From: Celeribacter baekdonensis
GTDB lineage: Bacteria; Pseudomonadota; Alphaproteobacteria; Rhodobacterales; Rhodobacteraceae
Length of the DNA: 64,000 nucleotides
NCBI RefSeq assembly: GCF_900102315.1
Contig: NZ_FNBL01000005.1
Location: 1 to 64,000, forward strand
Direction: 5' to 3'
Part shown: piece by piece, positions 1 to 64,000 of the stretch
Numbering within the stretch: the stretch's first letter is position 1
Layout: each line of letters opens with the position of its first letter
Notes under the pieces: model-generated
Database searches by the model: none
The model's input: the letters and a program-made list of their open reading frames with translations, nothing else
What the model was told of the DNA's origin: nothing
Position numbers and translations under genes: made by a program

Positions 1-1112
1 ATGCCGCGATGACCCATAAATACGTGTTCGATTACCACGACGGCGACGTGTTTTGGTGCACCGCCGATGTCGGTTGGGTGACGGGGCACAGCTACATCGT
101 CTACGGCCCGCTGGCCAATGGCGCGACCACGGTGATGTTCGAGGGCGTGCCCTCCTACCCCGACGCCGGCCGGTTCTGGGCCGTGTGCGAAAAGCACAAG
201 GTCAACCAATTCTACACCGCCCCCACAGCCCTGCGCTCGCTCATGGGGCAAGGCAACGAATGGGTTGAAAAATATGACCTTTCCTCGCTCAAACTGTTGG
301 GCACGGTCGGCGAACCGATCAACCCGGAGGCGTGGAATTGGTACAATGAGGTCGTCGGCCGCGGCACTTGCCCGATCGTCGACACCTGGTGGCAAACCGA
401 AACCGGCGGGCATCTTTTGACACCGCTGCCGGGCGCGATCCCGACCAAACCGGGCTCTGCGACCGTGCCATTCTTTGGCGTGCAGCCGGTGATTTTGGAC
501 CCGGCCACGGGCGAAGAATTGACCGAAACCGCGACCGAGGGCGTGCTGTGCATCAAAGACAGCTGGCCCGGCCAAATGCGCACCGTCTGGGGCGATCACG
601 AGCGGTTCCAGGAGACCTATTTCCAGCAATACAAAGGCTATTATTTCTCCGGCGACGGCTGTCGGCGCGACGCAGACGGCTATTACTGGATCACCGGCCG
701 CGTCGATGACGTGATCAACGTCTCCGGCCACCGCATGGGCACCGCCGAGGTCGAAAGCGCGCTGGTCGCCCACGCCCAGGTCGCCGAAGCCGCCGTCGTC
801 GGCTATCCGCACGACCTCAAGGGCCAGGGCATCTACGCCTATGTCACGCTCATGAACGATGTCGAACCGACCGACGCGCTGCGCAAAGAGTTGGAAAAAT
901 GGGTCCGCACAGAAATTGGCCCGATCGCCAAACCGGACTTCATCCAATGGGCCCCCGGCCTGCCCAAAACCCGATCCGGCAAAATCATGCGCCGCATCCT
1001 GCGCAAAATCGCCGAAAACGACACTGGCAGCCTGGGCGACATCTCAACCCTCGCCGAACCCGCCGTCGTCGAGGAATTGATCAGGAATTCGTTGTATCAA
1101 AAAACTGCGTGA
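1..1112 (+). CDS. acs: Acetyl-CoA synthetase, C-terminal part (5' end outside window)
   Basis: Activates acetate to acetyl-CoA through acetyl-AMP in the cytoplasm. The frame is open from base 3 and about 370 residues are present, against roughly 650 for the family, so the N-terminal part lies upstream of the window. Visible ANL-superfamily motifs are [10 protein letters not shown] (adenylate binding), [20 protein letters not shown] (the A8 hinge region) and the C-terminal [11 protein letters not shown], which holds the lysine normally acetylated to switch the enzyme off. The symporter genes downstream on the same strand fit a role in taking up and activating acetate. Identity is clear; only the start is missing. 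Confidence 0.96.
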
Positions 1113-1142
1113 ATTTTACGCAGATATGGTAGAGTAACGCAT

Positions 1143-1296
1143 CGCCCCCACCAAATGAGGGGCGGTGCTACACATCCCGGATCACACGCACAACCCGTGT
1201 TGATCCATCTGGGAAGGGAGCCCGGGCCCCACGAGGAGGTGGGACCCGTAACGTAAAGGACCCACGATGCTGCCCGGAACAGGGTGCGCGTGGGTC
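1143..1296 (+). promoter_or_regulatory. Structured GC-rich leader between acs and the symporter genes
   Basis: The 207 bases between acs and the DUF4212 gene contain no plausible gene but three potential hairpins: CGCCCC 1143-1148 with GGGGCG 1159-1164; GGGCCCCAC 1224-1232 with GTGGGACCC 1239-1247 (one G-U); and GACCCACG 1259-1266 with CGTGGGTC 1289-1296, whose interior can pair further around a GGAACA loop. The last ends 24 bases before the start codon. The first may terminate acs messages, although no T-run follows. The other two could be a 5' UTR control element. This is inferred from pairing by eye only. Confidence 0.4.
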
Positions 1297-1319
1297 GGGG
1301 ACAAAAGGGAGGACCGCAC

Positions 1320-1577
1320 ATGGCGGACAACTCAGAAAACAATGCCTACTGGGCCGCGAACAAGCGGATCATCGTCATCTCGCTGGTGATTTGGTTCATC
1401 TGCTCCTTTGGCTTTGGCATCCTGCTGCGCCCGATGCTTGCGGGCATCAAGATCGGCGGCACGGATCTTGGCTTTTGGTTTGCACAACAGGGCTCGATTC
1501 TCGTGTTCCTGGTGCTCATTTTTACCTACGCGATAAAAATGAACAAACTCGACAAAGAACACGGCGTCGACGAATAA
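1320..1577 (+). CDS. DUF4212 small subunit of sodium/solute symporter
   Basis: An 85-residue membrane protein with two hydrophobic segments, about residues 11-33 and 48-70, the second ending in the basic sequence KMNKLDK. This matches the DUF4212 (putative solute:sodium symporter small subunit) family, which is found next to a large SSS-family subunit. The ATG at 1320 was chosen because GGGAGGA at 1308-1314 sits at ribosome-binding distance; a start at 1284 would add 12 residues with a poorer site. The large subunit begins 12 bases after the stop. The substrate is inferred to be acetate or another short organic acid from the neighbouring acs. Confidence 0.9.
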   Translation: MADNSENNAYWAANKRIIVISLVIWFICSFGFGILLRPMLAGIKIGGTDLGFWFAQQGSILVFLVLIFTYAIKMNKLDKEHGVDE

Positions 1578-1589
1578 GGAGCGCATGGA

Positions 1590-3317
1590 ATGGACCAGTT
1601 TACCCTCAACTTGATCGTTGTGGGCGCGACTTTTGCGCTCTACATCGGTATCGCGATCTGGGCCCGTGCGGGTTCCACATCTGAATTTTATGCGGCTGGC
1701 CGGGGGGTTCACCCTGTGCTCAACGGCATGGCCACCGGCGCGGACTGGATGTCTGCTGCATCGTTCATCTCGATGGCCGGCATCATCTCCTTTGGCGGCT
1801 ACAACACGTCTGCTTACCTCATGGGGTGGACCGGCGGCTATGTGTTGCTCGCCATGTTGCTTGCCCCTTACCTGCGCAAGTTTGGCAAATTCACGGTTCC
1901 GGAATTTATCGGTGACCGTTTCTATAGCCAAACGGCACGCACCGTGGCTGTGATCTGCTTGATCACTGCTTCTCTGACCTATGTGATCGGTCAGATGACC
2001 GGCGTGGGCGTGGCCTTCTCCCGCTTCCTCGAAGTGGAAAACACCACCGGCCTGTTGATCGGTGCAGCCATCGTGTTCTTCTATGCGGTTATCGGCGGCA
2101 TGAAGGGTATCACCTACACGCAGGTGGCACAGTATGTCGTGTTGATCATCGCCTACACCATCCCGGCGATCTTCATCTCGCTGCAACTCACCGGCAACCC
2201 GATCCCGCCGCTGGGCCTGTTCTCGGATGCAAAATCCACTGGCCTGCCGTTGTTGGAAACGCTGAACGGCATGTTGAAAGATTTGGGCTTTACCGAATAC
2301 ACCAAACAGACCGACACAACGCTCAACATGTTCCTCTTCACCATGTCTTTGATGATCGGGACCGCGGGTCTGCCGCATGTGATCGTGCGTTTCTTCACCG
2401 TACCGAAAGTGTCTGATGCACGCTCCTCTGCCGGTTGGGCTTTGGTGTTCATCGCGCTTTTGTACCTCACCGCTCCGGCTGTGGGTGCGATGGCCCGCGT
2501 CAACTTGATCGACACAGTCTACCCGAATGGCACGACCGAGGCCCCGCTTGCCTATGAAGCACGCCCGGATTGGGTCAAAAACTGGGAATTGACCGGCCTT
2601 TTGGGCTTTGACGACAAAAACGGTGACGGCCTGATCGACTATGTGGCCGACAAAGACGCAAATGAGTTCACCGTGAACAACGACATCATCACGCTTGCGA
2701 ACCCGGAAATCGCCAACCTGCCGGGTTGGGTGATTGCGCTGGTGGCCGCCGGTGGTCTTGCCGCCGCTCTGTCCACCGCTGCGGGTCTTTTGATGGCGAT
2801 CGCATCGGCTGTGTCGCACGATCTCATCAAGTCGCAGATCAACCCAGCCATTTCCGAGAAGGGCGAACTTTTGGCCGCTCGGGTCGCAATGGCTGTGGCG
2901 ATCGCTGTGGCAACCTATCTGGGCATGAACCCTCCGGGCTTCGCGGCGCAAACGGTGGCTTTGGCCTTTGGTTTGGCAGCGGCGTCGATCTTCCCGGCCT
3001 TGATGATGGGCATCTTCTCGAAGCGCATCAACAACAAGGGCGCGGTTGCGGGCATGATCACCGGTTTGGTTGTGACCATCGTCTACATCTTCTTGCACAA
3101 AGGCTGGTTCTTCGTGGCCTCCACGGCGTCCTTCTCTGATGCTGAGCCGATGATCTTGTCGATCAAATCGACCTCCTTCGGGGCCGTCGGTGCAGTCCTC
3201 AACTTTGCGGTTGCTTACATTGTCTCGAACGCAACAGACGAGCCGCCGGTTGAGATTCAAGAACTGGTCGAAAGCATCCGCGTCCCGCGCGGTGCTGGCC
3301 AGGCGGTCGATCACTAA
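1590..3317 (+). CDS. Sodium:solute symporter family protein, large subunit (VC_2705-type)
   Basis: A 575-residue transporter of the SSS (SLC5) family with about 13 hydrophobic segments. The SSS region EFYAAGRGVHPVLNGMATGADWMSAASF is characteristic (split here by position: residues about 33-60). It is translationally close to the DUF4212 gene and has a good AAGGAG site 8 bases upstream. Between hydrophobic segments near residues 310-380 lies a hydrophilic loop containing DDKNGDGLID, a calcium-loop-like sequence. The family resembles ActP-type acetate permeases, and with acs upstream acetate or a related monocarboxylate is the likely substrate, but the sequence does not prove this. Confidence 0.9.
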   Translation: MDQFTLNLIVVGATFALYIGIAIWARAGSTSEFYAAGRGVHPVLNGMATGADWMSAASFISMAGIISFGGYNTSAYLMGWTGGYVLLAMLLAPYLRKFGKFTVPEFIGDRFYSQTARTVAVICLITASLTYVIGQMTGVGVAFSRFLEVENTTGLLIGAAIVFFYAVIGGMKGITYTQVAQYVVLIIAYTIPAIFISLQLTGNPIPPLGLFSDAKSTGLPLLETLNGMLKDLGFTEYTKQTDTTLNMFLFTMSLMIGTAGLPHVIVRFFTVPKVSDARSSAGWALVFIALLYLTAPAVGAMARVNLIDTVYPNGTTEAPLAYEARPDWVKNWELTGLLGFDDKNGDGLIDYVADKDANEFTVNNDIITLANPEIANLPGWVIALVAAGGLAAALSTAAGLLMAIASAVSHDLIKSQINPAISEKGELLAARVAMAVAIAVATYLGMNPPGFAAQTVALAFGLAAASIFPALMMGIFSKRINNKGAVAGMITGLVVTIVYIFLHKGWFFVASTASFSDAEPMILSIKSTSFGAVGAVLNFAVAYIVSNATDEPPVEIQELVESIRVPRGAGQAVDH

Positions 3318-3423
3318 GCCTGTCGGTTTCGGGCTGGCCTCAGGGCTGGCCCGTCGCCATAGTACAGGGGCGCGGGGGCCAGTGGCTTTCGCGCCTCTTT
3401 CAATTTTACTTTGGACAGTCGCG

Positions 3424-5241
3424 ATGGAAACCACCGCAAAGATCATCAACTTTCTCCACACCACCCACCCTTACGATGTTTTGCCCGAAAGCGAATTGGC
3501 GGAGCTGTCCACCTCCTTTTCCCGCAAAAAATTTAACGAAGGCGATGTGATCTATGCCCATGGCGACTTGCTTGAGGGGCTGTATCTGATCAAGGAAGGT
3601 GCGGTTGAGATCATCGACATCAACGGCGCACAGGTCTCCCTGTTGCAAAAATCGAACCATTTTGGCGAACGCGGCTTGTTGCGCGACGGGCATGCGGCGA
3701 CGACGGCCACGGCGGCCTCCGAGTGCACGGTTTTGGTGCTCACACCGGAGGCGTTCAAAACCGAAGTGGCCGCGAACCCGGCCTTTGCCCGCTATTTCAA
3801 CCGCGGCCAAGCCCGCCCCAAAGTCGCCACGGGGCTGATGACCCAACATGTCTCCGACCTGATGGCCCATGCGCCTGTGACCTGCTCGGAGACCACCACA
3901 ATCTCCGATTGCGCGCGGATGATGCGCGATCACATGGTCTCCTCTGTGGCGGTGACCGAGGGCACGCGCCTGACTGGTCTGGTGACTGTGCGCGATATGA
4001 CCAACAAAGTTTTGGCCGAAAGCCTTGATACCACCCTGCCCGTTTCCACTATCATGGCGCACGATCCGATCACCTTGGACCCCGGCGCACTTGGCACTGA
4101 TGTCATCCATGTCATGTTGGAAAATCACATCGGCCACCTGCCGATTGTCGAGGGCGGCACATTGGTCGGCATGGTCACCCAAACCGACATCACGCGGTTC
4201 TTTGGTTCGTCGCAAACGCAAATGGTGTTTGATCTCTCAAACGCAAAAACCATCGCCGATATGGCTGCGGTCACGGCCCGCTTGCCCGAATTTCTCATGC
4301 AACTTGTCGGCGCACATCTGGCGCATGATGTGGTGACACGAAAGATCACCGACATCGCCGATATCGTCACCCGGCGCCTGTTGAAAATGGCTGAGGATGA
4401 ATTTGGCCCCGCTCCCGTGCCCTATCTGTGGGCCGCCTGTGGCTCGCAAGGGCGGCGTGAACAGACCGGCGTGTCGGATCAGGACAACTGTTTGATCATT
4501 GATAATGCCGCGACAGAGGCCGATATGGCCTATTTCCGCAAGCTGGCAAAATTCACCTGCGATGGGCTCAATGCCTGCGGCTATGTCTATTGCCCCGGTG
4601 ACATGATGGCGATGACGGAGCGGTGGTGTCAAAAACTGTCGGTCTGGGAAGGGTATTTCAACAAATGGATCAGCGCGCCCGACACTGAAGCGCAAATGTT
4701 GGCCTCCGTCATGTATGACCTGCGACCGATTGCGGGCGAACACCGCCTCTTCACACCGCTGCAGGACACGGCTTTGAAAGCCGCCGCGAAGAACTCGATC
4801 TTTGTTGCCCATATGATCGCCAATTCGCTCAAACACACCCCGCCCTTGGGGCTGCTTCGCGGCTTTGCCACGATCAAATCCGGCGAGCATCGCAACGCTT
4901 TGGACATGAAACACAACGGCGTTGTGCCGATTGTTGATCTGGGCCGGGTCTATGCGCTTCAGGGTACATTCACCGCCGTAAACAGCCGTGCGCGCATTGA
5001 GGCGGCGATTGAGGCCCACGTGATTTCAGAAAGCGGCGGCAAGGATTTGCTCGCCGCCTATGACACAATCGCCACCGCTCGGTTGGAACATCAGGCCGCA
5101 CAGGTACGCGATGGCACCCCGCCCGATAATTTCATGAGCCCCTCGGCCCTTCCGGCCTTTGAGCGCTCGCATTTGCGCGATGCTTTCGTCATCGTGCGCA
5201 CCATGCAATCCTCGCTCGGCTCGTCCGCCGCGCGCAGTTGA
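3424..5241 (+). CDS. DUF294 regulator: cNMP-binding, CBS pair and nucleotidyltransferase-like domains
   Basis: A 605-residue soluble protein. Domains in order: cyclic-nucleotide-binding beta-barrel (about 15-125, with GLYLIKEGAVEII), two CBS motifs (about 140-265, sensors of adenine nucleotides), then DUF294 with GSQGRREQTGVSDQDNCLII near residue 340, which has the GS-x-GR...D-x-D pattern of GlnD-like nucleotidyltransferases, and a C-terminal DUF294_C helical region. The start at 3424 aligns with the domain start; a longer frame from 3190 overlaps the symporter gene out of frame and is unlikely. Gene order with symporter and acs suggests it controls acetate uptake or use by a nucleotide signal or by nucleotidylation. 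No target is known from the sequence. Confidence 0.88.
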   Translation: METTAKIINFLHTTHPYDVLPESELAELSTSFSRKKFNEGDVIYAHGDLLEGLYLIKEGAVEIIDINGAQVSLLQKSNHFGERGLLRDGHAATTATAASECTVLVLTPEAFKTEVAANPAFARYFNRGQARPKVATGLMTQHVSDLMAHAPVTCSETTTISDCARMMRDHMVSSVAVTEGTRLTGLVTVRDMTNKVLAESLDTTLPVSTIMAHDPITLDPGALGTDVIHVMLENHIGHLPIVEGGTLVGMVTQTDITRFFGSSQTQMVFDLSNAKTIADMAAVTARLPEFLMQLVGAHLAHDVVTRKITDIADIVTRRLLKMAEDEFGPAPVPYLWAACGSQGRREQTGVSDQDNCLIIDNAATEADMAYFRKLAKFTCDGLNACGYVYCPGDMMAMTERWCQKLSVWEGYFNKWISAPDTEAQMLASVMYDLRPIAGEHRLFTPLQDTALKAAAKNSIFVAHMIANSLKHTPPLGLLRGFATIKSGEHRNALDMKHNGVVPIVDLGRVYALQGTFTAVNSRARIEAAIEAHVISESGGKDLLAAYDTIATARLEHQAAQVRDGTPPDNFMSPSALPAFERSHLRDAFVIVRTMQSSLGSSAARS

Positions 5242-5269
5242 CCAAACCTGAAAGAAGGGACCAATCCCC

Positions 5270-5785
5270 ATGCTTCTCGAATTCATCGCCACCATCACCG
5301 CCGGCGTCGGCGCTGCCGGATTTATCCTTGGTCTACAAAAACTCACCCGGATCAAATTCCCGAAATGGGCCATGCCCGCCGCCGCAGGGGCCGCGATGTT
5401 GGCCTTTGCGATCTGGAGCGATTATTCGTGGTACACCCGTGCGTTGGATGGCATCGGCGAAGGCAAAGTCGTCGCCACCACGATTGAGAAAAGCCAAGTC
5501 TGGCGACCTTGGACCTATCTCGTTCCGGTCACCACCCGCTTTATCGCCCTCGACAAAGATGGGGCAACTGTTGAGGACGGCACGGTTTTGACCGACATGT
5601 ATCTGATGGCGCGGCGCGGCGATGCGGCCATCGTCCCCACCGCCTTTGATTGCATCCTAGGCCGTCGTGCTGATTTGGTTGGTCTTAAAAAAGGCCCGAT
5701 CAAAGAGATGCTGGCACAGGCCGATTGGTACGCCATGCAAAGCGACAATCCGATCCTGCGCACGGCCTGCGATGCGTTGAGATAA
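5270..5785 (+). CDS. Small membrane-anchored protein of unknown function
   Basis: 171 residues. The first half holds two hydrophobic segments (about 3-22 and 33-50), and the remainder is a soluble domain of about 120 residues with a conserved-looking core PWTYLVPVTTRFIALD and a single cysteine in AFDCILGRR. Not recognised as a named family. It starts 28 bases after the DUF294 stop behind a clear AAGAAGGGA site and precedes the response regulator by 25 bases, so it probably belongs to the same transcript. The cytoplasmic or periplasmic side of the domain cannot be settled by eye. Confidence 0.75.
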   Translation: MLLEFIATITAGVGAAGFILGLQKLTRIKFPKWAMPAAAGAAMLAFAIWSDYSWYTRALDGIGEGKVVATTIEKSQVWRPWTYLVPVTTRFIALDKDGATVEDGTVLTDMYLMARRGDAAIVPTAFDCILGRRADLVGLKKGPIKEMLAQADWYAMQSDNPILRTACDALR

Positions 5786-5810
5786 CACCACGGAGGGGAG
5801 ACCGTAAAAG

Positions 5811-6200
5811 ATGCAAGGCAAACCGCGCATTCTTTTGGTGGAAGACGAGGACAATATCGCCATTGCCATCACGCTTTTGCTGTCGCGCGAAGGCTATGAC
5901 ATCCTGCGTGTCGCGGACGGGTCCCAAGCCATCCCCAACATCCGCGCGCAACAGCCCGATCTGGTGATTTTGGATGTCACATTGCCGGGAAAATCCGGCT
6001 ATGAGGTCTGCCAAACCATGCGATTGACCCACGATCTGACCGCGATCCCGGTGTTGATGATGTCCGCGCGCGCCTCACAGGCCGAGCAACGCAAGGGGCT
6101 TGCCATGGGCGCCAACGCGTTTTTGACCAAACCCTTTGCGATGGATGATCTGCGGTCCCGCGTGGCCGAGCTGATCACGGGAGATCGAGATGAAAATTGA
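5811..6200 (+). CDS. Stand-alone response regulator receiver
   Basis: 129 residues forming one CheY-like receiver with no output domain. Visible active-site parts are the acidic pair in LVEDED (residues about 8-13), the phospho-acceptor aspartate in LVILDVTLPGKSG (about 53), the MMSARAS switch region and the lysine in FLTKPF (about 107). A strong GGAGGGGAG ribosome site precedes it. Its last 11 bases overlap the next gene, a sensor-like exonuclease fusion, so the two are translationally coupled. The partner kinase is not obvious: the neighbour's kinase-like region looks inactive. Confidence 0.92.
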   Translation: MQGKPRILLVEDEDNIAIAITLLLSREGYDILRVADGSQAIPNIRAQQPDLVILDVTLPGKSGYEVCQTMRLTHDLTAIPVLMMSARASQAEQRKGLAMGANAFLTKPFAMDDLRSRVAELITGDRDEN

Positions 6201-8298
6201 ACATTGGTCGCTGCGGCTCCGGGTCTTTCTGTTCTTCGCTGGCCTTGCGGGCGGCGCGATCATGGCGGTCGTGGCGGGGCTTTATCTGGGATTTTCTCGC
6301 CTGCATGTGCCTGAGGCCCGCGATGGTTTTGTCTTTGCCGGTGCGATTGCCAGCTTTGCCATCCTCGCCATGGTGGTTTGGATTTGGCTGATGTTTGACG
6401 ACAACGTCGCCAAGCCAATCCAACGTCTGGCCGGCGGCATGTTGGCGCGGGCGCACGCCGATGTCGATGAGGCGCTGAATGAAAAAACCGCGCGCTACCT
6501 GGGCGATCTTGCTCCCGCAGCACATGCTTTGACCGAAAACCTCGTCAGCACCCGCAACAAACTGGCCGAGACCGTGGCGATGGAAACCACCCGTTTGGTC
6601 GACGAAAAAGAGCGCCTCTCCACCCTCTCCGCCGAGATGCCACATGGCGTGGTCTTGCTGTCCGGCCTGCATAAAATCGCCTTTTACAACGGTGCCGCCG
6701 CCAATCTTTTGTCCGCCGACCATGCACCGGGGCTGGACCATGAAATCTTTGACTTTCTGCGCCCCGCACCGATCCGGTCCGCCTATGCCCGGCTTTGCGC
6801 AGGCGAAGGTGGCGAGGGGCATGTCCTTCCCCTGACTGTGGCCACGCGCCATGGCGGGCAAATCCTGTCGGCCCGGATGCGGTTGATGCATGCGCCCAAT
6901 GAGGGCGACGCAACGCCGCCCTATGTGTTAAGTTTGGATGATGTGACCGACGACCTCGCGATCCATGCCAAACGCGAAAAGCTGCTGTCGCGGATGTTTG
7001 ACCGCCTGCGCCCATCCATGGCCTCTTTGCAGACCACTTTGGCGGCACGTGAGGCGGATGACACGCTGCGCAATGATCCCCGTTTGAACACTGCACTGGT
7101 CAACGAAATGCAGGTCCTGACCACGGCCATCGCCACGTTTGACGCCGAATATGAGGCAACAAAGGCCGATTGGTGGCCGATGGCCTCGGTGCGTGGCTCC
7201 GAACTTTGCGATGCTTTGCGCGCGCAATTGGCGCAAGGCGACACCGCCCTGACCGCGGATGTGGTCGAACCGCTCGCCCTCACCTTGGACGCGGTTCAGA
7301 TCATCACCCTGATCGCCCACATCGCTCGTTTGGTGACCCAAGACGGCGGCCGGGCGTTGTCGTTTTTGATTTCCCGCGAAGAGGACGGCGGCGCGATGTT
7401 GGCGCTGGGGTGGTCGGGTGCGCCTTTGTCCGTTGATCGGCTGGAAACATGGCTGACCCAGCCGCTTGACGTGGGTTTGGCTGATATGACCGGGCGTGAC
7501 ATCCTTGCGACTCATGGCACCGATATCTGGCCGGAATTTGGCCGCGCCTCCCGTGCCGTCCTCAAACTGCCGATCCGCTCCGCGCGCCCTGTGCGACGCG
7601 CCCCGGTCGATGGGCGGCGCACGGTGAGCTATGACTTTGATCTATTAGCGCATCGACCATCGAAAGAGGTGATGGAAACCCCCCTCTCTCACCTGACCTA
7701 TGTGGTGTTTGACACGGAAACCACCGGGCTTTTGCCCTCGCAAGGCGACGAGATATGTCAAATCGCGGCGCTGCGCGTGGTCAATGGCAAGGTCCGCAAT
7801 ACGGAAACGCTCGACGCGCTGGTCAATCCCGGACGCCCCATCCCCGCCTCGGCCACCGAAGTTCATCACATCACCAATGCCATGGTCAAAGATGCGCCCC
7901 CGATTGATGTGGTCGGGCGGCAACTTCACAGCTTTGCCCGCGGTGCCGTTTTGGTCGCCCATAACGCACCGTTTGATTTGGAATTTCTACGCCGCCACGA
8001 GGCTGGAATTGGTGCGACGTTCAACAACCCGGTGCTCGATACCGTGCTGCTCTCCGCCATTGTCTTTGGTCAATCGCAAGAACACACGCTCGATGCAATC
8101 TCCGCCCGCCTCGGTGTCAAAATCCCACCCGAGGCACGCCATACCGCCATGGGCGATACGGTGGCGACCGCGCAAGTGTTTATCAAAATGCTGCGCATGG
8201 CCGAGGAACGCGGGATTGTGACCTTTGGCGATGCTTTGACGGAAATGCGCAAACACAAGCGCCTGTTACAAGATGCCAATCAGCCCGAAAACGCGTGA
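6190..8298 (+). CDS. Membrane protein with degenerate kinase-like module fused to DEDDh 3'-5' exonuclease
   Basis: 702 residues. Two transmembrane segments (about 10-36 and 48-72) are followed by a HAMP/coiled-coil-like linker, a PAS-like region (about 150-260), then a stretch resembling a histidine kinase: DRLRPSMASLQTTL (about 270) aligns with an H-box of the HDLRTPLAS type but has no histidine at the expected place, and the ATPase-like region ends in ATHGTDIWPEF...LKLPI without clear N or DxGxG boxes. From about 500 onward is a DnaQ-type exonuclease: FDTETTG (507), NAPFDLEF and HTAMGDTVAT give the D-E-D-D-H set. It overlaps the receiver gene. DNA or nucleotide substrate and membrane-linked signalling are inferred. 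Confidence 0.87.
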   Translation: MKIEHWSLRLRVFLFFAGLAGGAIMAVVAGLYLGFSRLHVPEARDGFVFAGAIASFAILAMVVWIWLMFDDNVAKPIQRLAGGMLARAHADVDEALNEKTARYLGDLAPAAHALTENLVSTRNKLAETVAMETTRLVDEKERLSTLSAEMPHGVVLLSGLHKIAFYNGAAANLLSADHAPGLDHEIFDFLRPAPIRSAYARLCAGEGGEGHVLPLTVATRHGGQILSARMRLMHAPNEGDATPPYVLSLDDVTDDLAIHAKREKLLSRMFDRLRPSMASLQTTLAAREADDTLRNDPRLNTALVNEMQVLTTAIATFDAEYEATKADWWPMASVRGSELCDALRAQLAQGDTALTADVVEPLALTLDAVQIITLIAHIARLVTQDGGRALSFLISREEDGGAMLALGWSGAPLSVDRLETWLTQPLDVGLADMTGRDILATHGTDIWPEFGRASRAVLKLPIRSARPVRRAPVDGRRTVSYDFDLLAHRPSKEVMETPLSHLTYVVFDTETTGLLPSQGDEICQIAALRVVNGKVRNTETLDALVNPGRPIPASATEVHHITNAMVKDAPPIDVVGRQLHSFARGAVLVAHNAPFDLEFLRRHEAGIGATFNNPVLDTVLLSAIVFGQSQEHTLDAISARLGVKIPPEARHTAMGDTVATAQVFIKMLRMAEERGIVTFGDALTEMRKHKRLLQDANQPENA

Positions 8299-8302
8299 CG
8301 GA

Positions 8303-8908
8303 TTACAGCAGAGACCGAATTTGTCCCACATCAGAGCGATGATCATAAAACGGCACATGCTCTGGCGGCAACGCCTTGTGTATCGCCGCTTCGACCTCGG
8401 CCAAAACCACCCGCGTGACAAAGGGCAGATCAAAACCGCGCGCGCCCGCAAGCGTCACCCATTGCAAATGCGACAGCTCGTCTTCGGCTCTTGAGAAATC
8501 ATCCGGGTCGTTGGCCAAGCGTGCCGCATCCACCAGAAAAAACCGCGCATCAAACCGACGCGGACGTCCCGGCGGGGTGATGGCCCGGAACACGAAATGC
8601 AAATCCGTAACGTCCGGCAAAATCAATCCGGTCTCTTCGCGCAACTCGCGCAAAGCCGCATTGGGCAACGCGCGTATCATCTCAGGCGGGGAGTCGGCGG
8701 CCAGTCGGCGCGCGCAAACCGGCGTCAACTGGCCGGGCGGATCACGATCAAAATCCTCCGCATCGACAGCACCGCCCGGAAAGACAAATTTGCCCGGCAT
8801 GAACACCGCCCCATGACCACGCTGCCCCATCAAAACGCGCGGCACCTCCGCGTCCTGGCGCAGCAGGACCACCGTTGCGGCGTCGCGTATGGGGATATCT
8901 TGGCTCAT
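8303..8908 (-). CDS. NUDIX hydrolase
   Basis: 201 residues. The core motif ALRELREETGLIL matches the REUxEExGU part of the Nudix box, the metal- and pyrophosphate-binding loop-helix. The upstream glycine-rich part (FPGGAVD) is separated from it by an insert of about 30 residues, as in NUDT7/8/19-like coenzyme A diphosphatase relatives. It would hydrolyse a nucleoside-diphosphate-linked compound in the cytoplasm; the substrate cannot be read from sequence. It lies 21 bases downstream of the HlyD gene on the same strand, so it may be the last gene of the secretion operon, and it converges with the exonuclease gene with only 4 bases between stops. Confidence 0.88.
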   Translation of the reverse strand: MSQDIPIRDAATVVLLRQDAEVPRVLMGQRGHGAVFMPGKFVFPGGAVDAEDFDRDPPGQLTPVCARRLAADSPPEMIRALPNAALRELREETGLILPDVTDLHFVFRAITPPGRPRRFDARFFLVDAARLANDPDDFSRAEDELSHLQWVTLAGARGFDLPFVTRVVLAEVEAAIHKALPPEHVPFYDHRSDVGQIRSLL

Positions 8909-8929
8909 ACCGTCACTCTACGCGCAACC

Positions 8930-10099
8930 CTATGGCTCACGAAAGGCCTCGCGTGATTTGTAGAGCGGTTTCAGCAGATATTGCAAAAACGTCTTTGACC
9001 CGGTGTGTAATTCGACCTGTGCGCGCATACCGGGGCGGATCTCGATTTGTTGTTGCCGCTCGGTCAGACTGCTTAGATCAACCGTCGCCGTCACCCGGTA
9101 ATAAGGCTCCGCTTTCGGGTCGCGCTCGTCTTTAAATGTGTCCGCCGACACCACCTGAACCTTACCCTTGAGAGACCCAAAAATCGTGTAATCATAAGCA
9201 GATAACTTGATCGTCGCGTCTTGACCGGGTTGCACATGGGCAATGTCTTCGGGGCGCACACGCGCTTCGACAAACAGTTCTTCGTCCACCGGAATGATCT
9301 GAACCAACTCCTCACCGGGCCGGATCACGCCACCGATGGTCGTCACCATCAGGCTGTTTACGATCCCCCGCATCGGCGCGACAATCACTGTGCGTCCGAG
9401 TTGATCATTGGCCAAGGTCAGCGCCTGTTTCACTGAGGCCAGTTCTTTAAGCGTGTCGGAATAGTCTTCGGCACGCTGCAATTCCGCCTGTGTGACGATC
9501 TCGTTGTATTTGAGTTGCGCGTCAGAATGCGATTTGCGCGCGCGGGTCACTTCGATCAGCGACACCACGTTTTTCGTCAGCATATCCTCCATCAAGGACC
9601 GCTCGGTCTCCGCCTGTTTCAGGACCGCCATCGCGCCATCTTTGCGGGCCAAATAATCGCCAACCCGCGCTTTCAAAAGCGCCTTTTCCGAGGCCAGAAC
9701 CGTCGCAGCCCGTGCAGCAAGATCATCAGCCACGACAAACGCATCATTGCCTTCAAGCTCCGCCTCAAGCCGCAAACGCCGCACCTCTAAGGCGTCGATT
9801 TTTTCCTGAAGATCATCGACGGAGGTGCGAAACTCCGTGCCCTGCAATTTGGCCAATACCTGACCCTGTTCGACCTCCTGGCCCTCATGCACCAAGAGCT
9901 CGGACAAGATGCCGCCCTCAAGGTTCTGCACAATCTGCGGGCGCGATGAGGAAATCATTTCACCATCCGAACGCACAATCTCATCAACCCGCGCAATCGC
10001 CGCCCAGAGCAAAAAAATCACAATCACAACGGCCGAAATTCGAATGATCCAACCCGGACGATCCATGTCCTTGTCGAGCATGTCGTCGAACGTGGCCAT
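8930..10099 (-). CDS. Type I secretion periplasmic adaptor, HlyD family
   Basis: 389 residues: short cytoplasmic N-terminus, one transmembrane helix (about 17-40), a lipoyl/biotinyl-like half (DGEMISSSRPQIVQNLEGGIL), a long coiled-coil hairpin (about 85-240), then the beta-barrel with GIVNSLMVTTIGGVIRPGEELVQIIP and a second membrane-proximal region. It bridges the inner-membrane ABC exporter and the outer-membrane TolC-like protein. Its ATG shares one base with the stop of the ABC gene (TGATG), indicating translational coupling. Length and motifs are normal for the PrtE/LapC type. Confidence 0.95.
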   Translation of the reverse strand: MATFDDMLDKDMDRPGWIIRISAVVIVIFLLWAAIARVDEIVRSDGEMISSSRPQIVQNLEGGILSELLVHEGQEVEQGQVLAKLQGTEFRTSVDDLQEKIDALEVRRLRLEAELEGNDAFVVADDLAARAATVLASEKALLKARVGDYLARKDGAMAVLKQAETERSLMEDMLTKNVVSLIEVTRARKSHSDAQLKYNEIVTQAELQRAEDYSDTLKELASVKQALTLANDQLGRTVIVAPMRGIVNSLMVTTIGGVIRPGEELVQIIPVDEELFVEARVRPEDIAHVQPGQDATIKLSAYDYTIFGSLKGKVQVVSADTFKDERDPKAEPYYRVTATVDLSSLTERQQQIEIRPGMRAQVELHTGSKTFLQYLLKPLYKSREAFREP

Positions 10100-12789
10100 C
10101 AGCGCGCTCTCGCTTTTTCGAGATGCGCCATGACCTGTGCACGCGGTCCGTCAACCACCAGTCGCCCGTCTTTAAACACCATCGCCCGATCTGCGAGGGC
10201 AACGATAGGCAAGCGGTGCGTGGCAACGACGACGGTGCGGCCCGAAAGCCAGTCTGTGAGCCGCGCCACAAGCGCGGTTTCAAGCGTCTGATCCAAGGCC
10301 GCGGTCGGTTCATCCAACAGACAGACAGACGGGTTTTGCAGCCACATCCGTGCCCAGCCAATCGACTGTCTCTGTCCCACCGAAAGGCCTTCACCACCAT
10401 CGCGAATTTCAAGGTCCAGCCCGCGGTGATGCCCGCGCACAAAAGCGCCAAGCCCGGCAAAATCCAAGGCGGCAAGCAGGCGATCATCATCACGCTCCAT
10501 ACCGCCCAAGTTCAGGTTGTCACGCAGTGTCCCGGCAAACAGCCGCACGTCTTGGCCAAGGTAACCGACAGAGCGACGAATGTCGCGCGGATCAATTTGC
10601 GACATCTCCGCACCGTCCAACAAAATGCGCCCTTGCGTCGGGGCATAAAGACCGGCGAGAAGTTTCAGGAAGGTGCTTTTACCTGATCCATTGGCACCTA
10701 ATACTGCAATTTTCTGCCCCGCTTTGATATCGAGTCCCGGCAGATCAAGCGTCGGTGCACCCTCTGTATCATAGCGGAACTGCGCCTCACGCAGCACGAA
10801 TGCGCCGTTGATCTGTGGACGACGGAGAAAATTGCGATCCCCGCCATTGTCCTGCGGCGCGTCCGCGATGGCGTCCAACCCATCGAGCGCCGTTTTGACA
10901 TTGGTCCACCGCGCCATTGTCGTCGAAAGCTGGGTCAGCGGCGCAAGCGTACGGGAGGTCAGGATGCCGGTCGCGATAATGGTCCCAACGGTAAATTCAC
11001 CGGCAAAAACCAAATAGGTTCCGGCGACCACGGCCAAAACATAGGTCAATTGCTGCACGCCTTGGGACCAAAAGGTCAGCATGCCGGAAAGTTTGCGCTG
11101 TTCCGACGATTTCGCCGCAGACAACAGGTTCAACTCATCCCAAATCCGCCGCACCCGATCTTCGCCGCGTTGGGTTTTGATCGTGTCGAGTTCAAACACC
11201 GCCTCATGTAAAAGCCGCGTCGATTTGGCCGATGCCCCTTGGGTCTCTTGGGTCAGGCGCATCATCCGTTTTTGGAACAGATAGCCGGGCACCACCATGA
11301 TGATCGCGCCCGCGACCAGAATCCAAACAATCGGGCCAGCAATCGAGGCCACGAGACCAAAGAACAAAAAGATAAACGGAATGTCAGCGACCGATCCAAT
11401 GGTCGACGCGGTGAAAAATTCGCGCACCGAACCGAATTCACGCATGGCGGAAAACAGGCCCGTCGGCGTTGTCGGCCGCGCATCAGACCGCATCCCCAGA
11501 AGCCGCTCCATCAACATCGACTGAACCCGCATTTCAATTTGACGCCCGGCCCCATCCATCAAACGCGAGCGCGCGAGTTTCAAAACCGCTTCTAACGCGA
11601 TGGCCAAAACTGCGCCCAACGCCAGCACCCAAAGGGTGGCTTGGGATTGATGCGGGATCACCCGGTCATAGACCTGAAGCGAAAACAGAGCGACGGCCAC
11701 GGCCAACATATTGGCCACAAGCGAGCCCAATGCGATCTCGCCAATCTGCCGTTTGAACGCCCCGAATTGACCCCAAAACCAATGCTGTTTTGACAAAAGC
11801 GGCACATGAGTGGCAGTCAATGTGTCCAAAGTTTTCCCGGCGCGTACGATGGTCCCGGTGAAGAACGGTGCAAATTCATAAAGCGGCACTTCGGCAACCT
11901 GATCGGTGCCGGTGTGATCAAAAACGGTCAAAACCTCGCCCTTTTGCGACCACACAAGGACGATATGCCCGGACGACATATAGGCCAATGCGGGCCAGGC
12001 CTTGGGCGCGATCGCGGCCAGATGGGTGACTTCGGCGGAGAGGCCCGTCAGGCCAATCGCACGCGCCATGGCGGCGGGGGCGACATCTTCGCCAGTTTGA
12101 TCCGCAAAACTTTCGATCAGGTCAGAGATCATCGCACGTTGACCAAAACGCGCGGCAAAGGTCGCGACCAATTCGGCACGTTGCAGGAATTTGCGCGAAA
12201 ACACCGCTTGGTCCGGGCGCGGGGTCGGTTCCGGCTGCGGGATCTCGACCTGTTGCTGAGGCTGCGGAAAAATATCAGCAGGTGCAACTGGGGCTGTGAC
12301 CTGCGCCTCTTGGTGCTGTGTGACCGTTTCGTCCTGCGTCATTTGCGGTGCAGGCGGCACGTCACGGGCCGCTTGGCGCGCCTTGGCTTCGGCTTTCACC
12401 TCCGCCGCATCGCGTTTGGGTTTGCGCGCGGCTTCTGCGGCTTGGCGGGCCTTTTCAACGCGAAGCGCCTTGGCCTGTTCACGCGCCTCTCGTTCCTCAA
12501 CGCGCAGCTTTTCCGCCGCCTCTTCGCGCAACCGTGCCTCGCGCGCCGTGTCGGCCACCTTGCGCCGCACGGCCTCGGTCGCTGCGCGTTTCTTTTCCAC
12601 CATGGGATCAACAACTGGCGCAGGTTTATGAGCCGCAGGTGCCAGTTTCGTTTTCAGAGCACCCCGGCCTTGAGAGCCCAGATGAACGGTCAAAGGGGCC
12701 TTTGGAGCCTTCGGACGATTAGACACATCTTCGGGGGTCTCAGGCTTGGCCGAGGTGACAGTAAAAGCGAGCTTTGGTGCTTTCCTCAT
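10099..12789 (-). CDS. Type I secretion ABC exporter with long charged N-terminal extension
   Basis: 896 residues, about 170-200 longer than LapB-type exporters. Residues about 60-145 are Ala/Glu/Arg/Lys-rich and predicted helical, followed by a Pro/Gln-rich linker to about 195. Then comes a C39-like domain (about 215-330) without the catalytic cysteine (a non-cleaving substrate-docking CLD), a six-helix membrane domain (about 345-620) and the nucleotide-binding domain with Walker A GANGSGKST (about 698), signature LSVGQRQS (about 800, usual LSGGQ changed to LSVGQ) and Walker B VCLLDEPT. It powers export of the adjacent Ig-like surface protein. ATGA overlap with the TolC-like gene. Confidence 0.95.
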   Translation of the reverse strand: MRKAPKLAFTVTSAKPETPEDVSNRPKAPKAPLTVHLGSQGRGALKTKLAPAAHKPAPVVDPMVEKKRAATEAVRRKVADTAREARLREEAAEKLRVEEREAREQAKALRVEKARQAAEAARKPKRDAAEVKAEAKARQAARDVPPAPQMTQDETVTQHQEAQVTAPVAPADIFPQPQQQVEIPQPEPTPRPDQAVFSRKFLQRAELVATFAARFGQRAMISDLIESFADQTGEDVAPAAMARAIGLTGLSAEVTHLAAIAPKAWPALAYMSSGHIVLVWSQKGEVLTVFDHTGTDQVAEVPLYEFAPFFTGTIVRAGKTLDTLTATHVPLLSKQHWFWGQFGAFKRQIGEIALGSLVANMLAVAVALFSLQVYDRVIPHQSQATLWVLALGAVLAIALEAVLKLARSRLMDGAGRQIEMRVQSMLMERLLGMRSDARPTTPTGLFSAMREFGSVREFFTASTIGSVADIPFIFLFFGLVASIAGPIVWILVAGAIIMVVPGYLFQKRMMRLTQETQGASAKSTRLLHEAVFELDTIKTQRGEDRVRRIWDELNLLSAAKSSEQRKLSGMLTFWSQGVQQLTYVLAVVAGTYLVFAGEFTVGTIIATGILTSRTLAPLTQLSTTMARWTNVKTALDGLDAIADAPQDNGGDRNFLRRPQINGAFVLREAQFRYDTEGAPTLDLPGLDIKAGQKIAVLGANGSGKSTFLKLLAGLYAPTQGRILLDGAEMSQIDPRDIRRSVGYLGQDVRLFAGTLRDNLNLGGMERDDDRLLAALDFAGLGAFVRGHHRGLDLEIRDGGEGLSVGQRQSIGWARMWLQNPSVCLLDEPTAALDQTLETALVARLTDWLSGRTVVVATHRLPIVALADRAMVFKDGRLVVDGPRAQVMAHLEKARAR

Positions 12790-14141
12790 ATGTCCACCCC
12801 ATCGGCCAAAGCCCCTGACACGCGCGCGATCTCAAGCTCGGTCAAGGCAATTTCATATTTTAAATCAATGTGTTTCAACTCATCGCGGATCATTTGCTCA
12901 TAGACGTTCAACACGTCCATGACGCTTTTTTGCCCGGCTTCGAATTGATCTTGGAAAATGCGGTAATTGGCGCGGGTTTGTTCGACCAAATCGGCGGCAT
13001 CGCGTTCTTGACGGCGCAGGGCCGAGAGGTGGCTATCCAGGCGCGCACGTTTGCGCGCGGAGGTTTCGCGCGCCTTTTCGACCTGTGCGCTGGCGGCCAA
13101 TTCGCGCGCCCGACTGGCCTCCATTTCCGCGCCCGTACCAAGCCCCAAACCCGCCCCATCATAGGCAGCCCCTGTGCTGTTTTTCTGGCCCAAAAGGGTC
13201 GAAGCGGACAGCGTTGGCAGCATCGCGGCGCGTTGTGCTTTGGCCTCGGCGATGGTGCGTTTGGCCTCGGCTTCGGCACGCAAAACGTCGAGCGTCGTCA
13301 CAGACCCAGTCGGCAGGGAAATTCCCATGGCCTGATCAAGAACCGGGAGCTTGGCCCCCCCCGTCAGCGTGTCCAACTCCGCCCATGCACTGTCTTCGGC
13401 CTCACGGTGGGTGCTGGTTTCATGCTGCATCTCGGAGAGGGTCGAGCGCACGACACGTTGATCCGACAGGCTCGACGCGCCGCCTTTGACCCGCTCGGTG
13501 ACAACCCGATTGAACTCCTGCATCCGGCCCAAGCCACGCTCGGCCATGCCTGATTTCTCATGGGCTTCAGCGGCGGTGATATAAAGCGTAAGCCCTTCGT
13601 AAAGCCGGTCATTGACGTCTTGCGACAGTGCCACAGCGGAAACTTCGACATCGGCGGCGGCAAATTCGCGCTCGGCCTTGTGTTTGCCGTTGTCATAGAG
13701 GGTAACGTCCACCAACAGGCCCGCGACCACTTCGCCCAAAGAATTGAGCGTGATCGACGGGCCGATGGTCGGCATCCAATTGGTGGAGCGGGCAATCGCG
13801 CGCATTTTGGAGGCGCGCAATTCGGCCTCGGCCACGCCCGACGAGGTGGCAAGCACAGCGGTTGCGACCTCGTCATAGGCGGAGCCGGGCGTTAACACCG
13901 AACGGCGCGCGATCAGATCAGAAATCAAAGGCGAGGCTTCACCGGAATTGGCGGCAGAGAGGCTTGGGGTTCCGCGGTCTTTGGCTTCGGCAACCGTTCC
14001 GGCTTTCGCGCCTGCACTGCCCTTGAAAAGGGCCACAGGCTTGACGTCAAACAGATTTGATACCCCTGGCGAACCGGCGGTGCAGCCAGTCACAAACACT
14101 GCCGCCCCCAATAGCGCACTCAATTTACCCAAAGACTTCAT
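12786..14141 (-). CDS. TolC-family outer membrane lipoprotein of type I secretion
   Basis: 451 residues from the ATG at 14141. This start is preferred over one at 14222 because it puts a lipoprotein signal at the N-terminus (GAAVFVTGC, lipobox cysteine about residue 20) and a GGGGGAG stretch lies upstream. The mature protein has two repeats of long amphipathic coiled-coil helices separated by strand regions typical of outer-membrane efflux proteins, for example SGMAERGLGRMQEFNRVVTE and QFEAGQKSVMDVLNVYEQM. It forms the outer-membrane exit duct for the ABC-HlyD exporter. ATGA overlap with the ABC gene. The surface protein stops 83 bases upstream of this start. Confidence 0.92.
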   Translation of the reverse strand: MKSLGKLSALLGAAVFVTGCTAGSPGVSNLFDVKPVALFKGSAGAKAGTVAEAKDRGTPSLSAANSGEASPLISDLIARRSVLTPGSAYDEVATAVLATSSGVAEAELRASKMRAIARSTNWMPTIGPSITLNSLGEVVAGLLVDVTLYDNGKHKAEREFAAADVEVSAVALSQDVNDRLYEGLTLYITAAEAHEKSGMAERGLGRMQEFNRVVTERVKGGASSLSDQRVVRSTLSEMQHETSTHREAEDSAWAELDTLTGGAKLPVLDQAMGISLPTGSVTTLDVLRAEAEAKRTIAEAKAQRAAMLPTLSASTLLGQKNSTGAAYDGAGLGLGTGAEMEASRARELAASAQVEKARETSARKRARLDSHLSALRRQERDAADLVEQTRANYRIFQDQFEAGQKSVMDVLNVYEQMIRDELKHIDLKYEIALTELEIARVSGALADGVDI

Positions 14142-14224
14142 AACACCCGTCGCGCTCCCCCGCCTCCGCGCTTTCTTTACGAGTGCGGGCACAGAAACGC
14201 ACCCGCACCCCATTGTTTTCACCG

Positions 14225-17200
14225 TTACGGCAGGACCACTTCGATGTGGTGATCAATCATCACTTGATCATCGCCAAGCGTGTAGATGTCGTAGGTCGCG
14301 CCATCAATCGTTGTGGTGTCCCCCGTCAGCGCCCCACCTTCAAGCACCACACGATCGTCTGCGCCACCATGAATGGTCAAAACGCCATCTTCCCCCACGA
14401 TCCGGTCCAAATCAGCCGTAGACAGCGTGACTTCGCCGCCGTTGACGAATTGAAGATCAATCGCGCCAAGATCGAATTGATCAAGCCCGGCGTTGTCGAT
14501 ATCCACCTCGAAATAGGCCCCATCGGGACGTTCGTTTGTGGTGTCAAGCACGAGCAATGTATCGGACTGGTTGCCCGCGACATCTTCGAACGCGATGACA
14601 ATCTGGTCGCCGTTCGACACATGGCTGCCAAAGTTGAGCAAGGTCTGCGACCCAAGGTCATAATCGGTGTGCGAAATCTCGGTCGAGGAGCCGCTTTCAT
14701 CAAGAGAATAGACCGACACATCCTCCCCCATCTCACTGACGGAAATCGAATGCACCCCATCCGTCCCGCGTGTCACGGTTTCGATGAAGGGCGACGAAAT
14801 CACCGTGTCGATGGTGACCTGCGCCGTTTCGGTGCGCGTGTTGCCAGCGGCATCAGTGGCCTCAATCTGTACATTGGCGGCATAGGTTCCTTCGGGAATT
14901 TCACCAGGCGCGTAGCTCACGCTCCAATTGCCCGCCGCATCGACAGAGGCCAGATGGCGCATGCCATTGAGGGTCACATAGACGGTCGATCCCGGCTCGA
15001 CGAACCCGGTCAGAGTGGCACCAGAGTGCACCTCGGCGAGGTTGATAAACATGTCGCCGCTGGCATCACCGTTCAGGCCCAAAGAGGTGACCAGAGTGTC
15101 GTAGGTGATGGTTTCCGACAGCGACGCGGTGTTGCCCGCCGGGTCTGTCGCGTTGATGATGACGTTGGCGGAGCCTTCGCCGGAGGGCAGCGCAGAGGCC
15201 GGAATGGTCGAGGACCAATTGCCCGCGCCATCGACGGCGGCCATGTAATTTTGGCCCTGGAAGGACAACACAACAGTGGACCCCACCTCAACCGTTCCCG
15301 CAAGTTGTACGCCCGACTGGGCCTCGAGGCCGTTGACCACACCGTCTGACCCGCCTTGTTGGGCGGTCTCGGCGAAGTTGCTGACAAACGTGTCGACTTC
15401 AACGGCGGTTTGCACAGTTTTCGTGTTGCCTGCCGCATCGGAAATCGTCGCCGACGCACCGGTGTCATATTCGCCCGGAGTGACGTCGGAGGCGGCAAAG
15501 AAGGCCGCAAACGTCCCGGCATTGGTCGATGTGACCGAGTGGGTCACGCCGCCCAAAGTGACGGTGATCGTGTGGTTCGGAGTGGCCGTGCCGCTGACCC
15601 AGACCCCATCGGAGGCCTCGACCGCGTTGATCACATTGTCGCCCTCAATCGGGTTGGTGGACAGCGCGATGTCGCCCGCAACCGTATCGACATGAACCGT
15701 GCTTGTGGTGGTCGCGGTGTTGCCCGCGGCATCGGTGGCAACGGCCGTCAGCGTGGTGTCATATTCACCGCCCGCCAAACTGCCCGCTGCATAGGTCGCG
15801 GTCCAATTCCCTGCCCCATCGGCCACGGTGGTCACGGAGACACCCGAAAGCGTGACAACAACGGTCGCGCCCGGCTCAGCTGTGCCAGCAAAGCTCATGG
15901 CCTGCTGGCTTTCAGAAAGGTTGATGGTTTCGTCGCCGCCCGAATGTCCCGCGTTGATCGCCACACCGGTTTCGGTGTCGATCGAGAAGGTGCCCGTCGC
16001 AGAGGCGGTATTGCCCGCCGCATCGGTGGAAACGGCGGTGACTTCGGCGCTATAGCTGCCCTGCGGCAAGGAGCCGCTTTCATAAGTCACGGACCATGTG
16101 CCATCTTCGCCAACGGTCGCGCTGCGCGAGACGCCCGCCACGGTGACAGTGACCGATGCGCCCGCTTCACCCAGACCTGTCAAGACGACACCGCCGTTCA
16201 TTTCGGACAGGTTGACCATGCCATCCCCGCCCGCGGCTCCGGCATTCACCGACAACGACGCCTCAAGGTCAATTGCGATCTCATGGGTGTAAGTCGCAGC
16301 ATTGCCATAAATATCCGTCACGGTTGCTGTGACGGTACTGTCATAGGTGCCAGCAGGCAGTTGAGTGCCATCAAAGGTGACGGACCATGTGCCATCTGCA
16401 CCCACCACGGTCTCGATGGACTGACCTTCAAGCTCGACCACAACGGTCGCCCCCGCCTCGGATTGACCCGAAACAGGAATACCGTCGCTTGCCTCAGAAA
16501 TATTGACGATATCGTCGCCCTCGACGGTGTCAAAGCTGAGATCTTCGGGGGCTGTGTCGACCAAAAGCGTGTCGGTGACCGTAGTCGAATTGCCTGCCTC
16601 ATCGGTGGCCACGACGGTCACGTCAGTGGTATATTCACCGGTCTCAATCGCCTCGCTGTCAAAGACCGCCGTCCAAGTGCCGTCTTCACCGACCGTGACG
16701 GTTTCCGTGGTGTCATTGATCGTGACCTCCACAACGGTCCCCGGCTCACCGCCACCCGTGATCTCAAAGCTGCCACTGTCGTAAATCTCACCGTTCACAT
16801 AGTCGCCAACGCTTTCAACGCCGGTCACGATAGAAACATCGGGGGCGGTCGTGTCGCCTTCGCCTTCGCCACCACCATTACCAGTGCCGCCGCCATTGCC
16901 GCCGTCTATCAAAATGACGCCAGCCGCCGCCGCTGCTGCGGCTCCTGCGCCACCAAGACCAAGCCCTGCAAACGCCAGAGGCGCCACAACCGGCTCGATA
17001 CGCTCCAGATCGAGAAAAGCAAGCTGATCGTATTCGCTCCACTTCCCCGTCAAGTCGATGTCCTGATAGGAGGCGACGAGATCGCCCTGACTTTCATCCA
17101 CGAAATCGACTTTGGTCATCAAGCCGCGTTCAGAGAGAAAGAGATCGTGATCGCCCCCCTCAAAGAAGCCCTCAAGAACAATAGACTTGCCCCCGATCAA

Positions 17201-17377
17201 CTCGACAACAAGGTTTCCGCCTTCACGAGAATACCCCGAAACTGCGGCAGCCGACATGTTCAAAGAGATATCTTCGACGCCCTGAACCGAGATCGCTTCA
17301 ACATTTTCGGAGAGGGAGAGAGTGCCCGTGTCTACATTGCCCGCGAGATCGCGGATTGAATACTGAATGCCCAACAT
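14225..17377 (-). CDS. Type I secreted surface protein with BapA-like prefix and seven Ig-like repeats
   Basis: 1050 residues, strongly acidic. Residues about 1-125 resemble the BapA prefix-like domain (VVELIGGKSIVLEGFFEGG), followed by an Ala/Gly-rich linker (about 130-175) that may act as the retention or spacer segment. Seven tandem Ig-like repeats of 96-98 residues (about 193-873) follow, each with GEAGASVTVT-, GTWSV- and TDAAGNT-like signatures. The C-terminal 175 residues end in IHGGADDRVVLEG...TYDIYTLGDDQVMIDHHIEV, like uncleaved type I secretion targets. No signal peptide and almost no cysteine. Probably a biofilm or adhesion protein exported by the next three genes. The start codon has only a weak ribosome site. 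Confidence 0.9.
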   Translation of the reverse strand: MLGIQYSIRDLAGNVDTGTLSLSENVEAISVQGVEDISLNMSAAAVSGYSREGGNLVVELIGGKSIVLEGFFEGGDHDLFLSERGLMTKVDFVDESQGDLVASYQDIDLTGKWSEYDQLAFLDLERIEPVVAPLAFAGLGLGGAGAAAAAAAGVILIDGGNGGGTGNGGGEGEGDTTAPDVSIVTGVESVGDYVNGEIYDSGSFEITGGGEPGTVVEVTINDTTETVTVGEDGTWTAVFDSEAIETGEYTTDVTVVATDEAGNSTTVTDTLLVDTAPEDLSFDTVEGDDIVNISEASDGIPVSGQSEAGATVVVELEGQSIETVVGADGTWSVTFDGTQLPAGTYDSTVTATVTDIYGNAATYTHEIAIDLEASLSVNAGAAGGDGMVNLSEMNGGVVLTGLGEAGASVTVTVAGVSRSATVGEDGTWSVTYESGSLPQGSYSAEVTAVSTDAAGNTASATGTFSIDTETGVAINAGHSGGDETINLSESQQAMSFAGTAEPGATVVVTLSGVSVTTVADGAGNWTATYAAGSLAGGEYDTTLTAVATDAAGNTATTTSTVHVDTVAGDIALSTNPIEGDNVINAVEASDGVWVSGTATPNHTITVTLGGVTHSVTSTNAGTFAAFFAASDVTPGEYDTGASATISDAAGNTKTVQTAVEVDTFVSNFAETAQQGGSDGVVNGLEAQSGVQLAGTVEVGSTVVLSFQGQNYMAAVDGAGNWSSTIPASALPSGEGSANVIINATDPAGNTASLSETITYDTLVTSLGLNGDASGDMFINLAEVHSGATLTGFVEPGSTVYVTLNGMRHLASVDAAGNWSVSYAPGEIPEGTYAANVQIEATDAAGNTRTETAQVTIDTVISSPFIETVTRGTDGVHSISVSEMGEDVSVYSLDESGSSTEISHTDYDLGSQTLLNFGSHVSNGDQIVIAFEDVAGNQSDTLLVLDTTNERPDGAYFEVDIDNAGLDQFDLGAIDLQFVNGGEVTLSTADLDRIVGEDGVLTIHGGADDRVVLEGGALTGDTTTIDGATYDIYTLGDDQVMIDHHIEVVLP
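14760..16801 (-). repeat. Seven tandem ~290-bp Ig-like repeat units
   Basis: Within the surface-protein gene, seven in-frame units of 96-98 codons run head to tail. Each begins with a VN-SEA-like sequence, passes through an EAGATV-like strand and a DGTW or AGNW turn, and ends with TDAAGNT followed by an IDT-like linker. Units are clearly related but already diverged at DNA level, so this is old duplication rather than recent amplification. Boundaries are approximate, taken from the protein register. Confidence 0.85.
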
Positions 17378-17610
17378 TTTACCAATTCACTTCTGCTCGA
17401 TGTACCGTTGCGTACCCAAAAAATGGTCGCAACTTGTTACTAGTTCTCCCTGCAAACTATAGGATCGAGGATTCTCCCGCTAGAGGATAAATGTCACACC
17501 GCCGCAAATTTGCCCCATTTTTCCACCAGATAGGCGACCAAACTCACCCTATACGTGTAAATGTAGCGTCTTATGCTATATCTAGAATACAGGTAAAGAC
17601 GCCGCTGAGC
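17378..17610. other. AT-rich intergenic region, probable promoter of the secretion operon
   Basis: 233 bases with noticeably lower GC than the neighbours, between the start of the surface-protein gene and the end of the copper ATPase gene (both on the minus strand). No believable gene was found. A loose inverted repeat GCGTCTT 17566-17572 / AAGACGC 17596-17602 could mark the end of the ATPase transcript. The promoter for the surface protein should lie here, but no convincing -35/-10 pair can be named. Confidence 0.5.
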
Positions 17611-20049
17611 TTAAAATGCCGCCCGCAGTCCGCGCAGCCGCAATGCGTTTGACAGCACAAAAACCGAAGACATCGCCATCGCGCCCGCACCCAACATCGG
17701 CGACAATTGAATCCCAAAGGCAGGGTAAAGCGCGCCTGCCGCGACCGGAATGAGCGCGGCATTATAGGCAAACGCCCAAAACAGGTTTTGCCGGATATTG
17801 GCCATGGTTTTGCGACTGACATCAATGGCGGTGACCACAGCCCCCGGATCGCCCCCCATCAGCACCACATCCGCCGCCTCAATCGCCACATCTGTCCCGG
17901 TTCCGATCGCCACGCCCACATCGGCAGAGGCCAGGGCGGGGGCGTCATTGATCCCATCACCGACAAAGCCGACGGAGCCAAAGCTCTCTTTCAGCGCGGT
18001 AACGATTTTGGCTTTGCCTTTGGGCAAGACCTCGGCCTCGACATGATCAATGCCAAGGTCACGCGCGATGGCTTCGGCCGCTTTGCGCGTGTCGCCGGAC
18101 ACCATCGCAACCTTGATCCCGCGCGCATGCAGCGCCTCGATGGTCCGGCGCGAGGTTGGGCGGACCGGATCGGAAATCCCCAGCACCAAAGCAGGCACGC
18201 CATCCACCGCCACCAAAACCGGGGTGCGGCCCTGCTCGGCCAGATCAGACAACGGCGTTTCGAACGCATCTGTGGCAATCTTTTCCCGGCTCATCAGGCG
18301 CATATTGCCGATCAGGATGTCTTTGCCCTCCACCTCGGCCTTCATCCCATGGCCCGCGACAGCGCGCGCTTTGGTGACCTCCGGCAAGCGCAACCCACGC
18401 GCCTCGGCGGCGCGTTCAATCGCGCGGGCAATCGGGTGTTCGGACTGCGCCTCGGCGGCGGCGACCATGGCGAGGAGCGTGTCTTCGTCCCCCTCTAAAA
18501 CCACCACATCGGTCACATCCGGGCGGCCCTGCGTCAGCGTGCCGGTTTTGTCAAAAGCGATCACTTTGACGCCCTGAAGCGCCTGTAACGCATCGCCTTT
18601 ACGGAACAAAACGCCCAGTTCGGCGGCGCGTCCGGTGCCCACCATAATCGAGGTTGGCGTGGCCAGACCCATGGCACAGGGGCAGGCAATGATCAGCACC
18701 GCAACCCCCGCGACAAGAGCATGGGCCAAAGCCGGGTTCGGCCCAAAGACCACCCAAATCAACACCGTCAACAAAGCCAGCGCCATCACCGCAGGCACGA
18801 AATACATTGTCACCTTATCGACCAGCGACTGGATCGGCAGTTTCGCCCCCTGCGCCTCTTCGACCATGCGGATGATCTGGGCCAACATCGTATCGGCACC
18901 GACTTTTTCAGCGACATAGGTCATGCTGCCTTCGCCATTGACCGTGCCCGCGATCACAGCCGCGCCCTCGGCCTTGGCCACGGGGATTGGTTCGCCAGAA
19001 ATCATCGCCTCATCGACATGGCTTTCGCCAGAGATCACCCGACCATCCACAGCGATTTTTTCACCCGGACGCAGGTGCAGGACATCACCGACCTTGATCT
19101 CTTCAATCGGCAGTTCCACAACCGCACCGCCGCGTTCGACCCGCGCCACTTTGGCACGCATCCCGGCAAGTTTGCGGATCGCTTCGCCCGTGCGACCCTT
19201 GGCCCCCGCCTCCAACCAACGCCCCAACAGGATCAGCGTGACGATGACGGCGGCGGCTTCGAAATACACATTCTGTGCGCCCATCGGCACGGCTTGTGGC
19301 CAAAAGGTCACGACGGTGGAATAGACAAAAGCGGCACCCGAACCCAGCGCCACAAGCGCGTTCATATCTGGCCCACCGCGCAGCAGCGACGGGATGCCTT
19401 TGCTGAAAAACACCCGGCCCGGTCCCGCCAGCACCACGAAAGTAAGCGCGAATTGCACCATCCGCCAAAGCCATTCCGGCACTGTCATCATCCACCAATG
19501 ATGCAGAGCCGGGATCACATGCCCACCCATCTCGATGATGAAAATCGGCAAGGTGAGCGCGGCGGCCAAGATCAACCGCTTGCGCAACAAACGTGCTTCG
19601 TCGGCTTTGCGGTTTTCCGGCGCGGCCGCGCGATCTATCCGCGCACGCGCCTCATAACCGGATTTGGCGATGGCTGTGGTCAGGCTTTCGACATCCTGAA
19701 CGCCAGCCAGATAGCGCACCTGCGCGGTCTCGGCGGCCAGATTGACAGAGGCCTCACGCACACCCTCAAGCGCAGCAAGCGCCCGTTCGACCCGGCCCAC
19801 ACAGGAGGCACAGGTCATGCCCTGAACGTCAAAGATCACCTCTTCGGTCCGCGCCGGATAACCCGCCTTGTCTAAGGCCGCGACCAACCCTGCAACATCC
19901 GCCGGGGCGTCAAATGCCACCTCCGCCGTCTCTGTGGCAAGGTTCACATTGGCGTTTGAAACACCCGCCGTGCCGTTTAAGGCGCGCTCAACACGGCCCA
20001 CACAAGAGGCGCAGGTCATGCCTTCGACGGATAAACGGGTGCTGTGCAT
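17611..20049 (-). CDS. copA: Copper-exporting P-type ATPase
   Basis: 812 residues. Two N-terminal heavy-metal domains each carry GMTCASCVGRVE (about residues 10 and 80). Eight transmembrane helices follow, with the ion-binding CPCAMGLATP in helix 6, phosphorylation site DKTGTLTQG and hinge VGDGINDAPALASADVG. This is the IB-1 type that pumps Cu+ out of the cytoplasm. The start at 20049 puts the first metal domain at the N-terminus; the frame is open further upstream, but that stretch is the promoter region and overlaps the divergent chaperone gene. No MerR-type regulator gene or clear operator was seen in the 121-base gap. Confidence 0.95.
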   Translation of the reverse strand: MHSTRLSVEGMTCASCVGRVERALNGTAGVSNANVNLATETAEVAFDAPADVAGLVAALDKAGYPARTEEVIFDVQGMTCASCVGRVERALAALEGVREASVNLAAETAQVRYLAGVQDVESLTTAIAKSGYEARARIDRAAAPENRKADEARLLRKRLILAAALTLPIFIIEMGGHVIPALHHWWMMTVPEWLWRMVQFALTFVVLAGPGRVFFSKGIPSLLRGGPDMNALVALGSGAAFVYSTVVTFWPQAVPMGAQNVYFEAAAVIVTLILLGRWLEAGAKGRTGEAIRKLAGMRAKVARVERGGAVVELPIEEIKVGDVLHLRPGEKIAVDGRVISGESHVDEAMISGEPIPVAKAEGAAVIAGTVNGEGSMTYVAEKVGADTMLAQIIRMVEEAQGAKLPIQSLVDKVTMYFVPAVMALALLTVLIWVVFGPNPALAHALVAGVAVLIIACPCAMGLATPTSIMVGTGRAAELGVLFRKGDALQALQGVKVIAFDKTGTLTQGRPDVTDVVVLEGDEDTLLAMVAAAEAQSEHPIARAIERAAEARGLRLPEVTKARAVAGHGMKAEVEGKDILIGNMRLMSREKIATDAFETPLSDLAEQGRTPVLVAVDGVPALVLGISDPVRPTSRRTIEALHARGIKVAMVSGDTRKAAEAIARDLGIDHVEAEVLPKGKAKIVTALKESFGSVGFVGDGINDAPALASADVGVAIGTGTDVAIEAADVVLMGGDPGAVVTAIDVSRKTMANIRQNLFWAFAYNAALIPVAAGALYPAFGIQLSPMLGAGAMAMSSVFVLSNALRLRGLRAAF

Positions 20050-20170
20050 TTTTGTCGCTCTGGCTTTTTGATCTATAGAGGTTAAGTAAGAGTCTGATAC
20101 CATGAGGGCAAGGCACCACGCCGTGACATAGCGCCCTATCCCTCTTTCCTGTCTGCACGAGGTCAAATGA

Positions 20171-20371
20171 ATGTCAGTCTTTTCCGTCCCCGATATGAGC
20201 TGCGGCCATTGCAAAGCCGCGATCACCGAAGCGCTTGAGGCCGTGGACGACACGGTTGAAATCTCTGTCGATATGGACGCGCGCCAGATTGACGTGTTTT
20301 CTGATGCGGGTGATGAGGCCATACTGAGCGCGCTGAACGCGGCTGGGTATCCGGCCATGTTAAAAAGCTAA
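20171..20371 (+). CDS. Copper-chaperone-like heavy-metal-associated (HMA) protein
   Basis: 66 residues forming a single HMA ferredoxin-like fold with the metal-binding motif MSCGHC (residues about 9-14) and a C-terminal LNAAGYPA, as in CopZ. It presumably carries Cu+ to the ATPase encoded divergently. GAGG 8-11 bases upstream of the ATG supports the start. Small and highly characteristic, although which metal it binds is inferred from the neighbour. Confidence 0.9.
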   Translation: MSVFSVPDMSCGHCKAAITEALEAVDDTVEISVDMDARQIDVFSDAGDEAILSALNAAGYPAMLKS

Positions 20372-20429
20372 TCCACCGCCATTGCACCCTATCGCTCTGC
20401 GCGCTAACGCTGAGGTGAAGGGCAAAAGC

Positions 20430-21290
20430 ATGGGGATGACAATGACCACGCCAGACTGGATTGCAGTCGATTGGACCGCGCTCGGTTTGACCATTTGGGG
20501 CATGGACGCAGAGGGCGCGGTTTTGACCAAGGCCAAGGCAGAGGCACCAGCCGACACCGCCGGGTTTGACGCCGCCCTCGCGACCATTTTGCGCGGGTGG
20601 GACATATCCCCCGACACGCCGATTGTGGCCGCTGGCCGCTTCGCCCACGCTCCCCGCGCAGTGCCCAATTTGGCGATGCCGGAGCATTTTTCCACCACCT
20701 CGCCGCTGTATTTTCCGGCCCTGTCCCAACAAGAGCCGCGCCATGTGACCCTTGGCATGGAAGCGGCGATTGCCGGGTTTGTGACCCAAAACCCCAAATT
20801 CGATGGCGTTTTATGCCTGCCCGGTGCGCGCATGACGGTTTGGGCGCATATCTCGGCCGAAGAGGTCGTGTCGTTTCGCTCGGTCGCAACCGGGCTGATC
20901 ATGACCGGGCTGGCGCAGCAATCTGGATTTGACACGCTCCTGTCCGGCGATACCTTGGACGAAGCGATCTTTACGGATGCCGTTTCGGATGCAATGTCGA
21001 GACCTGAACAGGTCAGCTACCGCATCGCTTCGCTTGAAGCCGAAACCTATTTGGGCGATCTCCCCCCCGCCCGTGCCCGTTCCATCGCGCTTGGGCTTTT
21101 GATCGGGGCAGAATTGGCGGCGACCCGACCCTATTGGTTGGGCCAACCGATTGCACTGATTGGCGATGCCGATCTGCGCGCGCCTTATGGGCTGGCCTTG
21201 GATGCGCAATATGCCATGGTCAATGCCTATGACCGCGCGGGCATGGTACACGCCGGGCTTTACGCGGCTTTTAGGAAGGCATTCGGATGA
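20430..21290 (+). CDS. DgoK-like (2-dehydro-3-deoxygalactonokinase family) protein lacking kinase motifs
   Basis: 286 residues aligning over its length with 2-dehydro-3-deoxygalactonokinases, which phosphorylate KDGal in galactonate breakdown. However, the N-terminal phosphate-binding loop, normally DWGTTN or DWGSTN, reads DWTALGL; the usual GTHSKW reads GARMTVW; and the MTGE region reads ATGLI. A working kinase is therefore doubtful, and it may be a regulatory or pseudoenzyme paralogue. Three nearby ATGs are possible; 20430 has the best upstream purine run (AAGGG). The ATG of aldose 1-epimerase overlaps its stop by four bases, so the pair is coupled. Confidence 0.72.
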   Translation: MGMTMTTPDWIAVDWTALGLTIWGMDAEGAVLTKAKAEAPADTAGFDAALATILRGWDISPDTPIVAAGRFAHAPRAVPNLAMPEHFSTTSPLYFPALSQQEPRHVTLGMEAAIAGFVTQNPKFDGVLCLPGARMTVWAHISAEEVVSFRSVATGLIMTGLAQQSGFDTLLSGDTLDEAIFTDAVSDAMSRPEQVSYRIASLEAETYLGDLPPARARSIALGLLIGAELAATRPYWLGQPIALIGDADLRAPYGLALDAQYAMVNAYDRAGMVHAGLYAAFRKAFG

Positions 21291-22282
21291 TTGCACCCTT
21301 TGGCACCACAAAAGCGGGGCGTCCGGTCGACCTCATCACCCTCAGCGCCGGGGATTTAACCGCCAAAATCCTCACCTTTGGCGGGATCCTGAATGATCTC
21401 CGCCTCAAGGATGTGCCTTATGGGCTGACGCTCGGATCGCCTGATCTGGCCGCTTATGACGGCGGGCCGATGGGCTATTTTGGCGCTTTGGTCGGGCCCG
21501 TGGCCAATCGGATTTCGGGGGCCTCTGCCACTCTGGACGGGCAGGTGTTTACCTTTGACGCCAATGAAGGCGGGACCACGCTGCATGGTGGTGCAAATGG
21601 GATGCATACCGAGATTTGGCAGATTGCCGATCACACCGACCGTTCGGTCACGCTGACGCTCACCCTGCCCGATGGCAAAGGCGGCTTTCCCGGCACGCGT
21701 CAGATCACCGCACAGTTTGAGATCGACGCCCCCGCGACCCTGCGCCTGCACCTTTCGGCCACAACAAATGCGCCGACCTTTATGAACATCGCCAACCATT
21801 CCTATTGGTCGCTGGATGGCCGCGCCACCACCGAGGGGCATTGGCTGAAACTCAACGCGGATCGCTATACGCCGGTCGATGCGCGGCTGATCCCGACCGG
21901 GGTGTGTGATGTGGCGGGCACCGGGTTTGACCTGCGCGAGGGCCGAGTTTTGCGGCCCTCAGACACCGAGCGTTATGATCACAATTTTTGCCTCTCGGAT
22001 CAGCCGGGCGAGATGAAACAAGCCACTGTTCTCAAAGGCGAAACCGGGGTGAATCTGGTGATGGAGACGACGGAGCCGGGGCTACAGGTGTTTGACGCAG
22101 CGCCGATTGGCAGCGGCGATTTCCCCGGTCATCGCGGCGTGCCCGAGGTGGGGTTTTGTGGCCTGGCCTTGGAAGCACAACGCTGGCCCGATGCGCCGAA
22201 CCAACCGGCGTTTCCTTCGGTGATTTTGCGCCCCGGTGAGACCTATACTCAGGAGACCCTTTGGCGGTTTTCGAAAGAGTGA
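21287..22282 (+). CDS. galM: Aldose 1-epimerase
   Basis: 331 residues. Interconverts alpha and beta anomers of aldoses such as galactose in the cytoplasm. Recognisable features are VGPVANRISG (substrate-site arginine), GANGMHTEIW, the catalytic-histidine region NHSYWSLDG (about 165) and the C-terminal catalytic glutamate in LALEAQRWPDAPNQP (about 290). Length is normal. Coupled by ATGA overlap to the DgoK-like gene, suggesting joint use in sugar or sugar-acid metabolism. It converges with puuD with 7 bases between stops. Confidence 0.93.
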   Translation: MIAPFGTTKAGRPVDLITLSAGDLTAKILTFGGILNDLRLKDVPYGLTLGSPDLAAYDGGPMGYFGALVGPVANRISGASATLDGQVFTFDANEGGTTLHGGANGMHTEIWQIADHTDRSVTLTLTLPDGKGGFPGTRQITAQFEIDAPATLRLHLSATTNAPTFMNIANHSYWSLDGRATTEGHWLKLNADRYTPVDARLIPTGVCDVAGTGFDLREGRVLRPSDTERYDHNFCLSDQPGEMKQATVLKGETGVNLVMETTEPGLQVFDAAPIGSGDFPGHRGVPEVGFCGLALEAQRWPDAPNQPAFPSVILRPGETYTQETLWRFSKE

Positions 22283-22289
22283 GGCGGGA

Positions 22290-23525
22290 TTAGCCCTCAA
22301 GCCCCGCCTCATACCATTTGCGGATCATCTCGCGGCTCTCGTCATCCATATAGGTCAGATTGTTCGGCGGCATGGCGTGAGTGACCCCGGCCTGAAGCCA
22401 AATCTCTTTCGCCATCGTCGCGATCTCTTGCGAGGTTTCCAAACGTACCCCTTTGGGCGGAGAAGCCATGCCCTGCCACACAGGTTCGCGCGCATGGCAC
22501 ATGGAGCAGTTGCCCAATACGATGTCATGCACCTCCTCGAACCCCTCTGCGCCCGCGAACCGCTGTGCCGCCGGGCCAAACACGGCGGCCTCGTCGCCAT
22601 CCTCTTTGTCCTGAAGGAAAATCCCCGCCGTCGACAACCACATGATCGCCACGAACAAAGCCGCCGTCAGCCCCCATGTCCACCACAACATGCCACCGCG
22701 TTTGTGCATCGTGTTGAAGAAATGGCGGATCGTGACCCCCATCAAAAACACCAGCGCCGCGATGATCCAATTGTATTTGGACGCGAAGGCCAGCGGGTAG
22801 TGGTTGGACAACATCATGAACAACACCGGCAGCGTGAGGTAATTGTTATGGGTCGAGCGTTGCTTGGCGATTTTACCGTATTTCGGGTCCGGCGTGCGGC
22901 CTTCGACCAAATCTTTGACCACGATTTTCTGGTTCGGGATGATGATAAAAAACACATTGGCGGTCATCACCGTGGCCGTGAAGGCGCCAAGATGCAGGAA
23001 GGCGGCGCGCCCCGAGAACACTTGGGTGTAACCCCACGCCATGATCACAAGCACGACATAGAGAAACAGCATCAACCGCGTGTTGTCGTCGCCAAATTTG
23101 CTTTTGCAGACAAAATCATAGGCGATCCAGCCAATCGTCAGCGACGCCAGAGACAGCCCGATCCCGGCCCAAAGCGGCATGTCGAGCACATTGGGATCAA
23201 CCAGATACAATTCCGCGCCGAGATAATAGACCACGAACATCAAGGCGACGCCCGACAGCCATGTCGCATAGCTTTCCCATTTGAACCAGATCAGATCGGC
23301 GGGCATGCGCGACGGTGCAACCATGTATTTTTGAATGAAATAAAAGCCGCCGCCATGGACCTGCCATTCTTCGCCAGACACGCCCTGACGGCGATCCGTG
23401 GAGGGCCGCAACCCCAAATCCAGTGCGATGAAATAAAACGACGAACCGATCCACGAGATCGCCGTGATCACATGAACCCAACGCAGGGCGAACTCGGCCC
23501 ATTCCCAAAAAATCGCCATGAACAT
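22290..23525 (-). CDS. puuD: Membrane urate hydroxylase (urate oxidase) with cytochrome c domain
   Basis: 411 residues. The N-terminal part has about eight transmembrane helices (FALRWVHVITAISWIGSSF near the start, with family-typical histidines). The C-terminal ~100 residues form a c-type cytochrome with CSMCH (about 338) and a distal methionine. PuuD oxidises urate to 5-hydroxyisourate and passes electrons to the respiratory chain instead of to oxygen directly. The start at 23525 is preferred because GGGGGAG lies 7-13 bases upstream; ATG 23519 is possible. The next enzyme, 5-hydroxyisourate hydrolase, ends 5 bases upstream. Confidence 0.94.
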   Translation of the reverse strand: MFMAIFWEWAEFALRWVHVITAISWIGSSFYFIALDLGLRPSTDRRQGVSGEEWQVHGGGFYFIQKYMVAPSRMPADLIWFKWESYATWLSGVALMFVVYYLGAELYLVDPNVLDMPLWAGIGLSLASLTIGWIAYDFVCKSKFGDDNTRLMLFLYVVLVIMAWGYTQVFSGRAAFLHLGAFTATVMTANVFFIIIPNQKIVVKDLVEGRTPDPKYGKIAKQRSTHNNYLTLPVLFMMLSNHYPLAFASKYNWIIAALVFLMGVTIRHFFNTMHKRGGMLWWTWGLTAALFVAIMWLSTAGIFLQDKEDGDEAAVFGPAAQRFAGAEGFEEVHDIVLGNCSMCHAREPVWQGMASPPKGVRLETSQEIATMAKEIWLQAGVTHAMPPNNLTYMDDESREMIRKWYEAGLEG

Positions 23526-23529
23526 GCGC

Positions 23530-23904
23530 TCAGCTCCCCCGATAGGTCGAATAGCCAAAAGGTGATAACAACAACGGCACGTGGTAATGCGAAGTGGGGT
23601 CACTGATGCCGAAAAAGATCGGGATTATGTCCAAAAACAACGGCTCTTCTCCGCCCTGCCCTGAGGCGCGCAAATAGTCGCCCGCCAAAAAGATCAGCTC
23701 ATAGGTTCCGGTTGAAAACGACTCTTTGGGCAGGATGGGACTGTCTGTTCGGCCATCTGCGTTGGTGATCATTTCCGCCAGAAGCTTGCGGTCACCACCA
23801 CCCAAGTCATACAATCTGATCGTCAAGCCCGCGGCCGGAACACCGCGTGCAGTGTCCAAAACATGGGTGGTCAAAAACCCGGAAGTCATGTGTTTTTTGC
23901 TCAT
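23530..23904 (-). CDS. uraH: 5-hydroxyisourate hydrolase (transthyretin-like)
   Basis: 124 residues. Hydrolyses 5-hydroxyisourate to OHCU. The diagnostic parts are LTTHVLDTARGVPA at the N-terminus (catalytic histidine), the central arginine in NADGRTDSP, the histidine of HYHVPLLLSPFGY and the C-terminal YRGS tetrapeptide. The start was put at ATG 23904; an in-frame TTG upstream and ATG 23889 are alternatives. It is transcribed with puuD and divergently from the puuE-uraD fusion; the 136-base gap 23905-24040 must hold both promoters, but no clear operator was seen. Confidence 0.95.
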   Translation of the reverse strand: MSKKHMTSGFLTTHVLDTARGVPAAGLTIRLYDLGGGDRKLLAEMITNADGRTDSPILPKESFSTGTYELIFLAGDYLRASGQGGEEPLFLDIIPIFFGISDPTSHYHVPLLLSPFGYSTYRGS

Positions 23905-24040
23905 TTTCAATGCGTTTCTCAAAAAGGCTGGCCTATGATGGAGGAAAGGGCAATCAATCTTTTGCGCTTCCCCGACGGCAAACGTAGAAAAAACGAGCGA
24001 AAGCCTACCAATTAGTCAAAATTCACGAAGGCCTCTCAAA

Positions 24041-25486
24041 ATGCAAAAAAATCCGCCGCGTTATGTCCGAAATATGCAGGGCTATGGGGCCAACGCGCCC
24101 GATCCGCAGTGGCCCGGCGGCGCGAAAGTCGCTGTACAATTTGTACTGAACTATGAAGAGGGCGGAGAGAATTGTGTGTTGCATGGCGATGCGGCCTCTG
24201 AGGCGTTTTTGTCTGATATTGCTGGAGCCGCCATGTGGCCCGGTCAGCGCCATTGGAACATGGAAAGCATCTATGAATACGGGGCGCGGGCCGGGTTTTG
24301 GCGGCTGCATCGCCTGTTCACCGGGGCCAACATCCCGGTGACGATTTACGGCGTCGCCACCGCCTTGGCGCGCAGCCCGGAACAGGTCGCAGCGATGCAG
24401 GACGCCGGTTGGGAAATTGCCTCGCATGGCCTCAAGTGGGTCGAACACAAGGACATGCCCGAAGCCGACGAGCGCGCCGCCATTGCCGAAGCGATCCGCC
24501 TGCACACAGAGGTCACCGGAGAACGCCCCTATGGTTGGTACACCGGACGCTGTTCGGAAAACACCGTGCGTTTGGTCGCCGAAGAAGGTGGGTTCGACTA
24601 TATCTCGGACACTTATGATGACGACCTGCCCTATTGGATCGAGGTCGGCGCACGTGATCAGTTGATCATCCCCTATACGCTCGAGGCCAATGACATGCGC
24701 TTTGCCACCGCCCCCGGATATATCACCGGCGAACAGTTTTTCACCTACCTCAAAGACGCCTTTGATGTGCTCTATGCCGAAGGATCTGAGGCGACGCCGA
24801 AAATGATGAACATCGGATTGCATTGCCGCCTGATCGGCCGCCCCGGCAAACTCGCAGGCCTTAAGAAGTTCATTGACTATATCCAAGGGTTTGATGGCGT
24901 TTGGACGCCGAAGCGCATCGACATTGCGCGGCATTGGGCCAAGACCCATCCACATGCCCGCACACCCCGTCCAAGTCAGATGACGCGCGAAGAGTTCGTT
25001 GGCACATTTGGCAGCATCTATGAGCATTCCCCATGGATCGCCGAACGCGCCTTTGATCTGGAACTCGGGCCTGCTCATGACAGTGCCATTGGGATCCATT
25101 CCGCACTGTTTCGCATGTTCCGCTCGGCCTCTGAGGCGGAGAAACTCGGCGTTTTGACGGCGCATCCTGACCTCGCCGGAAAACTCGCCGCCGCCAAACG
25201 CCTCACGGCGGAAAGCACGGCAGAGCAAGCCTCCGCCGGATTGGATGCCTTGACCGACGATGAACGCACCACTTTCGAACGCCTCAATTCGGATTACACC
25301 GAAAAATTCGGCTTCCCCTTTATCATCGCCGTGAAAGACAATACCAAAGACAGCATCCTTGCGGCGTTCAAAACCCGGTTGAACCACGCACGTGACACCG
25401 AATTCTCTAGGGCCTGCGCCCAAGTCGAACGCATCGCTTGGCACCGTCTGGTCGACCTGTTTAACACCATGGAACACCCTGAATGA
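24041..25486 (+). CDS. PuuE-type allantoinase fused to OHCU decarboxylase
   Basis: 481 residues. Residues 1 to about 310 are a polysaccharide-deacetylase-fold allantoinase of the PuuE type (QFVLNYEEGGENCVLHGD, HGLKWVEHKDM, GWYTGRCSENT). Residues about 312-481 are a UraD domain with FRSASEAEKLGVLTAHPDLAG-region residues and the signature LNSDYTEKFGFPFI. UraD converts OHCU to (S)-allantoin, and PuuE opens allantoin to allantoate, so consecutive steps are joined in one chain in reverse order. The next gene starts inside its last codons (ATGA). Confidence 0.94.
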   Translation: MQKNPPRYVRNMQGYGANAPDPQWPGGAKVAVQFVLNYEEGGENCVLHGDAASEAFLSDIAGAAMWPGQRHWNMESIYEYGARAGFWRLHRLFTGANIPVTIYGVATALARSPEQVAAMQDAGWEIASHGLKWVEHKDMPEADERAAIAEAIRLHTEVTGERPYGWYTGRCSENTVRLVAEEGGFDYISDTYDDDLPYWIEVGARDQLIIPYTLEANDMRFATAPGYITGEQFFTYLKDAFDVLYAEGSEATPKMMNIGLHCRLIGRPGKLAGLKKFIDYIQGFDGVWTPKRIDIARHWAKTHPHARTPRPSQMTREEFVGTFGSIYEHSPWIAERAFDLELGPAHDSAIGIHSALFRMFRSASEAEKLGVLTAHPDLAGKLAAAKRLTAESTAEQASAGLDALTDDERTTFERLNSDYTEKFGFPFIIAVKDNTKDSILAAFKTRLNHARDTEFSRACAQVERIAWHRLVDLFNTMEHPE

Positions 25487-26310
25487 CCTACGCCTTCCCC
25501 CCCGGCGGCTTGCCCTCTCAACGTGAAAACCCCGAAAGTGTGGCCATCTTTACAACGGCTTACGCGGTCATCCCCGCCTCAGTACAACGCGATATTGTCA
25601 CCAGCTTTCTGCCGGGATGGAATGGTATGCGCATGTGGATTTTGGCGCGCCCGATGACGGGCTTTTCCGAAACCTTTGCCCAATATGCGGTCGAATTGGC
25701 CCCCGGCGGCGGCACCTCGGAACCTGAGCCGGATCGCTCAGCCCAGGCGGTGATCTTTGTGGCCTTTGGCGAGCTGCGCCTCTCGATCGGCGGCGCGCGC
25801 TCGACCCTCACGGCGGGGCATTTCGCCTATATCCCCGCAGGCGCGGTTTGGGAGATTTGGAACACCTCCGAAACACCCTGCGGCTTTCACTGGATCCGCA
25901 AACGCTTTGAACATATCGCAAGCCTCAACCCGCTCGAAGCCTTCACCGTGCACGAAACCGACGTCCCCAAAAGCGAGATGCCCGATTGCGATGGTGTATG
26001 GGCGACACAGCGGTTTTTTGACCCTTTCGATCTGCGCTACGACTTCCACGTCAATATCGTCAATATCCTGCCCGGTGGCCGCATTCCTTTTGCCGAAACT
26101 CATGTGATGGAACACGGGCTTTATGTGCTCTCGGGCACGGCGAAATATTTGCTAAACAAAGATTGGGTCGAGGTCGGACCCGGTGATTTCATGTGGTTGC
26201 GCGCCTTTTGCCCGCAGGCCTGTATTGCCACAGGCGATGCGCCGTTTCGCTATCTTTTGTACAAAGACGTGAACCGCCATGTCTCGCTTGAACTTGCGGG
26301 CCACCGCTGA
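25483..26310 (+). CDS. allE: (S)-ureidoglycine aminohydrolase
   Basis: 275 residues with two cupin domains. Releases ammonia from (S)-ureidoglycine to give (S)-ureidoglycolate. The C-terminal cupin contains ETHVMEHGLYVLSG and CPQACIA, giving the Glu-His-His-Gln set known to bind Mn2+ in this family; the N-terminal cupin (GHFAYIPAGAVWEIWN) lacks metal ligands as expected. Family name also ylbA/UGHY. Overlaps the PuuE-UraD gene by four bases and the next gene by one. Confidence 0.93.
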   Translation: MTYAFPPGGLPSQRENPESVAIFTTAYAVIPASVQRDIVTSFLPGWNGMRMWILARPMTGFSETFAQYAVELAPGGGTSEPEPDRSAQAVIFVAFGELRLSIGGARSTLTAGHFAYIPAGAVWEIWNTSETPCGFHWIRKRFEHIASLNPLEAFTVHETDVPKSEMPDCDGVWATQRFFDPFDLRYDFHVNIVNILPGGRIPFAETHVMEHGLYVLSGTAKYLLNKDWVEVGPGDFMWLRAFCPQACIATGDAPFRYLLYKDVNRHVSLELAGHR

Positions 26311-26789
26311 TGAGCCGCGAGATCACAATCGCGCCTTTGACAACCGTGGCTTTCGCGCCCTACGGCGATGTCTTGGAGGCCCGCGGCGCGCCCGACAAAC
26401 TCATCAACGCGGGTAAATGCGGGCGATTTCACGACCGCGCGAAGGTGGACGTTTTGGAGGCACGCGTTGGCATCTCGATCTTCAAAGCTGATCTGCGCGC
26501 TCTGCCCTATACGTTTGATTTGATTGAAAGACATCCCGAGGGATCACAAGCGTTCATCCCGATGTCGGATGATCCGTTTTTGGTGATCGTCTCAGATGGG
26601 CCGGAAGCCACGCCCAAAGCGTTTCTGACGGATGGTAATCAGGCGATCAATTTTCACCGGGGCACATGGCACGGGGTTTTGACGCCACTGTCCGGTAATG
26701 GGTTGTTCGCCGTGGTCGACCGCATCGGGGAGACGCCGAATTTGGAAGAACATTCCTTTGAGACGCCTTGGGTGGTGACGCGCGGCTGA
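26310..26789 (+). CDS. allA: Ureidoglycolate lyase
   Basis: 159 residues, normal length. Splits (S)-ureidoglycolate into glyoxylate and urea. Family features include AFAPYGDVLEARG near the N-terminus, ERHPEGSQAFIPM and NFHRGTWHGVLTPL (histidines of the cupin-like active site). The start overlaps the allE stop (TGATG). It ends the plus-strand arm of the urate pathway; the urea produced could be reused. The allantoate-cleaving enzyme (AllC or allantoicase) between PuuE and AllE is not in this window. Confidence 0.94.
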   Translation: MSREITIAPLTTVAFAPYGDVLEARGAPDKLINAGKCGRFHDRAKVDVLEARVGISIFKADLRALPYTFDLIERHPEGSQAFIPMSDDPFLVIVSDGPEATPKAFLTDGNQAINFHRGTWHGVLTPLSGNGLFAVVDRIGETPNLEEHSFETPWVVTRG

Positions 26790-26839
26790 GGGTCGGGCCT
26801 CCGGCGCGAGTATTTTTCTGCAATGAAAACAGGGGGCGG

Positions 26840-29800
26840 CTAGGCACCAAAGCCCCCGCCCCCCGGCGTTTCCATGACAAAGATTCCGCCCTCAGGCAGA
26901 TCAATTTCATCGTTGCCTTGCAAATCGACGCGGGTGCCATCGGGCAGTTCGGCCCAGTTGCGGCCCACCTGCCCCGGCGCGCCCCCCGCCACACCAAAAG
27001 GCGGGATGACCCGGTGTGAGGACAGCGTTGTGACCGTCACCGGCTCCAGAAATTGCATCCGCCGCACCGCACCATTGCCGCCATGATGCGCGCCCGCACC
27101 CCCCGATCCCGCACGGATGGAAAACGCCAACAGCCGGACGGGAAAGCGCGATTCCAACACTTCGGGATCGGTCATTCGCGTGTTGGTCATATGGCTTTGC
27201 ACCGCGTCGCACCCATCAAAATCCAGGCCAGCGCCGGTGCCGCCCGCAATGGTTTCGTAGTTTTGAAACCGGTCATTGCCCCAGACAAAATTGTTCATCG
27301 TGCCTTGTGATCCGGCAATCACGCCAAGCGCCCCAAACAGCGCATTACAGGCGGCTTGCGACACTTCGGTGTTGCCCGCGATCACGGCGGCGGGGGCGCG
27401 CGGGTTGAGCATGGACCCCTCGGGCACATGGATCGTCAGTGGCGTGAGACAGCCCTCATTCAGCGGGATATTTTTGCCCACCAGCGTGCGAAACACATAA
27501 AGCACAACGGCGCGCGAAATCGACAAGGGCGCGTTGAAATTACCCCCTTGTTGCGGCGAGGTTCCGGTAAAATCGACGGTGGCGGAGCGGGTGTCACGAT
27601 CCACCGTGATGGCCACCTGGATCTGTGCCCCACTGTCCATCGGATAGGTGAATGCGCTATCCGAGAGGCGATCAATCACGGCGCGCACAGAGGCCTCCGC
27701 ATTGTCTTGGACGTGCTGCATATAGGCGGTGACAGTGGCCGCGCCATAGCGTGAGATCACCCCCATCAAGGCGCGTTTCCCGGTCTCATTGGCGGCCACT
27801 TGCGCCTGAAGATCGGCGATGTTTTGATCCATGTTGCGCGCCGGGTAGCGACCAGAGGCCAAGATGCGGCGCAGATGCGCCTCTTGGAACACGCCGCCTT
27901 TAAGCAGGCGTGTGTTCTCAATCACGACGCCTTCATCTTCGAGGCTGTGACTGTCTGGCGGCATCGAGCCGGGGGTGCGGCCACCGACATCGGCATGATG
28001 CCCGCGCGAGCCAAGCCAAAACGCGGGTTTTCCGTCCAAAAATACCGGCGTAACCACAGTGATGTCGGGCAAATGCGTACCGCCACGATAGGGAGAGTTA
28101 AGCACGAAAGCGTCGCCCTCCGCTGCGTCTGGATTGAGCCGCATGACGGTTTGGATGCTGTCGGACATCGACCCCAAATGCACCGGAACATGCGGCGCGT
28201 TGGCGACCAAATGGCCCTGTGCGTCAAAGATGGCACAAGAGAAATCGAAGCGCTCTTTGATGTTCACCGACCATGCGGTGTTGGCCAAGGTCGCGCCCAT
28301 TTGATCCGCCACGGACATGAACAAATTCGACATGACTTCGAGCAGGATCGGATCGGCGTCTGTGCCCACAGCGGCCACGCGGGCGGCGGCAGTGTCGCGG
28401 GTCAAAATGAGGTTGCCGAGCCGATCCAAACGCACCGACCAACCGGGCTCGACGAGATTGGTTCCGGTTGGTTCAGAAACGATAGCTGGACCAACGACAA
28501 CGCTGTCTTGGGCCAGCGTTTGACGGTCATACAGCGGCACCTCGCCCCAACCTTCGGCACGGACCGTGACATGTGCTTTGGCTCTGACCTCACCAGTCGG
28601 CATCGGCAGTGCCGAGGGCGCTTCGCCGGTGTCACCGATGGCTTCAACAGCGATCATATCTAGGATGAGATCACGGCCCGGAGGCGCAAATCCAAAGCGG
28701 GCTTTGTGCGCCTTTTCAAAAGCTTGTGACATATCTGAAGCGGCGCCAAAAGGCACATCAAGGGTTTGATGTGAACCTGTATAGCGCAGGTGGGCGCGGG
28801 TGAGGGTTCGGATGTTTGACAGGCCTTGGGCGGCGACTTCGGCCTCTGCCTCGGCCTGCAACCGAGCGACTATGGCCTCAGCCGGGGCAAGCTCCGAGAG
28901 CGGACAATCCGCCTGTGCCTCCCGCAGGGCGCGAATGTCGGCCAAGCCCATGCCATAGGCCGAAAGCACACCTGCAAACGGATGGATCAGCACCCGCGTC
29001 ATGCCCAAAGCGTCAGCCACCAGACAGGCGTGTTGCCCACCCGCGCCACCGAAACATTGCAAGGTATACTCGCTGAGATCATGACCCCGCTCGACCGAAA
29101 TTTTCTTGATCGCATTGGCCATATTATCGACCGCAATTTTTAGGAAGCCTTCGGCGACCTGTTCAGGGTTCAGCGATTGGCCGGTGGCGGCGTTGATCTC
29201 TTGGGTCAGGGCCGCAAAGCCGCGCTGGGTCGCCGCCAGATCAAGCGGCTCATTGCCATCCGGGCCAAAGACATGCGGGAAATGATCCGGTGACAGTTTG
29301 CCCAAAAAGACGTTGCAATCGGTGACTGTCAGCGGCCCGCCGCGACGGTAAGAGGCAGGACCGGGATCGGCCCCGGCAGACTCTGGTCCGACCTGAAACC
29401 GACCATCACGAAAGGTGCAAATCGACCCACCGCCCGCCGCGACGGTGTGAATGTCCATCATCGGTGCGCGCATTCGAACGCCTGCGACTTCGGTCTCAAA
29501 GGAGCGCTCATAGAGCCCCGCGTAATGGGACACATCGGTGGAAGTGCCGCCCATGTCAAAGCCGATGAGACGATCAAACCCCGCCGCCTCGCCCGTGCGC
29601 ACCATGCCAACAATGCCGCCCGCCGGGCCAGAGAGGATGGCATCGCGGCCTTGAAACAGGGCGGCATCCGTGAGACCGCCATTCGATTGCATGAACAACA
29701 ACCGTTCACAGGCGTGGCCCAGAGAAAGCGCCGATGCGACCTGATCGACATAGCGGCGCAGAATGGGCGAGAGATAGGCGTCAACCACAGTGGTATCACC

Positions 29801-30418
29801 GCGCGAGACCAGTTTGGCGAGGCGGGACACCTCGTGAGAGGTGGAGATTTGCGTGTAGCCAATGGCGCGGGCAATGTCGGCCACGCGAGCCTCGTGATCG
29901 GGGGTCAGATAGGCGTGGAGAAAGGCGATGGCGACCGCACGCAAACCCGCGTCATAGCCTGCTTGAAGCGCGGCGCGTGTGGCCTCTTCGTCCAACGGAG
30001 TGACCACGCCGCCATTGGCATCAAGGCGTTCGGGAACCTCAGCCACCTGTTCGTACAAAAGATCAGGCCGCTTGATATGAAGGGCAAACAGATCGGGTCG
30101 GGTTTGATAGCCGATCCGCAGAAGGTCGCGGAAACCTTCGGTCATAAGGAGTAAAACCCGCTCGCCTTTGCGCTCCAAAAGCGCGTTGGTGGCAACCGTT
30201 GTGCCCATTTTAACGGCGCGAATGCAGCCTTGGGGAATCGTGTCATCAAAGCTCAGGCCAAGCAGATCGCGAATGCCCTGTTCCGCCGCATCGACATACC
30301 GTTCGGGGTTGTTGGACAGCAGTTTATGGGTGTGCAATGTCCCATCCGGTGCGCGCCCGACGACATCGGTAAACGTGCCGCCGCGATCAATCCAAAACTC
30401 CCACTGTGCCGCGCTCAT
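26840..30418 (-). CDS. Fused hydantoinase/5-oxoprolinase (HyuA-HyuB)
   Basis: 1192 residues. The N-terminal half (1 to about 680) is HyuA-like, with the ATPase motif [13 protein letters not shown] at the very start and [11 protein letters not shown] further in. The C-terminal half (about 690-1192) is HyuB-like, with [20 protein letters not shown] and [13 protein letters not shown]. This single-chain layout is typical of ATP-dependent 5-oxoprolinases, which open 5-oxoproline to glutamate; hydantoin or another lactam is possible. It ends 50 bases from allA on the opposite strand. Nearness to purine breakdown hints at a cyclic-amide role but does not prove one. Confidence 0.92.
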
Positions 30419-30508
30419 CCGTCGAAATCCCGCCCTGATTATCGTCCTTTGACCGAACCTATTGGATCATCTCCCAGGCAACAAGCCGACAGCGCAACAG
30501 ACCGTCAC

Positions 30509-30558
30509 GGATCCCGAAAATCAGATCGGGATTGGAATGCACAATTTGTTCGGGATCC
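30509..30558. repeat. Inverted copies of TCGGGAT upstream of hydantoinase
   Basis: GGATCCCGA at 30509-30517 is followed by TCGGGAT at 30526-30532 and TCGGGATCC at 30550-30558. The first copy can pair with either of the others. The cluster lies 90-140 bases upstream of the hydantoinase start and about 16 bases before the tRNA promoter, so it may be an operator set. No coding potential was seen across 30419-30613. Confidence 0.35.
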
Positions 30559-30573
30559 GGCGCAATTTCCCTC

Positions 30574-30602
30574 TTGACCCCCTGCGCCCGACCGACTAAC
30601 TA
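30574..30602 (+). promoter_or_regulatory. Sigma-70-type promoter of tRNA-Met
   Basis: TTGACC at 30574-30579, a 17-base spacer, and TAACTA at 30597-30602 make a near-consensus housekeeping promoter whose -10 ends 11 bases before the first base of the tRNA. Confidence 0.7.
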
Positions 30603-30613
30603 CGCGGCACTTC

Positions 30614-30690
30614 GGCGGTGTAGCTCAGTTGGTTAGAGCAGCGGAATCATAATCCGCGTGTCCGGGGTTCGAGTCCCTGCACCGCCACCA
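30614..30690 (+). tRNA. tRNA-Met (CAT), elongator type
   Basis: 77 bases including an encoded CCA. Acceptor stem GGCGGTG/CACCGCC pairs fully; the anticodon stem GCGGA/TCCGC encloses loop ATCATAA, giving anticodon CAT; the T-arm is CGGGG-TTCGAGT-CCCTG. The acceptor pairs fully to the first base, unlike an initiator tRNA, and the GCGGAATCATAATCCGC arm is that of alphaproteobacterial elongator methionine tRNA rather than tRNA-Ile2, though both read CAT. No integrase or duplicate of the 3' end was seen nearby. Confidence 0.95.
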
Positions 30691-30844
30691 TCCCTCCCAA
30701 GTCAAAACTTATATCAACCACCCGATAAATAGGGGCCAGGCCCAAAATATCACGACGCAGGACAAAGCCTGCCTCGTCAGCCTGACCCGCCTCAGGTCTA
30801 GACTTTCATAAAAACCTCTGCTCAAACACTATGATGTTTTTCAT

Positions 30845-33565
30845 ATGTGGAATGGGTCTTTGGAAGCTTTACTTGTTATTCTTGCTGTTTTGGTTGCCGC
30901 AACGCCAATCGCCGTTATTTATCTTTTGATCTCTAACGCCAATTTGAAAAAGCGCCTCACAGCTCTTGAAACGCCCCTGCGCAACGGCGAGGGCACCGCT
31001 TTGGTCCAAGCCACATCTGCGCCCCATGATCTTGCGCCCACGGCCTCAAACGCACCGCTGGGCCCTAAAAACTTAGTCGAGCCACAAACAGACACGGTCG
31101 CCTCAGCCGAAGCTCCGGTTCAACCGGCCGCCGAAGCCCCCTCGCAAGCCGTCGTGTTTAATGCGGAAAACGTGCAGGCTTTGGTCACATGGGTCACGAA
31201 AAACTGGTTCTATGTGGCCTCCGCCGTCTCCTTGGCGTTGGCCGGTATTTTCCTTGTGATCTACAGTGTGGAACAGGGCCTTTTGCCTGCCTCCGTGCGG
31301 ATCACCGCCGCCTTTGTGTTCGGCGGAGCCTTGGTCGCGGCCGGAGAATATATTCGCAGGCGTCATGGCGACGATGAAAGCAGTAGCACCGCCTATTTGC
31401 CATCGACCTTCTCGGGCGCGGGGATTGTCACCCTCTTTGCCTCCGTGCTTGCCGCCCGCCTGTTGTACGATTTCATCAGTCCAGAAGTGGCGCTGATTGG
31501 CATGGCGATCGTTGGGGCTTTGGCGCTGATTTTGGGGTGGTTTTACGGCCCGTTTTTGGCCGCTGTCGGCGTGATTGGGGCGATGATTGCGCCCTTTATC
31601 ATCGGCGGGGCCTCTGACACCCCGTCCTTCTTATTGTTGTATTTCTTCATCATTTCAGCCGTTGGGCTGGCGATTGACACCCTGCGCCGCTGGGCGTGGG
31701 TGTCGGTCATCTCCTTGGTTGCGGGGTTTGGCGCAGGCACGATGCTGATGCTTTCAGCCGGTTGGCCGGTGCCACTCTATTTCACGATGTACTGCGCGGC
31801 CTTGGCGGGGATCGCGATTGCCATTCCCGTGCGCAAATGGATGCCAGATCATGCCGGAACCCTGCTTAGCCTGACCGTTTTCTCCAGAGAAAACGACATC
31901 GCCTGGCCCGAATTTCCTGTACGCCTTGCAGGCGGCGCAGTCCTCGCGGCGAGCAGCCTCATTCTCTTTACCGCACTTGAAACCGCGCACACCGATCTGT
32001 TTTGGGCGGCTGTCGCCATGCTGTCTCTGCTCACGCTTGCGATCCTGATTTGGGCCCGCAAAGCATCCGCACTTGTGGACTTGGCCGTTCTGCCCGCAGT
32101 GGCTCTGATTGCGATTGTCGCCTCGGGCGCGCCGCTGTGGCAGATGTCGCAAGACCTAGGCTCTGACTTTCAGGCACCTCAAATGTCCCTCATGGCAAGT
32201 ATCATCGTGGCCATCGGGCTTTTGCTGTCGATCTCTGGCGCGTGGCGATCACTGCAAAACGGTCCGGCGCAGATGTTTGTCGCCTTGGGGGCTGCCACCT
32301 TGGCCCCCGCTTTGGCCATCGCAATGGAGGTGTTTTGGCACCCCGCCGACAGTCTGGGCACCTATGCCTGGGCGCTACATGCGATGATCATTGGCGCGGT
32401 CATGATCGGCATGGCGGAACGGTTTGCCCACGCTGACGGCCCCGAGCACCGCGAACGCATGTCCTTTGCCATCCTGTCCGCCTTGGCCTGTATCGCCTTT
32501 GCGATGATCATTATGTTCAGCTCCAGCGCCCTGACCACCGCCATCGCACTGACGATTGTGGCGGCGGCTTGGCTGGATCGGAAATTCAACCTGCCGCTGA
32601 TGAGCCTCTATAGTCTCGCGGGCGTTGTCTTCGTCGGCTATCGTTTGGTGGTCGATCCGGGCAAAGACTGGGCGATTGAAGCCCCGCTTGCGGATATGCT
32701 GTTGTCCCATGGCGGCGCGGTTGTGGCCTTTGCTGTGTCCTATGTTTTGGTGAAAGCCGCACAGCGTCAAAACGCCATGATCTTGTTGGAAAGCGCCGTG
32801 TTTTCCTCGCTTGGCATCCTTGTGTCGATCCTGCTCTATCGCGCCATCGTCAGCCTAAGCGGCGTCAACGATGTGGACAGCCATTGGGCCTTTGGCATCG
32901 GCGCGACGATTTGGATTGTGCTGGGCATGGCGCAACTGCACCGGGTGCAAATCGGCGGGGCTTTTGCCATGGTTCGTCTCGGCCTTGGGAGCCTCTTTGT
33001 GTTGCTCGGTGGCTTCCTTGTCCTGCTGGCAATCACCGTATCAAACCCGCTGTTTGACTCCTATTCCAACCTCATTTTGGGACCGAAGATTTTCAATACG
33101 CTGATCCCGGCCTACCTGTTGCCAGCCCTCGCCCTCGGCGCCGGAGCATGGCGTTTGCGCATGATCTCAAAGCCACAAAAGAGGGCAGTCCTTGGCACCG
33201 CTTTGGCGCTTGGCGGGTTGTGGTTGGTGCTGACGATACGCCATTTCTGGCGGGGGGCTGTTGGAATGGAATGGCCCGGAATGGATCAACCGGAACTCTA
33301 CAGCTACACCGTCGCATTGCTGGTGATCGGCGCGGGCGTGTTTTATCAATCCCTCGCCCGCCCCAACGCCACGCTCCGCAAAGCCGGATTGGTGTTCATC
33401 GGTCTCGCGGTGGCCAAGGTTTTCTTCTTGGACATCAGCGGCCTCGGGGGTCTCATCCGCATCTTCTCATTGCTGTTCTTGGGACTTTCCCTGGCGGGTC
33501 TTGCCTGGCTCAACCGTTGGGCGGCGGCGCGCACTGAGACCGCCCCTCTCGCCAAGGACGAGTAG
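30845..33565 (+). CDS. DUF2339 multi-span membrane protein
   Basis: 906 residues. One hydrophobic helix at the N-terminus (about 8-29) is followed by a hydrophilic Ala/Pro-rich linker to about residue 105, then more than twenty closely spaced hydrophobic segments to the C-terminus. VTWVTKNWFYVASAVSLALAG begins the conserved block typical of DUF2339. The family has no established function. It is monocistronic by appearance: the 154 bases between the tRNA and its ATG contain no gene, and the ABC ATPase gene converges 25 bases after its stop. Confidence 0.9.
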   Translation: MWNGSLEALLVILAVLVAATPIAVIYLLISNANLKKRLTALETPLRNGEGTALVQATSAPHDLAPTASNAPLGPKNLVEPQTDTVASAEAPVQPAAEAPSQAVVFNAENVQALVTWVTKNWFYVASAVSLALAGIFLVIYSVEQGLLPASVRITAAFVFGGALVAAGEYIRRRHGDDESSSTAYLPSTFSGAGIVTLFASVLAARLLYDFISPEVALIGMAIVGALALILGWFYGPFLAAVGVIGAMIAPFIIGGASDTPSFLLLYFFIISAVGLAIDTLRRWAWVSVISLVAGFGAGTMLMLSAGWPVPLYFTMYCAALAGIAIAIPVRKWMPDHAGTLLSLTVFSRENDIAWPEFPVRLAGGAVLAASSLILFTALETAHTDLFWAAVAMLSLLTLAILIWARKASALVDLAVLPAVALIAIVASGAPLWQMSQDLGSDFQAPQMSLMASIIVAIGLLLSISGAWRSLQNGPAQMFVALGAATLAPALAIAMEVFWHPADSLGTYAWALHAMIIGAVMIGMAERFAHADGPEHRERMSFAILSALACIAFAMIIMFSSSALTTAIALTIVAAAWLDRKFNLPLMSLYSLAGVVFVGYRLVVDPGKDWAIEAPLADMLLSHGGAVVAFAVSYVLVKAAQRQNAMILLESAVFSSLGILVSILLYRAIVSLSGVNDVDSHWAFGIGATIWIVLGMAQLHRVQIGGAFAMVRLGLGSLFVLLGGFLVLLAITVSNPLFDSYSNLILGPKIFNTLIPAYLLPALALGAGAWRLRMISKPQKRAVLGTALALGGLWLVLTIRHFWRGAVGMEWPGMDQPELYSYTVALLVIGAGVFYQSLARPNATLRKAGLVFIGLAVAKVFFLDISGLGGLIRIFSLLFLGLSLAGLAWLNRWAAARTETAPLAKDE

Positions 33566-33589
33566 GGGCGTCGCCAGTGTGCGGGCACC

Positions 33590-34600
33590 TTAGCGAATGG
33601 CAAGCCCCTCTGCGTCAAACAGATGGGTGCGGCCTTCGGCGAATTTCAGACCGACCTTTTCACCCGGTTGATGCGCCGCATCGCCCAGATCGCGGATGGT
33701 CATTTGGCCCGCGCCGTTTTCGGCGTCGATGATGACATAGGTGTCGGCCCCCAGATATTCGACCACATCGACCACACCGTCAATGTCGCCCTGCCCTGCG
33801 GGCACGATGGTGATGTGTTCGGGGCGCACCCCGAAATCTTTGGCCGCCTCCCCCAGTCCCACGGCGGTGGCCGGGATCACATTCATTTTGGGCGAGCCGA
33901 TGAATTGCGCCACGAACAGGTTGCCGGGGCGTTCATAAAGCTCTTTCGGCGATCCGACCTGCGCGATTTTGCCCGCTTCCAAAACCACGATGCGATCCGC
34001 CAAAGTCATGGCTTCGACCTGATCATGGGTCACATAAATCATCGTCGAGGCCAGCGACCGGTGCAGTTTCGCCAATTCATAGCGCATCTCGACCCGAAGG
34101 GCTGCATCCAGATTTGACAGTGGTTCGTCAAACAAAAACGCGGTCGGATCGCGCACGATGGAACGCCCGATGGCAACCCGTTGACGTTGACCCCCGGAGA
34201 GGTCTTTGGGTCGCCGGTCCATGTAATCGGTCAGCTTGAGCACATGCGCGGCCTCATCGACCTTTTGAGCGATGAGGTCTTTCGGCTCGCCCGCCGATTT
34301 GAGCGCAAAACCCACATTATCGCGCACCGACATATGCGGATAAAGCGCGTAGGATTGAAACACCATGGCAAGGCCACGCTTGGACGGGGGCTCCGACGTG
34401 GCATCGCGATCGCCGACAAAGATTTTCCCGCGCGAGGTTTCCTCCAACCCCGCAATCATCCGCAACAGAGTGGATTTCCCGCACCCTGACGGGCCGACGA
34501 AAATGATGAATTCGCCCTCTTTGATTTTAAGATCAACACCTTTGATCACCTGAATAGTGCCGAACCATTTCTCGACGGCCTGAAGTTCGATGCTTGCCAT
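33590..34600 (-). CDS. Sugar ABC transporter ATPase (UgpC/MalK type)
   Basis: 336 residues. Walker A GPSGCGKST, Q-loop, signature LSGGQRQR, Walker B AFLFDEPLSN and a C-terminal regulatory OB-fold region (FGVRPEHITI...VVEYLGADTYVI) are all visible. It energises import by the two permeases encoded upstream. ATG 34600 was chosen over a longer frame to 34663 because AAGGAG lies about 9 bases before it and its A is shared with the TAA of the glycosidase gene (TAATG). Confidence 0.95.
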   Translation of the reverse strand: MASIELQAVEKWFGTIQVIKGVDLKIKEGEFIIFVGPSGCGKSTLLRMIAGLEETSRGKIFVGDRDATSEPPSKRGLAMVFQSYALYPHMSVRDNVGFALKSAGEPKDLIAQKVDEAAHVLKLTDYMDRRPKDLSGGQRQRVAIGRSIVRDPTAFLFDEPLSNLDAALRVEMRYELAKLHRSLASTMIYVTHDQVEAMTLADRIVVLEAGKIAQVGSPKELYERPGNLFVAQFIGSPKMNVIPATAVGLGEAAKDFGVRPEHITIVPAGQGDIDGVVDVVEYLGADTYVIIDAENGAGQMTIRDLGDAAHQPGEKVGLKFAEGRTHLFDAEGLAIR

Positions 34601-35886
34601 TACTCTGTCTCCTTGCCTGCCATCTGAACATGCGCGCGGCCTTTGCCGCACCATGTCAGCCAAACCGCGGCGGTCCAGCCAAAGGACGCACCACCACAGG
34701 GCGTGCCGTCCAATGGGTCATAATATTCCCAAAATCCGCCCGCCTCGATCAACGCGGCGGTCTCGTTGCGCAGGCGTGTTTCGGCCTCATTCCGCCCCAT
34801 GTCGGTCAACCCCATGGCGATCAGGGAATTGACCACCGGCCATGTCGGCCCGCGCCAATACCGCCTTGGATCAAAGCGCTCCGACTCCGGGTCGGCGGAG
34901 GGCACACCAAATGTCACCTTGTCCCAAATCCGGGCAAAATGCGCATCCAGGGCCGGGCGAGACACCCCCGCGAAATAGGCCAGAAACGCGCCTGAGCCGA
35001 GCACATTGGCGGACTGGCCCGTGCGCAGGTCATAGGCGTCAAACCACCCTTTTTCGGCGTTCCATAGCTTTGAAGCTCCCTCGCGAAGCTGGTCTTGTTG
35101 CGCGCTCAAATCGGCGGTGTCTTCGCCCAAAATCCGGCCAATTTCGATCAGATCAGAGAAAGCCCGCAACAGCACAAAGGTGATGCCGGGATCAGCCATC
35201 AAAAACGGCCCGTCCTCATACATCGCGCGATCATCCCAGTTGACAGAACGGCCAAAGGCCAGGATCGCGAGATAGCGGTCATAATCCCATTTCAACGGGC
35301 GTTCATCGGCATTCACATGGCCAGTGTCGCGGCGGGTGTAGGGATCATCTTCATTGATCTGAACCCCTTCCATGCCAATGTCCCAATCCGGGCAATTGTC
35401 GCGCCCGGATTCCCACGGATGGATGATGGCCACCGGCCCATCTTTGCAGCGCTCGCGCATCCACCACGCGTGCCACGCGACCAGCTTTGGGTAGAGCGTT
35501 TTGAGATGCGGCAGGCCCGCTTTTGGGTCCATCTCGTAGAGTTTCAAAATCAATGTCGCGGCCACGGGAGGTTGCGAAATCCCAGAGGTCGGCGGCGTCT
35601 GCGTTGCGCCCCAAACGACCGGACCGGGAAAGTAATCCGGGTCGGGATTGTGGAAAATGATATGCGGGACCATGCCCGTATCCCATTGAGACGCAAACAA
35701 AAGATTGACCTCTTGCCACGCGCGCACACGGTCAAACGTGCCATAGCCCCAAGCCGAAAACATGCTGTCCCAATTCCATTGATAAGGGTACAGCCGCGCC
35801 GTTGGAATGGTGTAGCCGCCACGATCATTGCCCAAAAGGACAGCGCGCGCCGCTTGATCAATGGGGTTTTCGATTGCCGATGTCAT
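34600..35886 (-). CDS. Glycoside hydrolase, MGH1/GH63-like (clan GH-G)
   Basis: 428 residues, an (alpha/alpha)6-barrel enzyme. Family features are LYPYQWNWDSMFSAWGYG, then WESGRDNCPDWD with the likely general acid aspartate, RYWRGPTWPVVNSLIAMGL and the C-terminal GGFWEYYDPLDGTPCGGASF, holding the probable base glutamate. Relatives hydrolyse alpha-linked mannosyl- or glucosylglycerate or trim alpha-glucosides. No signal peptide, so it acts on an imported sugar in the cytoplasm. Overlaps the permease gene (ATGA) and the ATPase gene (TAATG), so it is part of the uptake operon. Exact substrate unknown. Confidence 0.85.
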   Translation of the reverse strand: MTSAIENPIDQAARAVLLGNDRGGYTIPTARLYPYQWNWDSMFSAWGYGTFDRVRAWQEVNLLFASQWDTGMVPHIIFHNPDPDYFPGPVVWGATQTPPTSGISQPPVAATLILKLYEMDPKAGLPHLKTLYPKLVAWHAWWMRERCKDGPVAIIHPWESGRDNCPDWDIGMEGVQINEDDPYTRRDTGHVNADERPLKWDYDRYLAILAFGRSVNWDDRAMYEDGPFLMADPGITFVLLRAFSDLIEIGRILGEDTADLSAQQDQLREGASKLWNAEKGWFDAYDLRTGQSANVLGSGAFLAYFAGVSRPALDAHFARIWDKVTFGVPSADPESERFDPRRYWRGPTWPVVNSLIAMGLTDMGRNEAETRLRNETAALIEAGGFWEYYDPLDGTPCGGASFGWTAAVWLTWCGKGRAHVQMAGKETE

Positions 35887-37094
35887 CCTTTGACACTCCC
35901 TGCCGTGAGGCCTTTGGTCATGAATCTTTCCAGGCCTAAAAACAGCGCCATGATCGGCACCGTCGCGATGACCGACCCGGCCATCAGGTGTTGGCGCGGA
36001 ATTTCAGACGAGTTGAGCGAGGCAATGCCGCGCGTGAGGGTGAATTTGGATGGATCATCCAAGAGCATGAAGGCCAAAAGGAATTCGTTCCAGGCGATCA
36101 TAAAGACGTAAAGCGACACCGAAGCGAGCGCGGGCAGCGAGAGCGGCAGAGTGATTTTCCAGATCACCTGAAGCCGCGACAGACCGTCCATCAACCCCGC
36201 CTCTTCGATCTCTGCGGGCAGACCACGAAAATAGCCTTGGAGCATGTAAAGCGCCACCGGGATGGTCGTGACCGGATAGATCATCACGATGCCGGTGATC
36301 GAATTGCGCAGCCCCATCATCGAAAAGCCGATGTAGATCGGCAGCGCCAAAACGATCATAGGCACCATGTAAATCAACAAGATAGAGCGCGAAAATGCCA
36401 CTTGCCCACGAAACCGAAGTCGCGCCACAGCATAGGCGCCGGGAATGGCAAAGGCCAAGGTGATCAGAACCGTGAGCACCGAAATGTAAAAGGAGGTCCA
36501 CATGTAAGAGCCGAAATTGAACTCTGTCATCAGCTCGGTATAGGATCGAAACAGCCCCCAGCCCTGCGACAGATCAATCGAGAAATCGAGCGGATTTTGC
36601 ATCAGCTGCGATTGATTTTTGAGGCTGGTCATCACCATGACATAGAAGGGAATGACGACGATGGCGGTGAAGAAAATATAGCCAAACCCTTTGAGTGCCA
36701 TGATCACAGCGCCCTCGAATTCATGCCGCGTGAGCGCCCCCATGGGCAGGTCTTCGAGAAAACGCACCATCGGCCAGCCGATCCCAACGCCCAAAAACAG
36801 CGCCGCAGCCAGCCGCGCAATCAGGGAGACATTTCCGGTCAAAACCGGACCGATCCCGAGGCTCAGTGCGGCGAAATAAACGACGCAAAATGCCGCCACG
36901 ACAACACGCATATGCCCCCGCCCAACCAGTACAAACCCGGTGAGACCGCCAAAGAGCAGGGACCACAACAGCGACGGGCGAAACGCCTCGCCTGTGACAA
37001 AACTCATCGCCACCGCAACCGTGACAGCAACGACAAAGGTCCAAAGCGCGCCCAAAAGCGGGCCGGTGAGAGATCCGAACCGGAGCATCTTCAT
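35883..37094 (-). CDS. Sugar ABC transporter permease, MalG type, with extra N-terminal helices
   Basis: 403 residues, about 120 longer than usual MalG-like permeases. Residues about 1-120 contain four additional hydrophobic segments, ending at a short cytoplasmic-looking link (DLPMGALTRHEFEG). The standard six-helix permease follows, with the ATPase-contact EAA loop EIEEAGLMDGLSRLQVIWKI (about 300) and LPLSLPALASV. It pairs with the MalF-type subunit encoded just upstream. Both neighbours overlap it by four bases. Confidence 0.92.
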   Translation of the reverse strand: MKMLRFGSLTGPLLGALWTFVVAVTVAVAMSFVTGEAFRPSLLWSLLFGGLTGFVLVGRGHMRVVVAAFCVVYFAALSLGIGPVLTGNVSLIARLAAALFLGVGIGWPMVRFLEDLPMGALTRHEFEGAVIMALKGFGYIFFTAIVVIPFYVMVMTSLKNQSQLMQNPLDFSIDLSQGWGLFRSYTELMTEFNFGSYMWTSFYISVLTVLITLAFAIPGAYAVARLRFRGQVAFSRSILLIYMVPMIVLALPIYIGFSMMGLRNSITGIVMIYPVTTIPVALYMLQGYFRGLPAEIEEAGLMDGLSRLQVIWKITLPLSLPALASVSLYVFMIAWNEFLLAFMLLDDPSKFTLTRGIASLNSSEIPRQHLMAGSVIATVPIMALFLGLERFMTKGLTAGSVKG

Positions 37095-38338
37095 AGCCCT
37101 TCCTCCTTTGAGATGACTTTGAAAAAGAACACGGAGAACAACAGAAGACAGGCGAAAATCACCACGGCCACCGCCGCCCCCGCGCCGATGTTGGACACGG
37201 CAAAGGCCTGTTCATAGACATTGACGGTCAAAACCCGCGTGCCGGCATTGCCGCCCGTCAAAAGGAAAATGTCATCGAATTTGTTGAAGGTCCAAATGAA
37301 GCGCAACAGGAACAGCACCGAAAGAATGCCCAACAGTTGCGGCATCGACAGATACCAAAACTGTTGAAACGGTGACGCGCCATCCATGTCAGCCGCCTCA
37401 TACATATCGGTCGGGATGGATTGCATCCGGGCCAAAATGAACAGGAACGACAGCGGAAAATAGCGCCAAATCTCAAACAAAGTGACCATGATCAGCGCCA
37501 AAGGCCGCTCGCCAAAGAAATTGATCGCGCCTTCGGTGACGCCCATTTGGATCAAAAGCGCATTGGCGGAGCCGGAGAACGGATCAAACAAAAGAATCCA
37601 CGCAAAGGCCACGGCGATGACGGGCGCTACATAGGGGAACAGGTACAACCCGCGCAAAATGCCTTGGCCCCGGAACGAATGATTGAGCAAGAGCGAGGCA
37701 AAGAGCCCCATGATCATCGCGCCCAATGTGCCGAAGATGGTGTAAAATAAGGTCACTCCCAACACCGACCAGAATTCGCCACCGTCAAAGACGGATACAA
37801 AATTCTTAAACGTAAAATCACCATTTGTGAGGACAAAGGAAGCCTGTCCATCCACCTTAACGGGGCTGGCCTCAACGTCGGTGGCTTGGTCAAAAAACGC
37901 CTGTTCGGTCACGACGGGGATGGTCAATGTGTCACGAAACCCGCCGTCCCAATCGCCCATATCACAGCGCAGCATCTCGTCCGAAACCGTACAGCGCGGA
38001 TCAAGATCACCCACAATGCTCAGACCTACAGGCCAGCTATCGGTAAGCGTGACCCCGGTGATTTCAGATTTGGGAGAGGAGTTGCGCAAACGGTAGCGCA
38101 ACGTCGCTTCATCCCCCGCCACGCTGGGTTTGCCGCGCAAATCCTCGCGCACAATGGCCTCTGGCGCCCGCAAATCGGACAGCGAGACGGGTTTGACCGA
38201 AATCCAGAAGATTGCCAAAAGCGGCAGGATCACCACAAGAGAAACGGCGGTAATGGTTGGGGCCAAAAGCCCCCAGGCAAGGCGCGCCTCGGTCCGGGCC
38301 AATGGTCCGGCCCCGCGCGGAGGTCCGATGTCCGACAT
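37091..38338 (-). CDS. Sugar ABC transporter permease, MalF type, with DUF11-like periplasmic insert
   Basis: 415 residues. TM1 (about 22-45) is followed by a periplasmic region to about residue 170 before the remaining helices. Part of it (RYRLRNSSPKSEITGVTLTD, then WPVGLSIVGD, with cysteines in DPRCTV and LRCDMGDW) resembles a DUF11/Ig-like beta domain rather than the MalF P2 domain. The core permease with AADMDGASPFQQFWYLSMP (EAA loop) follows. ATG 38338 is chosen; a longer frame to 38401 crosses the hairpin after the binding-protein gene. Confidence 0.9.
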   Translation of the reverse strand: MSDIGPPRGAGPLARTEARLAWGLLAPTITAVSLVVILPLLAIFWISVKPVSLSDLRAPEAIVREDLRGKPSVAGDEATLRYRLRNSSPKSEITGVTLTDSWPVGLSIVGDLDPRCTVSDEMLRCDMGDWDGGFRDTLTIPVVTEQAFFDQATDVEASPVKVDGQASFVLTNGDFTFKNFVSVFDGGEFWSVLGVTLFYTIFGTLGAMIMGLFASLLLNHSFRGQGILRGLYLFPYVAPVIAVAFAWILLFDPFSGSANALLIQMGVTEGAINFFGERPLALIMVTLFEIWRYFPLSFLFILARMQSIPTDMYEAADMDGASPFQQFWYLSMPQLLGILSVLFLLRFIWTFNKFDDIFLLTGGNAGTRVLTVNVYEQAFAVSNIGAGAAVAVVIFACLLLFSVFFFKVISKEEGL

Positions 38339-38368
38339 GGTGTAACCCCGTGTCCGGTGTAAGAAAAA

Positions 38369-38391
38369 GCGGGGCAATCTGGCCGCCCCGC
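38369..38391 (-). terminator. Hairpin with T-run between binding-protein and permease genes
   Basis: On the minus strand GCGGGGC and GCCCCGC (38385-38391 and 38369-38375) form a 7-bp GC stem with a 9-base loop followed by TTTTTCTT. It lies 20 bases after the binding-protein stop and before the MalF-type gene. It probably works as a partial terminator or mRNA stabiliser, keeping the binding protein in excess of the membrane subunits. Confidence 0.6.
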
Positions 38392-38410
38392 AGGAGATCA
38401 AAGAAAGCGC

Positions 38411-39760
38411 TTATTCGATCGCACCAAACTCTTTGTTCATCTCGGCCACGGCGGTGGCTGCATCGACTTTACCGTCGATATATTCGCGCACAACGCGGTT
38501 GATGACCTGAGAGTTGATCATTTTGGACGCCAATGCGAGTTGGCCGTCTTTGACGCCCCAACGCTGTGCCACATCCAGACCGCCGACGATTTCGTCGATC
38601 ATGTCTTGTGCATAAAGATCACCCAAAGGTGCCTTGCGATCAACGCCGACGGGCAGCTCTGCCCAGGCTTTGGAAAACGCGTCCGGGTCTTCGGCATTGC
38701 CGCGCCGCACCGGGAATTTGCCCTCTGGCGCAATCGACAATGTTTGGGTGTAGCCTTCGTCCATCGAATATTTCACGAACTCTTCCGCCGCATCCGTGGA
38801 CGCATCCGAGGTGATGCCGAAATAGCGGATGTCACCCCATGCCGCGCCATCGGGATTGGAGGGGCCGGAAAAGGTGGTGACGATGCCCGTTTTGGAGGCC
38901 AATTCCGGCGAGGTCGGATCATCGTTGATCGTGGGCGGGGCGCTGTCGCGCAGGCCCGCCAACTCATCAAGAACAAAGGGCGACCAGATGATCATCGCCG
39001 CATTGCCAGAGAAATACAGCGTGCGCGATTGATCCCAATAGAGATCGCCCGGAGGCGACGCATCCGCAATGGCTTTATAGAAATCAAGCACTTCGGTGGT
39101 TTTCGCCACATCGAGCGGTTTGAACCCATCGGGGCCAACCGGGCTGACGCCATTGGCCAAAAACACGTGCTCAAGCACCTGAGACATAAAGTTTTCGTCG
39201 ACCTTGGTCGCGGCGACGAAGCCGTACATTTCGGGCGGATTGTGCAATTTGGCCAAAGCGGTCTCAACCGCAGCATAAGACGTCGGCGCGGCAAGGCCCG
39301 CCGCGTCAAACAGGTCCTTGCGGTAGATAATCATCTGGGTCCAGCCATCGACCGGCACGGAAGCATAGCCATCGTCAACCGCCGCCATGGCGAGCGCGCC
39401 GGGGGCAAATGTGTCGACGCCCAACTCTTCGATCACGTCGGCGGCCGCGTCTGTATCAAGGATACCGGCCTCAGCCCAAGGCAGCGCATATTGCAGCGGA
39501 TGGTAAATCACATCCGGCAAATCACCGGCGGCAAAGGCCGCGGTGGCGCGCGTGCCGAGATCAGATTCCGTGACCGGGATCACTTCGACGGTATGGCCGG
39601 TTTTGGCCTCAAACTCTGCGGCCATCGCCTCTTGCCGGGCCAAACGTTCGGGCTGTTCCTCGGTGGTCCAAAACCGCAGCGTGTCGGCCGATGCGCCGAG
39701 ACTGGACAACGCCAAGGCGGTGGCCGCCGTTGTCATGAGTGTCAGTTTGGTAAGTCGCAT
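38411..39760 (-). CDS. Sugar ABC transporter substrate-binding protein (family 1)
   Basis: 449 residues with a Sec signal peptide (MRLTKLTLMTTAATALAL, cleavage about ASA-DT). The mature protein begins TLRFWTTEEQPERLARQEA, typical of cluster-B family 1 sugar-binding proteins, and has no lipobox, so it is free in the periplasm. It delivers sugar to the two permeases. GGGAGAG precedes the ATG. It follows lacI by 24 bases and is separated from the permease genes by a hairpin. Confidence 0.94.
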   Translation of the reverse strand: MRLTKLTLMTTAATALALSSLGASADTLRFWTTEEQPERLARQEAMAAEFEAKTGHTVEVIPVTESDLGTRATAAFAAGDLPDVIYHPLQYALPWAEAGILDTDAAADVIEELGVDTFAPGALAMAAVDDGYASVPVDGWTQMIIYRKDLFDAAGLAAPTSYAAVETALAKLHNPPEMYGFVAATKVDENFMSQVLEHVFLANGVSPVGPDGFKPLDVAKTTEVLDFYKAIADASPPGDLYWDQSRTLYFSGNAAMIIWSPFVLDELAGLRDSAPPTINDDPTSPELASKTGIVTTFSGPSNPDGAAWGDIRYFGITSDASTDAAEEFVKYSMDEGYTQTLSIAPEGKFPVRRGNAEDPDAFSKAWAELPVGVDRKAPLGDLYAQDMIDEIVGGLDVAQRWGVKDGQLALASKMINSQVINRVVREYIDGKVDAATAVAEMNKEFGAIE

Positions 39761-39784
39761 GTCTCTCTCCCTAGATGAGTTGCG

Positions 39785-40900
39785 TCACGTGTTTTGTGTG
39801 GCCCGTCGTTGAGCCAATGTGCGCACCAGTTGCTCTGATGTCAGTTTTGGATGTCCTGTAGAGCCGCCGGGGCGGAACTCCGCCCGGATCAGATGTTGGG
39901 CCACGGGGGCGTTGGGCTCGCGGATACGTGCGATGAACATTTCGCCCAAACTGGCCCCGGCTTTGCGGGTGTCGACGGCGAAACTGGCCAATCTGGGCCA
40001 CATGGCGGAGGCTTCGGGCGAGCCGTCATAGCCGATGACCGACAGCTCGGTGCCAATGGCAAGTCCCAGTTCATTGGCGACGTCATAGACCCCACGCGCC
40101 AAGCTATCCGTCGCACAAATAATAGCGGTGGGCGGGGTATCGAGCGCCAAAAGGCGGCGTGTGGCGGCACTTGCCTGCTCTGGGGACAGCGCGCCCTCCT
40201 GCATCAGATCGGGATCAAACCCAAGCCCCATCGCGTCGATGCCGGCCTTGTAGCCATCGCGTCGCATATGCGAAAAAGCATAATATTCGGCACTGCCAAT
40301 ATAAGCGATGCGCCGATGCCCGAGATCGGCAAGATAGCTGACCGCTTCGGCCATGGCAGCTTCGCCTTCGACATCAAAATAAGACATGTCTTTTGAATTT
40401 CTTGGCCGCCCATAACAAATAAACGGTGTATTCTCGCGGGAAAGGCTTGCGATGCGCGGATCGTCCCAGAGCACACGCGGCAAGATAAACCCATCTGCTT
40501 TTTGATGCACAACCAGATCGCGCATGATGCGCAGCGTGTCAGCGTCATTTTCCGCCGTCGCAACGGTCAGGGTCCAACCCTCTTTCGAGGCGGCTTGGGT
40601 CAATCCGGCCAAAAACTCCGCCAAAAAGGGTCGGTGCGCATCATGTTCGGACAATTGGATGACAAGCCCCAAAGAACAGCTGCGCCCGGTTTTGATCGCT
40701 TGGGCGTGGCTGAGCGGGCGATATCCCATCGCATTTGCGGCGCGAATGACGCGCACACGCGTGGTTTCAGCAATGTCAGGATACCCGTTGAGGGCACGGG
40801 ACACGGTGCCTTTCGTCAGACTCAGCGCCTGCGAAAGATCACTGATCGTCACCCGCCCATTGTCGCGGGAGCGTCGATCTAATTTGACGTCTGACCACAC
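39785..40900 (-). CDS. LacI-family transcriptional regulator of the sugar ABC operon
   Basis: 371 residues from GTG 40900. The helix-turn-helix is VTISDLSQALSLTKGTVSRALN with hinge helix GYRPLSHAQAIKTG, then a periplasmic-binding-like ligand domain (SCSLGLVIQLSEHD onward). The frame stays open to ATG 40990, but GTG 40900 has a perfect AGGAGG 8 bases upstream and places the HTH nearer the N-terminus, as is normal. A 16-base palindrome lies just upstream of this start. The regulator heads the operon, so self-repression relieved by the imported sugar is likely. Confidence 0.9.
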   Translation of the reverse strand: MWSDVKLDRRSRDNGRVTISDLSQALSLTKGTVSRALNGYPDIAETTRVRVIRAANAMGYRPLSHAQAIKTGRSCSLGLVIQLSEHDAHRPFLAEFLAGLTQAASKEGWTLTVATAENDADTLRIMRDLVVHQKADGFILPRVLWDDPRIASLSRENTPFICYGRPRNSKDMSYFDVEGEAAMAEAVSYLADLGHRRIAYIGSAEYYAFSHMRRDGYKAGIDAMGLGFDPDLMQEGALSPEQASAATRRLLALDTPPTAIICATDSLARGVYDVANELGLAIGTELSVIGYDGSPEASAMWPRLASFAVDTRKAGASLGEMFIARIREPNAPVAQHLIRAEFRPGGSTGHPKLTSEQLVRTLAQRRATQNT

Positions 40901-40932
40901 CTGATTCGCCTCCTGGGCCCCACACTGAGCCT

Positions 40933-40948
40933 CCGAAACCGGTTTCGG
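40933..40948. promoter_or_regulatory. LacI-type operator palindrome
   Basis: CCGAAACCGGTTTCGG is a perfect 16-base palindrome with the central CG and AACCGGTT core seen in LacI/GalR-family operators. It lies 33-48 bases upstream of the proposed GTG start of the lacI gene. If translation began at 40990 it would be inside the coding region, which argues for the shorter protein. Confidence 0.65.
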
Positions 40949-41037
40949 CAACGGCTTTTTATCAAACAGTCTGATTTTGCGGCGCGGCATGAATGCTGCG
41001 TCGCAGAGCCAGAAGTCTTTGATTGGCGGAGAAAATC

Positions 41038-41736
41038 TCAGGCGATGCGGAAGGTTTTGGCAGCCTCTTCTTTGGAAATCTCGGATTTTGAATGGCGAGA
41101 GGTCACCCGACCGCGCTCCATGAACACAAGCTGATCCGCGAGGTCATAGGCAAATTCAAAATACTGTTCGACCAAGACAATCGCCATGTCGCCCCGATCG
41201 CGCAAAAGCGCAATGACGCGGCCGATTTGTTGAATGATATTGGGCTGAATGCCCTCGGTCGGCTCATCCAAAAGCAACAGTTTCGGTTTGATGATCAACG
41301 CCCGTGCAATGGCCAATTGCTGTTGCTGCCCACCCGAAAGATCACCACCACGACGGTGCATAAACTCTTTGAGAATAGGGAACAGTTCAAACACCTCATC
41401 GGGGATGAAATGTTCGGATTTTGGCAGGCAGGTGAAACCAGATTCCAAGTTTTCCTTCACCGTCAAAAGCGGGAAAATCATCCGGCCTTGTGGCACCACC
41501 GCAAGTCCCTTTTTGGCCAGTTCATGCGCCGGGGCCCGCCCCACGTCTTCGCCATCAAGCATCATGGTGCCACCGGAGCGCGGATGGGTGCCACAAATGC
41601 CTTTCAACAGCGAGGTTTTGCCAACGCCATTGGTGCCCATCACACAGGTGACCTCACCCGCGCGAGCGGAAAGATCGACATCGTAGAGGATCTGAGAGCC
41701 ACCATAGTGCAGCGAGAGATCTTTCACATCGAGCAT
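41038..41736 (-). CDS. urtE: Urea ABC transporter ATPase UrtE
   Basis: 232 residues, LivF-like. Walker A GTNGVGKTS, signature LSGGQQQQ, Walker B LLLLDEPTEGIQPNI and the C-terminal LVEQYFEFAYDLAD are characteristic of UrtE. ATG 41736 with GGAGAG upstream is preferred to the longer frame. It ends the urt operon; its stop is 47 bases from the longer lacI frame. Confidence 0.95.
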   Translation of the reverse strand: MLDVKDLSLHYGGSQILYDVDLSARAGEVTCVMGTNGVGKTSLLKGICGTHPRSGGTMMLDGEDVGRAPAHELAKKGLAVVPQGRMIFPLLTVKENLESGFTCLPKSEHFIPDEVFELFPILKEFMHRRGGDLSGGQQQQLAIARALIIKPKLLLLDEPTEGIQPNIIQQIGRVIALLRDRGDMAIVLVEQYFEFAYDLADQLVFMERGRVTSRHSKSEISKEEAAKTFRIA

Positions 41737-41749
41737 GGTATTCTCTCCT

Positions 41750-42490
41750 TTAGCGGCCAAGATAAACGTCAATCACGTCTTTATTTTGCGTCACGTGATC
41801 AAGTGACCCTTCGGCCAAAACCGATCCTTCGTGCAAAACCGTGACCTTGCATTCTAGGCGGCGCACGAAATCCATGTCATGTTCAACCACCACAACGGCA
41901 CGGGTTTTGGCGGCCTCTTTGAGAATGTCGGTGGTGTGTTCACGCTCGCCCAAGGTCATGCCAGCGGCCGGTTCATCAACCAGCAAAAGCTGTGGATCCT
42001 GGGCCAAGAGCATACCAATCTCCAACCATTGTTTTTGGCCGTGAGACAGCTCGCCGGATTTGCGCTCAAGCTGATCGGAGAGGCCGATTTCGGAGGCAAG
42101 CTCTTCGACCTTGGCGAGGTCCTTGAATTTGGGTTTGAAGAACAACACCGACCACGGCGAGCGATCATTTTTCACCGCCATGAGGAGGTTTTCAAACACG
42201 CTTTGATCCTCAAACACAGTGGGACGTTGAAATTTACGACCAATGCCGATGCGGGCGATTTTGGCCTCGTTCATCCCAATCAGGTTTTTCGACATATCGC
42301 CCCAAAGCACAGAACCTTCGTCGGGTTTGGTTTTGCCCGTCACGATGTCCATAAAGGTGGTTTTGCCCGCGCCGTTCGGACCGATGATGGCGCGCATTTC
42401 CGCGGGACCGATGGAAAAGGACAGGTTGTTGATCGCCTTGAACCCGTCGAAAGAGACGGAAACGCCGGAGACTTCTAAAAGCTGGCTCAT
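41750..42490 (-). CDS. urtD: Urea ABC transporter ATPase UrtD
   Basis: 246 residues, LivG-like. Walker A GPNGAGKTTFMDIVTGKTKP, signature LSHGQKQWLEIGM and Walker B LLLVDEPAAGMT match UrtD. It pairs with UrtE to drive the UrtB-UrtC channel. ATGA overlap with urtC and 13 bases to urtE. Confidence 0.95.
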   Translation of the reverse strand: MSQLLEVSGVSVSFDGFKAINNLSFSIGPAEMRAIIGPNGAGKTTFMDIVTGKTKPDEGSVLWGDMSKNLIGMNEAKIARIGIGRKFQRPTVFEDQSVFENLLMAVKNDRSPWSVLFFKPKFKDLAKVEELASEIGLSDQLERKSGELSHGQKQWLEIGMLLAQDPQLLLVDEPAAGMTLGEREHTTDILKEAAKTRAVVVVEHDMDFVRRLECKVTVLHEGSVLAEGSLDHVTQNKDVIDVYLGR

Positions 42491-43713
42491 TTTTCGGCCT
42501 CCTGTTCGCGCAAGCTGCCTTGGTCGGGACCAAGCGGCGCACCTTTGCGGCTGGGGGACAAACGCCCGGAGATCAGATCAAACAACCCGCCAATGCCTTT
42601 GGGCGCGAACAATGTGACGAGGACAAAGGAGAGGCCCAAAAGCACCTGCCACCAATCGACCCATTTGATCGTATAGAAACCAAGGTTGATATTGGGGGCT
42701 TGACCGCCCGTGAAATAGGTCGAGACAAGCGAGACCACGCCCGCGCCAATCACCGCGCCGTAAATGCGGCCCCTGCCACCGATGGCGACCCACACCGCGA
42801 GGTAGATCGAGGCGATGGGCGCGATTTCAGCCGGGTTGATGATCCCCGCTTGCGGATAATAAAGCGCGCCGCCGATGCCCGCAATGATCGCGGTGAGGAC
42901 AAAGACGAAGAGTTTGAACCCCTCCACCGAATAGCCCAAAAACCGCACCCGCGCCTCGTCATCGCGAATACCGCGAATGACCGAGCCGAATTTGCCGGAG
43001 ACGACGAAATTGGCGATAAGATAGGTGACAAGCAGCGCAAAGGCCGATGCCCAGAAGAACCAGATCGACACCGCGTCTTGGGAGACCGCATCCAGTCCGG
43101 GCAGGTTTTGCAGGCCGGAAAGGCCGTTGTTGCCGCGCAAGCCGCTGTCGTTTTGGAACAGGTAGAGCGAGAGGGCGAGGGTCATCGCCTGTGTCAGGAT
43201 CGACAGGTAAACGCCGGTGACGCGCGAGCGGAAGGCGAGCCAGCCAAAGACCAGCGCGAGCAGGCCCGGAACCAAGACGACCAATGCGATCTGGGCCCAG
43301 AAACTATGGGCAAACATCCAGACCAAAGGGAAATCGGACGAGCCGACGACACCAAAGATTTGCGTGCCAACGGCGTCTTTGATCTCCATAGCCGTGGCAG
43401 GAATGTCGGCGGCGGCCATGCTTTCGACCACGATAAGTTTCGTGCGCGCAAACATCAGCCACATGCCGATCATATAGCCACCAAGGCCAAAAAAGGCGAA
43501 ATGGCCGAGTGAGAGAATGCCCGTGTAGCCCCAGACCAAATCCATCGAAATCGCCACCAAGGCGAGACACAGTGTCTTGCCCAGCGTTTTGACGAAAGAG
43601 GTCGACATCGTGCCCGTGCCATAGGCCTCGGACAGGAAAGTGACCGCAAGGGTGAAGATCAGCAACGTGGCGATAAAGGCCGGAAGCGAAGGGTGTTTTT
43701 TCACGAAATCCAT
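42487..43713 (-). CDS. urtC: Urea ABC transporter permease UrtC
   Basis: 408 residues, LivM-like, about ten hydrophobic segments including GYTGILSLGHFAFFGLGGYM and the conserved ATPase-contact region RDDEARVRFLGYSVEGFKLF. Longer than standard LivM through an extended periplasmic loop at about residues 75-115, as is normal in UrtC. It starts 3 bases after the urtB stop. Confidence 0.95.
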   Translation of the reverse strand: MDFVKKHPSLPAFIATLLIFTLAVTFLSEAYGTGTMSTSFVKTLGKTLCLALVAISMDLVWGYTGILSLGHFAFFGLGGYMIGMWLMFARTKLIVVESMAAADIPATAMEIKDAVGTQIFGVVGSSDFPLVWMFAHSFWAQIALVVLVPGLLALVFGWLAFRSRVTGVYLSILTQAMTLALSLYLFQNDSGLRGNNGLSGLQNLPGLDAVSQDAVSIWFFWASAFALLVTYLIANFVVSGKFGSVIRGIRDDEARVRFLGYSVEGFKLFVFVLTAIIAGIGGALYYPQAGIINPAEIAPIASIYLAVWVAIGGRGRIYGAVIGAGVVSLVSTYFTGGQAPNINLGFYTIKWVDWWQVLLGLSFVLVTLFAPKGIGGLFDLISGRLSPSRKGAPLGPDQGSLREQEAEK

Positions 43714-43716
43714 GGA

Positions 43717-45669
43717 TTAATCCCCCGCCGCACGGCCCTTGAGGGCGATGATGCCCTTGGGACGGAACTGAATGAAAATGATGATGAAGATGATCATGTA
43801 GGTCTGCGCCGCCAAAGTGTTGGACGGGTTGAACCATTCGATGCCCTTTTGCAGGAACCCGATGCCCAATGCGCCCAAAAGCGTGCCCCAGATATTGCCA
43901 ACACCGCCGACGACCACGGTCATGAAGCTTTGCACAATATAATCTGTGCCCATTTCCGAGGTGACTTTGGCATAAAGTCCGATGGCCACGCCCGCGACAC
44001 CGGCGATGCCGGAGCCAAGGCCAAAGGTGAGCATGTTCACACGGTCCGGGTTGATCCCCATCGAGGCCGCCATACGTGGATTTTGGGTGACCGCGCGGGT
44101 CTCAAGGCCAAGGCGGGTTTTCTTCATGATAAAGAGGAAAATGCCAAGGAAAATCAGCGCAAGGACGAAAATCGCGATGCGAATGTAAGAGATCGCCAAC
44201 ACATCGTTGAAGACCAAAGCTCCATCAAGCCAACCGGGAGAGGTGAGCGGGCGGGCTTGGGTGCCAAAGATGTTTTTGGCGATTTGTTGAAGCGCAATAG
44301 AGACGCCGAAGGTGGCAAGAAGCGTTTCAAGCGGCCGATTGTAAAGCCAGCGGATGATCAGCCGTTCCATCGCCACACCAGCGGCAAATGTGACCGCAAA
44401 GGCCATTGGGATCGCGACAAGGATTGAGATGGTGTAATCCGGGATGATCTGTTGCACCACATAGCCAGTGTAGGCGCCCATCATGATAAATTCGCCATGC
44501 GCCATGTTGATCACCCCCATCACGCCAAAGGTGATGGCAAGGCCAATGGCGGCAAGGAAATAGATCGAAGCCAGCGACAGACCGTCCAATGAGAGATCGA
44601 GGAATTGGTTGACCCCAACGGCGCGATTGATGGTGTGAAGCGTCTTTTGCGCGGCATCGGTGACCGCAGCGGAAGGTTCGTCATAGACCTCGGCAAAGCG
44701 CACGCCTTTGACGGCGGCCTCCATGGAGAAGGCGGGATCGAATGCGGGCACCAACCCCTCGGACGCAAGGGCTTGGTAGGCGTGATCGCGGGCGTCTTGG
44801 CGGGTCAACTCGGCCACGGGGACGCCGCCAACCTTGCCGTCGATGATATGCTCTGTGAGAGCAGATTTTCGTTCTGAAAGAGTGGGTTGCGCTGTTGCGG
44901 CACCGGCAGAAACCATAAGTGCGAAGGCATCAGACACCGACAGCGCCTCTGATCCGGGCTTGATCTCGCGTTTGATGTTTGCCGTCTCTGGCAGATCCTC
45001 CGCATAGACCAGCTTGGCACTCAGAACCGGGTTGAGCGCGGCGCGGGCATCCAGCGAAAGGGAGGCGGCAAAGCCCTCGATCGCAGCAATCCGCCTTGCG
45101 TCATCCTTGTCGAAAGAAATGGTCAAAAGCCGCTCCGTGACCTCTTTAAGCGCTTTGATGTCTGGATTGTCCTCGGTTTCGATCGAGGCGCGCAGAGGGG
45201 CCAGGTGGGAAGCTTCGCCATCGCGCTGAATCGCCAAAAGCGCTTCACGACGTCGCTCTGCATCAGGGTCGTTCAGTTGAAATTGAACCAAGGCCGCACC
45301 AATCATCGCCCGAATACCGGAGTTCGGTTTGAGCTGGGTCACATCCCCTTTTGCCACAGTTGCAACAATGTCCCCCGTGTCAAAATCCGTCAAAGTGATC
45401 TCGGACCCATCGACGGTTGCAGCATAGAAAAACCCGTTTTCCGACCACTGCCACATGTCCTTGTTCTGCCATTTCTGCAAAACGGTTTGTGCCGAAGGCT
45501 GGCCGGAATTGGCCACGGCCTCAATCGCCGGGCCGATGGTTGTGCGCGAGGATTTTACGATGGCCTCGGCATGCTCTTGCAGCACATCTTGGATCGTCCG
45601 GTCCTGAGCCTGAGCGCTCAGCGCAAGGGTCAGAAACACCAGACAAGCCGCGAGAATTCGTCGGATCAT
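43717..45669 (-). CDS. urtB: Urea ABC transporter permease UrtB with N-terminal periplasmic domain
   Basis: 650 residues. A signal-like N-terminus (RRILAACLVFLTLALSAQAQ) is followed by about 320 residues rich in helical repeats (HEAT-like), then the LivH-type membrane domain with INMAHGEFIMMGAYTGYV and RAVTQNPRMAASMGINPDRV. This two-part layout is characteristic of UrtB. ATG 45669 is used; an upstream TTG adds two residues only. A 184-base hairpin-rich gap separates it from urtA. Confidence 0.94.
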   Translation of the reverse strand: MIRRILAACLVFLTLALSAQAQDRTIQDVLQEHAEAIVKSSRTTIGPAIEAVANSGQPSAQTVLQKWQNKDMWQWSENGFFYAATVDGSEITLTDFDTGDIVATVAKGDVTQLKPNSGIRAMIGAALVQFQLNDPDAERRREALLAIQRDGEASHLAPLRASIETEDNPDIKALKEVTERLLTISFDKDDARRIAAIEGFAASLSLDARAALNPVLSAKLVYAEDLPETANIKREIKPGSEALSVSDAFALMVSAGAATAQPTLSERKSALTEHIIDGKVGGVPVAELTRQDARDHAYQALASEGLVPAFDPAFSMEAAVKGVRFAEVYDEPSAAVTDAAQKTLHTINRAVGVNQFLDLSLDGLSLASIYFLAAIGLAITFGVMGVINMAHGEFIMMGAYTGYVVQQIIPDYTISILVAIPMAFAVTFAAGVAMERLIIRWLYNRPLETLLATFGVSIALQQIAKNIFGTQARPLTSPGWLDGALVFNDVLAISYIRIAIFVLALIFLGIFLFIMKKTRLGLETRAVTQNPRMAASMGINPDRVNMLTFGLGSGIAGVAGVAIGLYAKVTSEMGTDYIVQSFMTVVVGGVGNIWGTLLGALGIGFLQKGIEWFNPSNTLAAQTYMIIFIIIFIQFRPKGIIALKGRAAGD

Positions 45670-45693
45670 GAGCAATCTCTTTTGGCTGGAAAA

Positions 45694-45719
45694 GAAGGGC
45701 GACAGGAGCGCCGCCCTTC
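45694..45719 (-). terminator. Hairpin with T-run upstream of urtB
   Basis: On the minus strand GAAGGGCG (45719-45712) pairs with CGCCCTTC (45701-45694) around a 10-base loop, followed by TTTTCC. An 8-bp GC stem and T-run, 25 bases before the urtB ATG, suggest a leaky terminator that lowers expression of the membrane and ATPase genes compared with urtA. Confidence 0.6.
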
Positions 45720-45745
45720 ATGCGTTAAATGATGGCAGCTGAAAG

Positions 45746-45851
45746 CGTTTCGGGATCAAATAGGTCATCGAGATGTCCCGAAACGCCCACGGCCTAAGTC
45801 AGATTTCACATGTTCCGGGTTTACGTCATCTCTCAACTTAAACCCGAAACG
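45746..45851 (-). promoter_or_regulatory. Two further hairpins with alternative pairing, urtA-urtB gap
   Basis: CGGGTTTA/TAAACCCG (45839-45846 with 45816-45823) forms a hairpin just after the urtA stop, and CGTTTCGGGA/TCCCGAAACG (45746-45755 with 45776-45785) forms a perfect 10-bp second one. CCCGAAACG occurs twice (45777-45785, 45843-45851), so the segment at 45746 could pair with either. Probable roles are 3'-end protection of urtA mRNA or attenuation. Confidence 0.5.
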
Positions 45852-45853
45852 TT

Positions 45854-47143
45854 TTAGTAGTTGGATTTGATCTGAACGCAGGTCTTGGTTTCGGTGTTGT
45901 ACATGCCGCAACCGAGATCCTTCCAATCCGACATCAACACAGCGGATTCCGGCAAGAAATCGGTCCATGCATCGCCCGGAACCTCAGCGGTTTGGGAGAT
46001 GATATCGAACTGACCATCGGCCTGAATTTCACCAATCAGAACCGGCTTCGAGAGGTGGTGGTTGACGTTCATCACAGCGGTGCCGCCGGTGAGGTTCGGG
46101 AACTCTTGACCGTACATTGCCGTGCGCACAGCGTCCACATCGGTGGTGCCGGCGGCCTCAACGGCGCTCACCCACATGTTGAAACCAATGTAATGGGCTT
46201 CCATCGGGTCGTTGGTCACGCGCTCTTCGCCCATTTTGGCTTTCCATGCGGCAATGAACTCATCGTTAAGCTCAGATTCCGCGGATTGGAAATAGTTCCA
46301 AGCGGCCAAGTGCCCCACAAGGTTGGAGGTGTCGAGACCGGAGAGCTCTTCTTCACCGACCGAGAAGGCCACAACCGGGATGTCATCGGCGGAAATGCCA
46401 GCCGCCGCGAGTTCTTTGTAGAATCCGATGTTGGCATCGCCGTTGATGGTCGAAATCACGCCGACTTTTTTACCGTCTGCGCCCAGCGCCACAACGTCAG
46501 AGACGATTTTGGACCAATCGGAGTGACCAAACGGGGTGTAGTTCACAAAGATGTCCTCAGCCGCGATGCCTTTGGATTTGAGGTAGGACTCAAGAATGTT
46601 GTTCGTGGTGCGCGGGTAGACATAGTCAGTGCCCAAGAGCGCGAATTTCTCGACCCCCAGCTCATCGAGGAAATAATCCGTCGCCGGGATCGCCTGTTGG
46701 TTCGGCGCAGCGCCGGTATAAAATACGTTTTTGGAGGATTCTTCGCCCTCATATTGCACCGGGTAGAACAGAAGTCCGTTGAGCTCTTCGATCACCGGCA
46801 GCACAGATTTGCGCGACACGGAGGTCCAGTTGCCGAACATCACGTCCACATTATGCACGGTCAAAAGTTCGCGGGCTTTTTCAGCGAACAGCGGCCAGTC
46901 GGACGCCGGGTCCACAACCACAGCTTCGATTTGACACCCCAGAACGCCGCCTTTGGCGTTTTGTTCGTCGATGAGCATCAACATCGTGTCTTTGAGCGTG
47001 GTTTCGGAAATCGCCATCGTCCCCGAGAGCGAGTGCAACACACCAACTTTGACCGGGCACTCGGCGAAGGCCGCAGAGGCCATCGCGGTGCTAGCAAAAA
47101 GAGCAGTCGCCAGAGTGGCTTTGAGTTTGGTTTTCACTTCCAT
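45854..47143 (-). CDS. urtA: Urea ABC transporter substrate-binding protein UrtA
   Basis: 429 residues with a signal peptide (LATALFASTAMASAAFAE) and a mature start CPVKVGVLHSLSGTMAISET. The family-typical NWTSVSRKSVLPVIEELNGL, YPVQYEGEESSKNVFYTGAAP and DYVYPRTTNNIL follow, as in UrtA/FmdD-type proteins binding urea or short amides. AAGGGA precedes the ATG. First gene of urtABCDE; its promoter lies in the 548-base gap to the chemoreceptor. Confidence 0.95.
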   Translation of the reverse strand: MEVKTKLKATLATALFASTAMASAAFAECPVKVGVLHSLSGTMAISETTLKDTMLMLIDEQNAKGGVLGCQIEAVVVDPASDWPLFAEKARELLTVHNVDVMFGNWTSVSRKSVLPVIEELNGLLFYPVQYEGEESSKNVFYTGAAPNQQAIPATDYFLDELGVEKFALLGTDYVYPRTTNNILESYLKSKGIAAEDIFVNYTPFGHSDWSKIVSDVVALGADGKKVGVISTINGDANIGFYKELAAAGISADDIPVVAFSVGEEELSGLDTSNLVGHLAAWNYFQSAESELNDEFIAAWKAKMGEERVTNDPMEAHYIGFNMWVSAVEAAGTTDVDAVRTAMYGQEFPNLTGGTAVMNVNHHLSKPVLIGEIQADGQFDIISQTAEVPGDAWTDFLPESAVLMSDWKDLGCGMYNTETKTCVQIKSNY

Positions 47144-47195
47144 GTTCCCTTGTTGGAAGCCGCAGGATTGCGGCGTCTGCCTTTAAAAGGCGCCC

Positions 47196-47211
47196 ATTCA
47201 ATTGATTGAAT
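47196..47211. promoter_or_regulatory. Palindrome upstream of urtA
   Basis: ATTCAATTGATTGAAT is a perfect 16-base inverted repeat with a 2-base centre, 53-68 bases upstream of the urtA ATG. It has no T-run context of a terminator on the sense strand of either gene and is placed like an operator or activator site. The binding protein is unknown. Confidence 0.45.
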
Positions 47212-47280
47212 TTTTGGACAAAACGCCTACATTCCCCTTTGCAGCGTAATTCAGTTGCTGTGAATGCGGTGGTGGCTACC

Positions 47281-47296
47281 GGCAAGTTCGTCGCCA
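47281..47296 (-). promoter_or_regulatory. Possible sigma-54 promoter of urtA
   Basis: Read on the minus strand, TGGCGACGAACTTGCC has the invariant GG and GC 10 bases apart and the TTGC of sigma-54 promoters, though the TGGCAC half is imperfect. It would give a leader of about 130 bases. Nitrogen control of urea uptake makes this plausible, but the match could be chance. Confidence 0.3.
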
Positions 47297-47497
47297 CCGC
47301 ATGTCCTCTTTCGCACCTCAGATGTCGGGATGTCCCTCGGCAATGGCGCGCAGGGTTAGTCTGTGTTCTCAGAAAACGCGCACACAAGCCTGTATACAAA
47401 TGCACAAATGCCCGCGGATCAAATCCAGTATGTTTGATTATTTTTTAGGCATGTGTTCAAAGAATTGTCATATTGATGCGCGAAAGATAAAGGTATG

Positions 47498-47523
47498 GTG
47501 TTTGCTTTGCTCACGGCAAACAC
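47498..47523. promoter_or_regulatory. Inverted repeat upstream of the chemoreceptor gene
   Basis: GTGTTTGC (47498-47505) and GCAAACAC (47516-47523) are perfect 8-base inverted copies 10 bases apart. The half-site centres are 18 bases apart, somewhat under two helical turns, compatible with a dimeric regulator. They lie about 170-195 bases upstream of the chemoreceptor start. Confidence 0.4.
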
Positions 47524-47691
47524 TGTCTGAGGCCAAGTGATTCCGCCGCCTCCCGCACTCTAAAATATATACAACTTGAGTGATTCCGCGCCGATCAACC
47601 GAATATTAGCACCTTACTGCAACCTTACCCGTCAAGTGACACAGGACCCTTTCACAGTTCGGGTTCGGAAAATGACGGAACGGAGCGCAGT

Positions 47692-50490
47692 ATGAAGACG
47701 AAAATCAGGACCCTCCTTGGATCGGTCGCGGCCAAAATTTTGGTAATTATGCTGGCGCTGGCTGGAACCACCGCCGCTGCGATCCTCGTGTCTGGTTCAC
47801 TGATCTCAACGATCAATGATGAGGTTGAAACGCTTGTGGACGATTCTATTCCGCCACTTGAAACGGCCTCTGGTATCGCCAATTCCGTGTCCAGCCTCAA
47901 AGATGCAATCAACACGCTGCTGACCACAAACTCACATCTCGCCATCGAATCCAATTCCGACACCGTGCGCGAAACGCGGTCACGTCTTTTGACTCAGATC
48001 CAGGATCTGGATCTCGATAAATACGCGAATGTCGAGACCGAAATGAGTGCTCTTACCTCCGACATTGATACATTGATGGCCGCCCGTAGCGCCGAATTGA
48101 TGGCCCAAAGTCGCAACATGAAAGCGCTCTCAACACTCAACCAGCAATCGCGTGAATTGAGTGAAACCCTACAGGGCCGGATTGACCGCGCCTCATTTGC
48201 GCTGTTGCTGGCCGGGAATAATGCCAGTTCGAAATCCAACCAAAGTCTCAAACATCTCCTTAAACGCGAAGTTGATGCTCTGAAACTCGCATTGCTACTC
48301 AAGGCAGAATTGAATCTCACAGTTGGGGCAACCCAGGCGCTTCTTGAAACCAACGATTTCGGAACCCGCTCGGACCTTCAGGCGATGGCCGGCGAGGCAC
48401 AGGCACGGATTGATGCCCTGCTCGTGGAAATGGAACACAACACGTCTTCTGCTGAGTTCGTGCCTTCCATTCGCGAAGCCTCCGCTTTTCAGGCCGAATT
48501 TATTACTTTGTCACCTTCCGATATGAAGGTCCGCGCCCGTCTTTTGCGCACGTCCCAAGAGACCCTGAACGAAGTGACATCGCAGGCTGTGGAACGTGTT
48601 CTTGCGGGCCTGGATACCGAAAGCACAAATACGCTCGCGCAAAACGCCAAAGTCGTCAAAGACCTCCTCGACACTGACGTCAAGAACATCACCGATCTCG
48701 CGCGCCTCGATACCTCGCTCAAATCCATCTTGATCAAAGCTCTGCAAGGTGCGGCCTCCATCAACGCGGGGTATATCCATGCCTTGCAGTTTGAAATTGA
48801 TGGCGAGACCCCACAGATCCGGGAGACGTTGCAAAATCTCCCGCCTGACCTCGCAGAAAAAGTGGTCTTGCTTCTTGAGGCCACCAATGCCGAAACCGGT
48901 CTCTTAGCCACCCGGATCGAAGCTCTGGAGGCACGTGGTTTGGGCCAAATCGCAACCGACTCTGTCTCATCGGGCCTTTTGCGGATCAGTGACATTGTCA
49001 TGAGCATTTCAAAAGACTCCATCGTCGGCATCTCAGACGCGAGCCAAACGTTGATGGGAACCGCCAAACAAGCTTCTGTAACAATGAATGGAATCGCCTT
49101 GATTGCTGCGGCAATTGTTCTTGGCGCACCAGTTTTGACTTTCCTCCTGATTATGCGCCCCCTGTCCGCCGTGACAGCAAGCACCGAACGCCTTGCCATT
49201 GGGGACATGTCAGAAATCAAACGCGTTGGGGGCCGATACGGAGAAATCGCGAGACTGTTCTCCGCCCTCACAGTGTTCCGCAACAATCTGGTCGAAAAAG
49301 ACCGTATGGAAAGTGAAGCTACCGAAAATGCTCGGCGTGCAACCCAAGTGCAACAAGAAGCTGCACGCGAAAAAACGGAACGCGAAGCAGCAGAACTTGA
49401 ACGGCAAAAACAACAAGCCGCCCGAGACCGGGAACGCGAACTTGCCACCGAACAGGAGCGACGCGCACTTGAAGATGCCGCAGAGTCCGAACGCAAAGCC
49501 CGCCACGCCGAACAAAGCGCTGTCGTCGAAGCACTCGCGGAGGGGCTCCGCCGCCTGTCCCAAGGTGACGTTCGCCAAACGATTGATCAACAATTTCCAG
49601 AGAGCTACGAACAACTGCGCATGGATTATAACGCGGCGGTCAGCTCTTTGCGCTCGGTGGTCGAACGCCTCTCCGAAACAGCTCAAACCATTCACTCGAA
49701 CTCGGGTGAGATTTCAAACGCCGCTGATGATTTGTCTCGCCGGACAGAGCGTGCTGCATCAACACTCGGCGAAACCGCATCAGCGTTGACGCAATTGACT
49801 GCGGCCGTCAAATCTGCCGCTGACGGAGCAGCCTTGGCAAACAAAACCGTTGGTGGAGCAAAGATGAATGCTCAATCTGCAAGCACGGTGGTGAAAGAGG
49901 CGATTTCTGCTATGGATGCTATCTCTGAATCCTCGGAAAAAATTTCCAAAATCATCAGTGTGATCGACGATATCGCCTTTCAGACCAATCTCCTTGCACT
50001 CAACGCAGGCGTCGAAGCCGCCCGTGCGGGCGAGGCAGGCCGTGGCTTTGCGGTTGTTGCATCCGAAGTCCGCGCTCTGGCCCAAAGATCCTCAGAGGCC
50101 GCGCGTGAAATCAACAACTTGATTTCAGAATCCGGGCAAGAGGTGGGTCGTGGCGTTTCCCTCGTCGACCAAACGGGCGAAGCCCTCCGCTCGATTGTGC
50201 ATGATGTTTCCGAGATTGCCACCCATATGTCAGAGATTGCGACCTCTGCTGAGGAACAATCCGCTGGGATTTCCGAAATCAACACGGCGGTCGCCAACCT
50301 TGATCAAACCACTCAACAAAACGCGGCTATGTTCGAAGAGACAACAGCCGCAAGCTTTTCACTGGCTAACGAGGCTGCGACGCTCAGCGAGATTGTTTCA
50401 CAGTTTGTTTTGAAAGAAGACGCTTCTGTGCCCTCCACCAAACCAATCCCCGCCTCAAGCAGTAAAGTTGACTTCAGCATCGCGTCCTAA
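47692..50490 (+). CDS. Methyl-accepting chemotaxis protein
   Basis: 932 residues. TM1 (about 12-38), a large helical periplasmic sensor domain of about 425 residues, TM2 (about 466-488), a HAMP domain, a charged coiled coil (about 540-620, rich in Glu/Arg/Gln), a second HAMP-like segment (RRLSQGDVRQTIDQQFPESY), and the signalling domain with hairpin tip DDIAFQTNLLALNAGVEAAR (about 760). It would bind an unknown small molecule in the periplasm and steer flagellar motion through CheA/CheW. The C-terminus lacks a CheB/CheR-docking pentapeptide. Codon use is less GC-rich than the neighbours. A GGAG site precedes ATG 47692. Confidence 0.95.
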   Translation: MKTKIRTLLGSVAAKILVIMLALAGTTAAAILVSGSLISTINDEVETLVDDSIPPLETASGIANSVSSLKDAINTLLTTNSHLAIESNSDTVRETRSRLLTQIQDLDLDKYANVETEMSALTSDIDTLMAARSAELMAQSRNMKALSTLNQQSRELSETLQGRIDRASFALLLAGNNASSKSNQSLKHLLKREVDALKLALLLKAELNLTVGATQALLETNDFGTRSDLQAMAGEAQARIDALLVEMEHNTSSAEFVPSIREASAFQAEFITLSPSDMKVRARLLRTSQETLNEVTSQAVERVLAGLDTESTNTLAQNAKVVKDLLDTDVKNITDLARLDTSLKSILIKALQGAASINAGYIHALQFEIDGETPQIRETLQNLPPDLAEKVVLLLEATNAETGLLATRIEALEARGLGQIATDSVSSGLLRISDIVMSISKDSIVGISDASQTLMGTAKQASVTMNGIALIAAAIVLGAPVLTFLLIMRPLSAVTASTERLAIGDMSEIKRVGGRYGEIARLFSALTVFRNNLVEKDRMESEATENARRATQVQQEAAREKTEREAAELERQKQQAARDRERELATEQERRALEDAAESERKARHAEQSAVVEALAEGLRRLSQGDVRQTIDQQFPESYEQLRMDYNAAVSSLRSVVERLSETAQTIHSNSGEISNAADDLSRRTERAASTLGETASALTQLTAAVKSAADGAALANKTVGGAKMNAQSASTVVKEAISAMDAISESSEKISKIISVIDDIAFQTNLLALNAGVEAARAGEAGRGFAVVASEVRALAQRSSEAAREINNLISESGQEVGRGVSLVDQTGEALRSIVHDVSEIATHMSEIATSAEEQSAGISEINTAVANLDQTTQQNAAMFEETTAASFSLANEAATLSEIVSQFVLKEDASVPSTKPIPASSSKVDFSIAS

Positions 50491-50497
50491 ACCGCGC

Positions 50498-50535
50498 AAG
50501 GCGCTCAAATGGCCACGCGCCGATTTGAGCGCCTT
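50498..50535 (+). terminator. Strong hairpin after the chemoreceptor gene
   Basis: AAGGCGCTCAAAT (50498-50510) and ATTTGAGCGCCTT (50523-50535) form a perfect 13-bp stem with a 12-base loop, 8 bases after the stop codon. The tail is TTAT rather than a T-run, but the As at the foot would make it work in both directions. The rest of the gap to 50739 holds no gene and presumably the pta promoter. Confidence 0.7.
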
Positions 50536-50739
50536 ATCCCGCCTCCGGCTCATTGAGACAGCTCTGACTGTTCTCGCGGGCAATTTGGCAGCCGGAAGTG
50601 GTGCACGACGATTATCAACATGATAAAAGTGTTCAAGTTTCATAAAACCTCAGGTTTGCATTGATATGGCTCATAGAGCCGCACCACTTTATGTCACAAG
50701 TGTAAGGCAACTGAAATTCCAGCACAGCAAGGATTGCAC

Positions 50740-52125
50740 GTGACTGTATTCCAAAATGTTCCATTCGATCAGCTTGAGATCGGCATGGAGGCCGAGACCC
50801 GGCGTTTATGCGTCGCCGATGATCTATATGTTTTTGCCCATGCTTCAGGCAATTTGAATCCAATGCATCTCCCGCATGAGGATGGCGACAAAGACGGAAA
50901 GCCTGAAGCCGTTGCGCCCTCATTTTGGGTTGGTTCTCTCATTTCATCAGTCCTTGGAAATCGTCTTCCAGGTCCGGGAACACTCTACAAATCTCAGAGC
51001 CTTCGGTTTCTCGGTCGCGCCCATGCCGGGGACAAGTTGGTTGCCCGCGTCAAGCTGATCCGTAAAGAAAATGACCGTTGCGCGGTTTTTCATACAACAG
51101 TGTCCCTCGCAGATGGAACCCTGTTGGTGGACGGCGAGGCCGAAGTTATTGCGCCAGATAAAAAAGACAGCTTTGATGCGCATGACGTGCCAGGCCTCAC
51201 TGTCGAAAGCCATCGTCATTTTGATAAGCTGTTAGAGATGGCCGAGCCACTGCCAGCAATCAGAACTGCCATCGTCGCGCCCGAGGATGTCAATTCATTG
51301 CGTGGAGCGTTGCTGGCAGCAGAGCACACAATTATCATCCCGATCTTGATCGGAGATCAGGATAAAATCACCCGTACGGCGCAAGAGAATGGCCTATCCC
51401 TCGACGGCATCGAAATCATACACTGTACAAATCACACTGAGGCGTCTCAGATTGCAGTCAACATGATTCACGAAAAACGTGCGGCGGCCATTATGAAGGG
51501 GCACCTGCACACAGACGACCTTTTGCGACCGATTTTACGATCAAACGGCGGATTGAAAACGGGACGCCGCATCAGCCACATTTTTGTCATGGATGTCCCC
51601 GGCCTTCCGCATGTGTTGATGGTAACGGACGCGGCAATCAATATTGCACCTGACCTCCCCACGAAAGTGGATATCGTTCAGAACGCCATCGACCTTGCGC
51701 AAAGTCTTGGAATCAAGCTCCCGAAGGTGGGGATCTTGTCCGCCGTTGAGACTGTGAACCCAAAAATCCCGTCAACACTTGACGCCGCCGCCCTATCGAA
51801 AATGGCGGAGCGCGGTCAAATCACCGGCGGAATCGTGGATGGCCCTCTGGCCATGGACAATGCAGTAAGCTTGGCTGCGGCGCGGACAAAAGGCCTAAAA
51901 AGCCTTGTTGCCGGATGTGCCGAAATCCTTGTTGTACCCAATTTGGAAAGCGGAAATATGTTGGCCAAGGAGCTGTCTTTCATCGCCCATGCAGAAGCAG
52001 CGGGCGTCGTCATGGGCGCGAGCTGCCCGATCATTTTAAATTCGCGTTCGGACAGTGACAAATCCCGCCTCGCCTCTTGTGCGGTTGCCGCGCTGCACGC
52101 CCACCGGATGCAAGGCCTTCTCTAA
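50740..52125 (+). CDS. MaoC hot-dog domain fused to phosphate acetyltransferase
   Basis: 461 residues. Residues 1 to about 140 are a MaoC-like hydratase/hot-dog domain (ASGNLNPMHLPHEDGD holds the usual hydratase histidine region). Residues about 150-461 are a PTA/PTB domain (AAIMKGHLHTDDLLRPIL, HIFVMDVPGL, VMGASCPIILNSRSDS). The transferase swaps acyl-CoA and phosphate to give acyl phosphate for the kinase encoded next. GTG 50740 is preferred to TTG 50734 because AAGGA at 50729-50733 is properly spaced only for the GTG. Stop overlaps ackA (TAATG). Confidence 0.9.
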   Translation: MTVFQNVPFDQLEIGMEAETRRLCVADDLYVFAHASGNLNPMHLPHEDGDKDGKPEAVAPSFWVGSLISSVLGNRLPGPGTLYKSQSLRFLGRAHAGDKLVARVKLIRKENDRCAVFHTTVSLADGTLLVDGEAEVIAPDKKDSFDAHDVPGLTVESHRHFDKLLEMAEPLPAIRTAIVAPEDVNSLRGALLAAEHTIIIPILIGDQDKITRTAQENGLSLDGIEIIHCTNHTEASQIAVNMIHEKRAAAIMKGHLHTDDLLRPILRSNGGLKTGRRISHIFVMDVPGLPHVLMVTDAAINIAPDLPTKVDIVQNAIDLAQSLGIKLPKVGILSAVETVNPKIPSTLDAAALSKMAERGQITGGIVDGPLAMDNAVSLAAARTKGLKSLVAGCAEILVVPNLESGNMLAKELSFIAHAEAAGVVMGASCPIILNSRSDSDKSRLASCAVAALHAHRMQGLL

Positions 52126-53288
52126 TGGGACAACGCATTCTGACGGTGAATGCCGGATCGTCTTCGGTCAAATTTGCCCTCTATACATCTGGTGAAGGCC
52201 CCAAAATGATTGCGCGCGGTCTCGTACAGGGCATCGGATCAAATCCAAGTTTCAAGTTCAAACATGGTGGGCCGGACAGCACACACCCCATCAAAGCATC
52301 CAATCAAACCGACGCCCTCGCGGTGATCCTTGAGAAAATCACACCGCTTTTGGAGGGCCAGGAGGTCGCAGGCGTTGGGCACCGTATTGTTCACGGCGGC
52401 CCTTTGCGCGCCACGCCGACCGAACTCACCGACGATGTGATGGCCGATCTTGCGACCTTCAATCCACTTGCCCCACTACACCAACCGCACAATCTGTCGG
52501 CGGTCGAGGCGGCCAAACGCGCCTTTCCCTATGCGCTGCAAATCGGCTGTTTCGATACGGCGTTTCACCGCAACCACCCTTGGGAAAACGATATTTATGC
52601 GATCCCGAGGCGGTTCTACAAACAGGGGATCAAACGCTATGGCTTTCACGGCCTGAGCTATGATTACGTCTCTCATCAGATCGTCCGAGAACGCCCGGAG
52701 TTGCGCAACAAGCGCTTGATCATCGCACATTTGGGCAGTGGTGCCTCCATTTGCGCGGTAAACAACGGGCACTCGATCTCATCCACCATGGGGTTTTCGC
52801 CGCTCGATGGGCTCCCGATGTCGACGCGTTCCGGTCAGCTTGATCCCGGCATTCTCCTGTACCTGATGGAAACGGAAGGCATGAGCGTGAAAGAGCTGAC
52901 ACATATGCTCTATCACGAATCCGGGCTGTTGGGCTTGTCGGAGCTCAGCGCGGATATGCAAGTTTTGGAAGCCTCAGACGCCCCCGAGGCCAAGGATGCG
53001 ATAGAGTATTTCGTCTATCGTGTGCGGCGTGAAATAGGGGCGATGGCGGCAACGCTATCTGGCATCGACGCGCTGATTTTTTGTGGCGGGATCGGGGAAA
53101 ATTCGGCCAGGATTCGCGCCCAAATCATTGATCGACTTGGGTATCTTGGCATTGAGCTGGATGGGGACGCCAACGACTGCAATGCCCGAGACATCGGCAA
53201 AGGCCCGACGCCTGTGATGGTCATTCCAACGGACGAAGAACAGGTGATCGCGAATGCGGTGGCACGGGCGTTAAACCCGCACCACTGA
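52125..53288 (+). CDS. ackA: Acetate kinase
   Basis: 387 residues, normal length. Converts acetyl phosphate plus ADP to acetate plus ATP, or the reverse. Motifs are TVNAGSSSVKFALY at the N-terminus, GVGHRIVHGGP, the catalytic region FDTAFHRNHPW, LIIAHLGSGAS and GGIGENSARIRAQI. ATG 52125 overlaps the last base of the transacetylase stop, so the two enzymes are made together as a Pta-Ack pathway. It converges with the ABC permease gene 38 bases on. Confidence 0.95.
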   Translation: MGQRILTVNAGSSSVKFALYTSGEGPKMIARGLVQGIGSNPSFKFKHGGPDSTHPIKASNQTDALAVILEKITPLLEGQEVAGVGHRIVHGGPLRATPTELTDDVMADLATFNPLAPLHQPHNLSAVEAAKRAFPYALQIGCFDTAFHRNHPWENDIYAIPRRFYKQGIKRYGFHGLSYDYVSHQIVRERPELRNKRLIIAHLGSGASICAVNNGHSISSTMGFSPLDGLPMSTRSGQLDPGILLYLMETEGMSVKELTHMLYHESGLLGLSELSADMQVLEASDAPEAKDAIEYFVYRVRREIGAMAATLSGIDALIFCGGIGENSARIRAQIIDRLGYLGIELDGDANDCNARDIGKGPTPVMVIPTDEEQVIANAVARALNPHH

Positions 53289-53326
53289 GCAGAGGCCGTT
53301 TTCCCATTCAGACCTTCCTATCCGCA

Positions 53327-55852
53327 TTAGCCATCCGCACTGCGCAACACCCGTGCAGGCCGGACCAACATGGCACGCCATGAGAACAACAAAGAGGTGA
53401 TCAGCGTGACGCTGATCCCACCGACCACGATCCAGAGCGCCGAGAGGATGGACAGGGTGAACGCTGCCTCCATGACAAAATGGATCACGGCCCAAGCGGC
53501 CAAGGCCCCCGCCCCAAAGGCAACAAACCCCGCAGCGGCCCCCAGCAAGAGCGACCTCAGGGCAAAACTGGCCAAAATCCGACCCCGACTTGCGCCGAGC
53601 GTTTTTAATATGGCCGCCTCAAACCGGCGGCGATCCTCGCCCGCTGCAGCGGCCCCGACCAACACAACAGCCCCCGTCACCAAAGTGGCCATAGCCCCCA
53701 AAGTGGTGGCGGCCGCAATGCTTTTAAGGATGGAGCTGACCCGTTCAATCGTATCCCGCACACGGATCGTGGTGATGTTGGGATAGGCCCGCGCCAGATC
53801 CCGGATCAAAGGGGCCTCCGCCTCAGGCGTGGCGTAGATCGTAGCAATATGGGTGTGCGGCGCGCCGGACAAAGCCGCCGGATTCATCGTCAGAACAAAC
53901 CCCATCCCCGCGCTGGAAAAATCAACATTGCGCAATGAAGTGATCGTGCCGGTGATGTCGCGACCAAGAATATTCACCGTCATCTCATCGCCGAGCTTTA
54001 GCCCCATTTCGGCGGCTTCTTCGGCGGCAAAACTGATTTGCGGCGACCCCTCGTAATCCTCTGGCCACCATGCACCTTCGGTCACTTTCGCATTGTCGGG
54101 CTTTTGCGCGGCGTAAGTGATGCCCCGATCTCCACGCAACACCCAATGTGGCCCGGCCACGGTTTGAGCGTCTTGGCCATTGATGCGAGTGATGATGCCC
54201 CGCAACATCGGTGCGGTCTCAAACCGGGTGACACCGGGGTCCTCGGCCAAGCGGTTCAACACGCCGTCGATCTGATCTTTTTGAATATCGACCACATAAT
54301 AGGAGGGCGCGGCGTCCGGCAGATCACGGCCAATCGCACCGCGCAAATTGGTGTCGATTTGACCGATTGCGGACAACACGGTGAGGCCCAGCCCAAGCGA
54401 AAGCACCACGGAAATGGTTTCGCCGCCCGGTCCCCCGACCGACCCCAGTGCCAATCGAAGGGGCAAAAAGCCACGCAGTGCTTTGAGCCGTGCCAAGGGG
54501 CGCGCGAGCGCAGCCATGCCCCGACCGGCCAAAACCAGCGCGCCGAAGGAAAGCGCCAATCCGGCCCCCGCCCAAAGCACAAGTCGCGCACTGTCCGAAA
54601 AGAGAACTGCGGCGCTTACAAGCGCGGCGATCAGGACGAAAATGGTCAAAAGATAGGGCCAGCGTGGCAGGCCTTTGAGGCCAAATTGCGCGTCTCGATA
54701 CAGGGCGGCGGGGCGGATTTTTTCGGTGAGAGCCAAGGGCCAAAGCACGAAAATGGCGCTGGAGAGCAGACCATAAAGAGCCGCTTCAAACAACGGGCCG
54801 GCATGAACGGTGGCGTCCATCGGAACAGGGAGACTGTTTTGCAAAAACGGTGCCGCGATCAGCGGGATGAGCGCGCCAAGGATCACCCCGCCGACAATCG
54901 CCAAAAGGGTCAGAATGCCCACCTGAAACAGATAGATCATCAGGATTGTGGCGCGATCCGCACCGAGGGTTTTGAGCGTGGCGATGCTGGCGATTTTACG
55001 GTCGAGATAAGCACGCACTGCAGAGGAAACACCCACGCCGCCGACCGCAAGGCCAGCAAGCCCCACGAGCACCAAAAAGGAGCTGAGCCGTTCGACAAAC
55101 CGATTCACACCGGGCGCACCATTGCGGGAATCCCGCCAGCGAAATCCACCCTCCGCAACCTCGGATTCTGCGCGGGATTTGAGCGTGTCGAGATCGGTTT
55201 GCGGCGGAAGTTTGAGCCGATACGCCGCATCGAACAAGGAGCCGGGCGACAAAAGCGCGGTGTTGCGAAGCGCCTCGCGCGACACAATGCTGCGCGGGCC
55301 AAGGGTGAACCCGGCTGAGGCTCCATCTGGTTCGCGTGTGAGTTCTGCCATGACAACAAAGGCGACATCGCCAAGGTGCACGGGATCACCAAGAGCAAGG
55401 CCAAGCCGTTCGCTCAACATCGGATCAAGAACGATACCAGGTGTGCCATCCCGACCCGCAAGCGCCTCCGCGAGCGGCATGTCCGGGCGTAAACCGACAG
55501 TCCCGACAAGAGGATAGGCTGCATCGACGGCTTTGACTTGGGTGAGCGCGCGCTCGTCTTTCCGGCTGAGCATGGAGCGGAAATCGGCGATCTCGGAGAC
55601 CGCAACAGACTGCGCCATCATCCAATCGCGTTCCTCTGGGGTGGCAAAGCGATAGGTGAATGTCATCTCCGCATCCCCGCCCAGAAGAGCGGCCCCTTCG
55701 CGGGCGAGGCCCAAAGAAATGCTTTCGCGCACGGAGGTGACGGCGGCGATGGCTGCCACGCCAAGGATGAGACAGATCAAGAGGACACGAAAACCGTGCA
55801 AGCCTGCGCGCAATTCACGTCGGGCAATGCGCCATGCCAGACGCAGTCTCAT
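53327..55852 (-). CDS. ABC transporter permease, FtsX/YbbP type
   Basis: 841 residues. One N-terminal transmembrane helix (ARRELRAGLHGFRVLLICL start), a large periplasmic domain (about 45-245), three helices forming the first FtsX module (about 250-370), further helices to about 480, a second periplasmic domain, then a C-terminal FtsX module (IERVSSILKSIAAATTLGAMATL onward). Matches YbbP-like permeases, thought to extract or move lipids or lipoproteins across the inner membrane. Its start overlaps the ATPase stop (ATGA). Confidence 0.92.
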   Translation of the reverse strand: MRLRLAWRIARRELRAGLHGFRVLLICLILGVAAIAAVTSVRESISLGLAREGAALLGGDAEMTFTYRFATPEERDWMMAQSVAVSEIADFRSMLSRKDERALTQVKAVDAAYPLVGTVGLRPDMPLAEALAGRDGTPGIVLDPMLSERLGLALGDPVHLGDVAFVVMAELTREPDGASAGFTLGPRSIVSREALRNTALLSPGSLFDAAYRLKLPPQTDLDTLKSRAESEVAEGGFRWRDSRNGAPGVNRFVERLSSFLVLVGLAGLAVGGVGVSSAVRAYLDRKIASIATLKTLGADRATILMIYLFQVGILTLLAIVGGVILGALIPLIAAPFLQNSLPVPMDATVHAGPLFEAALYGLLSSAIFVLWPLALTEKIRPAALYRDAQFGLKGLPRWPYLLTIFVLIAALVSAAVLFSDSARLVLWAGAGLALSFGALVLAGRGMAALARPLARLKALRGFLPLRLALGSVGGPGGETISVVLSLGLGLTVLSAIGQIDTNLRGAIGRDLPDAAPSYYVVDIQKDQIDGVLNRLAEDPGVTRFETAPMLRGIITRINGQDAQTVAGPHWVLRGDRGITYAAQKPDNAKVTEGAWWPEDYEGSPQISFAAEEAAEMGLKLGDEMTVNILGRDITGTITSLRNVDFSSAGMGFVLTMNPAALSGAPHTHIATIYATPEAEAPLIRDLARAYPNITTIRVRDTIERVSSILKSIAAATTLGAMATLVTGAVVLVGAAAAGEDRRRFEAAILKTLGASRGRILASFALRSLLLGAAAGFVAFGAGALAAWAVIHFVMEAAFTLSILSALWIVVGGISVTLITSLLFSWRAMLVRPARVLRSADG

Positions 55853-56535
55853 GCGGCAACCTCAGACAAATCCAATTGGCCATCGCGCAGACGGATGATC
55901 CGATCGCAACGTGCCGCCAATTCCGGCGCGTGGGTGACCAGCACCAATGTCGACCCGTGCCGATCGCGCAGCCCCATCAGAAGATCCATGATCGCCGCGC
56001 CCGTTGCGCCATCAAGGTTGCCTGTCGGTTCATCGGCCAAAAGGATTTCGGGACGCGGTGCGGCGGCACGGGCCAGTGCGACCCGTTGTTGTTCGCCGCC
56101 TGAGAGTTGCGCCGGATAATGCCCGATGCGCGCGCCAAGCCCCACCGCCTCAAGTTCCTGCCGTGCCCGATCAAACGCATCGCTCAGCCCCGCAAGTTCG
56201 AGAGGGATTGCGACATTTTCCAAAGCGGTCATAGTCGGCAGAAGGTGGAAGGATTGGAACACCACCCCCATATGATCCCTACGGAAGCGCGCGAGTTGGT
56301 CTTCGTCCATCGTGGTCAAATCGCGCCCGAGCACCGAAATGCGCCCGGATGTGGCCTGTTCCAGCCCGCCGAGCAACATCAGGAGAGACGATTTGCCAGA
56401 TCCCGAAGGTCCGACCAGCCCAAGCGTTTCACCACGCGCGACATCGAGGGAAATCCCGCGCAGGATCTCGACCTGCCCGGCGTTGCCATCAAGCGTCAGA
56501 CGGGCATCGCTTAGCGAAATGATCGGATCGGGCAT
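55849..56535 (-). CDS. ABC transporter ATPase, YbbA/LolD type
   Basis: 228 residues. Walker A GPSGSGKSS, signature LSGGEQQRVALARA and Walker B ILLADEPTGNLD place it in the MacB/LolD/YbbA family that pairs with FtsX-type permeases. ATG 56535 has AAGGA about 9 bases upstream; ATG 56544 is possible but has its ribosome site too close. As in E. coli ybbA-ybbP it is divergent from a TesA-type esterase, and the two starts are within tens of bases. Confidence 0.93.
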   Translation of the reverse strand: MPDPIISLSDARLTLDGNAGQVEILRGISLDVARGETLGLVGPSGSGKSSLLMLLGGLEQATSGRISVLGRDLTTMDEDQLARFRRDHMGVVFQSFHLLPTMTALENVAIPLELAGLSDAFDRARQELEAVGLGARIGHYPAQLSGGEQQRVALARAAAPRPEILLADEPTGNLDGATGAAIMDLLMGLRDRHGSTLVLVTHAPELAARCDRIIRLRDGQLDLSEVAA

Positions 56536-56572
56536 GAGGAACATCCTTGTGTCTTTACCCTTTGGATATGGG

Positions 56573-57259
56573 GTGTTGCGGCGGATCGGCAAGCGGCTTG
56601 CCCAGACATTTACCCTTGTTTTGGTTCAGATTTGGATGATTTGCGCGACGCATGCGGCCGTGGCCGAGCCCTTGCGGATCGCAGCCCTCGGCGACAGTTT
56701 GACCCAAGGCTACGGGTTGATGCAGCAAGACGGGTTCACCGCGCAATTGCAGGGCTGGCTGGCGGCGCATCATGTCGACGCAACCATCATAAATGCAGGC
56801 GTATCGGGGGACACCACGGCGGGCGGGCTGTCGCGTGTGGACTGGACCCTGACCCCGGACATCGACGCGATGATCGTGGCCTTGGGCGGCAATGATTTAT
56901 TGCGTGGATTGTCGCCAGAGTTGAGCCGCACCAACCTGAAAGGCATTTTGGAGGTGGCACGGGCGAAAAACGTCCCTGTCCTGTTGGTCGGGATGCAAGC
57001 ACCGGGCAACTATGGCGCCGAATATAAAGCGCATTTCGATGCGATATACCCGGATTTGGCCGAGGCCTATGGCACGCTGTATTTTGAGGGTTTTCTCAAA
57101 CCCCTCACCGATTTGGGCCTTTGGGAACAAATGCTCACCACGCATATGCAGGCGGATGGGGTGCATCCCAATGCCAAGGGCGTATCGGTGATTGTCGAGG
57201 CCATGGGACCGACGGTCGAAGATTTGGTAAACCGTGTGCTCGACAACTCTGTCGAATGA
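56573..57259 (+). CDS. tesA: Arylesterase / TesA-type GDSL lysophospholipase
   Basis: About 228 residues from GTG 56573, with a signal peptide (basic LRRIGKR, hydrophobic TLVLVQIWMI, cleavage near AVA-EP). SGNH-hydrolase blocks are ALGDSLTQGYG (catalytic serine), NAGVSGDTTAGG, ALGGNDLLRG and DGVHPNAKG (catalytic Asp/His). It hydrolyses esters in the periplasm. An in-frame ATG at 56534 would add 13 residues but overlaps the start codon of the divergent ATPase gene. The GTG gives a cleaner signal peptide; neither has a strong ribosome site. Confidence 0.88.
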   Translation: MLRRIGKRLAQTFTLVLVQIWMICATHAAVAEPLRIAALGDSLTQGYGLMQQDGFTAQLQGWLAAHHVDATIINAGVSGDTTAGGLSRVDWTLTPDIDAMIVALGGNDLLRGLSPELSRTNLKGILEVARAKNVPVLLVGMQAPGNYGAEYKAHFDAIYPDLAEAYGTLYFEGFLKPLTDLGLWEQMLTTHMQADGVHPNAKGVSVIVEAMGPTVEDLVNRVLDNSVE

Positions 57260-57418
57260 TCACTCTTTCGGATGATCGTCATAATCGCCCGTCAGGATGC
57301 GCCGAGCATCGCCTTGGGGGTCATCATATTGGCGCGTGCGGAGCGACCAGAAGAACGCAACAAGCCCAATCCCCCCGAGCAAAAGCGAGATTGGGATCAA
57401 ATAGACGAGAACGTTCAT
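57260..57418 (-). CDS. ccoS: cbb3 oxidase maturation protein CcoS
   Basis: 52 residues: MNVLVYLIPISLLLGGIG starts one transmembrane helix, followed by the family-typical AFFWSLRTRQYDDPQGDA and a short acidic tail. CcoS is needed to insert copper and haem b into CcoN. Its ATG overlaps the ccoI stop (ATGA). It ends one base from the convergent arylesterase gene. Confidence 0.93.
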   Translation of the reverse strand: MNVLVYLIPISLLLGGIGLVAFFWSLRTRQYDDPQGDARRILTGDYDDHPKE

Positions 57419-59595
57419 GATTTACCTCTAAGGCGCAGCGCATTGAGCGATACGGTGATGGAACTGAGCGACATCGCGAGGGCGGCAGCCAACGGAGTGG
57501 CAAATCCAGCCAAAGCGATCGGAATGGCGATCATGTTGTAACCTGCCGCAATGGCAAAGTTTTCTTTGATGCGGCGGGTGGCGGAAATCGAAACGCGCGT
57601 CGCCTCGCCCAACGGTGCAAGCGATTTGCCCAAAAGCACCATATCGGAGACGACCCGCGTGGCCTCAAGGGCGGAGGCCGGTGAAATCGACACATGAGCG
57701 GCGGCCAAGGCGGCGGTGTCATTGAGACCATCCCCGACCATCAACACTTTGCGGCCCGAACGGGTGAGTTCGGCAACGCGCAGGGCTTTGGCTTCGGGCA
57801 AGCAATCAGCATCCCATGCGGCGATTCCGACGCGATGCGCAATGTCGGCCACAGCCGCAGCGGTGTCACCCGACAACAACACAACATCTTTGCCTTGGCG
57901 TTTGAGCGCCGTCACGGCCTCCGCCGCACCTGCGCGCAGGTGATCGACAAAGGTAAAAGCCAAAGGGGCCTCATCGCCGATTTTGAGGTAGGTGGCGGTT
58001 TGGGCCTTGGCCACCGCATTGAGCCAACCCGCCCGGCCAAGCCGCACCGAAATGCCATCACAGCGTGCCTCGATCCCCTGCCCCGGCACTTCGCGAATAT
58101 CGGTCAGTTTGGCGGGGATGACATCGGCGGCGCGGGTCGCGGCAAACAACGCGGATGACAAAGGGTGAGCGGACCCAGATGCCAAAGCCATCGCGATGCC
58201 ACGGGCACGCGGCGGGATTTCGGCCAGATTGGACAGTTCGGGACGCCCCTCGGTCAACGTTCCGGTTTTGTCGAAAACAACGGTGTCGACCTCAGCCAGC
58301 CGTTCGAGTGCTGTGGCGGATTTGATCAACATCCCGGCGCGGAACAGGCGACCAGAGGCGGCAGTGGTGACCGCAGGCACGGCAAGGCCCAGCGCACAAG
58401 GACAGGTGATGATCAACACGGCCACGGCGATGTTCAGCGCATGGCGAACGTCGCCGCCCGTTGCGATCATCCAGCCGATGAACGCGCCCAAGGCCAAAAG
58501 ATGAACCGCAGGCGCATAAATGCGCGCGGCGCGGTCCGCCAAAGACGTGTAGCGGTTGCGTGACGTTTCGGCCATGGCGACCAAATCGGCCATGCGGTGT
58601 AGCGAACTGTCTGCGCCCGCCGCCGTGACTTTGACCACCAAAGGCCCGGTGAGATTGACTTCACCCGCGGACACGATCGTGTCCACTTCGGCCAGCGCAG
58701 GAAGGCTTTCGCCGGTCAACCAAGAGCGATCCACCTCGGATGCGCCCTCCATGACAATGCCGTCCACGGGCACGCGCGCGCCGGGCACGACGCGGATCAA
58801 CGCGCCCTTTTCGACCTCTGTGATGGAGATCACCCGGCCATCGGCCAAGGTCACACGCGGCACTTCGAGGGCGGCGAGTTCTTCGGCGGCAGAACGGGCG
58901 ACGGAGCGGGTGCGGTAGTCCAGATACCGGCCCGCGAGCAAGAAGAAAGTCAGAGACAAGGCGGCGTCGAAATAGGCATGTGCGCCGGATTCGAAGGTCT
59001 CATACAAAGACATGCCGCCCGCCAAAAGGATGGCCAGGGAAATCGGCACATCCATGTTGAGACGCTTGGCTTTCAACGCCGTGAACGCGGAGCCAAAAAA
59101 CGGCTGACCCGCATAGGCAATGGCCGGAAGTGCGATGGCGGCCGAAATCCAATGGAACATGTCGCGGGTGACATCCGAGGCCCCGGACCAAACCGCGACC
59201 GATAACAGCATGACATTCATCATGGCAAAGCCGGACACGGCGATGCGGGTCAGGATGGCACGGCCCCGGCGGTCGGTTTCGGTCGCCGAAATCGCACCCG
59301 CGTCAAGTTCATAGGCCTCATAGCCCGCTTGGGTCAACGCGCTGACAAGATCGTCAACAGACACGTCTTCGTCCGCGTCAATATGTGCGCGTTTGAGCGT
59401 CAGGTTCACCCGCGCGGCGCGCACGCCGGGCTGTTTGGTCAACTCGCGCTCCACGCCGGAAATACAGGCCGCACAATAAATCGCAGGTAAAGAGAGCACA
59501 AACCGGGTGTCACGCACATCGCGCGCATGAGCCACATCTTTTGCGGCTGGACCTGCCACACAGGCGGGACAGGCCGAAATCTGAACCTCAGACAT
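57415..59595 (-). CDS. ccoI: Copper P-type ATPase CcoI (FixI) for cbb3 oxidase assembly
   Basis: 726 residues. An N-terminal CPACV cluster, then a heavy-metal domain with IYCAACISGVE (about 50), eight transmembrane helices with CPCALGLAVP, phosphorylation site DKTGTLTEG and hinge MVGDGLNDTAAL. Unlike CopA, members beside ccoGHS supply copper for the CcoN active site. ATG 59595 is preceded by AGAGG and follows ccoH by 17 bases; the longer frame to 59691 would overlap ccoH. Confidence 0.95.
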   Translation of the reverse strand: MSEVQISACPACVAGPAAKDVAHARDVRDTRFVLSLPAIYCAACISGVERELTKQPGVRAARVNLTLKRAHIDADEDVSVDDLVSALTQAGYEAYELDAGAISATETDRRGRAILTRIAVSGFAMMNVMLLSVAVWSGASDVTRDMFHWISAAIALPAIAYAGQPFFGSAFTALKAKRLNMDVPISLAILLAGGMSLYETFESGAHAYFDAALSLTFFLLAGRYLDYRTRSVARSAAEELAALEVPRVTLADGRVISITEVEKGALIRVVPGARVPVDGIVMEGASEVDRSWLTGESLPALAEVDTIVSAGEVNLTGPLVVKVTAAGADSSLHRMADLVAMAETSRNRYTSLADRAARIYAPAVHLLALGAFIGWMIATGGDVRHALNIAVAVLIITCPCALGLAVPAVTTAASGRLFRAGMLIKSATALERLAEVDTVVFDKTGTLTEGRPELSNLAEIPPRARGIAMALASGSAHPLSSALFAATRAADVIPAKLTDIREVPGQGIEARCDGISVRLGRAGWLNAVAKAQTATYLKIGDEAPLAFTFVDHLRAGAAEAVTALKRQGKDVVLLSGDTAAAVADIAHRVGIAAWDADCLPEAKALRVAELTRSGRKVLMVGDGLNDTAALAAAHVSISPASALEATRVVSDMVLLGKSLAPLGEATRVSISATRRIKENFAIAAGYNMIAIPIALAGFATPLAAALAMSLSSITVSLNALRLRGKS

Positions 59596-59612
59596 CCGGG
59601 GCCTCTTTCTCG

Positions 59613-60068
59613 TTAGCGTTTGACGTGAATGATAACACGCTGTTTGAATGGCGTCCCATCCTGTGCGGTGGCCACCATCCGGTAGTTCCAATTGCCCTCG
59701 GCAAGCTCGCCCGTCTCGGCCACATAGGCCTCACCGTTGAAGGTAAATTCAGGCGTTTGATCTTCGACAACATTGGTGGCCCGGCCCAAAGTGCCGCCCA
59801 TTTCGGCGGCTTGCACCGGGTTACCATTGGCGTCGCGGATAAAGATGTACAGTTTGCCATCTTCATCATTCGCCTCGATGGTCCACCCCAGCGCCTCTTG
59901 CAACGCCTTGTCATGATCAAAGGTCTGTGAGGCCACATAGGAGTTTTTGACCTCGAGACCGGGGAATGTCCGCACGGCCTGAACTGCCATGAAGACATTG
60001 ACCCCGATGATCACGGCGAAGGCGGACACAGTCCCGATGAGAACATGTTTACCAGTGATTTCGCGCAT
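59613..60068 (-). CDS. ccoH: cbb3 oxidase assembly protein CcoH (FixH)
   Basis: 151 residues: one N-terminal transmembrane helix (GTVSAFAVIIGVNVFMAVQA) and a periplasmic FixH domain with NSYVASQTFDHDKALQEALG and EGNWNYRMVA. Stabilises the assembling oxidase subunits. It sits between ccoG (3-base gap) and ccoI. Confidence 0.95.
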   Translation of the reverse strand: MREITGKHVLIGTVSAFAVIIGVNVFMAVQAVRTFPGLEVKNSYVASQTFDHDKALQEALGWTIEANDEDGKLYIFIRDANGNPVQAAEMGGTLGRATNVVEDQTPEFTFNGEAYVAETGELAEGNWNYRMVATAQDGTPFKQRVIIHVKR

Positions 60069-60071
60069 GAT

Positions 60072-61517
60072 TTAGTTTCCTTTGCCGTTAAAGACGGAGT
60101 CGACGGAAACCCGTTCGGAACTGGCCACATCTTCGACCCAGAACGAGAACTCTTTCCGTTCAGAATTTGCGGCCTCGGACCCAGCAGGTGCCTCGACATA
60201 GGCCCGCACGATACGCATTTCATCGGCGTTGACTTCGATGGTATCACTCGCCGTATTGTCGCCGCCCTGCAACGTCACCGTCAAGTCGGCGTCGCCAGAG
60301 ACGCTCACACGGAACTCGCGCGTTTCGCCATGTTTGTTGCGCAACCGCAGGTCGTAAATGTTGCGGATCGCACCATCGGATTGCATCACATAGGTCGGGT
60401 TGCGCACGGGGGCGACGGTCATGTCGATGTCCGAGCGAATAAAGAGAGCAAAAACCAGCCCAAATCCAACAGCGGCCCAAAGCACGGTGTACAGAATCGT
60501 GCGCGGGCGCAGGATGTGTTTCCACACCGGTTTCGTCGGCGCGCCCGAAATTTCGCGTGGCTCATCGGTCAGCGCCATGTAGTCGATCAGACCGCGCGGC
60601 TTACCGATTTTGTCCATCATGTCATCACAGGCATCAATACAGAGTGCGCAGGTGATACATTCGAGTTGCTGACCATCGCGGATGTCGATGCCCATCGGAC
60701 AGACGTTCACACAGGCCATGCAGTCAATGCAATCACCCAGTTGATCCGCGCCTTCGCCCTTACGGTGTTTGCCGCGCGGTTCACCCCGCCAATGGCGATA
60801 AGCGACGGTCAGCGTGTCTTCGTCCATCATCGCGGCCTGAATCCGCGGCCAGGGGCAGGCGTAGATACAGATTTGTTCGCGCGCGATGGCACCAAAGAAG
60901 ATCGTCGTGGCAGTCAAAACGGCCATGGTCATATAAGCGGCCGGATGGGCTTGGCCGGTCACGAGATCTTTCAACAGCGTCGGCGCATCGGTGAAATAAA
61001 ACACCCAAGCCCCACCGGTTGCCAGACCAATCACGACCCAGGAAATGTATTTGACGATCCGCAGCCGCACCTTGCGCAGGTCCCATTTTTTCTGACGATG
61101 CAACCGCAGACGGGCGTTGCGATCCCCTTCGATCCAACGTTCGACAAGGATGAAAAGGTCAGTCCAGACGGTTTGCGGGCAGGCATAGCCACACCACACA
61201 CGCCCAGCCGCGGAGGTGAACAGGAACAGGCCAAGCCCCGCCATGATCAACAGGCCAGCAATGAAATAGAATTCATGCGGCCAGATTTCGATCCAGAAGA
61301 AATAAAAACGCCGACCGGCAAGGTCGATGAGAATCGCCTGATCCGGCAATTGCGGACCACGGTCCCAACGAATCCAAGGCGAGAGATAATAAATCCCCAA
61401 AGTAACCGCCATAATGACCCATTTGAGAGTCCGGAAATAGCCTTTCACACGACGTGGAAAGATCGGTTCACGGGAGGCGTAGAGTTTGTCTTCGGGGGGG
61501 GTATCGGTAGAGCTCAT
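60072..61517 (-). CDS. ccoG: cbb3 oxidase accessory iron-sulfur protein CcoG (FixG/RdxA)
   Basis: 481 residues. Several transmembrane helices, NosR/NapH-type cysteine motifs (CGYACPQTVW, CIYACPWPR), and two 4Fe-4S clusters in CIDCMACVNVCPMGID and CITCALCIDACDDM, ending in a periplasmic Ig-like FixG domain. CcoG reduces copper for delivery to the oxidase. First gene of ccoGHIS; an FnrL-type box lies 65-78 bases upstream of its ATG. Confidence 0.96.
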   Translation of the reverse strand: MSSTDTPPEDKLYASREPIFPRRVKGYFRTLKWVIMAVTLGIYYLSPWIRWDRGPQLPDQAILIDLAGRRFYFFWIEIWPHEFYFIAGLLIMAGLGLFLFTSAAGRVWCGYACPQTVWTDLFILVERWIEGDRNARLRLHRQKKWDLRKVRLRIVKYISWVVIGLATGGAWVFYFTDAPTLLKDLVTGQAHPAAYMTMAVLTATTIFFGAIAREQICIYACPWPRIQAAMMDEDTLTVAYRHWRGEPRGKHRKGEGADQLGDCIDCMACVNVCPMGIDIRDGQQLECITCALCIDACDDMMDKIGKPRGLIDYMALTDEPREISGAPTKPVWKHILRPRTILYTVLWAAVGFGLVFALFIRSDIDMTVAPVRNPTYVMQSDGAIRNIYDLRLRNKHGETREFRVSVSGDADLTVTLQGGDNTASDTIEVNADEMRIVRAYVEAPAGSEAANSERKEFSFWVEDVASSERVSVDSVFNGKGN

Positions 61518-61581
61518 GGAGCATTGCCTTTTCGCACGGTTCGCGTTTTCCCCTTAATGGGGCGGAGACCTTTATGGAGCC

Positions 61582-61595
61582 TTGATGTGGATCAA
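61582..61595 (-). promoter_or_regulatory. FNR/FnrL box upstream of ccoG
   Basis: TTGATGTGGATCAA is an exact TTGAT-N4-ATCAA anaerobox. FnrL activates the cbb3 maturation genes (rdxBHIS) in Rhodobacter when oxygen falls, so the same control is expected here. Confidence 0.85.
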
Positions 61596-61695
61596 GATTT
61601 TTAGACTCGATCCTAAAGATGCATCAAAAAAGTTTCTTTTTCCTGTGACATCCTGCCGCCCCCGGCAAGGAGCAGAACGCCATCCGAATTGAAAC

Positions 61696-61725
61696 AAAGC
61701 CGCGATCCGTCAAGAGCGCGGCTTT
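61696..61725 (-). terminator. Terminator of ccoNOQP
   Basis: AAAGCCGCG (61696-61704) and CGCGGCTTT (61717-61725) form a 9-bp stem with a 12-base loop. Read on the minus strand it is about 95 bases after the ccoP stop and is followed by GTTTC. Confidence 0.65.
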
Positions 61726-61819
61726 GTTGTCGTTTGTTGGCACCAACCCTGAAGAAACGCGCGAACAGGATCAAGGGTCAGTGCCGCAACCCGGACGTTG
61801 CCGCCCGGATTCCTATAGC

Positions 61820-62668
61820 TTATTGGCCGCCGCCCAACTGGTGGACATAAAGCGCGGCTGCGTTGACCTCAGCCTGAGACAGACGCTGACCCCAAGCCGG
61901 CATCACACCAAAGCGGGCGTTGGTGACGGTTTCCTTGATGGTGGCACGATCGCCACCATAGAGCCAAATCGCATCGGTCAGATTCGGCGCCCCTTGGAAA
62001 AGGTCGCCCGTGCCGTCCTCAAGGTGACAAGCCGCACAGTTGTCTGCGAACACAACAGCGCCTTCGGTGGCCATGGCCGCGTCGTGGTCCTGACCGGACA
62101 TCGACAGGACATATTCAACCACTTGGTCGATCTGAGCCGGTTCAAGCAACTCGTCAGCGCCGAATTTCGGCATCTCGGAGTAGCGCGCCTCATCGGTTTC
62201 GTTGCGCACACCGTGTTGGATGGTGTAGGCGACCTCGTCAATCGTGCCACCCCAAAGCCAATCGTTGTCCAAAAGGTTCGGATAGCCGACGTTGCCGGCA
62301 GCACCGGAACCGTGGCACTGGGAACAATTGGCCCGGAACACGGCGGCCCCCATGTTGACACCGTAGTTGTGCAGATCCGAGTTCACGTCGATTGTCGTGA
62401 CATCGGCAGAGGCCAACTCGGCGTTCACGCCCGCATTCATCTCCTCAAAAGAGGCGATGTCTTTGGCCACTTCTGCCCGAGTGGACCAGCCAAGCATCCC
62501 GGCTGTTGCGGTTTTGATGCCCGGCCACGCAGGCATCGCGATCGAATACGCGATGGCCCAAATGATACAGGCATAGAAGACCATCAACCACCAGCGTGGA
62601 AGGGGGTTGTTGAGTTCTTCAATCCCATCCCAGGAGTGGCCTGTTGTTTCCACATCTTTTTTGCTCAT
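61820..62668 (-). CDS. ccoP: cbb3 cytochrome c oxidase subunit III (CcoP)
   Basis: 282 residues: an N-terminal transmembrane helix (WWLMVFYACIIWAIAYSIAM, a second hydrophobic helix being absent) and two c-type haem domains with CSQCHG (about 120) and CAACHL (about 220). Passes electrons from periplasmic cytochrome c to CcoO and CcoN. ATGA overlap with ccoQ. Confidence 0.96.
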   Translation of the reverse strand: MSKKDVETTGHSWDGIEELNNPLPRWWLMVFYACIIWAIAYSIAMPAWPGIKTATAGMLGWSTRAEVAKDIASFEEMNAGVNAELASADVTTIDVNSDLHNYGVNMGAAVFRANCSQCHGSGAAGNVGYPNLLDNDWLWGGTIDEVAYTIQHGVRNETDEARYSEMPKFGADELLEPAQIDQVVEYVLSMSGQDHDAAMATEGAVVFADNCAACHLEDGTGDLFQGAPNLTDAIWLYGGDRATIKETVTNARFGVMPAWGQRLSQAEVNAAALYVHQLGGGQ

Positions 62669-62844
62669 GTCCTCGCCTCCTTTTCGGCGGGTGTGTCTTC
62701 GTTGCGAAAGATGCTGGTCGAGACGTCTTGATAGTCTTTGCGCGCGCCCGGGCGGAACACCCAGACAATGACCGCAACAAAGAACACGAACATCGCAAGC
62801 AGCACCCAGCTGTCAGCAAATTCCCGAAGGATATGATAGTTCAT
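62665..62844 (-). CDS. ccoQ: cbb3 oxidase small subunit CcoQ
   Basis: 59 residues with one transmembrane helix (WVLLAMFVFFVAVIVWVF) followed by RPGARKDYQDVS, typical of CcoQ/FixQ, which stabilises the complex. ATG 62844 with AAGGGGG upstream is chosen over GTG 62847. Lies between ccoO and ccoP in the canonical order. Confidence 0.93.
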   Translation of the reverse strand: MNYHILREFADSWVLLAMFVFFVAVIVWVFRPGARKDYQDVSTSIFRNEDTPAEKEART

Positions 62845-62855
62845 CACATACCCCC

Positions 62856-63581
62856 TTAGCGTGATGCGTCAGGCGTAAAGGTCGAAAAGTCGACCAATGT
62901 GCCAAGCATCTGCAAATAGGCGATCAGAGCATCCATTTCCGTGACACCGGGTTGACCGTCGAAGTTGGACACAACGGCTTTGGGATACCGGGCCATCAAC
63001 CCGTCATAGTCGCTGTCGGGATCGGCCTGCGCAGCAAAGTCCGCTTGCGCCACTTCGATCATTTCGTCGGTGTAAGGCACACCCACGATCCGATGGGTCG
63101 ACATCAGGTCCTGAATGTATTCCGCGTCGATATAACGATCCGCAAGGAAGCCATATTTCGGCATAACCGACTCAGGCACCACCGATTGTGGATCGGTCAT
63201 GTGATCGACATGCCACGCATCGGAATAGCGACCACCCACACGGGCCAAATCCGGGCCGGTGCGTTTGGACCCCCACTGGAACGGGTGGTCGTATTTACTC
63301 TCCGCTGCCAGAGAGTAGTGACCGTACCGTTCCACTTCGTCGCGCATCGGGCGGATCATCTGAGAGTGACAGACGTAGCAGCCTTCGCGGATGTAGATTT
63401 CACGACCGGTCAACTCAAGCGGGGAATAGGGGCGCACGCCTTCGACATCCTCGATGGTGTTTTCGAGGTAGAAAAGGGGTGCGATCTCTACGATCCCGCC
63501 GATGGTGACCACCAAAAGTGCGCCAACCATAAGGAGGGTGCCGTTGGTTTCAATGATCTTATGCTTGTCAATGAGAGCCAT
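62856..63581 (-). CDS. ccoO: cbb3 cytochrome c oxidase subunit II (CcoO)
   Basis: 241 residues: an N-terminal anchor ([20 protein letters not shown]) and one c-type haem in [17 protein letters not shown], diagnostic of CcoO. Transfers electrons to the CcoN active site. Follows ccoN by 15 bases and precedes ccoQ by 11. Confidence 0.96.
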
Positions 63582-63596
63582 TGTTTAAACCCTCCC

Positions 63597-64000
63597 TTAT
63601 TCGGCCGGAGCCATGGCCGGAACGTCTGCTTTTGCAGGGCTACGACGCACAGTCATGATCAGGTTGTAGCACATGATGATCGCACCAGTGAGATAGAGAA
63701 CCCCACCCAGAGCACGAACCACATACATCGGATGCTTGGCGGACACGGTGTCTGCAAAGGCGTTCACGAGGAAGCCTTGGCTGTCGACTTCGCGCCACAT
63801 CAAGCCTTCCATGATACCCGTCACCCACATGGAGGCCGCGTAGAGCACGATGCCGATGGTGGCGAGCCAGAAGTGCCAGGACACAAGGCCAAGCGAGTAA
63901 AGACGATCCCGGTTCCACAGGCGCGGAGTGAGGAAGTAGAGAGCACCAAAGGTGATCATACCGTTCCAACCCAAAGCACCGGAGTGCACGTGGCCAATGG
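63597..64000 (-). CDS. ccoN: cbb3 cytochrome c oxidase subunit I (CcoN), C-terminal part
   Basis: The last 134 residues only; the 5' part continues beyond the window. [20 protein letters not shown] is the conserved histidine-bearing region of haem-copper oxidase subunit I in the cbb3 class, followed by three hydrophobic helices and an Ala/Pro-rich tail. The catalytic, oxygen-reducing subunit. Confidence 0.95.

Follow-up and report, generated by a model that had tools for sequence, protein, structure and literature searches.

Gene content of the locus

The window analysed here comprises 64,000 nucleotides of a Celeribacter baekdonensis contig and begins within an acetate--CoA ligase gene (acs; 9..1112, + strand). 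The C-terminal part that remains possesses AMP-binding and AMP-binding_C domains and scored 642.6 bits against TIGR02188 over the stretch present, which is under the full-length cut-off. Downstream, on the same strand, lie genes encoding a DUF4212 protein (sodium/substrate symporter small subunit; 1320..1577, +; PF13937, E = 5.7e-34; TIGR03647, 112 bits), a VC_2705-family sodium/solute symporter (1590..3317, +; TIGR03648, 829.5 bits), a nucleotidyltransferase-like protein of cNMP-CBS-DUF294-DUF294_C layout with an uncertain start codon (3415..5241, +; hereafter DUF294), and a 171-aa protein whose position in the row is conserved (5270..5785, +), for which no family match was found at E ≤ 1 in Pfam or NCBIfam. 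An acetate kinase gene is also present within the window. The acs, DUF4212 and symporter neighbours confirm the acetate-uptake setting read from the sequence in the original prediction.

The next gene encodes a stand-alone receiver of 129 aa (5811..6200, +), in which the Response_reg domain (E = 2e-26) spans residues 7-118 and no output domain is present. It possesses the acidic pair, Asp55, Ser85 and Lys107, and is thus a single-domain response regulator. As the coordinates bear out, its ORF overlaps by 11 bases the start of the ORF under study (6190..8298, +), which encodes a 702-aa fusion of a membrane pseudo-histidine-kinase and a DEDDh exonuclease. The homolog in the nearest named genome found, C. 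baekdonensis B30, is 98% identical across 702 aa.

Domain layout and kinase fold of the fusion protein

The fusion begins with a pair of helices (residues 8-90; 6211..6459, +), placed at 8-38 and 41-90 in the AlphaFold2 model and read as a membrane anchor from their hydrophobicity as judged by eye. A PAS fold (residues ~150-252; 6637..6945, +), identified from Pfam PAS matches in distant homologs, secondary structure and Foldseek, is followed by a pseudo-DHp hairpin (residues 253-327; 6946..7170, +), with Asp271 (7000-7002) at the phospho-histidine position, a degenerate CA (ATPase-like) domain (residues 332-467; 7183..7590, +), with Trp408 at the G1 Asp position, and a DEDDh 3'-5' exonuclease domain (residues 503-673; 7696..8208, +) in which all five catalytic residues are present. 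This order of membrane anchor, PAS, DHp, CA and exonuclease, already proposed from the sequence, holds, its kinase-like portion having been recovered by homolog profiles, AlphaFold2 and Foldseek.

In the Pfam search with the single window protein, RNase_T (residues 505-664, E = 2e-34) was the sole match above cut-off, and HisKA, HATPase_c and PAS gave none at E ≤ 1; the kinase reading was therefore unconfirmed from the single sequence. The kinase fold was recovered with profiles built from an alignment of 35 long sequences, in which the window protein was joined by 34 homologs sharing 30-79% identity with it. For residues 92-492, the profile matched PDB 4i5s (VicK) at E = 5e-18 over positions 26-359 of its 399, and PDB 3a0r at E = 2.5e-12; for residues 256-475 (DHp-CA), the matches included ZraS at 1e-5 and DivL, itself a pseudokinase, at 1.5e-5. 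Among individual homologs, PAS was over the Pfam cut-off in three distant ones (L032, L033, L037), while at E ≤ 0.1 HisKA was detected, below cut-off, in four of the 35 long homologs (best 0.00023) and HATPase_c in one of the 35.

The AlphaFold2 model of residues 92-492 (mean pLDDT 83.5, pTM 0.56) shows a helix and a PAS domain followed by a hairpin of two helices and a CA-type domain; the full-length model reached a pLDDT of 84.2 with a pTM of 0.42, owing to which its domain arrangement is unreliable. PAS-DHp-CA kinases were the top Foldseek matches of the 92-492 model by E-value (WalK model, 1.2e-16; 4i5s, 5.6e-14; DivL 4q20, 1.3e-8). Query-normalised TM-scores were low among the matches listed (0.22-0.38), because domain order agrees better than domain arrangement. 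Profiles, AlphaFold2 and Foldseek thus all recover the DHp and CA fold of histidine kinases, and the predicted structure does have a kinase-like fold before residue 500, on which the original prediction had made itself dependent.

Lost and retained residues

Fusion residues 269-281 are MFDRLRPSMASLQ. Residue counts were made on 46 long rows, P0001 included; the split gene L141 was left out of them and kept in the locus counts. The acceptor column held Asp in 22 rows, Glu in 11, Ala in nine, Ser in two, and Val and Thr in one each, and His in 0/46; two rows (L068 and L077) possess a His five residues past this column. The G1-box Asp column was Trp in 45/46 rows and column 376 was Asn in 1/46. 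In the profile alignment, the N-box Asn and G1 Asp of DivL stand opposite an R-like residue and W, respectively. The phospho-accepting His, the N-box Asn and the G1-box Asp of histidine kinases are thus all lacking, and the kinase part of the fusion is, judged by its residues, a pseudokinase. The absence of a histidine from the H-box and the unrecognisable ATPase boxes noted in the window protein hold across the family, where neither a conserved histidine nor an N or G1 box emerged from the alignment; with the N-box Asn and G1 Asp replaced throughout the family, a nucleotide pocket as the switch, which had been suggested as well, finds no support. Other positions of the long rows were retained, namely R274, W408 and G410 (45/46 each) and H442 and W447 (46/46 each).

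The exonuclease residues D508, E510, D596, H651 and D656 were invariant in the 46 long rows and also in 42 short and intermediate rows (41 plus P0001). With these D-E-D-H-D residues and the RNase_T fold, the domain belongs to the DEDDh exonucleases, in agreement with the complete DnaQ-type exonuclease read from the sequence; it is a 3'-5' exonuclease by family, with predicted activity. It matched the PolC exonuclease (2p1j; E = 6.5e-22) and E. coli epsilon (2gui; E = 7e-12), and likewise holds all five catalytic residues, but differs from the PolC/epsilon type in being fused to a membrane pseudokinase. Among the 25 NCBIfam families listed, the broad model TIGR00573 was the sole one passed (94.3 bits against a cut-off of 71.5), the more specific exonuclease families all being far under their own cut-offs.

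Conservation of the gene row

Among 120 Rhodobacteraceae genomes, 24 possessed a long fusion (DHp and CA present; the count takes in the window genome as well as a split and a divergent case), four an intermediate and 35 a short form, and in the remaining 57 the best match was 4.6e-29 (G067) or weaker than 1e-21. The locus set comprised the loci of these genomes, two further short forms and 18 named loci. L079 (identical to L068), L163 (weak exonuclease match), and L164 and L165 (no match) were left out, and L098, the divergent locus of genome G023, was held apart from the 39 long Rhodobacteraceae loci, seven of which are from Celeribacter and hence not independent.

Upstream of the fusion and on the same strand, the 39 long loci possessed genes for the receiver (39), DUF294 (39), the symporter (39), the 171-aa protein (38), DUF4212 (38) and acs (32, the flank not reaching far enough at some loci). 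DUF294, the symporter and the 171-aa protein were each found in 36 of 37 short loci, the exception being L147, which is cut by a contig end, and DUF294 and the symporter in all four intermediate loci. The Rhodobacteraceae fusion, long or short, therefore always lies in the acs/DUF4212/symporter/DUF294 row where flanks permit a look; the G023 row is rearranged by an inserted kinase gene. The question raised in the original prediction, whether the fusion always neighbours acs and DUF4212 genes, is thus answered in the affirmative within this family; in other families its surroundings differ. Gaps of -183 to -501 bases at L120, L122 and L123 probably stem from over-long ORF starts.

Joint presence of the receiver and the DHp-CA part

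The receiver was directly upstream of the fusion in 39/39 long Rhodobacteraceae loci, as well as at the G023 locus. None of the four intermediate loci and none of the 36 testable short loci (fusion without DHp-CA; L147 not counted) possessed it, and no receiver-profile match was found anywhere in the fetched stretches of short and intermediate loci. Intermediates keep a CA-like stretch but little of the DHp hairpin, and short forms keep the membrane/PAS part that lies between the receiver and DHp. Because this retained part separates the receiver from DHp-CA, a single deletion cannot account for their co-loss, and every such case calls for two distinct events. This co-occurrence pattern across Rhodobacteraceae is new here.

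Long forms also occurred in six genomes from five other families of the class, with the receiver upstream in 5/6. The sixth (L119, genome G198) was considered as an exception and dismissed, its receiver being ~5 kb off on the opposite strand, next to a kinase gene. L125 and L126, also from other families, do not fit the pattern: a receiver of the same profile lies beyond DUF294, and the exonuclease protein is without DHp-CA.

Relocation of the receiver in receiver-less genomes is unlikely, as the best receiver match adjoins the symporter-like kinase in 22/26 of them (all but G083, G053, G080 and G030), and this is a gene that receiver-bearing genomes have as well; the exclusion is weakened because some true receivers are highly divergent (e.g. 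G117, at 61 bits).

In an alignment of 49 receivers, the window one included and some from loci outside the locus count, the Asp55 column was D in 48/49 and the Lys107 column K in 48/49. The L072 receiver has lost both Asp55 and Lys107, and the second acidic residue is missing from the receivers of L074 and L075; all three genes are still in place. The retention of these impaired receivers implies that phosphorylation is not required everywhere, and would favour a role in binding rather than phosphorylation at these three loci.

Correlated divergence

A FastTree phylogeny of 79 rows was built from DUF294, the symporter and the exonuclease domain, with open forks left and without L070, L098 and L147. 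This tree requires a minimum of five switches between long and not-long (gain or loss alike), and the receiver state equals the long/not-long state in 79/79 rows. A sign test on independent pairs, in which one vector served both traits as they agree in all 79 rows, gave p = 0.0625; five changes cannot reach 0.05.

Partial distance correlations, corrected for DUF294 and symporter distances over 37 receiver rows, were highest between the receiver and DHp (0.61) and CA (0.59), followed by PAS (0.46), TM (0.42) and the exonuclease (0.05). Without the three impaired receivers, the values were 0.55 for DHp, 0.58 for CA, 0.02 for PAS, 0.04 for TM and -0.10 for the exonuclease. The receiver-DHp and receiver-CA values were not reached in 2000 Mantel permutations, which leave part of the shared ancestry in the correlations. 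For the control, the 171-aa protein, the corresponding pairs of values were 0.23/0.16 with DHp, 0.35/0.30 with CA, 0.38/0.28 with TM and 0.32/0.24 with the receiver. The receiver thus tracks the pseudokinase more closely than the neighbour gene does, and part of the signal is common to the row. DHp and CA were also the fastest-diverging parts of the fusion (median distances 1.1 and 1.0).

Taken from presence and absence, the DHp-poor intermediates and correlated divergence, coupling between the receiver and the pseudo-DHp, a guess in the original prediction, is well supported by comparison.

Candidate phosphodonors of the receiver

Kinase genes were found near the receiver in five distant genomes. 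In G023, the kinase, receiver and fusion genes follow one another with overlaps of 4 bases and share a cluster with acs, the symporter and DUF294; G351, G250 and G170 show the tandem order receiver, fusion, kinase, and G198 has the receiver and kinase close by on the opposite strand. All five kinases were over the Pfam HisKA and HATPase_c cut-offs. The H-box His was present in 7/7 kinases inspected, and simple patterns recovered the N box in 6/7 and, with an incomplete pattern, the G1 box in 3/7. The kinases of G351, G250, G170 and G198 gave weak symporter matches in their N-terminal half, all under curated cut-offs, and that of G023 gave none, although it is 52% identical to the G250 kinase over nearly the full length. 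The label "CrbS-like" given to these kinases, for which the weak symporter matches speak, is a tentative one.

At 12 Rhodobacteraceae kinase loci examined, the kinase was located elsewhere with its own receiver adjoining (122-175 aa in 11/12; that of G024 lies inside a 595-aa ORF). A symporter-like kinase did not discriminate between receiver-bearing (24/24) and receiver-less (23/26) genomes, counting the G114 kinase, in two pieces, and the partial G091 kinase; nor did acetyl phosphate as donor, with acetate kinase in 21/24 and 21/26, respectively. A canonical sensor kinase is the likeliest, if unproven, phosphodonor of the receiver.

Proposed mechanism and alternative explanations

The fusion may be viewed as a membrane-anchored relic of a histidine kinase whose phospho-acceptor and ATP-binding residues are gone and whose DHp and CA would be retained for docking and for passing on a signal. 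The lone receiver encoded upstream would dock on the pseudo-DHp and, according to whether it is phosphorylated, alter the activity or access of the DEDDh exonuclease. Its phosphate probably comes from a canonical sensor kinase distinct from the fusion; the most likely donor would be the SLC5/CrbS-like, symporter-like kinase that is clustered with these genes in several distant lineages. Information would then run backwards through the kinase fold, by analogy with DivK-DivL, with the nuclease as output. That the receiver is kept or lost with the dead kinase part suggests that it acts on the nuclease via that part, and this signalling direction and nuclease output would be the most economical reading of the folds, lost residues, intact nuclease residues, gene order, co-loss and correlated divergence. 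We judge the whole path, from kinase through receiver and pseudo-DHp to nuclease, slightly more probable than its negation. The acs/symporter/DUF294 locus points to acetate or pyruvate as the putative signal; a non-transcriptional acetate/pyruvate pathway, in which a symporter-like kinase would phosphorylate the lone receiver and this would switch, through the pseudokinase, a DEDDh nuclease working together with the DUF294 nucleotidyltransferase on RNA or a nucleotide tag, so that a phospho-signal would directly control a nuclease, is put forward tentatively, its chances being appreciably below even.

Several observations count against reverse signalling to the nuclease. Many Rhodobacteraceae live without the receiver and DHp-CA, L125 and L126 are misfits, and the L072, L074 and L075 receivers are impaired; over the 37 rows, TM and PAS distances too show a correlation with the receiver, and the 171-aa protein with CA, DHp and the receiver; and the kinase is also in receiver-less genomes, with a receiver of its own in the 12 Rhodobacteraceae. 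The impaired receivers, which still adjoin a long fusion, would suit a constitutive structural complex in which the receiver acts as scaffold or dimer stabiliser of the pseudo-DHp and phosphorylation has no role, and co-loss and correlated divergence demand binding only. We regard such a complex as doubtful, since the near-invariant Asp55 and Lys107 would be needless for a pure scaffold and tandem kinase genes occur in several lineages. Those same cluster kinases in distant lineages also speak against a receiver switched by acetyl phosphate and reporting acetate flux, which the acetate setting and the acetate kinase gene within the window might suggest; acetate kinase does not track the receiver across genomes, and this reading seems quite improbable.

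The DHp-CA part might also be a functionless remnant decaying towards the short form, with the receiver lost by drift. Short forms are indeed common (37 loci), intermediates exist (four loci), and DHp and CA diverge fastest. Nevertheless, R274, W408, G410, H442 and W447 are kept, and the receiver and DHp-CA diverge and vanish jointly despite the retained sequence between them, making decay a very unlikely account. If reverse signalling to the nuclease is correct, phosphorylation would directly switch nucleic-acid turnover in acetate metabolism, and the short, intermediate and long forms found in nature would be at hand for testing it.

Comparison with known systems

In a literature search with little coverage of subscription papers, no report of a kinase-exonuclease fusion was found, and no paper linking DUF294, an exonuclease and acetate. 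CrbS/RpuS-type SLC5-STAC kinases possess an SLC5 symporter domain and are involved in acetate and pyruvate use; the available portions of the sources describe them as working via transcriptional response regulators (PMC9100948, PMC5715377). The cluster kinases of G351, G250, G170 and G198 share with them a symporter likeness that is weak and below cut-off.

In Pseudomonas putida, pp_0353 and pp_0354 form an operon encoding an RNase_T exonuclease and a CBS-domain protein, linked to MxtR/ErdR; according to the portion of the text available, pp_0353 is important for pyruvate use and neither gene gives a growth defect at 20 mM acetate (PMC9927547). The resemblance lies in an exonuclease beside a CBS-domain protein and the link to an acetate system, and that portion mentions no pseudokinase or receiver (PMC9927547). 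The pp_0353 exonuclease was likened to that of the window by description, not sequence, and is a likely counterpart; the lack of an acetate growth defect there counts against reverse signalling to the nuclease. If such signalling is real, it may in turn be relevant to the pyruvate phenotype of pp_0353, which lacks an explanation.

The closest parallel is DivL-DivK of Caulobacter. As described in the text available (PMC4211667), DivL is an alphaproteobacterial pseudo-histidine-kinase with a non-His acceptor, PAS and DHp-CA that binds its response-regulator partner as DivK~P and acts on the CckA-ChpT-CtrA phosphorelay, its other kinase motifs being said to be retained; alphaproteobacteria without DivK are frequently without the DHp-CA of DivL, the same pattern of DHp-CA absence where the receiver is absent. 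The fusion differs from DivL in also being without the N and G1 residues, in carrying its own exonuclease and in having the receiver gene adjoining. Nor does it show the Tyr/Ala acceptor and intact N/G boxes of DivL orthologs, D and E being commonest at the acceptor column and A occurring in 9/46 rows. By analogy, the fusion may work like DivL but is not classed as DivL. If so, reverse signalling via a dead histidine kinase would be a more general device rather than an oddity of DivL, with its output wired here to a nuclease and not to another kinase.

Genes accompanying the fusion

The 171-aa protein encoded at 5270-5785 had no Pfam or NCBIfam match at E<=1. Its position was conserved among the Rhodobacteraceae loci, whether the fusion was long (with DHp and CA; 38/39), short (without both; 36/37) or intermediate, with the CA-like part kept and most of the DHp lost (4/4). 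Elsewhere in the window, minus-strand ORFs at 8930-17377 resemble, by eye, a type I secretion system together with a very long, repetitive surface protein, and an acetate kinase gene was located at 52137-53252.

Variant receivers and fusions

Three receivers adjoining long fusions were altered: one (L072) had lost both Asp55 and Lys107, while the other two (L074 and L075) had lost the second acidic residue. At another locus (L141, 156-2218, genome G022), two overlapping ORFs stood in place of one fusion gene, and the receiver was retained despite this split. The window genome has a canonical histidine kinase with a lone receiver of its own (L166, G000:C34:200219-203672); the 10 kb stretch examined there contained no further receiver-profile match.

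In L045 / L130, an exonuclease of the fusion's group was joined to an EamA transporter domain in place of a pseudokinase, with a DUF294 (nucleotidyltransferase-like) gene within the same stretch. The EamA part is an unrelated anchor, putatively tethering the exonuclease to the membrane.
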